In this document: one piece after another, positions 1-33,065 of the stretch | Numbering within the stretch: position 1 is the stretch's first letter | Layout: every line of letters begins with the position of its first letter | From: Phytohabitans maris | Lineage (GTDB): Bacteria; Actinomycetota; Actinomycetes; Mycobacteriales; Micromonosporaceae | NCBI RefSeq assembly: GCF_031085175.1 | Contig: NZ_JAVHUY010000075.1 | Coordinates: 1-33,065, forward strand | DNA length: 33,065 nt | Direction: 5' to 3' | Notes under the pieces: model-generated | The model's input: only the letters and a program-made list of their open reading frames with translations | Told to the model about the DNA's origin: nothing | Databases searched by the model: none | Made by a program: the position numbers and the translations under genes

Positions 1-1095
1 TCACTCGAAGACGTCCAGCGGCAGCGCCGCGGACACCAGAACGTTCGGAATGTTGACGACCGACGAAATATGCAGATCCGCCGCCACACTCACCAGCACG
101 TACGCCTGCTCCCGACTCAGCCCCCGATACGCCACCAGATGATCGACCAACTCACCAAGCGCATTCGCCGCCGCGAGCCCGACGTCCATGAACCGGTTCT
201 CCCCACCCGCCGTCACCGGCACCCCCGTCGTAGCCACATACTCCCGCGTCGACCGCTCCCGGAACCGATACATCGGCGCACCCGGCAACCCCGGCAACTC
301 CCCCCGCTTACGCAACCCGATCCGCAACACCGCCCGAGCAGCCATCTCGATCGCCACCCCGCAACTCTCCCCATCACCCTGCGCGAAATGCGGATCACCA
401 ACAGACAGCAACGCACCCGGAACCTCGACCGGCAACTGCACACTCGACCCACCAGTCAGCCGGCGGATATCCATGTTCCCGCCGTTCTCCCGCGGCGGCA
501 CCGTCCGAACAGCCACCGCCGACAACACCGGATCCGACGGCACCGCACCCCGCGACTCCGGCAACATCACGAAAGCACCCGTCGCCGCCAACGCCGCCTC
601 CCGCCGCGCGAACCCCGCCATCCGCTCCACCGAGGGCGCCACCCCGATCACACCCAGAAACGGATCACCAGCAACCGCGATGCCCGGCAACTGCGCCGAC
701 CGCGCCACACCACCGGCCAACTCCCACTTCGCCAAAAAATGCCCGGTAAACCGATCCGCCAGCAGCCCGAGGCCGGGAAACAGCAAAGTGAACCCGAAAT
801 CACTGGCCCGCACCTCCAAGATCTCCACATCCAACAAATCACCCGGCTCGGCACCCTCGACATAAATCGGACCCGTCAACGGATGCCCCCGCGTCACATC
901 CAACGCGACCACATCCTCAACCCCACTATGCGGCCAAATCTGGAAATCCAAACCGTCCCGCATATCCACATCCACGACGTCACCGGGCACGACCCGCAAC
1001 GTCGGCTCAATCCCCGGATGCCACCGGTTATGACCCCGCCGATGATCCTCGAAAAGCGAACGAGACAGATCCAGCTCGATCCGATGAGTACTCAT
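1..1095 (-). CDS. Acetamidase/formamidase family amidase
   Basis: The 364-residue product reads as an FmdA/AmdA-family amidohydrolase, which splits short amides (formamide, acetamide or relatives) to ammonia and the acid in the cytoplasm. Visible family blocks are the N-terminal HNRWHPGIEP region, GPIYVEGAEPGD near residue 75-87, the MDIRRLTGGSSVQLPV block near residue 207, and VGDPHFAQGDGESCG near residue 232-246. The length is close to that of full family members and both ends are inside the window. Its ATG overlaps the stop of the upstream permease gene by 4 bases, so it is the last gene of the ABC transporter operon; this suggests it acts on something the importer brings in. Codon choice differs from its neighbours: GAT, GGT and TTG are common, while the next genes prefer C- or G-ending codons. 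The exact substrate cannot be read from the sequence. Confidence 0.9.
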   Translation of the reverse strand: MSTHRIELDLSRSLFEDHRRGHNRWHPGIEPTLRVVPGDVVDVDMRDGLDFQIWPHSGVEDVVALDVTRGHPLTGPIYVEGAEPGDLLDVEILEVRASDFGFTLLFPGLGLLADRFTGHFLAKWELAGGVARSAQLPGIAVAGDPFLGVIGVAPSVERMAGFARREAALAATGAFVMLPESRGAVPSDPVLSAVAVRTVPPRENGGNMDIRRLTGGSSVQLPVEVPGALLSVGDPHFAQGDGESCGVAIEMAARAVLRIGLRKRGELPGLPGAPMYRFRERSTREYVATTGVPVTAGGENRFMDVGLAAANALGELVDHLVAYRGLSREQAYVLVSVAADLHISSVVNIPNVLVSAALPLDVFE

Positions 1096-2111
1096 CCATG
1101 CCCCAAACGGTCACCCTCGGCCTCACGCCGGCGGGAGAAGTGCGACAGGGCGACCGAGATGACCAGCGCCCCGCCGAAGAAGAGGTTCTGCACGAACGCC
1201 TGCGCACCCAGCAGCTGCAGGCCGGTGATGCCGGTGACCAGGAAGTAGACCGCGATCAGCGTGCCGATGGCGTTGAACCGGCGCGGCTCGATGGTGGTCG
1301 CGCCGAGGAACACCGCGGCGAAGGTGGGCAGCAGGAAAGCCTGCGAGCCGGTCGGGTCGGCCGCGCCGGTGGTGCCGACGTACGCCACACCGGCCACGCC
1401 GGCGCCGAGCGCGGAGATGACCAGCCCGACCCAGCGCAGCCGGCCGACGCGCAGCCCGGAGAGGCGGGACAGGCTGCGGTTGCGGCCGACGAAGAGCATC
1501 TGCCGGCCGAAGACGGTGTACCGCAGCACGAACCAGACGATCGCGCAGAGCCCGAGCCCGTAGTAGAAGGCGAGCGGGACGCCGAGCAGCCGGAGCCCGA
1601 CGACCACGTGCACCAGGTCGGGTGAGATGCCGACGATGGTGTTCGAGTCGCTCATCCAGTACACGACGCCGAGGAAGACCGTGCCGGTGCCCAGCGTGGA
1701 GATGAACGGGTCCACCCCGAAGATCACCACCAGCGCGCCGTTGAGCAGGCCGGCCGCGGCGCTGACCGCCAGCGCGGCGAGGACGGCCAGCCAGATCGGC
1801 CATCCACTCTGGACGTTGAACACGGCGACCGCCATCGACGAAACGCCCATCACGCCGGCGATGGAGAGGTCGTAGTCGCCGGCGGTCATCGGGATCAGCA
1901 GGCTCAACGCGAGCAGTACCAGCACCGACTGGCTGCCCAGGATGGACTGCCAGTTGGCCGCGCTGAGGAACGTCGCCGGCCGCAACACTCCGAACAGGAC
2001 GATCAGGACCAGCCAGAAGGCGATCAGGCCGTACCGTTCGGCGAGGCCGCCCCAGCTGTGCGGTCGCCGTACGGCGGCCGGCGCGGTGTCCGCGGCGATG
2101 GCCTCAGCCAT
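1092..2111 (-). CDS. Sugar-type ABC transporter permease (RbsC-like)
   Basis: This 339-residue protein is strongly hydrophobic with roughly eight to ten membrane segments and belongs to the BPD_transp_2 (RbsC/XylH) permease family. The family signature region is visible as GLLNGALVVIFGVDPFISTLGT near residues 122-143, and the C-terminal half contains a typical FLLPTFAAVFLGATT loop. It would form the membrane channel of an importer with the upstream ATPase and lipoprotein. The ATG start overlaps the end of the ATPase gene by 8 bases, and its stop overlaps the amidase start by 4, so translation is probably coupled along the operon. In this family substrates are usually pentoses, other sugars or nucleosides, but the neighbouring amidase and peptidase suggest a nitrogen-containing ligand here. 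Confidence 0.92.
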   Translation of the reverse strand: MAEAIAADTAPAAVRRPHSWGGLAERYGLIAFWLVLIVLFGVLRPATFLSAANWQSILGSQSVLVLLALSLLIPMTAGDYDLSIAGVMGVSSMAVAVFNVQSGWPIWLAVLAALAVSAAAGLLNGALVVIFGVDPFISTLGTGTVFLGVVYWMSDSNTIVGISPDLVHVVVGLRLLGVPLAFYYGLGLCAIVWFVLRYTVFGRQMLFVGRNRSLSRLSGLRVGRLRWVGLVISALGAGVAGVAYVGTTGAADPTGSQAFLLPTFAAVFLGATTIEPRRFNAIGTLIAVYFLVTGITGLQLLGAQAFVQNLFFGGALVISVALSHFSRRREAEGDRLGHG

Positions 2112-3579
2112 GGTTCGCCTCCAGGGTCTCGCGGGCGATGTTCGCTTTGCTGACGCGGTCGCCGGTCAGCTCGGCGACGATCCGGCCGGCCCGGATGATC
2201 AGGACCCGGTGGCAGATCTGCGCCAGCTGCTCCTGGTCGGCCGAGGCGCAGACCACCGCCGCCCCGTCGGCCGCGCCCCGGCGGACGATGCCGTAGATCT
2301 GTTCCCGGGCCCCGACGTCGACGCCCTGGGTGGGCTCGTGCAGCACCAGCACCTTCGGCCGGGTCTGCAGCCACTTGGCCAGCATCACCTTCTGCTGGTT
2401 GCCGCCGCTGAGCGTGCCGTACCGGGCGGTGAGCCGGCGCGGCCGTACGTCGTACTCGTCGAGCAGGGTGGCGGAGTCCGCGCGCAGCCGGCCCCAGCGC
2501 AGCCCGAGCCGCGACCGGTACCGGTGCAGGACGCGGAGGCTGATGTTGTCCTGTACCGACATGGACAGCGCCGCGCCGTCCCGGGCCCGGTCGCCGGGAA
2601 CCAGCGCGATGCCAGCCTCCACCGCGTCGAACGGCGCGAACCGGGCCACCGGGTACCGCCGGCCGGCGACGGTGAGGTGGCCGCTGGCCTTCCGCCCGGC
2701 GCCGCCGAGCAGGTACGGCAGCTCGTCGAAGCCGGAGCCGAGAAGCCCGGTGACGCCGAGGATCTCGCCGGGCGCGACGGTGAACGAGACGCCGTCGACG
2801 GTGGTTCCGGCCAGGTCGGTGACGGTCACCACCGGTTCGCGCCGGGTGGTGGCCGCCGCGGGACGGTGGTCGGTGCCGGCGAGGTGCTTGCCGATCATCA
2901 GCCGTACCAGGTCGGCGCGGGTCGTGCCCGCACTGTCCACAGTGCCCTGGAGGTGCCCGTCACGCAGTACCGAGATCCGGTCGCAGACGTCCAGGCACTC
3001 CTCCAGGTCGTGCGAGACGAACAGCACGCCGTTGCCGGCCGCGGTGAGCCGCCGGATCAGGTCGAACAGCGTGCCCCGGTCCCGGTGCGGCAGGAACACG
3101 GTGGGCTCGTCGAGGACGAGCACGCCCCGCTCCCCGCGGGTCCGCTCGACCGCCCGGACGATCGCGAGCATCGCCCGCTCCACCTGGTTGAGCGCGGCGA
3201 CCGGTGCGCGCGGGTCCAGGTCCAGGCCGTACCCGGCGAGCGTGGCCCGCACCTGCCGGGCCTCGGCGCGCAGGTCGATCCACCAGCCGGAGCCGCCGCC
3301 GAGCCGGTCGACGGTGAAGTTCTCCGCGACGGTCAGCGACGCCTCCAGGGCCAGGTCCTGGTGGACGAAGCTGAGGCCGCCCGCGACCTGGACGTCGGCG
3401 CCCGGGTCGGGCTCGTGGAACCCGGCCAGGATCTTGATCAGCGTGGACTTGCCGGATCCGTTCTCGCCGACCAGGCCGTGCACCTCACCGGCGCGCAGGT
3501 CGAGGTCGACTGTGGACAGTACCGTGGTGCCGGCGAACGTCTTCGACACATCGCGCAGCCGCAGCAAGGGGAGATCCAT
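2104..3579 (-). CDS. Sugar-type ABC transporter ATP-binding protein (RbsA-like, two ATPase domains)
   Basis: The 491-residue protein has two ABC ATPase domains, as in RbsA/MglA/XylG. Domain 1 has Walker A GENGSGKST at residues 38-46, a Walker B region VLVLDEP and the switch VLFVSHDLEE; its signature motif is weak, reading LNQVERAML where LSGGQ is expected. Domain 2 has a degenerate Walker A (GLLGSGFDE) but a good signature LSGGNQQKVMLAKWL and a Walker-B-like LVLHEPTQGVD. A degenerate second P-loop is normal in this family. In domain 2 the Asp before the catalytic Glu is His (LHEP), which is less usual. It lies 9 bases after the substrate-binding lipoprotein gene and overlaps the permease gene. 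It should power import of the ligand bound by that lipoprotein. Confidence 0.92.
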   Translation of the reverse strand: MDLPLLRLRDVSKTFAGTTVLSTVDLDLRAGEVHGLVGENGSGKSTLIKILAGFHEPDPGADVQVAGGLSFVHQDLALEASLTVAENFTVDRLGGGSGWWIDLRAEARQVRATLAGYGLDLDPRAPVAALNQVERAMLAIVRAVERTRGERGVLVLDEPTVFLPHRDRGTLFDLIRRLTAAGNGVLFVSHDLEECLDVCDRISVLRDGHLQGTVDSAGTTRADLVRLMIGKHLAGTDHRPAAATTRREPVVTVTDLAGTTVDGVSFTVAPGEILGVTGLLGSGFDELPYLLGGAGRKASGHLTVAGRRYPVARFAPFDAVEAGIALVPGDRARDGAALSMSVQDNISLRVLHRYRSRLGLRWGRLRADSATLLDEYDVRPRRLTARYGTLSGGNQQKVMLAKWLQTRPKVLVLHEPTQGVDVGAREQIYGIVRRGAADGAAVVCASADQEQLAQICHRVLIIRAGRIVAELTGDRVSKANIARETLEANHG

Positions 3580-3588
3580 CCGGCCGGC

Positions 3589-4749
3589 CTAGCTCGCCAG
3601 GCCCCACAGCTTGCGGTAACCGTCGACGTAGCCGGTGTAGCCGGCCTCGTTCTGCGGCGGGGTGCCGAGCTCGCCGATGTTGTCGCCGGTGAAGACCCGC
3701 AGCGGCGAGGAGGCGTTGGTCAGCGGCGGCTGCCCGACCAGGATGCGCAGCGCCTGGTCCATCGTGACGTAGCCGATCCAGGCGATCGACTCGCCGACCT
3801 CCATCTCCACCACGTTCTTGTTCTGCAGCATCTCCAGTACGAACGGGGTGTTGTTGAAGGTGGCGATCCCCACCGAGCCCTTCTTGCCGGCCGCGGTGAT
3901 CGCCGAGGCCACGTACTGCGAGGAGCTGTCGAACAGCGGGATCACGTAGTCGATGCCCGGGTCCTTCAGCAGCGCCGCCTGCACCTCGCTCTGCATCTTC
4001 GAGGCCCAGTCCGCCGCCGGTACGTTGATCTCGGTGGCCGTGCACTTCGGACAGTGCTTGGCGAACTCGTCCGCGATCGCCTCCGCCATCGGCTTGGACG
4101 GCGGCGACTCGTTGGTGGTGATGACGAGCGCGTGCGCCGCCGCGTCGCGCTGGAGGATCGCCCAGTCGGCCATCAGCCGGGCCGCGTCGGTGAACGGCGC
4201 GTACGCCACCGCGGCGACGTTCGCCGGGATCGGCATCGTCGGGTCGTACTGGTGCGGCACGACCACCGGGATGCCGGCCGCGGCGGCCTGGGCCAGCTGC
4301 GGGGCGAGCAGCTGCGGCGGCGCGGCGAGGACGATGACGTCGGCCTTCTGCGCGATGGCCTGCTCGATGCCCTGTACCCACTGGCTGGTCTGCCCGGTGG
4401 AGGGCCAGACCGTGAGATTGACCCCGACCGATCCGGCGATCTGCTCGAACGCCTTCTGCACGGCCAGGGTGAACGGGATGGTGCTGGTGTTCGGCACGAA
4501 GAAGACGGACTTGCCGGCCGCGGCCTTGGCGTCGATCGCCGGGCCCTGCGCCTGGAACGGGGGTTGCTTGAGGTACTTCTCGATCTGACCCCGCGCGTAC
4601 GACACCTCGGCGGACGAGGAGCCGCTCCCGCTGCTCGACGTGTCGCCGGCGGTGTCCGCGGTCGAGCAGCCGGCGACCAGGGCCGCGGCCGCCGCGGCGG
4701 CGGTCAGGCCCGCGCCCAACCGCCATCTCTGTGCTGGCCAAACATCCAT
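3589..4749 (-). CDS. Substrate-binding lipoprotein of the sugar-type ABC importer
   Basis: The 386-residue product is a periplasmic-binding-protein-like (Peripla_BP_4/RbsB type) lipoprotein. I chose the ATG at 4749 because it is preceded by GGAGG with a 5-base spacer and gives a normal lipoprotein signal ending in the lipobox LVAGC, with the lipidated cysteine at residue 28. A Ser/Gly/Thr-rich linker follows. The fold is suggested by alternating strands such as VFFVPNTSTIPFT, ADVIVLAAPP and IDYVIPLFDSS. The longer upstream reading frame (to 4839) adds a sequence that does not look coding. The protein is anchored outside the membrane and should capture the ligand for the permease and ATPase encoded directly downstream. 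The ligand is unknown. Confidence 0.9.
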   Translation of the reverse strand: MDVWPAQRWRLGAGLTAAAAAAALVAGCSTADTAGDTSSSGSGSSSAEVSYARGQIEKYLKQPPFQAQGPAIDAKAAAGKSVFFVPNTSTIPFTLAVQKAFEQIAGSVGVNLTVWPSTGQTSQWVQGIEQAIAQKADVIVLAAPPQLLAPQLAQAAAAGIPVVVPHQYDPTMPIPANVAAVAYAPFTDAARLMADWAILQRDAAAHALVITTNESPPSKPMAEAIADEFAKHCPKCTATEINVPAADWASKMQSEVQAALLKDPGIDYVIPLFDSSSQYVASAITAAGKKGSVGIATFNNTPFVLEMLQNKNVVEMEVGESIAWIGYVTMDQALRILVGQPPLTNASSPLRVFTGDNIGELGTPPQNEAGYTGYVDGYRKLWGLAS

Positions 4750-4810
4750 GTCAGCCTCCAAGGCGATCTGTTCAGCAATGTCGCCAGGGGGAGCAACCTG
4801 GATACCGGAG

Positions 4811-4839
4811 AGTCTTGCCCTCGGGTGATCACGTGTCAA
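4811..4839 (-). promoter_or_regulatory. Putative promoter of the ABC importer-amidase operon
   Basis: On the minus strand TTGACA (4839-4834) is followed after 17 bases by AAGACT (4816-4811), about 60 bases upstream of the lipoprotein start. The -35 box is perfect and the -10 box is weak. The palindrome GTGATCAC (4825-4832) lies in the spacer and could be an operator. This would let the transporter and amidase be expressed apart from the upstream IclR-M20 pair. Confidence 0.5.
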
Positions 4840-4855
4840 GAGTTAAAATAGCGGT

Positions 4856-6187
4856 TCACTGTGTGAAACGAGTGCCGCCGAGCAGGTCCTCCAGGATCGC
4901 GGTGCCGACCGGCAGGTGCTCCAGCCACAGCCGCTCGTCCGGCGCGTGGATGTTGCCCTCGGGCAGGTCCAGCCCGGTCATCACGGTCGGGATGCCGAGC
5001 TCGCCGAGGACGCTGAGCAGCGGCAGCGTGCCGCCCGCCCGGATGGTGAGGGGCGCGGCGCCGAGCGCGTCGGTGAACGCGGCCCGGGCGGCGGCGAGGA
5101 TCGCGCCCTCGGCCGGCAGCAGGCTCGGCGGGCTGCTGCCGACCCGCTCGATCTCGAGCTCGGCTCCGGCCGGCACCGCCGCCCGCAGCAGCCGGCACAC
5201 CTCGCCGGCGATCGGCTCCAGCCGCTGGCCGGGTGCCAGCCGGATGGAGAGGCTCGCCCTGGCCGTACACGGGATCTGCATGTGGTGCAGCAGCGGCTCG
5301 CCGGCGGCGACGCCGTTCACGTCGAGGCTCGGCTCCGCCCACAGCCGGGTGTAGAGGTCCTCCGCCACGTACCCGTCCGCCGGGTGCGCGCCTTCCCCGC
5401 CGAGCAGGTCGGCGGCGGTCGGCAGCAGCGACAGCCGCTCGGCGGTCTCCCGGGGCAGCGGCACGGCACCGACCCGCAGCGGGTCCGGGAGCCGGCCGTC
5501 GGGGCCGGGCAGCACCGCGTCCAGCACCCGCACGAGCACGTGGACGGCGTTCATCGCGGCCCCGCCGAACTGGCCGGAGTGCAGGTCCCGGCGCCCGGTG
5601 CGCAGGTGCAGGCGGAAGAAGGCCATCCCGCGCGCGGCCTCGTAGAAGGCCGGCCGGCCCTTCGCGATCATCGGACCGTCGAAGATCAGGCAGCCGTCCG
5701 GGCGGTCGGCCATCTCCCGCAGGGTCTTCAACGCCAGTACGCCGCCGCTCTCCTCGGCGCCGTCCAGCAGCAGCCGGACGTTGACGCCGAGCCGCCCGGC
5801 CGCGACCAGCGAGCGGAGCGCGGCCAGGTACATCAGCAGGTGGCCCTTGTCGTCGACGGTGCCCCGCCCGTACAGCCAGCCGTCCCGGATCCGCGGCGCG
5901 AACGCGGGACTGGTCCACAGCTCGGCCGGGCCGGGCGGCTGCACGTCGAAGTGCCCGTAGATCAGGATGGTCGGCGCGGTCTGCGTGAACCGCTGGGCCG
6001 GTACGTCGGCGAGCAGCACCGACTCGCGGCCCTCGCGCAGCACCCGGGTCGCCGCACCCACGGCCTCCAGCCGGGTCCGCAGCCAGTCCACCGCGCGGAC
6101 CATGTCCGCCGCGTGCGCCGGATCCGCCCCGACGCTCGGGATCTCGACCAGCTCGACCAGCTCGGGCAGCCAGCGGTCGAGGTTCAT
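4856..6187 (-). CDS. M20 family metallopeptidase/dipeptidase
   Basis: The 443-residue protein is an M20 zinc peptidase of the dipeptidase/carnosinase-like subgroup. The metal ligand set is visible: H79 and D81 in YGHFDVQP, D112 in GRGTVDDKG, the catalytic and ligand pair E145-E146 in LDGAEESGG, D170 in IFDGP, and a C-terminal His in NIHAPDERL. H203 in DLHSGQFGG marks the lid domain. These enzymes cleave dipeptides or N-acyl amino acids in the cytoplasm. The ATG at 6187 follows a GGGGGAG ribosome site and overlaps the stop of the IclR gene by 4 bases, so the two are co-translated. The 106-base gap after it holds a separate promoter for the transporter operon. Its substrate may be the ligand of that transporter, but this is inference. 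Confidence 0.9.
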   Translation of the reverse strand: MNLDRWLPELVELVEIPSVGADPAHAADMVRAVDWLRTRLEAVGAATRVLREGRESVLLADVPAQRFTQTAPTILIYGHFDVQPPGPAELWTSPAFAPRIRDGWLYGRGTVDDKGHLLMYLAALRSLVAAGRLGVNVRLLLDGAEESGGVLALKTLREMADRPDGCLIFDGPMIAKGRPAFYEAARGMAFFRLHLRTGRRDLHSGQFGGAAMNAVHVLVRVLDAVLPGPDGRLPDPLRVGAVPLPRETAERLSLLPTAADLLGGEGAHPADGYVAEDLYTRLWAEPSLDVNGVAAGEPLLHHMQIPCTARASLSIRLAPGQRLEPIAGEVCRLLRAAVPAGAELEIERVGSSPPSLLPAEGAILAAARAAFTDALGAAPLTIRAGGTLPLLSVLGELGIPTVMTGLDLPEGNIHAPDERLWLEHLPVGTAILEDLLGGTRFTQ

Positions 6188-6900
6188 CGCCCGCTCCCCC
6201 GGCGCAGCCCGGAGATGCGCTGCGCGCAGCCCCTGACCTGGGCGCTGAACCGGCGCCGGGACGTCTCGTCGGCCGGGTCGTCGCCGGAGAGCGCCCAGGT
6301 CAGCAGCACCGCGGCGTCGGCGCTCCCGTCGGCCCGCAGGACCGGGGCGGCGACCGTGGCGGTACGCGGCGAGCCGGCGGCCACCGAGTAGCAGTACCCC
6401 TGCTCCCGGATCACCGCCATGTCGTCCAGCTCGTCCGGCTTCTCGTCGTCGCCGGCCGCCCCGGCGGCGAAGGCGAGGATCACCAGGCCCGGTGCGTCGT
6501 CGCCGAGCGGGCGCGAGGCCCCGACGCCCTGGGTGAACTTGATCGGCTGCAGGCTGGGCAGCTCCAGGTTGATCACGTACCGGTCGCCGCTACGGGCGCA
6601 GAGCGCGACCGTCTGCAGCGTCTTGTCCCGCAGGTCCTCCAGATGCCGCAGCGCGATCTGGGTCATCGAGTCGTTGGACCAGAGCCGGCCGGCCAGCTCC
6701 AGCACGCTCCAGCCCATGGAGTACCGCCGGGTGTCCGGATCCTGCTCGACATACCGGCGCTCCAGCAGGTCGCGGGCGATCCGCATGGTGGTCGCCTTGT
6801 CCATGTTGGTCCGGCTGGCCAGCTCGCTGAGCGTCAACGGGCGGGTGGCGTCGCGGAGCGCTTCCAGGACGTCCAGGGCACGGTTTACGGAGCGGGTCAC
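6184..6900 (-). CDS. IclR family transcriptional regulator
   Basis: The 238-residue product starts at a GTG and shows the IclR layout: an N-terminal winged helix-turn-helix (about residues 3-65, including LTLSELASRTNMDKATTMRIARDL) and a C-terminal effector domain with segments such as DKTLQTVALCARSGDRYV and GASRPLGDDAPG. IclR proteins usually repress nearby catabolic operons and respond to a small carboxylate or sugar-derived effector. It is the first gene of the minus-strand run that continues with the M20 peptidase (4-base overlap), so it probably controls the amide/peptide module and itself. The upstream fucosidase gene ends 72 bases before it, so a separate promoter in that gap is likely. 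I found no convincing operator there. Confidence 0.9.
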   Translation of the reverse strand: MTRSVNRALDVLEALRDATRPLTLSELASRTNMDKATTMRIARDLLERRYVEQDPDTRRYSMGWSVLELAGRLWSNDSMTQIALRHLEDLRDKTLQTVALCARSGDRYVINLELPSLQPIKFTQGVGASRPLGDDAPGLVILAFAAGAAGDDEKPDELDDMAVIREQGYCYSVAAGSPRTATVAAPVLRADGSADAAVLLTWALSGDDPADETSRRRFSAQVRGCAQRISGLRRGSGR

Positions 6901-6972
6901 TGGACAAGGGATACCAGGATTTCACCAGATGACACAAGGTGCCAGGCCTTAAACCTCATCGGGTACCGCCGG

Positions 6973-9345
6973 TCAGCGGCCCGGCGTGAGGGTGACGGAC
7001 TCGCCCGGGCGCATCGTGACGCGGCGCCGCCAGGTGCCGGAGCGCACCTCGGTGCTGGTGCCGCCGACACTGCGGACGACGGCGCGGGTCGCCTTCCCGT
7101 CGCGCCAGGTGAGGTCGACCTCGAAGCCGCCGCGGGCGCCGACGCCGGTCACCGAACCCTTCGCGGCCCACGCGCCGGGCAGCGCCGGGAGCAGCTCGAT
7201 GACCCCGGGCCGGGAGTAGAGCAGCATCTCCAGGGCGGCGGTCGCGCCACCGAGGTTCGCGTCGATCTGGAAGATGGTGTAGCTGCCCTGGCTGTACATG
7301 TCGAAGAAGTTGGCCGAGGTGCCGTTGCCGTTGTTCATCGAGGGGCGCAGCACGGTCAGGTAGAGCTGGTAGGCGCGCTCGGCGTCCTTGAGCCGGGCCC
7401 AGCACAGCGACCGCCAGGCGCAGGCCCAGCCGTAGCTGTCCATGCCGCGGGCGACGAGCAGGTTGCGGACCCCGTCCAGCAGCGCCGCCGGGCTGGTGTC
7501 GGCGGCGATCCGGTCGCCGGGGTAGAACCCGATCAGCGGCGACAGGTGCCGGTGCGTGGTCTCCCCCAGGTTGTCCGGGGTCATCCACTCCTCCAGCCAG
7601 CCGGTCTTCGGGCTGACCCGGGGCAGGTAGAGCCGGGACCGCAGCTCCTGGAGCGCGGCCGCGAACTCGGCGTCCCGGCCGAGCCGTACGCTCGCGATCT
7701 GGATCTGCTGGAACAGGTCCCAGGCGAGCTCCTGCGCGTACGTGATGCCCTTCGCGTCCGGCCCGTGCTCCGGCGACCAGGCGGTGTCGTCGACCAGCAC
7801 CTCTCGGGAGGTGCCGTCCGGGTCGGTGACGGTGGTGCTGATCAGCCGGGCCTGCCAGAACTCGGCCGCCCCCTTGAGCACCGGGTAGATCTTCTCCAGG
7901 TACGCCCGGTCCTGGCTGTACTCGTAGTGCCGCCAGAGAGAGTTGCAGAGCCAGGCGTTGCCGGAGGGGTGCCACACCCAGCCGCTGCCGCCGTAGATGT
8001 TGGTGGAGAAGGCGATCGCCCAGCCGGCGATCCTGCCGCTGCTGTTGCGGAACCGGTTGCTCGGGTCGTTGAACAGCCGCCGGGTCACGTCCGTCCAGAC
8101 CGGCAGCTGCGACACGCAGTAGTCGGCCAGCGCGTCCGCGCACTCGCCGAGGCCGGCCGGGTCGGCGAGCCAGTAGTTCATCTGCACGTTGATGTCGGTG
8201 TGGTAGTCGGCGTACCAGTCCGGGGTGTTGTTGTGGATCCAGAGCCCCTGCAGGTTCATCGGCAGCCCGTCGCGCGAGCCGGTGATCGTCAGGTAGCGGC
8301 CGAACTGCAGGTAGGCCGCTTCGAGCTCGGGGTCCGGAGTGGTCGGATCGGTGTACCGCACGGCGAGCCGCGACCACGAGTCGAGGGAGCGCTGCACCGG
8401 CGACGACGCGCCGAGGTCGATGCTCATCCGGTCGTAGAGCCGCCGGTAGTCGGCGACGTGCGTGGCGAGCAGCCGGGCACCGGGGACCCGGGCGGCCGCG
8501 ACGGCCTTCGCCCGGGCCAGCGCGAGCGGGTCGGTCGCCGGGTCCCGGAAGTCCTTCGCCGCGTCCGGCGTGTAGTCGGTGCCGGCGCAGACCACGACGA
8601 CCACCTCCCGGCAGCCCGTGAACGTGACCTTGCCGCCGTCGGCGCGGACCCGGCCGCCGATCCCGACGACGGTGAGCGCGGCCGCGTACCGCAGCCCGTT
8701 GGCCAGCGTGCCGGTGAAGCTGGCCTGCTCGCCGCTGGCCGCGGTGCTCTCCCCGTGGGTGCCGGCGAGGGTGACCGTGCCGGTGTGGCTGCCGCCGCCG
8801 GACTGGGTGAGCCGCAGGACCAGCACGTCGTCCGGGTGGCTGACGTACAGCTCGCGCCGGTAGCGCGCGGTGCCGATCCGGTAGCTCGCGGCGGCGACCC
8901 CGTTGCTGAGGTCGAGGCGCCGCCGGTAGTCGGCGTACGCCCCCGGGCCGTGGCCGGCCAGCGCGACCCGCACCTGGGCGAGCACCCCGAAGCTGCCGAA
9001 CCCGGTCGAGTCGTACGGCAGCTGGCCGTCGCCGGTCAGCGTGTCGTTGCGGCCGCCGGTCCAGAATGAGCCGTCGGTGAGGTAGATCGCGTCGTCGGCC
9101 GGATCGGCCGTGGCCAAGGCGCCGAGCCGGCCGTTCCCCACCGGCAGGCCCTCGCGGATGACCTGGTCCTCGCGGGCCGGGGTGCGGTACCAGAGCGTGG
9201 TGGCCTCGGTTTCCGGGACCAGCGCGGGGTCGGCCGGCCGGGCCGGGGCGGCGTGCGCGGCGAACGGCCGGGCGCCGGCCAGCGCGAGGCCGGCCCCGGC
9301 GGCGCCGGTGAAGCGGAGGAAGTCACGGCGGGACGATTCGAGCAC
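6973..9345 (-). CDS. Exported GH95 family alpha-L-fucosidase-like glycoside hydrolase
   Basis: The protein of about 790 residues matches glycoside hydrolase family 95, which removes alpha-1,2-linked L-fucose (some members act on L-galactose). It carries a Tat signal with SRRDFLRF followed by a hydrophobic stretch ending AAHAAPA, so it is probably exported folded. Family blocks are REGLPVGNGRLGA near the N terminus, DYHTDINVQMNYWLAD in the catalytic domain, and FQIDANLGGATAALEMLL near the C terminus, which probably holds a catalytic Asp. Start choice: GGAAGG lies only 2 bases from the ATG at 9351 but 8 bases from the GTG at 9345, so I prefer the GTG; the protein changes by only two residues. 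An SDR gene lies upstream in the same direction and an IclR gene downstream. It would supply free fucose to the pathway suggested by the neighbours. Confidence 0.9.
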   Translation of the reverse strand: MLESSRRDFLRFTGAAGAGLALAGARPFAAHAAPARPADPALVPETEATTLWYRTPAREDQVIREGLPVGNGRLGALATADPADDAIYLTDGSFWTGGRNDTLTGDGQLPYDSTGFGSFGVLAQVRVALAGHGPGAYADYRRRLDLSNGVAAASYRIGTARYRRELYVSHPDDVLVLRLTQSGGGSHTGTVTLAGTHGESTAASGEQASFTGTLANGLRYAAALTVVGIGGRVRADGGKVTFTGCREVVVVVCAGTDYTPDAAKDFRDPATDPLALARAKAVAAARVPGARLLATHVADYRRLYDRMSIDLGASSPVQRSLDSWSRLAVRYTDPTTPDPELEAAYLQFGRYLTITGSRDGLPMNLQGLWIHNNTPDWYADYHTDINVQMNYWLADPAGLGECADALADYCVSQLPVWTDVTRRLFNDPSNRFRNSSGRIAGWAIAFSTNIYGGSGWVWHPSGNAWLCNSLWRHYEYSQDRAYLEKIYPVLKGAAEFWQARLISTTVTDPDGTSREVLVDDTAWSPEHGPDAKGITYAQELAWDLFQQIQIASVRLGRDAEFAAALQELRSRLYLPRVSPKTGWLEEWMTPDNLGETTHRHLSPLIGFYPGDRIAADTSPAALLDGVRNLLVARGMDSYGWACAWRSLCWARLKDAERAYQLYLTVLRPSMNNGNGTSANFFDMYSQGSYTIFQIDANLGGATAALEMLLYSRPGVIELLPALPGAWAAKGSVTGVGARGGFEVDLTWRDGKATRAVVRSVGGTSTEVRSGTWRRRVTMRPGESVTLTPGR

Positions 9346-9529
9346 GATCATGTCCTTCCGGCACAAGGATCGGATCTTTACGGTCTTCCGCACGAGCGAA
9401 TCGGGTGTTCCGGCCGTAGTAGATCTCCAGAGCACCGATGTTTCCGCAATATAGTGACTTGTTTCGGGGATATCAATGGCCCCGGTGCCGGACCAGAACG
9501 CGCCGCGCGGCCCTAGGGCCTATGCCGCG

Positions 9530-10213
9530 TCAGTACGTGGCCCGGCCGCCGCTGATGTCGTACACCGCGCCGGTGGAGAAGCTGACCCGGTCCGAGGCGA
9601 GCCAGGAGACCAGCTCGGCGACCTCCTCCGGCCGGCCGAGGCGTCCCATCGGGATCAGGCTCGTGATGTGGGCGAGGGCGGCGGGGTCGGTGTTCGCGTT
9701 CATCGGTGTCTCGACGACCGCGGGGGCGATGACGTTGGCCAGGACGCCACTGGTCGCCAGCTCCTTGCCCAGCGACTTGGTCAGGGCGATGACCGCGGCC
9801 TTGGACGCCGAGTACGGCGACATGTTGGGGTTGCCGTCCTTCCCCGCCATGCTGGCGATGTTGACGATCCGGCCCCAGCCCCGCTCCCGCATGCCCGGCA
9901 CGAACGCCTTGCAGGTGTGGAACGTGCCGCCCACGTTGACCGCGAAGGTGTGCTGCCACCCGTCGAGCGGCACCTTCCACAGCGGCATGTTCGGCCCGAC
10001 GACGCCGGCGGAGTTGACGAGGATGTCGACCGGCCCGATCCGCCCGGCCGCGTCCCGGACGGCCGCCGCGTCGGAGACGTCGACGCGCACGTCGGCGCCG
10101 GCCGCGAGGTCGAGTGTGACGACCTTGACTCCGTCTTCGGCCAGTCGGGCGGCGGCCGCCGCACCGAGCCCGCTCATGCCACCGGTGACGACAGCGGTCC
10201 GGGTACCGGTCAC
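9530..10213 (-). CDS. SDR family NAD(P)-dependent dehydrogenase, possibly of deoxy-sugar acid catabolism
   Basis: This is a classical short-chain dehydrogenase of about 227 residues. The cofactor motif TGGMSGLG is at the N terminus, NSAG follows strand 4, and the catalytic Ser and YxxxK are seen in NIASMAG and YSASK. An acidic residue after strand 2 (TLDLAAG) suggests NAD rather than NADP. GAGGAG at 10224-10219 overlaps the first possible GTG (10219) and sits 5 bases before a second GTG (10213), so I chose 10213. It diverges from an IclR regulator and an FAH-family hydrolase. In the non-phosphorylating L-fucose/L-rhamnose route an SDR oxidises 2-keto-3-deoxy-fuconate or the free sugar, and an FAH-family enzyme cleaves the diketo product. 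That role fits the context but is inferred. Confidence 0.88.
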   Translation of the reverse strand: MTGTRTAVVTGGMSGLGAAAAARLAEDGVKVVTLDLAAGADVRVDVSDAAAVRDAAGRIGPVDILVNSAGVVGPNMPLWKVPLDGWQHTFAVNVGGTFHTCKAFVPGMRERGWGRIVNIASMAGKDGNPNMSPYSASKAAVIALTKSLGKELATSGVLANVIAPAVVETPMNANTDPAALAHITSLIPMGRLGRPEEVAELVSWLASDRVSFSTGAVYDISGGRATY

Positions 10214-10240
10214 AGGCACTCCTCATCCATCGACCAGAGA

Positions 10241-10255
10241 TTCCGATTATCGGAA
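10241..10255. promoter_or_regulatory. Perfect palindrome, candidate IclR operator
   Basis: TTCCGATTATCGGAA has 7-base arms TTCCGAT and ATCGGAA around a single T. It lies 28 bases upstream of the SDR start. Further half-sites, ATCGGAA (10341-10347) and TCCGGAA (10361-10367), lie in the promoter of the divergent IclR gene. Its shape resembles known IclR-family sites such as the PcaU/PobR box, so the divergent IclR protein is the likely binder. Confidence 0.6.
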
Positions 10256-10332
10256 CGGTCATCGCGTAAAAGGAAAGATGGCCGAACCATAACCGCTCGA
10301 CTCTCGCCGCGAAAGGCGTCTGACGTCACACT

Positions 10333-10361
10333 TTCACTTGATCGGAACGAAGATCTAGTAT
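10333..10361 (+). promoter_or_regulatory. Putative promoter of the IclR-FAH operon
   Basis: TTCACT (10333-10338), a 17-base spacer and TAGTAT (10356-10361) form a good sigma-70-type promoter. Transcription would start near 10368, at the first possible GTG of the IclR gene. The half-site ATCGGAA lies inside the spacer, which suggests autoregulation. Confidence 0.6.
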
Positions 10362-10383
10362 CCGGAACGTGGAGGGGCTGACC

Positions 10384-11163
10384 GTGGAGGTCGACGGCTC
10401 GGACGTCCGGCTGGTGGGGGCCGACCGGGTCCTCGCGGTGCTCGCGGAGCTCGCCCACCACCCGGCCGGGATCGGCTTGGAGGAGATCGCCCGGGCGATG
10501 GACAGCCCCAAGCCGACGATCCACCGCGCGCTCGCCGCCCTGCGCCGGGCCGGGTTCGCGGCGCGCGACGGGTACGGGCGGTACATCCTCGGCGACGAGT
10601 TCCTGCGGCTGGCGTTCCTGCACCACGAGGCGCGCCCGGACCACGTGCGGGTGCTGCCGATCCTCGAGGCGCTGTGCGCGCGGTACGGCGAGACGGTGCA
10701 CTACGCCACCCTCGACGGCCGCTCCGTGGTCTACCGGTCCAAAGTGGATCCGCCCGCCGGGCAGGTCCGCCTGACCTCGGTCGTCGGCGGGCGCAACCCG
10801 GCGCACTGCACGGCCGTGGGCAAGGTGCTGCTGGCCGCCGCCCTCCCCACCGAGCAGGCGGTACGGGACTGGGCCGGCGACCGTCCACTGGAGACACCGA
10901 CCGGCCGGTCCCTCGGCACGGTCGAGGATCTGCACCGCGATCTGGTGCGCATCCGCGAGCGCGGCTACGCCGTCGACGACCAGGAGAACGAGCCGGGCGT
11001 CAACTGCGTCGCCGTCCTGGCCCACCTGACCTCCCCCACCGTCGCCAGCGGTGCGGTCAGCGTCAGCGGGCTGGCGTACCGCACCCCCCTGGAGAGTCTC
11101 GTCGACGACCTGCCCGCCATCCGCGCCATCGTGGCCGGGGAGCCGGCCGGGTCCCGTCCCTGA
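10384..11163 (+). CDS. IclR family transcriptional regulator (fucose-type module)
   Basis: The product of about 259 residues has an N-terminal winged helix-turn-helix (LEEIARAMDSPKPTIHRALAALRRAGF) and a C-terminal IclR effector domain with typical blocks GETVHYATLDGRSVVYRSKV, PAHCTAVGKVLLAA and YAVDDQENEPGVNCVA. I placed the start at GTG 10384, which has GGAGGGG 6 bases upstream; GTG 10369 (five residues longer) is the alternative and would be leaderless given the promoter position. The FAH-family hydrolase gene follows after 15 bases, so the two are an operon. It diverges from the SDR gene across 170 bases holding a perfect palindrome. It probably represses both directions until a pathway intermediate binds. 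Confidence 0.92.
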   Translation: MEVDGSDVRLVGADRVLAVLAELAHHPAGIGLEEIARAMDSPKPTIHRALAALRRAGFAARDGYGRYILGDEFLRLAFLHHEARPDHVRVLPILEALCARYGETVHYATLDGRSVVYRSKVDPPAGQVRLTSVVGGRNPAHCTAVGKVLLAAALPTEQAVRDWAGDRPLETPTGRSLGTVEDLHRDLVRIRERGYAVDDQENEPGVNCVAVLAHLTSPTVASGAVSVSGLAYRTPLESLVDDLPAIRAIVAGEPAGSRP

Positions 11164-11178
11164 AACCGGAGAGTTCCC

Positions 11179-12039
11179 GTGTACCTGATGCGAGTTGGCG
11201 CCGCCGGCGCCGAGAAGCCGGCCGTCCGCGTCGACGAGACGTCCTATGTGGACGTCTCCGACCTGGCCGGCGATTTCGACGAGAAGTTCTTCGGCTCCGG
11301 TGGACTGGCACGGCTCGCCGGGCCGGTCGCCGAGCGGATCGCCGCCGGCGAGGTCCGGCCGTTCGCCGGGCAGCGGATCGGCGCCCCGATCGCCCGTCCG
11401 CACCAGATCCTCTGCATCGGCCTCAACTTCAGCGACCACGCCGCCGAGACCGGCCAGAGCGTACCGGCCGAGCCGATCCTGTTTACCAAGTCGCCCAACA
11501 CGCTCGTCGGTCCGTACGACGACGTGCGCATCCCGCGCGGCGCCACCAAGACGGACTGGGAGGTCGAGCTCGGCATCGTCATCGGCACCCGTACGTCCTA
11601 TCTGGACAGCCCTGCCGACGCGGCCGCGGTCATCGCCGGGTACGTGCTGGTCAACGACGTCAGCGAGCGGGCCTTCCAGATGGAGCGCGGCGGGCAGTGG
11701 AGCAAGGGCAAGTCCGCCGAGACGTTCAACCCGGCCGGCCCGTGGCTGGCCACCCCGGACGAGATCCCCGACGTGCGCGACCTGGGCATGTGGCTGGACG
11801 TCAACGGGGTGCGGCGGCAGACCGGCTCCACCAAGACCATGGTCTTCGACCCGTACGCGATCGTGCACCACCTGAGCCAGTTCATGGTCCTGGAGCCGGG
11901 CGACCTGATCAACACCGGCACCCCGCCCGGCGTCGGCATGGGGCACCGGCCGCCGATCTGGCTCAAGCCGGGCGACGTGATGGAGCTGGGCATCGACCGC
12001 CTCGGCGTCGCCCGGCAGCAGGTCGTCGGCCCCCGGTAG
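11179..12039 (+). CDS. Fumarylacetoacetate hydrolase family protein
   Basis: This 286-residue protein belongs to the FAH superfamily, whose members hydrolyse or decarboxylate diketo acids with a divalent metal. Conserved blocks are ILCIGLNFSDHAAE near residue 76-89, FTKSPNTLVGPYDDV, the metal-binding DWEVELGIVIG near residue 128-138, and DLINTGTPPGVGMG near the C terminus. The GTG start at 11179 has CGGAGAG just upstream, 15 bases after the IclR stop. In the non-phosphorylating L-fucose and L-rhamnose pathways an FAH-family enzyme cleaves 2,4-diketo-3-deoxy acids to pyruvate and lactate. With a GH95 fucosidase and an SDR gene nearby, that is the best guess for its role. The dehydratase and lactonase of the pathway are not in this window. 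Confidence 0.92.
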   Translation: MYLMRVGAAGAEKPAVRVDETSYVDVSDLAGDFDEKFFGSGGLARLAGPVAERIAAGEVRPFAGQRIGAPIARPHQILCIGLNFSDHAAETGQSVPAEPILFTKSPNTLVGPYDDVRIPRGATKTDWEVELGIVIGTRTSYLDSPADAAAVIAGYVLVNDVSERAFQMERGGQWSKGKSAETFNPAGPWLATPDEIPDVRDLGMWLDVNGVRRQTGSTKTMVFDPYAIVHHLSQFMVLEPGDLINTGTPPGVGMGHRPPIWLKPGDVMELGIDRLGVARQQVVGPR

Positions 12040-12044
12040 GAGGC

Positions 12045-12896
12045 TCAGGACCCGGCCGGGCGGAGCGTGGCCCTCCGGAGCAGGTTGCCGGCGGCGTCGT
12101 GCCATTCGAGGCTCGCGCGGTCGTCCGCCGTACGGCGCAGGGAGAGCGGGCCGTCGGCGAGGCAGCCGACCCCCGCGGTACGGCCGGCGGCGGTGCGCAG
12201 GGCGCCGTCCGCCGGCTCGGCGAGGACGAGCCGGTACGTGCACGCGGCCGCCCGCGCCGTGCCGACCGCCGTGCCCGCCGGCACCGGGCACCCCGGCTCG
12301 CAGGTGACGGTGACGGTGAACGTCTCGTCCTGCCACGTGCCGGTCAGATCGTCGCCGGCCGGGCCGCCCGCACCGCGTACTCCGATGAAGATGGCGGCCA
12401 GGACGGCGGCGAGCAGGCCCGCGGCCAGGAGCCCGGCGGTGGTCCGGGCCCGGCCCGCCGGCGGCGCCGACCGGAGTGGCCGCCGCGCGGTCGTCCTGGT
12501 GGCCGCGGACCGGGACCGCAGCGCGAACGGCGCCGACACCTCGGTCTCGAAGCCGGTCTCGTCGGCGAGGAAGCGGCGGTACGTGTCGAGCGCCTGCCCG
12601 AGCGCCGTGGCGAGGTCGGCTTCGTCGACCTCGGCGAGCGGGTCGAGGTGGACGAAGCCGTAGCTGACGTCGAGGGGGCGGCCATGCTCGTCCAGGACGT
12701 TCGGGCTGCCGACGTCCTCCGGCCTGATCCGGTGGGTACGGGTGACCGGCGTGGCGCGGCCGGCGGGGGTGTCGGCCGGGCGGTTCTCCTCGACCAGGCC
12801 GGCGAGCCCGTGCTCGGCGAGCACGGCGGGGACCAGCCGGGCCCGGAAGCCCTGCCGGCGTCCCCGCGCCACCAGGAAGGCCCAGCCGCCGCTCAT
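12045..12896 (-). CDS. Single-pass membrane protein of unknown function, partner of the adjacent GTPase-like protein
   Basis: I do not recognise this 283-residue protein. The first 127 residues form a cytoplasmic domain with many charged residues, including VSYGFVHLDPLAEVDEADL. A Ser/Arg/Ala-rich linker follows, then one membrane helix at about residues 154-173. The C-terminal 105 residues would be outside the cell; they are rich in predicted strands (LTGTWQDETFTVTVTCEPGC) and contain four cysteines (199, 203, 219, 245), enough for two disulfides. The ATG at 12896 overlaps the stop of the GTPase-like gene by 4 bases, so the two proteins are made together and probably work together at the membrane. 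Its 3' end meets the FAH gene end to end with a 5-base gap. The one-TM layout resembles a sensor or transmitter, but this is inference. Confidence 0.8.
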   Translation of the reverse strand: MSGGWAFLVARGRRQGFRARLVPAVLAEHGLAGLVEENRPADTPAGRATPVTRTHRIRPEDVGSPNVLDEHGRPLDVSYGFVHLDPLAEVDEADLATALGQALDTYRRFLADETGFETEVSAPFALRSRSAATRTTARRPLRSAPPAGRARTTAGLLAAGLLAAVLAAIFIGVRGAGGPAGDDLTGTWQDETFTVTVTCEPGCPVPAGTAVGTARAAACTYRLVLAEPADGALRTAAGRTAGVGCLADGPLSLRRTADDRASLEWHDAAGNLLRRATLRPAGS

Positions 12897-14158
12897 CGGG
12901 ACAGCACCGATGCCGGCAGGTCGTGCTCGAGCCGGTGCAGCATCCGCTGGAAGTCGTCGAGGACGACCGTGCGGGCTTCGAGCAGCGTGTACGCCTGGCG
13001 GTGCGCCTCGGCCCGGAACGCGGCGAGCTCGGCGTCCTTGCGCTGGCTGGGCCGGGCGATCCAGTCGAGCATCATGGCCACGACCTCGCCGCTGTACGGG
13101 CGGCTCATGACGCTGTCGAGCGTGGCGCGCAGGGCGACACCGGCGGGCCGGAGCAGGAAGGCGCCCATCTCGCTGACGATCTCGTCGGGGGTGTGCCGGC
13201 GGCGGGCCCGGTACTCGCTCTCGATGGCGCCGACGACCTGGCTGTCCATGCTCTGCCGCACGCGGGTGAACAGGTCCGGAACGATCGCGGCGACGGGGAT
13301 GTCCACATTGTACGGTGCGAAGGTGCCGTCGGGGCGTTTGGTGACCACGCCGGTCGACTCGTCGAGCCGGGCGAAGCCGGAGCCGACCGCGCTGACCGGG
13401 ATCAGCCGGACCGTGGTGCGCGAGCGGACGAGGTCGCTGATGTGGTCGACGGTCATCAGCGCGTCGACCACCGCCTCCAGCCGGGTCCGGTCGTCGGCCC
13501 CGGCCGGTTCGCCGAAGTCGTGCACCAGGTCCCACTTGGAGATGACCAGGTAGATGGCGCACCGGGCGCGCGCCATCAGCTGCACCATCACCGCGATCTT
13601 CGCGATCAGGTAGGCCCGGCCCTGCGCCTGGCCGCGCAGGAACTGCAGCACCCGCCGGCCGTCCAGCACCCCGATCAGGGCGTCGGCCGCGGTCACCTCG
13701 CCGACCAGGTTGTCCAGGGCGGTGTCGCCGGCGCCGAGCAGCTCGAAGATCTCCCCGGCGTAGTCCAGGTACTCGATCGTGAACGCCGTGGTCGGCTTCT
13801 CCTCCACCTGCGTGACGCAGTCGAACCGGTACGTGCGGGTGCCGTCCCGGCGGGTGGCGCTCGGCCAGGGCTCGGTCGGGTCGACCACGGTGGACAGCAG
13901 GCTGCCCAGCCAGACCCGGGTGGACGGGTCGGTGTCCAGGTAGTACGGGCGGCCGGGGCGGGCCCGGAACTGGTAGAAGAGGCTGGCCAGCAGGACCGTC
14001 TTGCCGGAGCCGCTGTTGCCCAGGGCCACCACCTTGAACGTCGGCGTCGGCAGCTCAGGGAACGCGCGCACCTGCCGGCCGCGGCGCATGCGCCGGCCGA
14101 CGAGCGTGACCGTGAGGCCGGCCAGCGCCAGCAGCGACAGGATGAGCAGGAAGGCCAT
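12893..14158 (-). CDS. Membrane-anchored GTPase-like P-loop protein (TRAFAC/double-GTPase type)
   Basis: Positions are counted from the longer possible start at 14194; subtract 12 for the start chosen here. A hydrophobic N-terminal helix (residues 14-32) is followed by a basic stretch. The GTPase motifs are clear: P-loop GNSGSGKT at 59-66, G3-like DYAGE at 144-148 and G4-like SKWD at 219-222. This resembles the DO-GTPase2/TRAFAC-like proteins that comparative studies place in predicted conflict or signalling systems. I prefer ATG 14158 because the protein then begins directly with its membrane anchor (MAFLLILSLLALAG); ATG 14194 lies inside a perfect palindrome shared with the divergent gene. 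Neither start has a strong ribosome site. The overlapping downstream gene encodes a one-TM partner. No effector domain or nuclease is visible. Confidence 0.82.
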   Translation of the reverse strand: MAFLLILSLLALAGLTVTLVGRRMRRGRQVRAFPELPTPTFKVVALGNSGSGKTVLLASLFYQFRARPGRPYYLDTDPSTRVWLGSLLSTVVDPTEPWPSATRRDGTRTYRFDCVTQVEEKPTTAFTIEYLDYAGEIFELLGAGDTALDNLVGEVTAADALIGVLDGRRVLQFLRGQAQGRAYLIAKIAVMVQLMARARCAIYLVISKWDLVHDFGEPAGADDRTRLEAVVDALMTVDHISDLVRSRTTVRLIPVSAVGSGFARLDESTGVVTKRPDGTFAPYNVDIPVAAIVPDLFTRVRQSMDSQVVGAIESEYRARRRHTPDEIVSEMGAFLLRPAGVALRATLDSVMSRPYSGEVVAMMLDWIARPSQRKDAELAAFRAEAHRQAYTLLEARTVVLDDFQRMLHRLEHDLPASVLSR

Positions 14159-14188
14159 GCGTACGATGCTCGGCAGTGGACGGCCGGC

Positions 14189-14214
14189 GTACATCAGGGC
14201 GGTCCCTGATGTAC
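14189..14214. repeat. Perfect inverted repeat between divergent genes
   Basis: GTACATCAGGG (14189-14199) and CCCTGATGTAC (14204-14214) are perfect inverse copies separated by CGGT. Imperfect CGGCCG sequences extend the symmetry outward. The element lies between the GTPase-like gene and the receiver gene. It may be a shared operator. The arms also contain ATG start codons for both genes in mirror image. Confidence 0.85.
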
Positions 14215-14628
14215 CCGGCGGCCGGATGTGACCAGGCTGGTGTCATCGGACGAGGTGCGCGAGGCGGCGAGACGACCACCGTAGTGGTCGTGGACGACCA
14301 TGCCGGTTTCCGGGCGATGGTCGGGACACTCCTGGCCGCCGGCGGCTTCCAGATGCTCGGCGAGGCGGCCACCGGCGCCGAGGCGCTGGTCGTGATCTCC
14401 GCGCTCGTGCCGGACGTGGTGCTGCTCGACGTACAGCTTCCGGACACCGACGGGTTCGCGGTGCTCCGGTCCGTCCGGGCGGCGGGTCTCGCGACCCGGG
14501 TGGTGCTCTGCTCGGTACGCGCGGCGGCGGACTACGGCGCGCGGCTCGATGGCTGCGGGGCCGCCGGGTTCCTCACCAAGTCGGCGTTGACCCCGCAAGC
14601 GCTCAGGGGCCTGCTGCTGGCCGGTTAG
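14209..14628 (+). CDS. Stand-alone response regulator receiver protein
   Basis: This is a single receiver domain with no output domain (139 residues from ATG 14209). The acidic pocket is in [10 protein letters not shown], the phosphorylation Asp is in [10 protein letters not shown], and the conserved Lys is in FLTKSAL. The ATG at 14209 has AGGG 9 bases upstream, inside the palindrome; the next in-frame start (GTG 14284) would cut into the first strand of the domain, and there is no start between them. About 24 residues therefore precede the receiver fold, which is unusual. Its end overlaps the end of the NarL-type regulator gene by 26 bases on the opposite strand. It may tap phosphate from the neighbouring histidine kinase, or link that system to the GTPase-like pair. 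Confidence 0.78.
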
Positions 14629-15283
14629 GCGCGGCGGGTCGCAGGTAGGCGAGGACCGCGCGCACCCGCCGGTGGCTCTCCGGCTCGGGCGGCAGATCCA
14701 GGCGCAGGAAGATGCTGCGGACATGCGACTCCACCGTCTTCGGAGTCAGGAAGAGCCGGTCGCCGATCGCCTGGTTGGAGCGCCCCTCCGCCATCAGCGC
14801 CAGCACCTCCCGCTCGCGGGCGGTGAGCCGCTGCAACGGGTCGTCGCGCCGGCGGCCGGCCAGCATCAGCGAGACCACCTCGGGGTCGACCGCGCAGCCG
14901 CCGGAGGCGACCCGCCGGACCGCGTCGACGAAGTCGGCCGCGCCGCCGACCCGCTCCTTCAGCAGGTATCCGACGCCGCGCGCGCTGTCGCCGAGCAGGG
15001 TCGCCAGGTACCGCGACTCGAGGTACTGGGAGAGCACCAGCACGCCCACCTCGGGATAGGCGGCGCGGATCTCGATCGCCGCCTCCAGCCCTTCGAGGCG
15101 ATGCGTCGGCGGCATCCGTACGTCGACCACGGCCACGTCGGGCCGCGCCGAGGCAACCGCGTCGCGCAGTGCCCGCCGGTCCCCCACCTCCGCGACCACG
15201 TCGAACCCGTACTGCCGCAGCAGGACGCCGATCGCCGTGCGGACCAGCGCCGCGTCGTCGGCGAGTACGACCCTGGTCGTCAC
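14603..15283 (-). CDS. NarL/LuxR family response regulator
   Basis: The 226-residue protein has a receiver domain with the acidic pair in [10 protein letters not shown], phospho-acceptor D54 in [10 protein letters not shown] and the Lys in YLLKERV. A LuxR-type helix-turn-helix follows at about residues 150-195 ([27 protein letters not shown], then [13 protein letters not shown]). I chose GTG 15283 because AAGGAG lies 5 bases upstream; longer frames run into the kinase gene. It starts 10 bases after the end of the histidine kinase gene, so the two form a classical two-component pair. Its target genes are unknown. Confidence 0.92.
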
Positions 15284-15293
15284 ATCGGCTCCT

Positions 15294-17027
15294 TCACGCT
15301 CGCGCCGGCAGGACCGCGCAGACGGTCGTACCCCGTCCGGACTCGCTCCGCACGACCAGGTCGCCGTCGAGCGCCCGTACCCGGTCGGCCAGCCCGAGCA
15401 GTCCGGAGCCGGAGGCGACGGCCGCGCCACCGGTACCGTCGTCGTCCACCGCCACCCGGATCCCGCCCGGGTCGGGGAGGACGGTGACGCGGATCCGGTC
15501 GGCCTGGGCGTGCTTGACCGCGTTGGTCACCGCCTCGGCCACGACGAAGTAGGCGGTGGCCTCGACCGCCGGGGGCAGCCGGGGGATCTCGGCCGCCACC
15601 AGCTCGACCGGCGCCGGCACCCGCTCGACCAGCGACTGGAGGGCGGCGACCAGGCCATCCTCGCTCAGGATCGCCGGGTGTATGCCGCGGGCCAGCGACC
15701 GCAGGTCGGACAGGGCGGTGTCGAGCCCTTCGCCGCACGCCCGCAGCAGCACGCGTACCCCGTCGCCGGCCTCCGGGCCGAGCTGGCTCTCCACCGCGCG
15801 GATGCCGATCGCGGCCGCCACCACGTGCTGCTGCACGCCGTCGTGCAGGTCGCGCTCCATGCGGCGGCGCTCCTCGGTGATCGCGGTGACGATCCGCGCC
15901 CGGGACGCCCGCACCTCGCCCAGCTGCGCCCGCACCTCCGCGGTCAGCCGCTGGTTGTCCAGCGTCAGGCCGGCCGCCGCGGTCACCGCCCGCAGCACGT
16001 GCCCGTCCTCGCGGAGCGCCTCGTCGTGGATCAGCGCCGCGACCCGCTCCCCCGCGCGGTCCACATAGGTCACCGCCCGGCCACTGCCCGGTGCGGGCCG
16101 GGCGAGCGGCGCACCGGCCGCGTCGACCAGCTCGCCCGCGTCGGGCCGCCAGTATCCGATCTGGAGGGTGCGGTCGCCGAGGGCGGTGGCGAGGCGGTCG
16201 CGAAGCTGCGCCGGGGAGAGCGGCCGCTGCAGGTCGATGAGGAGCTCGGCGACCGCGGTCCGGCCCAGCCGGACCCGCAGGACCCCGGCGAGAAAGACCA
16301 GAGGCAGGACGCAAAAGGCCACCTGGTACACGGTGAGGGCGCCGAGCCGCACCGGATCGAACTGGTTGAACGCGTTGCCGGCCGCGGACGCGAGACCGCC
16401 GACGAGGAACGTGAGCAGCACCGGGCCGAGCAGCCGGCGCTGCGGTGGCGTAGCCCGCACCCACCGCCGGACGAGCACGACCACCACGGCGCCGGCCACC
16501 ACCGCGCCGATGGCGGCCACCGACGTGCTCACCGCGGACAGCATCGCCGGCGAGTCGACGTGCAGCAGGTTGCGCTGGTACGCCGGGCCGATGCCGGACA
16601 CGTCCTGGAAGAGCGCGCCGAACGGGGTCAGGCCGAACACCGCCACGTAGGCGGTGCCCACGAGCCAGCGCAGCGGCCGGGAGCCGAGCCGGCCGGCCGG
16701 GAACGCGAGCACGAGGTGGGCGAGGAAGCCGCTGGAGGCGGTGCTGAGCATGAGGCCGAGCGTGTGGGTCAGCGGGAACGGGACGAAGCGCACGTCCTCG
16801 GCGAACCAGCCGAGGCCGACAAGCACCATCAGCAGCCCGACCCGGTTGTCCGGCCGGCGGTGGTGGGCCACCGCGCCCGCGCCGAGGAAGAGCAGGCCAC
16901 TCACGCCGGTGAAGACGCTCTCCCCGACCGAATGCTCGGCGTCGGCCGCCTTGCACGGGAGCACCACGGCCGCGAGCAGCACGCCGGCGGCGACAAGCGG
17001 GTGCACCACGCCTCGCCCGGCCCTCAC
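15294..17027 (-). CDS. NarL-type membrane sensor histidine kinase
   Basis: The 577-residue kinase has a hydrophobic N-terminal half with about seven membrane segments and no large outside domain, so it may sense the membrane or a small ligand. A GAF-like linker region follows (residues about 290-370). The HisKA_3 dimerisation helix holds the phospho-His in [14 protein letters not shown], and the ATPase domain shows the N-box [13 protein letters not shown] and G-boxes VDDDGTGG and [11 protein letters not shown]. The start is a GTG at 17027, with GGGAGG directly next to it and so too close to be a normal ribosome site; the true start may be slightly inside. It is followed by its NarL-type partner. 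Together they form an envelope-responsive system of unknown stimulus. Confidence 0.92.
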
Positions 17028-17084
17028 CCTCCCATGCTGCCCGATCGGCCCCGGGGATCGGCACGTTGAGTAAAGAAGAAGACC

Positions 17085-17640
17085 GTGGACGGGTTAGGTG
17101 CCTGCCCCACGGGAGCCGTGCGACACCGACCCCGACGGCGGCGGCGAACAGACCACCTCGGCACCATCGTCGCACCGACCACGCTCTTCACCGCCCTGTT
17201 CTACTACTTCGGCTGGATGTTCTCCTACTGGTTCTTCGACTACTTCGGCGTCAACTCCACCCTGCTCGGGCTGACCAGCAGCGACTACCTCATCCGCAGC
17301 GTGGACGGCCTCTTCGTCCCGATGACCGTGCTGGCCTGCGCCGGACTGGTCGCGCTCTGGGGCCGCTCAAGTACGCCGTCGGACTCCAGCGCTCGCTGCT
17401 CCCGTCCGCGCGCCCAGCCGGCGCCGGCACGACGGCGACGGCGTGGATCGGCGTCGCCGAATGGGCCGCCGTGTTCGTGCTCGTCGGGGCGAGCCTCTTC
17501 TGGGCCGCCACCGACTACTCCAGCGCGGTCGGCCGGACCCGGGCCCGCCAGTTCGCCCAGGAACTGCCCACCTACCCGGCCGTCGTGCTGTACAGCGAAC
17601 GGAGCCTGAGCCTGCACCACGCCGGCGTACGCGAAGCACC
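17085..17640 (+). pseudogene. Frameshifted and truncated membrane protein gene
   Basis: The frame starting at GTG 17085 encodes a membrane protein N terminus with TTLFTALFYYFGWMFSYWFF and FGVNSTLLGLTSSDYLIRS, the pattern of a common actinobacterial multi-pass protein of unknown function. Around 17360-17370 the sensible reading moves to another frame, where LKYAVGLQRSLLPSARP and a second membrane segment (WAAVFVLVGASLFWAA) follow. This looks like a single lost base, and a sequencing error cannot be excluded. The second part runs to about GVREA near 17640 and then stops resembling the family, just at the start of a long hairpin. The usual C-terminal domain is missing. It is probably a decayed gene. 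Confidence 0.72.
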
Positions 17641-17646
17641 TCATCA

Positions 17647-17694
17647 GATCGTGGTATTTCGGTGCCCCCAGAGAGGCACTGAAATACCACGATC
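17647..17694. terminator. Long GATC-ended hairpin at a convergent junction
   Basis: The arms GATCGTGGTATTTCGGTGCC (17647-17666) and its inverse (17675-17694) are 20 bases long with one G-T pair and an 8-base loop. It lies between the end of the pseudogene and the end of the DUF2795-like gene. A TTTT run follows on the plus strand. A two-way terminator is the likeliest role. Confidence 0.7.
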
Positions 17695-17713
17695 ACTATT
17701 TTCAGACGGGATT

Positions 17714-17872
17714 GCCCCGGTCCGCGCCACCTGCGGACCGCATGCGCGGGGTCCCCGGGGAAACGTGGAGCGCAGCGGAGCGTTTTCTTGGGGTGCTTTC
17801 CCGCGGGCACCGCTACGGCCGGCGGCGAGTTGGCGCTCGCCGACTTCCCCGGCCTCCGCTGCCGGCTCCGCG
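17714..17872 (+). repeat. Dispersed intergenic repeat, copy A (with internal insertion)
   Basis: This stretch matches, in inverse orientation, 30923-31028. The part at 17800-17872 is identical at 68 of 73 positions, and 17714-17745 also matches well. Copy A has about 53 extra bases (17746-17798) between these two parts. I see no gene in it. It is probably a member of a genome-wide intergenic repeat family. Confidence 0.75.
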
Positions 17873-17901
17873 GGGCAAGCCCCTCCAGCGGTTGGCGCCA
17901 C

Positions 17902-18111
17902 TCAGGCCGCGCCCTCCGTGCCGAGCGCCTCGGCGACCTCGTCCTGCGCGTACTCGCCCTCGGGGAGCCCTTCGAGCCGGGTGCCCAGGTCGGCCGGCAG
18001 GTCCGCCGCGATCGCGCGGCGGACGATCTCGTCGCGGGTCACCCGCTCCTGGCCCGCGAACACGGTGTCCAGCAACCGGGCGAGGCGGCGCTGGCCGGCT
18101 TCGTCGCTCAT
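17902..18111 (-). CDS. Small DUF2795-like protein
   Basis: The 69-residue acidic protein starts MSDEAGQRRLARLLDTVFAG and contains VTRDEIVRRAIAADLPADL and LPEGEYAQDEVAEALG. This matches the short helical DUF2795 pattern common in actinomycetes, of unknown function. I chose the inner ATG at 18111; the longer frame (to 18231) runs into the next gene with an arginine-rich shadow sequence. It is the last of three small minus-strand genes. A SigB-like promoter precedes the first of them, so a general stress role is plausible. Confidence 0.7.
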   Translation of the reverse strand: MSDEAGQRRLARLLDTVFAGQERVTRDEIVRRAIAADLPADLGTRLEGLPEGEYAQDEVAEALGTEGAA

Positions 18112-18172
18112 GGGCAGCGGGCTACCCCGGCTGATCCGGACGAAACCCGGCACCGCTGCGGCTCGACGGCGG

Positions 18173-18484
18173 CTACGCCCGGGACGGGTCCATGCCGGTG
18201 TACCCCTTCGGTGACTCCGGCTCCGGCTCACCTTCGGGGCCGCCGGACATCTGGTCGGCGAAGGTCGGCGAGGAGTGCTCCTCCGCGAAGTCCGAGTCCT
18301 CGTCGTACGGCTCCTCCTGCCCCGGCCCCGGCCCGTACGGTGAGCGCTGCTCGGCGGGGCGGGTGTCCTTGGCCGGTGCCTGCCCGCGCGGAGCCGGCTG
18401 CCGCGCGGCCTTCTCCTTGGCGCTTCCGGCGACGAGCGGGTCGTGCCCGCTGCGCCGCATCTCCGGCTGCTGTACGTCGCTCAT
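18173..18484 (-). CDS. Small hydrophilic low-complexity protein
   Basis: The 103-residue product is rich in Pro, Glu, Gly and Asp (for example PYGPGPGQEEPYDEDSDFAEE) with no membrane segment and no recognisable domain, so it is probably disordered. The ATG at 18484 has GAGGAG 6 bases upstream and overlaps the stop of the preceding small gene by 4 bases, which supports it as a real coupled gene. Its function is unknown. Disordered acidic proteins of this kind in actinomycetes are often stress-induced, but nothing here proves it. Confidence 0.7.
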   Translation of the reverse strand: MSDVQQPEMRRSGHDPLVAGSAKEKAARQPAPRGQAPAKDTRPAEQRSPYGPGPGQEEPYDEDSDFAEEHSSPTFADQMSGGPEGEPEPESPKGYTGMDPSRA

Positions 18485-18690
18485 CGCCGCTCCTCACCCC
18501 GTTCCCGCTCGCCTTTCGGGCCCAGTCCGCGCTCGCCGCGCAGAAAGCCCCGCTGGCCGCGTTCCTTCTGCAGGATCTCGTTGGCTGCCTGGTCGGCCCG
18601 CTTGTCGGGGATCCCCTCGTCGTCGAGCCGGTCGCGGAGCCGGGCGCGCTGTATGTCGTACTTGTTGCTGCCCGGCCGTGGCTTGGGCAT
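18481..18690 (-). CDS. Small charged helical protein
   Basis: This 69-residue basic protein begins MPKPRPGSNKYDIQRARLRD and carries one amphipathic helical region (RLRDRLDDEGIPDKRADQAANEILQKE), followed by an Arg/Gly/Glu tail. I recognise it only as one of the short conserved hypothetical proteins of actinomycetes. The ATG at 18690 has GGAGGA 6 bases upstream. It is the first gene of a three-gene run and lies downstream of a SigB-like promoter (18750-18726). Confidence 0.75.
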   Translation of the reverse strand: MPKPRPGSNKYDIQRARLRDRLDDEGIPDKRADQAANEILQKERGQRGFLRGERGLGPKGERERGEERR

Positions 18691-18725
18691 GATCTGTCCT
18701 CCGTTGTCGGTCTCTTCCGGTTGGA

Positions 18726-18750
18726 CTACCCGCCCCCGGGCCGCCTACAC
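18726..18750 (-). promoter_or_regulatory. SigB-like promoter for the small-gene operon
   Basis: On the minus strand GTGT (18750-18747) is followed after 15 bases by GGGTAG (18731-18726), close to the actinobacterial SigB consensus GNNT-N14-16-GGGTAY. The final G differs from the consensus. It lies 36 bases upstream of the first small gene. Confidence 0.45.
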
Positions 18751-18771
18751 GGCATCCGGCGATGTCCGGTG

Positions 18772-18795
18772 GTTTCGCGGCGGCTGCCGGGGTAT
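18772..18795 (+). promoter_or_regulatory. SigB-like promoter for the PEBP gene
   Basis: GTTT (18772-18775), 14 bases, and GGGTAT (18790-18795) match the actinobacterial SigB stress promoter consensus fully. Transcription would start near 18802, upstream of the 7-codon leader ORF and the PEBP gene. Confidence 0.65.
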
Positions 18796-18817
18796 TCGTA
18801 GGCGTTTGTGGTTCCTG

Positions 18818-18863
18818 ACGAGTCGGGAGGCAGCGATGGCACGAGTCGGGAGGCAGTGATGGC
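18818..18863 (+). repeat. Tandem 23-base duplication of a translation start region
   Basis: Positions 18818-18840 and 18841-18863 are direct copies differing only at one base (C to T). Each copy contains GGGAGG followed by ATGGC at normal ribosome-site spacing. The result is two consecutive start sites ahead of the PEBP gene. Confidence 0.9.
18836..18859 (+). CDS. Seven-codon upstream ORF coupled to the PEBP gene
   Basis: The first copy of the tandem duplication has GGGAGG and an ATG at 18836 that opens MARVGRQ and stops at TGA 18857-18859. The stop shares its A with the ATG of the PEBP gene (TGATG). It has a good ribosome site and follows a SigB-like promoter, so ribosomes probably translate it and re-initiate. 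Whether it is regulatory or only a by-product of the duplication cannot be told. Confidence 0.5.
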   Translation: MARVGRQ

Positions 18864-19311
18864 GGGTCTTGTCCTGCGTAGTCCCGCGTTCAACGACCAC
18901 GACCTGATGCCGGAGCGGCTGTCCCGGCAGGGCGGCAACATCTCGCCGCCGTTGCAGTGGTCCGGCGTGCCGGCCGGCGCGGCCGAGCTCGTGCTGCTCT
19001 GCGAGGACCCGGACGCCGGGCGGGAGCCGTTCCTGCACTGGCTGGTCACCCAGGTCGATCCGCGGGCCGGCGAGGTGGCCGAGGGGCAGGTGCCGGCGCG
19101 CGGCCACGAGTGGGCGAACGGGTTCGGCGCGACCGGCTGGGACGGCCCGCAGCCGCCGCTCGGCGACGATCCACACCGGTACTTCTTCCACCTGTACGCC
19201 CTCTCCCGGCCGCTGGCCCTGCCCGACCGCCCGAGCGTCGCCGACGTGCGGCGGGCCGCGCGGAAGGACGAGCTGGCCAGCGGCACCCTGGTCGGGACGT
19301 TCGCCCGCTGA
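18859..19311 (+). CDS. PEBP (YbhB/YbcL) family protein
   Basis: The 150-residue protein belongs to the phosphatidylethanolamine-binding/Raf-kinase-inhibitor family in its bacterial YbhB/YbcL form. Typical blocks are GGNISPPLQWSGVP, LLCEDPDAGREPFLHWLV and HRYFFHLYAL. It has no signal peptide, so it is cytoplasmic. The length is normal. The ATG at 18859 follows GGGAGG with a 5-base gap; the copy upstream opens a short leader ORF instead. The SigB-like promoter suggests induction under stress. Bacterial members have no settled biochemical role. Its end is only 2 bases from the convergent membrane-protein gene. Confidence 0.92.
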   Translation: MAGLVLRSPAFNDHDLMPERLSRQGGNISPPLQWSGVPAGAAELVLLCEDPDAGREPFLHWLVTQVDPRAGEVAEGQVPARGHEWANGFGATGWDGPQPPLGDDPHRYFFHLYALSRPLALPDRPSVADVRRAARKDELASGTLVGTFAR

Positions 19312-19313
19312 CC

Positions 19314-19721
19314 TCAGGGCCGCCGGCGCCGATCGCGTCGACGGGCGGCCAGCGCACCGAGGAGCGCACCGAGCCAGAGGGCGGCGAGCCAGATCGCGAG
19401 GCCGGTGGCGTAGTCGCGGTCCTGCAGGCCGGGGTTGGGCGGGGCGGGACGCGGCCGCCACACCAGCGGGACGGCGATCAGCAGCAGGATCGCGCTCACC
19501 GTGAGGGCGCGCACCAGCCAGGTGCGGTAGGTGGGGTGCCGGACCAGCCGCCGCGCGGCGAGGCCGGTGAGCAGCACGAGCGGGGCGACGACCAGGTCGT
19601 GCAGGAGCGGCCCGGCGACGAGCCAGGTCCAGGCGGTGGGCAGCCGCGGCCAGAGCAGCCAGGCGCCGTAGCCGGCGAGGCCGGCACCGGTCGCCGCGAG
19701 CAGCGTACGGGCGGTCCTCAC
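19314..19721 (-). CDS. Small four-helix membrane protein
   Basis: The 135-residue product has about four hydrophobic segments, including TLLAATGAGLAGYGAWLLW, WTWLVAGPLLHDLVVAPLVLL and LTVSAILLLIAVPLVW, and a basic C-terminal tail. I do not recognise the family. The GTG at 19721 overlaps the stop of the molybdopterin oxidoreductase by 4 bases and has TGGAGG 7 bases upstream. As the last gene of a five-gene overlapping operon it may be a membrane partner of the heme/molybdenum enzyme. His-Asp in the second helix is notable but not diagnostic. Confidence 0.8.
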   Translation of the reverse strand: MRTARTLLAATGAGLAGYGAWLLWPRLPTAWTWLVAGPLLHDLVVAPLVLLTGLAARRLVRHPTYRTWLVRALTVSAILLLIAVPLVWRPRPAPPNPGLQDRDYATGLAIWLAALWLGALLGALAARRRDRRRRP

Positions 19722-20791
19722 GGCTGGACCTCCAGCCGGGTGACCCATTTCGTCTGCAGTACGCCGGGCCGGCTGGGCGCGATGACGCGGCAGGGGTAGC
19801 CGTGGTCGGGGCTGAGGGTCTGACCGTTGACCCGCAGGGCCAGCAGGGTCAGCGGGTCGGCGACGTGGGCCGGGGGCAGCAGGCTGGTCGCGTAGAGCCC
19901 GGCACGCTCCAATGAGGACACCCGGACCGGCCGGTCGGTGCGGGCGCCGGCCGCCACGAGCAGGTCGCGGACCGGCACGCCGGTCCACTCCGCCGTGGCG
20001 CTCCAGCCTTCCACGCAGGCGATCGGGAGCCGCGCCGTACGCTGGTCGAGCGCGGCCAGCTCGGCGAGGGTGAACGCGGCGCTCCCGCCCGGCCAGGCGA
20101 CGGTGAGCCGCCAGCCCTCCGGCACCTGGACGCCGGCCGCGGCGGCGGTGCGGTTGACCGGCAGCCCCTGCGGCCCGCCGGGCGAACGCCAGGCCAGCAC
20201 GGAGATCCGGCGCAGCACGGGTACGGTGACGCCGGCGGTGGCGAGCACGGCCGCGCCGGTCGCCAGCCACGTGGTCCGCAGGAAGGCGCGCCGTTCGGCG
20301 TCGGCGCGTTCGCCCCAGCCGGCGCGGATCCGGGGCAGCTTCACTGCGATGTGGACGACGAGGGCGCCGGCGGCGACCCAGCCGGCGGCGTAGTGGGTCT
20401 CGACGAAGAAGAACCGCCAGGGGTACGACTGGGCGACGTTGAACAGCCCGCTGGCGAGCTCGAAGAACGCGGCACAGACCAGTACCAGGATCGACAGCCG
20501 TTCGAGCGCGTCGGCCAGCAGCCGCGTCGGCCGCTCGAACAGTCGCGGGTACACGGCCCAGAGCTTCGCCAGCAGCAGCGGGATCGCCGCGATGCCGGAG
20601 AGGACGTGCACGCCCTGCGTGACGCGGTACAGGCTGACCGGCCGGGTGGGCCAGACGAACCAGCCCGGCGGGTGCTGGGCGGCGTGGCTGGCCAGCCCGG
20701 TGAGGAAGCAGAGCCCGAACGCGATGCCCAGCCACAGGCCGATCCGGGCGGAGACGGCCGGCGCGTGCACCGGCGAGCGGAAGAGCTTCAC
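19718..20791 (-). CDS. Membrane molybdopterin-dependent oxidoreductase with b561-like heme domain
   Basis: This 357-residue protein fuses two parts. Residues 1-195 hold about five membrane helices with histidines at 62, 133 and 147 that could bind heme b as in cytochrome b561-like proteins. Residues about 205-357 form a sulfite-oxidase-type molybdopterin domain with the likely Mo-binding Cys259 in PIACVEGWSATAEWTGVPV and the downstream DHGYPCRVIAP block. It should pass electrons between the membrane and an outside substrate, in either direction. The GTG at 20791 overlaps the methyltransferase stop by 4 bases. Unlike free sulfite oxidases or YedY, the heme and Mo parts are one chain here. The substrate is unknown; its place among glycosyltransferases suggests a role in modifying or repairing a surface product. 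Confidence 0.88.
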   Translation of the reverse strand: MKLFRSPVHAPAVSARIGLWLGIAFGLCFLTGLASHAAQHPPGWFVWPTRPVSLYRVTQGVHVLSGIAAIPLLLAKLWAVYPRLFERPTRLLADALERLSILVLVCAAFFELASGLFNVAQSYPWRFFFVETHYAAGWVAAGALVVHIAVKLPRIRAGWGERADAERRAFLRTTWLATGAAVLATAGVTVPVLRRISVLAWRSPGGPQGLPVNRTAAAAGVQVPEGWRLTVAWPGGSAAFTLAELAALDQRTARLPIACVEGWSATAEWTGVPVRDLLVAAGARTDRPVRVSSLERAGLYATSLLPPAHVADPLTLLALRVNGQTLSPDHGYPCRVIAPSRPGVLQTKWVTRLEVQP

Positions 20792-21393
20792 GGCCGCGCC
20801 AGCTCGGCGAACCAGCGGCCGTCGTGTTCGCTGACCGCTCGTAAGGTGAGTCCGGCGCGGGCCGCGACGGGTCCGACCGCCTCGACGCCGACCCGGGCCC
20901 AGGCGAACGCGGGCCCGGGCAGGAGCCGGGCGCTGCCGCGCCACAGGCCGGCACCCGGGGCGTCCACCTCGACGAGCACCGTGCCGCCCGGCCGCAGCAC
21001 CTGCGCGCAGCGGCGCAGCAGCGCGACCGGGTCGCCGCCGATGCCGATGTTGCCGTCGAGGAGCAGGGCGTGGGCCCAGCGGCCTTCGCCGGGCAGCGGG
21101 GCGAACACGCTGCGGCGCAGGGCGGCGGCGCCCCGGCGGCGGGCCAGGCGTACGGCCGCGGGGCAGGTGTCGATGCCGAGGGCGACGAGGCCGCGGCTGG
21201 CGAGCTCGGCGGCGGCCCGGCCGGGTCCGCAGCCGACGTCGAGCGCCGGGCCGGCGCAGCGGTCGAGCAGCGTACGGAGGGAGGGCTCGGCCGGCCCGTG
21301 CCAGCGACCGAGCGGGAGGCGGACCCGCTCGCCGCGCTCGTCGACGAGCCAGGTGGCCGGCCGTGCCGCGTACGCGGTGGCGAAGGCGGTCAT
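20788..21393 (-). CDS. SAM-dependent class I methyltransferase
   Basis: The 201-residue protein has the SAM-binding motif I ALDVGCGPGRAAAELASRG, followed by LGIDTCPAA and the VLRPGGTVLVEVDAPG strand, all typical of class I methyltransferases. Ahead of motif I is a 45-residue lid. The ATG at 21393 overlaps the DUF2064 gene stop by 4 bases, so it is co-translated in the glycosyltransferase operon. It lacks the cysteine set expected of arsenite methyltransferases. It may methylate a sugar or lipid made by the neighbouring enzymes; the acceptor cannot be told. Confidence 0.88.
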   Translation of the reverse strand: MTAFATAYAARPATWLVDERGERVRLPLGRWHGPAEPSLRTLLDRCAGPALDVGCGPGRAAAELASRGLVALGIDTCPAAVRLARRRGAAALRRSVFAPLPGEGRWAHALLLDGNIGIGGDPVALLRRCAQVLRPGGTVLVEVDAPGAGLWRGSARLLPGPAFAWARVGVEAVGPVAARAGLTLRAVSEHDGRWFAELARP

Positions 21394-22058
21394 CGCGGCA
21401 CCGCCGCCGCGCAGCCTGCGACCGCCGCCGCGAACCGGCCGTCCGGCGCGAGCCCGGCGACCGCCTCCGCGTCGCGCCAGGTGTCCACATCGGTCAGTGC
21501 CGGCGCCTCGGCCACGCGCAGGCCGCGTTCCACCAGCGCGGCGCGGGTCAGCCGCCCGGTGTCCGGTGTGGACATCGGGACGCCGGTGAGCGCGGGCGCG
21601 TACGACGGCGTACGCAGCCCCAGCAGCCACCACCCGCCGTCGGTGGCGGGGCCGAGGACCGCGTCCACATCGGAGAGTTGTTCGGCCGCGGCGGCCAGCA
21701 GGTCCGGGGTGACCTGGGGGGTGTCCATGCCGATCTGCAGCACCGGCCCGCCACCGGCGATCGCGGCGGCGCCGGCGTGCGCGAGCGCGAGCCGCTCGGC
21801 CAGGCCCTCGCCGCGCTGCGGGATCAGCCGCCACCCGGCCAGGGCGGCCCGGATCTCGCCCGACCGTTCGGCGGCGCGCAGCCGGCCGGCGTACGCGAGC
21901 ACGGGTGTGGCGCCGGGCGTGGCCCGGACCGCGGCGAGCGTGTCGAGCAGCGCCGCCGCCGCGACCGCGGCCGCCTGCCGGGGCGTGGCCGGCGGGCAGA
22001 GCCGGGTCTTGGCCAGCCCCGGCACCGGCGCCTTCGCCACCACGAGCAGGACGGTCAT
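21390..22058 (-). CDS. DUF2064/TIGR04282-like nucleotidyl- or glycosyltransferase
   Basis: The 222-residue protein belongs to the DUF2064 group, which has a nucleotide-sugar-transferase fold. Signs are the N terminus LLVVAKAPVPGLAKTRLCPP, the central LQIGMDTPQVTPDLL and the ATDGGWWLLGLRTPS block. Databases often label the group as linked to arsenosugars or to radical-SAM/selenodomain genes, but no such partner is seen here. The ATG at 22058 overlaps the upstream GT2 stop by 4 bases. Next to a GT2 enzyme, it probably provides or transfers an activated sugar. Confidence 0.88.
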   Translation of the reverse strand: MTVLLVVAKAPVPGLAKTRLCPPATPRQAAAVAAAALLDTLAAVRATPGATPVLAYAGRLRAAERSGEIRAALAGWRLIPQRGEGLAERLALAHAGAAAIAGGGPVLQIGMDTPQVTPDLLAAAAEQLSDVDAVLGPATDGGWWLLGLRTPSYAPALTGVPMSTPDTGRLTRAALVERGLRVAEAPALTDVDTWRDAEAVAGLAPDGRFAAAVAGCAAAVPR

Positions 22059-22711
22059 CGCAGCACCCCGGCCATGTCGCGGGCGGCGCGCAGGGTGCCG
22101 CGTACCGAACCGGACACTTTGGAGCGTGTGCCGGCCGCCCGCGCGTGGTAGGGGACGTCCACCTCGGCGATCCGCCACCCCGCCGCGCCGGCCCGCAGCA
22201 GGAGCTCGAGCGGGTACCCGAAGGCCCGGTCGGCGATCCCCAGGCCGAGCAGGTCGGCCCGCCGCCCGGCCCGGATCGGCGCGATGTCCCGCACCGGTAC
22301 CCCCCGGCGGCGCAGCAGTGCGGCGAGCAGCGCGTTGCCGGCGCGGGCGTGCCACGGCCACACGCCGCGCCCGGCCGGCACCCGGCGCCCGACCGCCAGG
22401 TCGGCGTCGCCGTCCCGCACCAGCGCCGCCAGCCGCGGCAGCGTACGCGGGTCGAGCGAGCCGTCCGCGTCGACGACGCAGACGATGTCCGCGGTGGCGG
22501 CCGCGAGGCCGGTGTGCACCGCGGCGCCGTAACCGCGCCGCGGCTCGTGCAGCACGAACGCGCCGAGCCCGGCGGCGACCCGCGGGGACCCGTCGGTCGA
22601 CCCGTTGTCGACGACGATGGGGCGAAACCCGGGCGGCATCGCGGCGAGCACGCCGGGCAGCGCCGCCGCCTCGTCGAGGCAGGGCAGAACCACGTCCACT
22701 GGACCGTCCAT
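22055..22711 (-). CDS. Family 2 glycosyltransferase
   Basis: This 218-residue GT-A protein has the GT2 motifs VVLPCLDEAAALPGVL, IVVDNGSTDGS and CVVDADGSLDPRTL, the last holding the DxD-like metal site. It has no membrane helices, unlike DPM/GtrB enzymes. It is the first gene of a five-gene minus-strand operon in which each start overlaps the previous stop by 4 bases. A TACAGT box 6 bases ahead of the ATG suggests a leaderless transcript, and GTAAGG direct repeats lie where the -35 box would be. The donor may be an NDP-sugar prepared by the neighbouring epimerase. Confidence 0.9.
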   Translation of the reverse strand: MDGPVDVVLPCLDEAAALPGVLAAMPPGFRPIVVDNGSTDGSPRVAAGLGAFVLHEPRRGYGAAVHTGLAAATADIVCVVDADGSLDPRTLPRLAALVRDGDADLAVGRRVPAGRGVWPWHARAGNALLAALLRRRGVPVRDIAPIRAGRRADLLGLGIADRAFGYPLELLLRAGAAGWRIAEVDVPYHARAAGTRSKVSGSVRGTLRAARDMAGVLR

Positions 22712-22745
22712 GCCCGCACTGTAGGTCGCTAGTGGACGGTCCGGC

Positions 22746-22780
22746 CCTTACGGAATCCTTACCGGCGCCGCACTTCTTAC
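22746..22780. promoter_or_regulatory. CCTTAC direct repeats between the divergent GT operon and membrane protein gene
   Basis: CCTTAC occurs at 22746-22751 and 22757-22762, exactly 11 bases apart as in OmpR/PhoB-type sites, with a third partial copy (CTTAC) at 22776-22780. They replace the -35 region of the minus-strand promoter, whose -10 is TACAGT (22723-22718). The OmpR-type regulator at 25313 is the likely binder. Confidence 0.55.
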
Positions 22781-22847
22781 GAACCGCTGACGGCTCTGGC
22801 CGGCGCCGCGCGCGGGACGGCGGTACCGGCTAGCGTGGGCCGCCACC

Positions 22848-24137
22848 ATGAGCAGAAACAGTCGTGCGGACATCGTCGTCGTCGCGGTCGAGGCCGGGTT
22901 GCTGGCCGCCGCGATCGGGGTGGGCGCGGTGCTGAACGCGCGCGGCGTCCGGTTGTGGGCGGACGCGGCGCCCCTGTTCGCGGTATGGCGGCCGCATGCC
23001 GGTTGGGGCACCCCGCTGGCGGTCGCGCTCGCCGCTCTCGTGGTCTGGCGCGGCCCGGCGTTGGCCCGGCGCGCGCCCTGGCCGTGGCTGCTGGCGGCCG
23101 GCTACGCCGGTACGGTCGGCTGGATCCTGTCGCTGGCGATGGTCGACGGCTGGTCCGGCGGGCTGGCGCAGCGGCTCACACCCCAGGCGGAGTACCTCAC
23201 CGAGGTCCCCCGGATCACCGACGTGGCGACCATGCTCGCCGGCTTCACCGACCGGATCGTGGATTTCCAGGCCGGTTCCTGGTCGACCCACACGGCCGGG
23301 CATCCCCCGGGCGCGCTGCTGGCCTTCGTCTGGCTCGACCGTGCCGGGCTCGGCGGTGGCGGGGCCGCCGCGCTGGCCTGCGTGCTGGTCGGGGCCACGG
23401 CGACGGTGAGCGTTCCGGCGGCGCTGCGGTGGCTGGGCGACGAGGGCGCCGCGCGGGCGGTCGTGCCGTTCCTCGTGCTGTTTCCCGGCGCCGTGTGGGT
23501 CGGCGCCTCGGCGGACGGCCTGTTCGCCGGCGTCGTCGCGGGCGGGCTGGCCCTTCTGGCCGCGCCCCGCTGGTGGTGCTGGCCGCTCGCCGGGCTGGCG
23601 CTGGGGTTCGCGCTCTACCTGTCGTACGGGTTCGTGCTCGTCGGGCCGCTCGCGCTGGCCGTCGTCGCGCTCCGCCGCCGGCACCGGGTCGCCGCCCTCA
23701 CCACCGCCGGCGCCGCCGTGCTGGGCGTCGCGGTCGCGTTCACCGCCGCGGGATTCCGGTGGTGGGACGGGTACCGGCTGGTCGTCGAGCGCTACTACCA
23801 GGGCTGGGCGGCCGACCGCCCGTACGGGTACTGGGTCTGGGCGAACCTGGCCGCGCTGCTGCTGTGCGCCGGACCGGTACTGGGCCCCGCGCTCCGCCGT
23901 ACCCTAGCGGAGGGTCGTGGGGCGGTGCGCTGGCTGCCGGTCGCGGCCGGCGCGGCGGTCCTCGCCGCGGACCTGTCCGGCCTGAGCAAGGCCGAGGTGG
24001 AGCGGATCTGGCTGCCGTTCGCGCTCTGGCTACTGGTGGCGACGGCCGCGCTGCCCGCCGCGCGGCGCCGCGCCTGGCTGCTCGCCCAGGCCGCCGTCGC
24101 GCTGGCCGTCAACCACCTGGTGTGGACCTGGTGGTGA
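22848..24137 (+). CDS. Polytopic membrane protein, probable GT-C type glycosyltransferase
   Basis: The 429-residue protein has about ten or more membrane segments. Between the early ones lies a loop with EYLTEVPRITDV and a STHTAGHPPGALLAFVW block that resembles the outside catalytic loop of GT-C mannosyltransferase-like proteins; the acidic residues in it could bind the lipid-linked sugar. There is no clear Pfam-level match I can name with certainty. ATG 22848 lies 12 bases after a TAGCGT box, so the leader is very short. The gene diverges from the GT2 operon and its last 29 bases overlap the end of the epimerase gene on the other strand. It probably uses a lipid-linked sugar at the outer membrane face. 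Confidence 0.82.
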   Translation: MSRNSRADIVVVAVEAGLLAAAIGVGAVLNARGVRLWADAAPLFAVWRPHAGWGTPLAVALAALVVWRGPALARRAPWPWLLAAGYAGTVGWILSLAMVDGWSGGLAQRLTPQAEYLTEVPRITDVATMLAGFTDRIVDFQAGSWSTHTAGHPPGALLAFVWLDRAGLGGGGAAALACVLVGATATVSVPAALRWLGDEGAARAVVPFLVLFPGAVWVGASADGLFAGVVAGGLALLAAPRWWCWPLAGLALGFALYLSYGFVLVGPLALAVVALRRRHRVAALTTAGAAVLGVAVAFTAAGFRWWDGYRLVVERYYQGWAADRPYGYWVWANLAALLLCAGPVLGPALRRTLAEGRGAVRWLPVAAGAAVLAADLSGLSKAEVERIWLPFALWLLVATAALPAARRRAWLLAQAAVALAVNHLVWTWW

Positions 24138-25221
24138 CCGGCCGCTCGCGGTCGGGGCGGCCCCGGACCCGGGCGGGCTCGCGCAGCGGCGCGGTGGCGA
24201 AGGCCGCCACGCCCTCCGTGAAGCCCGTCCCGGCGCGGAAGCCCAGCAGGCGCGCGGCCAGTTCCGGGGAGGCCACCACGTGCCGGACGTCGGCCGCCCG
24301 GGCCCCGCCGACCACCAGCGGCGCCGGGCCGCCCATCGCCTCGGCCAGCACGCGGGCCAGATCGCCGACCGTGTGCGGCTCGCCGGAGCAGACGTTGACC
24401 GCCGCGAACCCGGCCTCCGGCGCCGGCGCGTCCAGGGCCAGCAGGTTGGCCCGGGCCACGTCCGAGACGTGCACGAAGTCGCGGCGCTGCCGGCCGTCCT
24501 CCAGTACCCGGGGCGCGTGCCCGCGGGCCAGCGCCGACCGGAAGATCGACGCGACGCCGGCGTACGGCGTGTCCCGGGGCATCCGCGGGCCGTACACGTT
24601 GTGGTAGCGCAGCGCCCACACCGCGCCGCCGGTCTGCGCCGCCCACGCCGCCGCGTAGTGCTCCTGGGCGACCTTGCTGGCCGCGTAGAGGCTGCGCGGG
24701 CGGAGCGGCGCGTCCTCCGGCACCAGGCCGGGCTGGAGCGTCGCGCCGCAGCGCGGGCACGCCGGGTCGAACCGGCCGGCCGCGATGTCCGCCGGCTGGC
24801 GGGGCGCGGGCGGCACGATGCCGTGCGCCGGGCACGTGTACCGGCCTTCGCCGTAGACCACCATCGAGCTGGCGAGCACGAGCCGCGGTACCCGCGCGGC
24901 GTGCATGGCGGCCAGCAGCACCGCCGTGGCGTGGTCGTTGTGGCTGGCGTACCCGGGGGCGTCGGACGGGTCGAGGCCGTGCCCCACCATCGCCGCCTGG
25001 TGGCAGACCGCGTCGACGCCGCGCAGCAGCCGGGCGAGCAGGTCGCCGTCCCGGGCGTCACCGCGTACCAGCCGGTGCCGCGCGCACCAGGGCGGCGGCT
25101 CGTCGCCGTGCGCCTGCGGCAGCAGCGCGTCCAGCAGCAGCACCTCGTGACCGGCCCCGGCCAGGACGTCGGCGGCATGGGAGCCGACGAACCCGGCGCC
25201 GCCGGTGATCAGCACACGCAC
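24109..25221 (-). CDS. NAD-dependent epimerase, dTDP-L-rhamnose 4-epimerase-like
   Basis: This 370-residue extended SDR starts at GTG with the NAD motif TGGAGFVGSH and has the catalytic SSMVVYGEG Ser and Y179xxxK183 (YAASK). Between them is an insertion with C130, H133, C155 and C158 (TCPAHG ... CPRCG), a zinc-ribbon-like set. As I recall, dTDP-L-rhamnose 4-epimerases (WbiB type) carry the same insertion, so dTDP-6-deoxy-L-talose may be the product. The length fits that group. It is encoded opposite the OmpR-type regulator gene, across 91 bases with GTAAGG boxes. It would supply an activated deoxy-sugar to the glycosyltransferases nearby. NDP-sugar specificity is inferred. Confidence 0.85.
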   Translation of the reverse strand: MRVLITGGAGFVGSHAADVLAGAGHEVLLLDALLPQAHGDEPPPWCARHRLVRGDARDGDLLARLLRGVDAVCHQAAMVGHGLDPSDAPGYASHNDHATAVLLAAMHAARVPRLVLASSMVVYGEGRYTCPAHGIVPPAPRQPADIAAGRFDPACPRCGATLQPGLVPEDAPLRPRSLYAASKVAQEHYAAAWAAQTGGAVWALRYHNVYGPRMPRDTPYAGVASIFRSALARGHAPRVLEDGRQRRDFVHVSDVARANLLALDAPAPEAGFAAVNVCSGEPHTVGDLARVLAEAMGGPAPLVVGGARAADVRHVVASPELAARLLGFRAGTGFTEGVAAFATAPLREPARVRGRPDRERPVTTRSTPGG

Positions 25222-25230
25222 ACCGCCACG

Positions 25231-25268
25231 GTAAGGGCGCGGCGAGCCGGAGCGGCCGTGCCGTAAGG
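25231..25268. promoter_or_regulatory. GTAAGG boxes ahead of the regulator and epimerase genes
   Basis: GTAAGG (the inverse of CCTTAC) occurs at 25231-25236 and 25263-25268, 32 bases or about three helical turns apart. A TAGCCT box (25300-25305) ends 7 bases before the regulator ATG, pointing to a leaderless transcript. Shared boxes with 22746-22780 suggest autoregulation and one regulon. Confidence 0.45.
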
Positions 25269-25312
25269 CTTTCGAAATACCTTTCCGGACCCCGCCGGCT
25301 AGCCTGAGGACG

Positions 25313-26002
25313 ATGGGACAACGGGTGCTCGTGGTCGACGACGACCCGACGATCAGCGACGTGGTCTGCCGCTACCTGCGGCGGGCCGGCTTCGACGTCA
25401 GCATGGCCGGCGACGGCGTGGCCGCCCTGGCCACCGTCGCCCGCGAGGCGCCCGACCTGGTGGTGCTCGACCTGATGCTGCCGGGGATCGACGGGCTCGA
25501 AGTGTGCCGGCGGCTGCGCACCCGCCCGGACGGCGTGCCGATCGTCATGCTCACCGCGCTCGGCGAGGAGGCCGACCGGGTGCTCGGGCTGCGGCTCGGC
25601 GCCGACGACTACGTCACCAAGCCGTTCTCGCCGCGCGAGCTGGTGCTCCGCGTGCAGTCGGTGCTGCGCCGGGCCGGTGCGGACTCCGCCCCCTCCGGCG
25701 CCCCGCTCGTCGACGGCGACCTGGCGGTCGACGAGGCCCGGCGGGTCGCGCGCCTGCGGGACGCCGAGCTCACCTTGACGGTACGGGAGTTCGACCTGCT
25801 CGCCTTCCTGATGCGCCACCCCGGCCAGGCCTTCCGCCGGGACGATCTGCTGGAACGGGTGTGGGGCTGGAACTTCGGCGACCAGTCCACTGTGACCGTC
25901 CACGTACGACGGTTGCGGGAGAAGGTCGAGGACGACCCGGCCGCCCCGCGCCGGATCGTCACCGTGTGGGGCGTCGGCTACCGGTACGAGCCGGCCGGAT
26001 GA
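25313..26002 (+). CDS. OmpR/PhoB family response regulator
   Basis: The 229-residue protein has a receiver domain with acidic pair D10-D11, phospho-acceptor D53 (VVLDLMLPG) and conserved Lys in YVTKPFSP. A winged helix follows at about residues 135-225 (LTVREFDLLAFLMRHPGQAF and TVTVHVRRLREKVEDDP). ATG 25313 lies 7 bases after a TAGCCT box, so the message may be leaderless. The kinase gene begins 1 base after its stop. It probably controls the sugar-modification genes on both sides via the GTAAGG/CCTTAC boxes. Confidence 0.95.
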   Translation: MGQRVLVVDDDPTISDVVCRYLRRAGFDVSMAGDGVAALATVAREAPDLVVLDLMLPGIDGLEVCRRLRTRPDGVPIVMLTALGEEADRVLGLRLGADDYVTKPFSPRELVLRVQSVLRRAGADSAPSGAPLVDGDLAVDEARRVARLRDAELTLTVREFDLLAFLMRHPGQAFRRDDLLERVWGWNFGDQSTVTVHVRRLREKVEDDPAAPRRIVTVWGVGYRYEPAG

Positions 26003-26003
26003 C

Positions 26004-27026
26004 GTGCGCGACCTGCTGCTGATATTCGGTGCGGCGCTGGCCGGCGCGCTCGCGGTCGGCGGGCTCGGCGCGGCCGCGCTCCGGCTGCTGAGCGGCCGCA
26101 CCATCATGGCCCACATCTGGGTGCTGATCGCGGTGACCGTCGGCAGCGTGACGGCCGGCGTCGTGGTCATCGCCCAGGCCATGTTCCTGTCCCCGCACGA
26201 CCTGCAGGTGGTGCTGATCACCGTGGCCGCCGGCGCGGTGGTCAGCGTCGCGGTCAGCTGGCTGTTCGGGCGCCGGCTCGCCGCCGCCGCGATGTGGGCC
26301 GCGCAGGCCCGCGAGCGGGAACGGCGACTGGAGAAGGGCCGCCGCGACCTGGTCGCCTGGGTCTCGCACGACCTGCGCACCCCGCTCGCCGGGCTGCGGG
26401 CGATGGCGGAGGCCCTCGAAGACAAGGTGGTGCACGACCCGGCCACGGTCGCCGACTACCACCGGCGGATCCGGGTGGAGACCGACCGCATGACCCAGCT
26501 CGTCGACGACCTGTTCGAGCTGTCCCGGATCAACGCCGGCGCCCTGCGGCTGTCGCCGTCCACGGTGCCGCTCGGCGACGTGGTCTCGGACGCGGTCGCC
26601 GCCACCACGCCGATCGCCGACACCCGCCGGATCCGGTTGGTGACGGCCGAGTCGCGCTGGCCGGCCGTGCTGGCCAGCGAGCCGGAGCTGACCCGCGTGG
26701 TGGCCAACCTCCTGCTCAACGCCGTGCGGTACACCCCGGAGGACGGCACGGTGTGGGTCAGCGGCGGCAACGACCGCGACGGTGCCTGGCTCGCGGTCGC
26801 CGACACGTGCGGCGGCATCCCCGAGGCCGACCTGCCCCGGGTGTTCGACGTGGCGTTCCGGGGCGAGCGGGCCCGCACCCCGCGCCCCGTCGACGGGCCG
26901 GTCGGCGGGCTCGGGCTGGCGATCGTCCGCGGCCTGGTCGAGGCGCACGGCGGCCGGGTCGACGTGCACAACATCCCGAACGGCTGCCGCTTCGTCGTGC
27001 ACCTGCCCGCCCCGGGCTCACGGTGA
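26004..27026 (+). CDS. Sensor histidine kinase
   Basis: The 340-residue kinase has two membrane helices (about residues 4-28 and 36-60) with almost no outside loop, then a third hydrophobic stretch near 67-87. The HisKA motif VSHDLRTPLAG carries H122. The ATPase domain has NLLLNAVRYTPEDG, VADTCGGIPEADL (the usual DxGxG is DTCGG) and GGLGLAIVRGLVEAHGG. The GTG start at 26004 is 1 base after the regulator stop. The small sensor region suggests it detects a membrane signal. Its TGA stop lies inside a long hairpin. Confidence 0.93.
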   Translation: MRDLLLIFGAALAGALAVGGLGAAALRLLSGRTIMAHIWVLIAVTVGSVTAGVVVIAQAMFLSPHDLQVVLITVAAGAVVSVAVSWLFGRRLAAAAMWAAQARERERRLEKGRRDLVAWVSHDLRTPLAGLRAMAEALEDKVVHDPATVADYHRRIRVETDRMTQLVDDLFELSRINAGALRLSPSTVPLGDVVSDAVAATTPIADTRRIRLVTAESRWPAVLASEPELTRVVANLLLNAVRYTPEDGTVWVSGGNDRDGAWLAVADTCGGIPEADLPRVFDVAFRGERARTPRPVDGPVGGLGLAIVRGLVEAHGGRVDVHNIPNGCRFVVHLPAPGSR

Positions 27027-27078
27027 TCGAAGCTCCCTTCAGGTCGTTCTAGCGACTTGAAGGGAGCTTCGATCACCG
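27021..27078. terminator. Long GATC-containing hairpin at a convergent junction
   Basis: Arms of 26 bases (27021-27046 and 27053-27078) pair with one G-T exception around a TTCTAG loop. The outer part reads CGGTGATCGAAG. It covers the stop codon of the kinase gene and lies ahead of the end of the convergent GerMN gene. No T-run follows. A two-way terminator is likely. Confidence 0.75.
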
Positions 27079-27097
27079 GCGGGACGCGCCGGACGCG

Positions 27098-27685
27098 CTA
27101 GCTGGCGACCAGCGTGGCGTAGTCGGCGGCGGTGGCCGGAGCCTCGGAGAGGGAACCGTCGGCGCGGGGTACGCCGACCGGCTGGCCGCCGCGGGTGAAC
27201 GACACCGCGGTCAGGCCGGGCATGGCGGTCAGCGTGCAGACGATCTGGGCGAAGGCGAGGATCTGGTCGGTACGGCCGGTCTCGTCCAGGGCGGCGGTCA
27301 GGTCGACCGTGGCGTGGCCGCCGGCCAGCCGGACGCCGACGACGATGTCGTTGCCGAGCAGGGCGCTGGTGAGGCCGTCGCGCTTTTCGGCGTCGGTGGG
27401 GCCGGCGAGCAGGTCGTCGAGGAGCTCGTCGAGGGTGGGCTGCGCGTGGACGTTGCGGGTGACTGCGACGAGCTCGCTGCCGCGCACCAGGTACAGGCGT
27501 TCCGGTACGGCGCCGGCGCCCGGGTCGGCGTGCGGGGGTGTCTCGGTCGCCCAGGCGTGCGACACCCCGTTGGGCGGGTCGACCGCCCGCGGTACGTCCT
27601 CGGCCTGGACGCCGCAGCCGGCGACGGCGACCGCGAGCAGCGGCGCCAGCGCGGCGGCGCGGCGAGACCGGGGCGCCCGGCTCAC
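27098..27685 (-). CDS. GerMN-domain lipoprotein
   Basis: The 195-residue product has a lipoprotein signal ending in AVAVAGCG, with lipidation at C24. The mature part is one GerMN-type domain: RLYLVRGSELVAVTRNV, TLDELLDDLLAGPTDAEKRDGLTSAL, and LAFAQIVCTLTAMPGLTAVSF. GerMN domains occur in spore germination proteins and in LpqB of the MtrAB system. The GTG at 27685 overlaps the kinase stop by 4 bases. It is much smaller than LpqB and lacks the beta-propeller half. It probably tunes the kinase next to it from outside the membrane. Confidence 0.9.
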   Translation of the reverse strand: MSRAPRSRRAAALAPLLAVAVAGCGVQAEDVPRAVDPPNGVSHAWATETPPHADPGAGAVPERLYLVRGSELVAVTRNVHAQPTLDELLDDLLAGPTDAEKRDGLTSALLGNDIVVGVRLAGGHATVDLTAALDETGRTDQILAFAQIVCTLTAMPGLTAVSFTRGGQPVGVPRADGSLSEAPATAADYATLVAS

Positions 27686-29031
27686 GGTTCGGTCCTGGGC
27701 ACCTCGACCCGGAAGCGGGCGCCGCCGCCGGGCCGGTCGGCCACCGTCACCCGCCCGCCGTGGGCGTTGGCGTGCCGGGCCACGAGGGCGAGGCCGAGAC
27801 CGGTGCCGTCGCTGTCGCCGCGCGCGCTGGCGGCCCGGCCGCGCACGAACCGGTCGAAGATCGCCGTCCGGTCCTCCGGCCGGACGCCCGGGCCCTCGTC
27901 GTCCACTTCCAGGACGAAGGCGTCCGGTGTCTGGCCGAGGCGTACGGCGGTCGCACCGCCGCCGTGCCGGTCCGCGTTGTCGAGGAGGTTGCCCAGGATC
28001 TGGGTGAAGCGGCGCCGGTCGACCGGCCACGTCCCCGCGCCGTCGACCCGCACCAGGTCGGCCGGGAGCCCGCGGGCCTGGCACTCCTCGCGCGCCAGCT
28101 CGGCGACGTCGACCGGTGCGCGCTGTGCCGGCTGGTCGTCGCGGGCCAGCTCCAGCAGGTCGGTGACGAGCCGCTGGAACCGGGCCACCTCGTCGGAGAG
28201 GAGGGTGACCGCGGTCGCCGCCCGGTCGTCCAGCCGGGTCCGGTGCCGGTCCAGCACGCTCGTCGCGGCGGAGAGCGTCTGCAACGGCGAGCGCAGCTCG
28301 TGGCTGACGTCGGCGGCGAACCGGCGGTCCCGTTCCAGCCGGGTCGAGAGCTGGTCCACCATCTCGTTGAACGACGTCGTCAGCCGTTCCAGATCCGGCT
28401 CGGTCGCCGGGTCGAGGCGGGCGCTGAGGTCACCGGCGGTGATCTCGCGCGCGGCGGCGGTGACGGTGTCGAGCGGGCGCAGCACCCGGCGGGTCAGGTA
28501 CCAGCCGAAGCCGGCCCCGGCCGCGGTGGTGCTCGCCGCGACCAGGGTGAGCACCAGGGCGAGGGTGCTCAGCGTCTGGTCGAGCTCGCGCATCGAGTCG
28601 ATGACGTAGAAGCCGGACGACGAGGGCAGCGGAACGCCGACGACCACGGCGGGGCCGCTGTCGGTGTCGACCCGCTGCATGCCGAGCCTGCCCTGCTCGA
28701 CGAGGCCTCGCAGGCCGGGCGGGATGGCGTCGGTCAGGCCGGCGTCCGCGGCCCGGGCGTACCACCGGCCGTCGCGGTGCAGCAGCGCGCGGCGGGTGCT
28801 GCCGGTGTTGAGGGTGCGAAGTATGCCGGGGATGTCGGGTCGTTCGGTGGCCAGGCCGGCGTGCACCACGCCCGCGTCCAGGTAGGCCGAGCGCAGGGCG
28901 CTGCGCTCCCGGCCGGCCATCAGCGCCTGGCTGGTGAAGCCGTAGGAGAGCGCGGCCATCGACGCGGACAGCGCGAAGGCGCCGGCGGCGAACGCGGCGG
29001 CGACCCGGGTGCGCAGGCCAGGACGCCTCAT
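27682..29031 (-). CDS. MtrB/BaeS-like sensor histidine kinase with HAMP domain
   Basis: This 449-residue kinase has a first membrane helix near residues 10-30, an outside sensor region of about 115 residues, a second helix (about 153-178) and a HAMP domain (LTRRVLRPLDTVTAAAREITAGDLSAR). H244 lies in the HisKA motif DVSHELRSPL. The ATPase domain has ILGNLLDNADRHG, VDDEGPGV and DGTGLGLALVARHANAHGG. The ATG at 29031 overlaps the regulator stop by 4 bases, and its own stop overlaps the GerMN lipoprotein start. The three genes make a regulator-kinase-lipoprotein unit like mtrA-mtrB-lpqB. Confidence 0.94.
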   Translation of the reverse strand: MRRPGLRTRVAAAFAAGAFALSASMAALSYGFTSQALMAGRERSALRSAYLDAGVVHAGLATERPDIPGILRTLNTGSTRRALLHRDGRWYARAADAGLTDAIPPGLRGLVEQGRLGMQRVDTDSGPAVVVGVPLPSSSGFYVIDSMRELDQTLSTLALVLTLVAASTTAAGAGFGWYLTRRVLRPLDTVTAAAREITAGDLSARLDPATEPDLERLTTSFNEMVDQLSTRLERDRRFAADVSHELRSPLQTLSAATSVLDRHRTRLDDRAATAVTLLSDEVARFQRLVTDLLELARDDQPAQRAPVDVAELAREECQARGLPADLVRVDGAGTWPVDRRRFTQILGNLLDNADRHGGGATAVRLGQTPDAFVLEVDDEGPGVRPEDRTAIFDRFVRGRAASARGDSDGTGLGLALVARHANAHGGRVTVADRPGGGARFRVEVPRTEP

Positions 29032-29705
29032 CGCTGCAGCTTGTAGCCCATGCCGCGGACCGTCACCAGGTGCCGCGGCGCGGCCGGGTCGTCCTCGATC
29101 TTCTGCCGCAGCCGCCCGATGTGCACGTCGACCAGGCGCTCGTCCCCGTACGCGTACTCCCAGACCCGCTCCAGCAGCTGGGCCCGGGACAGTACCCGAC
29201 CGGGGTGCTCGGCCAGCTCGCACAGCAGCCGGAACTCGGTGCGGGTCACCGCCACCGGCTCGCCGCGCACGGCGACCTCGCCCGCTTCGGGGCGGATCTC
29301 CAGGTCGCCGAAGACCAGCGCGGTCACGGCGGCGACGCTGCTGGCCCGGGCCCGGCGGCGCAGTGCCCGCAGCCGCGCGGAGAGCTCCTTCACCGCCACC
29401 GGCTTGACCAGGTAGTCGTCGGCGCCGGCCTCCAGCGCGGCCACGATGTCGTGCGTGTCGTCGCGGGCGCTGACCACCACGATCGGCACGTCGTCGCGGG
29501 CACGCAGCTGCCGGATGCACTCGTAGCCGTCGACGCCGGGCAGCATCAGGTCGACCAGGACCGTGTCGGCCGGCGAGCGCCGCTGCTCCCGCAGCCCCTC
29601 CTCGGCCGTCGCCGTGCCCCGGACCGTGTACCCCTCGTCTTCCAGGCCGAGCGTCAACGACAGCCGGATCCGGTCGTCGTCTTCGATCAGCAGCACCTGC
29701 TCCAT
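29028..29705 (-). CDS. OmpR/MtrA-like response regulator
   Basis: The 225-residue protein has a receiver domain (acidic residues 8-10, D52 in LVDLMLPGVDG, Lys in YLVKPVAVK) and a C-terminal winged helix (VTRTEFRLLCELAEHPGRVL and LVDVHIGRLRQKIEDDP). I chose ATG 29705, which starts MEQVLLIEDD; longer frames add a sequence unlike any receiver. No strong ribosome site is seen, so initiation may be leaderless or weak. It heads a three-gene operon with its kinase and a GerMN lipoprotein. A TGTCATG direct repeat 60-80 bases upstream may be its own binding site. Confidence 0.93.
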   Translation of the reverse strand: MEQVLLIEDDDRIRLSLTLGLEDEGYTVRGTATAEEGLREQRRSPADTVLVDLMLPGVDGYECIRQLRARDDVPIVVVSARDDTHDIVAALEAGADDYLVKPVAVKELSARLRALRRRARASSVAAVTALVFGDLEIRPEAGEVAVRGEPVAVTRTEFRLLCELAEHPGRVLSRAQLLERVWEYAYGDERLVDVHIGRLRQKIEDDPAAPRHLVTVRGMGYKLQR

Positions 29706-29765
29706 CACCAAATCATGCCCAGCCGCCCGCCCGCGGGCCGCCCGGGGCCGGTGGCACGAGCGGTT

Positions 29766-29783
29766 TGTCATGGGACTGTCATG
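29766..29783. promoter_or_regulatory. TGTCATG direct repeat, candidate response regulator site
   Basis: TGTCATGGGACTGTCATG places two TGTCATG copies 11 bases apart, the usual spacing for OmpR-family binding. CGGTTT and AAACCG flank it as an inverted pair (29761-29766, 29784-29789). It is 61-78 bases upstream of the regulator ATG. Autoregulation is the simplest reading. Confidence 0.5.
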
Positions 29784-30018
29784 AAACCGCGGAGGTACCG
29801 CCATGGGCCGGTCAGAGGCTGGACGGGCCGAGATCACCACGCCCACCCCCGGCGGTAGCCGCCGACACTTCCCATAGCGTTTTCGAGAACCGCTCCGGAA
29901 ATGGCCGGCAGCGGTATATTGGCATTGCCACAAAAGACCGGACGCGCCAGCATCGTCCATTAGGGCAACGCTTCCGGATCAACGAATAAATGCAATTCTT
30001 GCTTAAGAAAAACACCAT

Positions 30019-30047
30019 TTGACTTCCTTGCTGGACGGCTTTAGCGT
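30019..30047 (+). promoter_or_regulatory. Putative promoter of the DUF4142 gene
   Basis: TTGACT (30019-30024), a 17-base spacer and TAGCGT (30042-30047) form a sigma-70-type promoter. The start site would be near 30054, about 37 bases ahead of the GTG at 30091, leaving room for the AGAGG ribosome site. Confidence 0.55.
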
Positions 30048-30090
30048 CGGTGACGAATCAGTTCACTCGTTCTGACAGAGGTGATTCGCC

Positions 30091-30804
30091 GTGCCCGCCC
30101 CACGCCTTGCGGCCGTCCTCGCCGGCCTGGCACTCGCGCTGGCCGTGCCGGCGACCGCGGCCAGCGCGCAGCCCGCGGCGCCCGCACAGCTCGGCGCCAC
30201 CGACCTCGCGCTGCTCAACGGGGTGCGGCTGGCCGGGCTGTGGGAGATGCCGGCCGGGCAGATGGCCGCCGAGCGGGGTGACGCACAACGGGTCCGCGAG
30301 GTCGGCGCGCAGATCGCCGCCGAGCACGCCGAGCTCGACCAGATCGTCGTCGACGCGGCCAACAAGCTCGGCGTGCAGCTGCCCACCAAGCCCAATGCGG
30401 ACCAGCAGAAATGGCTCGACGAGATGCGCGGCGCCGCCTCCGACCGCGAATTCGACCGCATCTTCGTCCACCGCCTGCGGGCCGCACACGGCAAGATCTT
30501 CCCGGTCATCGGCGCGGTCCGCTCCGGCACCCGAAACGACACCGTCCGCCAGCTCGCCCAAGAGGCGAACAGGTTCGTGCTCAACCACCTCACCCTCCTG
30601 GAGAGCACCGGCCTGGTCCGCTACGCCGAGATGCCACCGGCCGCCCTCCCGGCCGACCAGCCAAAGGTCGACTCCCTCCAGGAGACCGCCCTCGCCCGCG
30701 CCGCCGCCGGCAGCGGCTTCAACGCCTCCGTCATCTGGGTGGTCGTCCTGGTCGCCCTCCTGCTCGGCATCGGCGGCACCTGGCGCCTCTTCAAGCCCCG
30801 CTGA
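30091..30804 (+). CDS. Exported DUF4142 protein with C-terminal membrane anchor
   Basis: The 237-residue product has a signal peptide (residues 1-27, ending AASAQPA), a DUF4142 helical domain at about 36-170 (ATDLALLNGVRLAGLWEMPAGQMAAERGD, later NRFVLNHLTLLESTG) and a C-terminal membrane helix near 211-230 followed by RLFKPR. DUF4142 proteins form a ferritin-like helical bundle of unknown function, often in envelope or stress contexts. The GTG start at 30091 has AGAGG 9 bases upstream. It is a single gene with its own promoter, closed by a long hairpin. Confidence 0.88.
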   Translation: MPAPRLAAVLAGLALALAVPATAASAQPAAPAQLGATDLALLNGVRLAGLWEMPAGQMAAERGDAQRVREVGAQIAAEHAELDQIVVDAANKLGVQLPTKPNADQQKWLDEMRGAASDREFDRIFVHRLRAAHGKIFPVIGAVRSGTRNDTVRQLAQEANRFVLNHLTLLESTGLVRYAEMPPAALPADQPKVDSLQETALARAAAGSGFNASVIWVVVLVALLLGIGGTWRLFKPR

Positions 30805-30823
30805 CCGCCGGCCCCCAGCCGTC

Positions 30824-30870
30824 GATCTAGAACGTTTAGGGCTGAAATAGCGCCCTAAACGTTCTAGATC
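30824..30870. terminator. Long GATC-ended hairpin at a convergent junction
   Basis: GATCTAGAACGTTTAGGGC (30824-30842) and its perfect inverse (30852-30870) enclose a 9-base loop. It lies 20 bases after the DUF4142 stop and ahead of the end of the convergent BON gene. There is no T-run. It matches in layout the hairpins at 17647 and 27021. Confidence 0.75.
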
Positions 30871-30922
30871 CGTCGAAGGCGCGCGCACACGCCTCGGCTC
30901 CGGCGGGCAGCGCGCAAACCCG

Positions 30923-31028
30923 CGCGGAGCCGGCAGCGGAGGGCGGGGAAGTCGGCGAGCGCCAGCGAGCCGCCGGCCGGAGCGGTGCCCGCGGGAGCAT
31001 ACGGTCCGCGACTGGCACGGACCGGGGC
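30923..31028 (-). repeat. Dispersed intergenic repeat, copy B
   Basis: Read on the minus strand, this 106-base stretch matches 17714-17872 apart from the extra bases in that copy. Both copies lie in gaps at convergent junctions beside a GATC-type hairpin. The short reading frames in both copies give similar Pro/Ala/Arg-rich translations, which only reflects the DNA repeat. No gene is seen. Confidence 0.75.
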
Positions 31029-31073
31029 GAATATGCCTGTGGAAACGTCACGCCCGACGGCGCCGCGGCTTTC

Positions 31074-31379
31074 CTAGCCGCTGGCCGGCCCGTCTCCGTC
31101 GGATGGGCGGAGGGCGTTGCACACGTCGACGATGCCGGGCGTCTGCCAGGCCAGGCCGCCGGCGACGGCCATCAGCTCGGCGGTGTCGACGCGGCCGGTG
31201 AGGATGGCGACGCCGTTCTGCACCTCGACGCAGATGCTCTGCGGGCGGGTCCGCCCGTCCCGGACCAGCCGCTCCACCACGCGGTCGGCGAGCACCTTGT
31301 CGTTGTCGCGGCGCGGCGCGGGGCGGCGGGACGGCCGGCCGGCGGGCTCGTCCTCCGGAAGCGGCCAGGGCGCCATCAT
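31074..31379 (-). CDS. BON-domain protein
   Basis: The 101-residue product has a proline/arginine-rich N terminus and one BON domain from about residue 28 (LADRVVERLVRDG, then SICVEVQNGVAILTGRVDTAEL and QTPGIVDVCNAL). BON domains bind membranes or phospholipids and occur in osmotic-stress proteins such as OsmY. There is no signal peptide, so it is probably cytoplasmic. I chose ATG 31379, with GGGAG 6 bases upstream; ATG 31376 is also possible. An IS701-type element sits upstream, about 150 bases away, and may have moved its promoter. Confidence 0.85.
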   Translation of the reverse strand: MMAPWPLPEDEPAGRPSRRPAPRRDNDKVLADRVVERLVRDGRTRPQSICVEVQNGVAILTGRVDTAELMAVAGGLAWQTPGIVDVCNALRPSDGDGPASG

Positions 31380-31541
31380 GGCGCGCTCCCGACCGGCGCC
31401 GCCGGCAGCCGGGAAGCCGGCCGCTCCTCCGGCACGACGTGCGACATCTGCTCCACCCGGACAGCCTGGAGGCGCGATGTGGAGGTGCCCGCGCGGAATC
31501 ATGACGGTCTGGTGACAACCGCGGGTCAGGCCCTAGTAGTG

Positions 31542-31552
31542 CTTTGTTAGGT
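31542..31552 (+). repeat. Left terminal inverted repeat of the IS701-type element
   Basis: CTTTGTTAGGT is the exact inverse of the last 11 bases of the window. It marks the left end of the insertion sequence. Confidence 0.85.
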
Positions 31553-31600
31553 CGGCGTGTCGTGGGGTCGTCGGGGTGGTGCGGGTAGTTTCATGCTTCG

Positions 31601-32944
31601 GTGACTCCGGATGAGCTTTCGGTTGTGCGGCAACGCCTGGAGGCGTTCGCGGCGGACGTGTTCACGCCCTTGGCCCGGTCTGACCAGCGGGTCAAGGGCG
31701 AGACGTATCTGCGGGGGCTGTTGCTGGACGGGCGGCGTAAGTCGATGCAGCCGATGGCGGCCCGGCTCGGCGTGGATCATCAGGGGCTGCAGCAGTTCGT
31801 GACCACGTCGACGTGGGACACCATGGCGGTGCGGGCGCGGCTGGCCGAGCGGGCGGTAGAGTTGATCGACCCGGTCGCGTGGGTGTTCGATGACACCGGG
31901 TTCCCGAAGGACGGCACCGGCTCGCCCGGGGTGGCCCGGCAGTACTCCGGCACCCTGGGCAAGGTCGCCAACTGCCAGATCGGGGTCAGCGTCCACGCGG
32001 TCACCGATACGGCGTCGTGCCCGCTGGACTGGCGGCTGTTCCTGCCGGAGTCCTGGGACGCCGCCAAGGCCGGACCGGCCGCGGTCAAGGCGGCCAAGGC
32101 CAAGCAGCGTAAGACGTTGACGAATGCACCGCGGGCCACCGCGTCTGTCGAACCGGCCGAGGTCGATGTTGATGCGGTCGCCGCTGCCGCGACCGAGACC
32201 GCGCGGCGGCGGCGCCGCAAGGCCGCGATTCCGGAGGATGAGGGCCACCGTCCGAAGTGGATACTGGCAATCGAGATGATCGACGGGCTCGCTGCACACG
32301 GATTGCGACCACCCCTGGTCACCGCCGACTCCGGCTACGGCGACAGCGGCCCGTTCCGGGCCGCGCTCGACGAACGCGGCATCCTCTACAGCGTCCAGGT
32401 CAAAGGCGAAACCCTCGCCCACCGGTCCGACGCGGAACCCGCGCCACCCACGTGGTCCGGGCACGGCCGCCCACCGACCCGCCCGGACTACCCCGACGAC
32501 GCGGCCAGCATTGCCCGGCACGTGCTCGACGCCGGCCGCGATGCCGCGACCACGGTCACCTGGCGCGAAGGCAGCAAAGGCATCCTCAGCTCACAGTTCG
32601 TGTTCCTACGGGTCCGTCCGGCTGGGCACCGCATCCCCCGCAACCCCGACGGCAGCCTGCCCGAGCGGTGGCTGATCGCGGAATGGCCCGACGACGAGGC
32701 CGAACCGGTCACCTACTGGCTATCCAGCCAACCCGCCGACACCGACCCCGTCGACCTGATCCGCACCGCGAAGATCCGCTGGCGGATCGAACACGACTAC
32801 CGCGAACTGAAAACCGGCCTCGGCCTGGACCACTTCGAAGGCCGCTCCTTCACCGGCTGGCACCGCCACGTCACCCTGGTCACCGCCGCGCACCTGTTCA
32901 TCACCCTGCTGCGACACGACCCAAAAGCGGCTGCGCCGGCCTGA
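31601..32944 (+). CDS. IS701-family DDE transposase
   Basis: The 447-residue frame starts at GTG 31601 and has the family motifs AWVFDDTGFPKDG (first Asp), VTADSGYGDSGPFRAAL (second Asp) and WRIEHDYRELKTGLGLDHFEGRS (catalytic Glu). It is intact through the DDE domain. Near its end, C CCA AAA at 32920-32926 forms a -1 slip heptamer. In the -1 frame the protein would gain about 44 residues (LTLYKVIRELQYLLATWTGACPTCHQ), a tail commonly seen in relatives, and would stop at TAA 33058-33060 inside the right terminal repeat. Either this is programmed slippage or the gene has lost frame. The transposase moves the element that contains it. Confidence 0.92.
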   Translation: MTPDELSVVRQRLEAFAADVFTPLARSDQRVKGETYLRGLLLDGRRKSMQPMAARLGVDHQGLQQFVTTSTWDTMAVRARLAERAVELIDPVAWVFDDTGFPKDGTGSPGVARQYSGTLGKVANCQIGVSVHAVTDTASCPLDWRLFLPESWDAAKAGPAAVKAAKAKQRKTLTNAPRATASVEPAEVDVDAVAAAATETARRRRRKAAIPEDEGHRPKWILAIEMIDGLAAHGLRPPLVTADSGYGDSGPFRAALDERGILYSVQVKGETLAHRSDAEPAPPTWSGHGRPPTRPDYPDDAASIARHVLDAGRDAATTVTWREGSKGILSSQFVFLRVRPAGHRIPRNPDGSLPERWLIAEWPDDEAEPVTYWLSSQPADTDPVDLIRTAKIRWRIEHDYRELKTGLGLDHFEGRSFTGWHRHVTLVTAAHLFITLLRHDPKAAAPA

Positions 32945-33060
32945 CCCTCTACAAGGTCATCCGCGAGCTGCAATACCTCCTCGCGACCTGGACCGGCGCC
33001 TGCCCCACATGCCACCAAACCGTGAAACCCTTACACCACAACCAATCTCGAGTTACCTAA
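32920..33060 (+). other. Possible -1 frameshift site and C-terminal extension of the transposase
   Basis: The heptamer CCCAAAA (32920-32926) is in the right phase for -1 slippage. The new frame reads SGCAGLTLYKVIRELQYLL, then a CPTCH motif, and ends inside the terminal repeat. The in-frame stop of the main product comes 16 bases after the heptamer. No obvious downstream stem was checked in detail. Confidence 0.5.
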
Positions 33061-33065
33061 CAAAG
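33055..33065 (+). repeat. Right terminal inverted repeat of the IS701-type element
   Basis: ACCTAACAAAG matches the left repeat in inverse orientation. It is the very end of the window, which suggests the source contig may stop at this repeated element. Confidence 0.8.

What the first reader, a model, noticed from the sequence alone, without database searches (positions are those of the whole stretch)
19314..27026. Candidate new system: molybdo-heme membrane enzyme embedded in a regulated glycosylation locus
Five minus-strand genes with successive 4-base overlaps join a GT2 enzyme, a DUF2064 transferase, a methyltransferase, a one-chain b561-like/sulfite-oxidase-type enzyme and a small membrane protein. 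A probable GT-C membrane protein, a dTDP-rhamnose-4-epimerase-like enzyme and an OmpR-type two-component pair sit directly beside them. Tight coupling of a redox molybdoenzyme with sugar transfer is not a pathway I know. A possible reading is a surface glycan or glycolipid that is methylated and oxidised or repaired outside the membrane under control of the sensor.
Basis: partly seen in the sequence, partly recalled or inferred. Interest (0 to 1): 0.75.

Follow-up and report, generated by a model that had tools for sequence, protein, structure and literature searches.

The report
Methylthio-sugar locus with molybdenum repair enzyme
A gene cluster conserved across many soil actinobacteria appears to put a sulfur-containing sugar, known so far from the surface of the tuberculosis bacterium, on the cell surface, and it carries its own membrane molybdenum enzyme that probably turns that sugar back after it has been oxidised.

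Summary
Five overlapping minus-strand genes (GT2, DUF2064, methyltransferase, heme-molybdenum enzyme, small membrane protein) sit beside a GT-C enzyme, an NAD-dependent epimerase and an OmpR-type two-component pair. The cluster is conserved. In mycobacteria the cluster lies between menA and menE, next to methylthioadenosine phosphorylase. This matches the Rv0535-Rv0541c region (order partly recalled), which makes the methylthioxylose (MTX) cap of lipoarabinomannan. The molybdenum enzyme belongs to the published Sco3746 family, function unknown. MTX also occurs as its sulfoxide MSX. My reading: the locus makes a methylthio-pentofuranose cap outside the membrane, and the enzyme reduces the sulfoxide back with quinol electrons. 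Shown: gene content, conservation, conserved Mo-site and Tat residues, predicted folds, a shared promoter element. Inferred: sugar, substrate, direction. Against: 26 of 131 DUF2064 genomes lack a strong phosphorylase match, and the acceptor glycan here is unknown.

The parts
19314..19721 (-). small membrane protein (135 aa, four hydrophobic stretches by eye); probably an accessory of the heme-Moco enzyme
   Evidence: GTGA overlap with the Moco gene; found with the Moco gene in 57 of 80 loci, including L058 (truncated), L070, L078, L079 and L082 where no GT2 was found; invariant R5 G12 D42 P85 in 20 sequences
19718..20791 (-). heme b / molybdenum-cofactor oxidoreductase, one chain, Sco3746 family; proposed MSX (methylsulfinyl sugar) reductase
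   Evidence: PF00174; in 21 of 21 sequences C259, H330, R335, K348, R167-R168, H36, H62, H133 and H147 are invariant; AlphaFold model of five long helices then a SUOX-type domain
20788..21393 (-). class I SAM-dependent methyltransferase, substrate unknown
   Evidence: PF13649/PF08241; in 64 of 80 loci
21390..22058 (-). DUF2064, CofC/NTP-transferase-like; proposed to activate methylthio-pentose-1-phosphate to an NDP-sugar
   Evidence: PF09837 105 bits; TIGR04282 127.8 bits, below its cut-off of 134; solved relative 3cgx; invariant K9, K17, T18, R19, D112, D140, D190, D192 in 20 sequences
22055..22711 (-). GT2 of dolichyl-phosphate-mannose-synthase type; MtxS-like polyprenyl-phosphate sugar synthase
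   Evidence: PF00535; best solved match DPMS 5mlz E 1.3e-7; D35, D81, D83, R191, S197, K198 invariant in 44 sequences
22746..22791 (-). candidate response-regulator site: GTCAGCGGTTCGTAAG...GGTAAGGATTCCGTAAG between the divergent GT2 and GT-C genes
   Evidence: read; GTAAG in 44 of 66 GT2 upstream regions against 3.3% of random windows; a strict 11-base tandem in only 6 of 66
22848..24137 (+). GT-C membrane glycosyltransferase, MtxT-like
   Evidence: AlphaFold pLDDT 89.4; Foldseek best ArnT (E 6.5e-3, probability 1.00), with PimE, ALG12 and AftA also listed; no match with E <= 0.001; in 58 of 80 loci
24109..25221 (-). NAD-dependent sugar epimerase (SDR, Y179-x3-K183); proposed ribo-to-xylo epimerase
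   Evidence: PF01370 161.6 bits; in 62 of 80 loci; starts at or within about 70 bases of the end of MTA phosphorylase in 25 of the 30 loci that hold the latter (coordinates)
25230..25268 (+). GGTAAGG and CCGTAAGG in the epimerase/RR intergenic region, candidate sites of the same regulator
   Evidence: read; GTAAG in 14 of 63 RR upstream regions against 3.3%
25313..26002 (+). OmpR-family response regulator
   Evidence: PF00072 and PF00486; in 54 of 80 loci
26004..27026 (+). membrane sensor histidine kinase without a large outside domain (by eye)
   Evidence: PF00512 and PF02518; in 53 of 80 loci

Best explanation
The locus makes and maintains a 5-methylthio-pentofuranose cap (methylthioxylose, MTX, or a close relative) on a surface glycan. 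Proposed steps: (1) methylthioadenosine phosphorylase, encoded elsewhere in this genome, gives 5-methylthioribose-1-phosphate. (2) DUF2064 activates it to a nucleotide sugar and the epimerase sets the xylo configuration. (3) The GT2 puts it on polyprenyl phosphate inside. (4) It is flipped and the GT-C transfers it to the glycan outside. (5) Oxidants turn the thioether into the sulfoxide (MSX). (6) The Tat-exported heme-Moco enzyme, fed through its membrane hemes from menaquinol, reduces MSX back to MTX. The OmpR-type pair controls the cluster through GTAAG repeats. Shown: genes, conservation, conserved cofactor and Tat residues, predicted folds, shared promoter element. Inferred: sugar, order of steps 2-3, substrate and direction of step 6, regulator binding, roles of the methyltransferase and small protein.
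For: DUF2064 and the close heme-Moco enzyme: 113 of 296 class genomes have both, 18 DUF2064 only, 2 Moco only, 163 neither; within 5 kb in 95 and within 20 kb in 100 of 113. In 61 nearer relatives: 33 both, 7 DUF2064 only, 0 Moco only, 21 neither; in the window's own genus 3 genomes have both and 3 neither. MTA phosphorylase is in the fetched flanks of 30 of 80 named loci, lies within 20 kb of DUF2064 in 51 of 104 genomes having both, and has a strong match in 105 of 131 DUF2064 genomes against 42 of 165 others. This genome has it on another contig, 302 bits against a cut-off of 274.85. Mycobacterial loci read menA-MTAP-epimerase-HK/RR-GT2-DUF2064-methyltransferase-(Moco)-GT-C-menE-pitA. Strands and order fit Rv0535 (MTA phosphorylase, a cited title), MtxS Rv0539 and MtxT Rv0541c. 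MTX uses MTA, a decaprenyl-phosphate donor and a GT-C. MSX is found with MTX on LAM. A cited title reports 'a natural carbohydrate substrate' of methionine sulfoxide reductase A. The Moco domain has the SUOX-type fold and the protein has the traits of the Tat-exported Sco3746 family. Reduction is favoured on recalled potentials (menaquinone near -74 mV, sulfoxide/thioether near +160 mV).
Against: 26 of 131 DUF2064 genomes lack a strong MTA phosphorylase match. Some of those loci carry another GT-C-like protein (cluster 8), so the sugar or acceptor may differ. 18 of 131 genomes have DUF2064 but no close Moco enzyme, so it is not essential; in 13 of 113 genomes with both, the two are not within 20 kb, and 14 of 80 named loci show no GT2 in the fetched flanks, some of them cut by contig ends. 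If all 148 genomes with a Moco match at E<=1e-10 are counted, the table becomes 120 both, 11, 28, 137 (own count). The methyltransferase has no place in the known MTX route. I have no evidence that this host makes lipoarabinomannan. MtxS and MtxT sequences could not be fetched, so orthology rests on synteny. MSX could in part form during isolation (own knowledge). No assay of any Sco3746-family enzyme is known to me.
Confidence: 0.55

Rival explanations
1. Same methylthio-sugar pathway, but the heme-Moco enzyme works in the other direction: it oxidises MTX to MSX on purpose and passes electrons to the respiratory chain.
For: The best solved matches by sequence and fold are mostly sulfite oxidases and dehydrogenases. 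MSX-bearing ions were abundant on LAM (passage).
Against: Thioether oxidation with menaquinone as acceptor is uphill on recalled potentials. MsrP, in the same fold, is a reductase (passage).
Confidence: 0.15
2. The pathway adds a different polyprenyl-phosphate-linked sugar; methylthioadenosine phosphorylase sits nearby only in some lineages, and the Moco enzyme modifies that other sugar or repairs oxidised methionines of the glycosylated proteins.
For: 26 of 131 genomes lack a strong MTA phosphorylase match. The methyltransferase is unexplained. GT2 and DUF2064 are generic. Five of seven fetched loci from genomes without the phosphorylase carry another GT-C-like protein.
Against: MTA phosphorylase is 20 kb or less from DUF2064 in 51 of 104 genomes, in several families. 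The syntenic mycobacterial locus is assigned to MTX.
Confidence: 0.2
3. The Moco enzyme is an ordinary respiratory sulfite or methionine-sulfoxide enzyme that merely travels with the cluster.
For: SUOX family; sulfite dehydrogenase and MsrP models match weakly.
Against: The SoxC, MsrP, SorA and SorT cut-offs are missed by a wide margin. Co-occurrence with DUF2064 is 113 of 115. The genome has three other PF00174 matches for general duties.
Confidence: 0.1

Closest known systems
Methylthioxylose (MTX) capping pathway of Mycobacterium tuberculosis lipoarabinomannan (MtxS Rv0539, MtxT Rv0541c, MTA phosphorylase Rv0535)
   Same: GT2 plus GT-C plus DUF2064 plus epimerase plus MTA phosphorylase in the expected order and strands in mycobacterial relatives of this locus; extracytoplasmic GT-C with a polyprenyl-phosphate donor
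   Different: Here a methyltransferase, a heme-Moco enzyme, a small membrane protein and a two-component pair are added (what the tuberculosis locus holds besides the named genes is recalled, not seen); the nearest named locus is from Micromonospora; MTA phosphorylase lies elsewhere in the genome; acceptor unknown
Sco3746 family of dual Sec-Tat heme-Moco membrane proteins (Tooke et al. 2017, PMC5449189, passages read)
   Same: Five membrane helices, twin arginine directly before helix 5, membrane histidines, C-terminal Moco domain
   Different: No function or gene context is given in the passages read ('operon' and 'glycosyl' occur 0 times in the main text); here the context is supplied
MsrPQ periplasmic methionine sulfoxide reductase
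   Same: SUOX-type fold with heme b membrane partner; proposed sulfoxide reduction outside the membrane
   Different: One fused chain; MsrP model scores 37.4 bits against a cut-off of 207; proposed substrate is a sugar sulfoxide
Three-component pentofuranose systems (Kelly et al. 2024, PMC11127046, passages read)
   Same: Polyprenyl-phosphate pentofuranose donor and GT-C outside the membrane
   Different: Those start from PRPP; MTX starts from methylthioadenosine

Membership tests
MTX (MtxS/MtxT) pathway | MTA phosphorylase to supply methylthioribose-1-phosphate | tested here: met
   Present in this genome over the TIGR01694 cut-off, on another contig; in the flanks of 30 of 80 related loci; but no strong match in 26 of 131 DUF2064 genomes
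MTX (MtxS/MtxT) pathway | GT2 polyprenyl-phosphate sugar synthase | tested here: met
   DPMS-type GT2 with invariant D81, D83, R191, S197, K198; activity not tested
MTX (MtxS/MtxT) pathway | GT-C transferase | tested here: met
   AlphaFold and Foldseek; best E 6.5e-3; the top 20 are GT-C type glycosyltransferases or complexes that hold one (by their titles)
MTX (MtxS/MtxT) pathway | Same neighbourhood as Rv0535-Rv0541c (menA ... menE) | tested here: met
   Met in mycobacterial relatives L072, L125, L132, not in the window itself; the Rv numbers of menA, menE and pitA are recalled
MTX (MtxS/MtxT) pathway | Direct sequence match to Rv0539 and Rv0541c | not tested
MTX (MtxS/MtxT) pathway | MTX present on a glycan of the host | not testable with these tools
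   needs chemistry
Sco3746 heme-Moco family | Five helices, twin arginine before helix 5 | tested here: met
   Helices 11-39, 53-84, 92-120, 129-159, 165-186; R167-R168 in 21 of 21
Sco3746 heme-Moco family | Heme histidines and Moco ligands | tested here: met
   H36, H62, H133, H147, C259, H330, R335, K348 in 21 of 21; their roles are recalled from SUOX or taken from the paper, not shown
Sco3746 heme-Moco family | Tat-dependent export | not testable with these tools
   shown for Sco3746 by reporters
MsrP | NCBIfam MsrP model above cut-off | tested here: not met
   37.4 against 207 bits
Sulfite oxidase / dehydrogenase | NCBIfam SoxC, SorA, SorT models and the C-terminal dimerisation domain | tested here: not met
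   47.8, 27.4 and 22.7 bits against 420, 600 and 570; only PF00174 found in Pfam and the chain ends with that domain
Arsenosugar pair TIGR04282/TIGR04283 | both models above cut-off | tested here: not met
   127.8 against 134, and 40 against 182

The most novel reading that the evidence does not exclude
Actinobacteria carry a rechargeable antioxidant coat: a thioether sugar on the envelope takes up oxidants by becoming a sulfoxide, and a dedicated Tat-exported heme-molybdenum enzyme restores it with electrons from the respiratory quinol pool, the whole cycle being under a dedicated two-component system. To my knowledge this would be the first enzyme dedicated to repairing an oxidised glycan outside the membrane, and it would give the Sco3746 family its function.
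Probability: 0.3. Interest if true: 0.9.

Novelty: new variant of a known kind. Interest (0 to 1): 0.72.

Why it matters
It joins three separate loose ends: a molybdo-enzyme family with no function (Sco3746), the sulfoxide form of methylthioxylose on lipoarabinomannan, and the steps between methylthioadenosine and the lipid-linked sugar that I could not find assigned. It predicts methylthio-pentose caps far outside the tuberculosis group, in Micromonospora, Amycolatopsis, Nocardioides, Streptomyces and others, and it gives a direct test in harmless laboratory strains. If the enzyme reduces MSX, glycan repair outside the membrane becomes a real activity, coupled to respiration.

Tried and rejected
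Arsenosugar biosynthesis (the NCBI name of TIGR04282/04283): both scores are below cut-off, and no ArsM/ArsS-like gene caught my eye among the conserved neighbours listed (no family search for them was run). dTDP-rhamnose 4-epimerase: the epimerase matches many SDR epimerases and no model passes its cut-off. Canonical MsrP or sulfite oxidase: see the membership test. PruR pterin-binding proteins share the compact fold (7kom), but C259, H330, R335 and K348 are invariant in 21 of 21 here; that PruR lacks the cysteine is recalled. The small membrane protein as the flippase: set aside because it follows the Moco gene, not the GT genes; the flippase is unidentified. Nucleosidase plus MTR kinase as the source where MTA phosphorylase is missing: not supported in 24 genomes, 21 of the 26 without a strong phosphorylase match plus the window's genome, G196 and G095. 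A replacement sulfoxide reductase in loci without the Moco enzyme: I read the ORF lists of five loci by eye and saw none; no family search was run on them.

Papers: DUF2064 with molybdopterin and glycosyltransferase, 0 papers; DUF2064 or TIGR04282, 2 papers, listing only; lipoarabinomannan, molybdopterin, methylthio and sulfoxide reductase, 18 papers with at least 3 of the 4 terms, 10 listed, none of those 10 holding both lipoarabinomannan and molybdopterin. Angala 2017 and a review are not held, so MTX chemistry comes from citing papers. Of all papers opened I saw only passages found by search terms.

Counting limits: the 115 Moco genomes are those in the listed rows (down to about 9e-29). 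The other 33 of 148 genomes with E<=1e-10 had best matches of 3.4e-19 or weaker and were dropped before the 2x2 count; with them it would be 120 both, 11 DUF2064 only, 28 Moco only, 137 neither. MTA phosphorylase counts use the listed rows (E<=1.8e-70) plus G209 from its genome table. The 80 named loci are the best 80 of 590 confirmed, some cut by contig ends (57 of 80 are at least 18 kb).


Full report
The first-stage observation holds at its coordinates. GT2 (22055-22711), DUF2064 (21390-22058), a methyltransferase (20788-21393), a molybdenum-cofactor enzyme (19718-20791) and a small membrane protein (19314-19721) run on the minus strand and overlap by 4 bases each. Pfam confirms PF00535, PF09837, PF13649/PF08241 and PF00174. 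A membrane protein at 22848-24137 has no Pfam hit, but its model (pLDDT 89.4) matches GT-C enzymes, with ArnT first (E 6.5e-3, probability 1.00) and PimE, ALG12 and AftA in the list; no match reaches E 0.001. The epimerase at 24109-25221 is a general NAD-dependent SDR. An OmpR-type regulator and a kinase follow at 25313-27026.

The cluster is conserved. From a molybdo-enzyme alignment of 21 sequences I fetched 80 named loci, the best of 590. They hold GT2 in 66, DUF2064 66, methyltransferase 64, epimerase 62, GT-C 58, small protein 57, RR 54 and HK 53 of 80; the neighbouring PEBP gene was found in none at 35 bits. The hosts span Micromonospora, Kutzneria, Amycolatopsis, Lentzea, Mycolicibacterium, Nocardia, Nocardioides, Kitasatospora and Streptomyces. 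In 14 of 80 no GT2 lies in the fetched flanks, in part because contigs end.

The two lie within 5 kb in 95 and within 20 kb in 100 of 113. Counting also the 33 genomes with weaker Moco matches (3.4e-19 at best) would give 120, 11, 28 and 137. A second set of 61 nearer relatives, sharing 5 genomes with the first, gives 33 both, 7 DUF2064 only, 0 enzyme only, 21 neither; within the window's genus 3 have both and 3 neither. So the enzyme belongs to this pathway and tends to be gained and lost with it, though 18 of 131 genomes do without a close relative.

What the pathway is came from unbiased clustering of neighbouring ORFs: an MTA phosphorylase appears in the flanks of 28 loci, or 30 of 80 by tblastn, and family models confirm three of them as examples. 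In 25 of the 30 it ends where the epimerase gene begins (coordinates). Across the 296 genomes it lies within 20 kb of DUF2064 in 51 of 104 genomes having both; chance would give about 1% (inference from genome size). A strong match is present in 105 of 131 DUF2064 genomes against 42 of 165 others. The window's genome has it on another contig.

In mycobacteria the order is menA, MTA phosphorylase, epimerase, a monooxygenase-like gene, HK/RR, GT2, DUF2064, methyltransferase, (Moco enzyme, small protein), GT-C, menE, pitA. This is the order and orientation of the Rv0534c-Rv0545c region as I recall it. From papers: Rv0535 is the MTA phosphorylase (title in a reference list), Rv0539 is MtxS making MTX-P-C50, and Rv0541c is MtxT adding MTX to the mannose caps of lipoarabinomannan (figure legend). 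MTX uses MTA as starting donor, a decaprenyl-phosphate intermediate and an extracytoplasmic GT-C (passage). In another (L132) the Moco gene is divergent (37% identity) and turned round.

The molybdo-enzyme belongs to a published family. Sco3746 has five membrane helices, a twin arginine before helix 5, heme histidines and a C-terminal Moco domain, is assembled by Sec and Tat, and has relatives across actinobacteria and beyond; the passages give no function, and the words operon and glycosyl do not occur in the main text. The window protein has five helices, R167-R168 at the start of the fifth, and invariant H36, H62, H133, H147, C259, H330, R335 and K348 in 21 of 21. Its domain matches sulfite oxidase (1sox, E 1.7e-8), entry 1xdq (E 1.2e-7; YedY/MsrP as I recall) and the compact PruR proteins. 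It misses the cut-offs of SoxC, MsrP, SorA and SorT. In S. coelicolor the neighbours fit: SCO3740/SCO3741 are an unnamed kinase/OmpR regulator pair (table) and SCO3744 is listed as a putative methyltransferase (table).

Why a molybdo-enzyme here? The product sugar carries a thioether. MTX occurs on lipoarabinomannan together with its sulfoxide MSX, by NMR and mass spectrometry (passages); part of it might form during isolation (own knowledge). Anti-oxidative properties of MTX have been proposed (passage). A cited paper, seen only by its title, reports a natural carbohydrate substrate for methionine sulfoxide reductase A. MsrA is cytosolic (recalled), while MSX is outside. A Tat-exported SUOX-type enzyme with its own membrane hemes, encoded in the MTX-type locus, is the natural candidate for reducing MSX outside. 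Direction: with menaquinone near -74 mV and sulfoxide/thioether near +160 mV (both recalled), reduction is downhill. This step is inference.

Roles of the other parts. DUF2064 resembles CofC and the solved nucleotide-diphospho-sugar transferase 3cgx with invariant basic and acidic residues, so activation of methylthio-pentose-1-phosphate fits the need of a DPMS-type GT2 for a nucleotide sugar. The epimerase fits the ribo-to-xylo change. The small protein follows the Moco gene, also in loci where no GT2 was found. The methyltransferase stays unexplained.

Regulation. GT2 upstream regions carry GTAAG: 44 of 66 have it within 180 bases, against 3.3% of 6,600 random windows from the same loci; RR upstream regions have it in 14 of 63. 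In the window the repeat GGTAAGGATTCCGTAAG has an 11-base period, but a strict 11-base tandem is in only 6 of 66. The mycobacterial and some Nocardia loci that I printed show a GTCA-type repeat instead (by eye), and their regulators are more divergent (50-54% identity against 57-83%). This makes control by the neighbouring pair likely; binding is not shown.

Results against. 26 of 131 DUF2064 genomes show no strong MTA phosphorylase. In the 24 genomes tested (21 of the 26, plus three controls) the MTA nucleosidase model passes its cut-off in 0 and MTR kinase in 3. Six loci, five of them from genomes without MTA phosphorylase, share another membrane protein that looks by eye like a different GT-C (cluster 8). 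So in some lineages the sugar source, or the sugar, may differ. The acceptor in this organism is unknown, and a review passage says it is not apparent whether even non-tuberculous mycobacteria carry MTX.

Verdict: the finding is real and its general interpretation is partly right. The glycan pathway is a known kind, methylthioxylose capping, in a wider and enlarged form. The new element is the closely associated heme-molybdenum enzyme, best read as a sulfoxide reductase for the sugar. Nothing that I saw in the listings and passages and the papers opened makes this link; not every listed paper was opened.

Noticed in passing
L116, L117, L118, L119, L122, L134 (cluster 8): Loci of one family (f19) share another multi-span membrane protein with a GT-C-like DD motif (by eye) near the cluster; five of the six genomes lack a strong MTA phosphorylase match. 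A sister pathway with another donor or acceptor is possible.
   Followed up: partly
GT2 upstream regions of L060, L063, L066, L072, L103, L098, L075, L087: Mycobacterial and Nocardia loci carry GTCA-n6-TCGTCA-like repeats (by eye) where others carry GTAAG, and their response regulators are more divergent: a candidate case of regulator and site changing together.
   Followed up: partly
L123 (G161) 1328-5092: In one genome with GT2-DUF2064-methyltransferase but no close Moco enzyme, ORFs that look by eye like MobA, MoaA and MoeA lie 1-5 kb from the GT-C gene.
   Followed up: no
L039, L041, L042, L045, L046, L053, L054, L059 (cluster 19): A MoaB/MogA-like molybdopterin gene (by eye) lies right beside the epimerase gene in 8 of 80 loci; an MscL-like gene (cluster 12, 12 loci) is often next to it.
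   Followed up: no
L039-L061, about 11.5-14.9 kb (cluster 11): An HtrA/trypsin-like serine protease (by eye) lies downstream of the small membrane protein in 12 of 80 loci.
   Followed up: no
L072 4312-5442 and ten other mycobacterial loci (cluster 13): A nitronate-monooxygenase/FabK-like gene is conserved between the epimerase and the kinase in 11 mycobacterial loci.
   Followed up: no
window 24109-25221: The epimerase carries a CPRCG stretch and other cysteines in an insertion before its YxxxK motif, perhaps a metal site.
   Followed up: no
window 14176-17027 and 27682-29960: Two more sets of signalling genes (regulators with a kinase; a second OmpR-type pair; by eye) lie close to the locus.
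   Followed up: no
window 31601-32944: Transposase-like ORF (by eye) near the end of the window.
   Followed up: no
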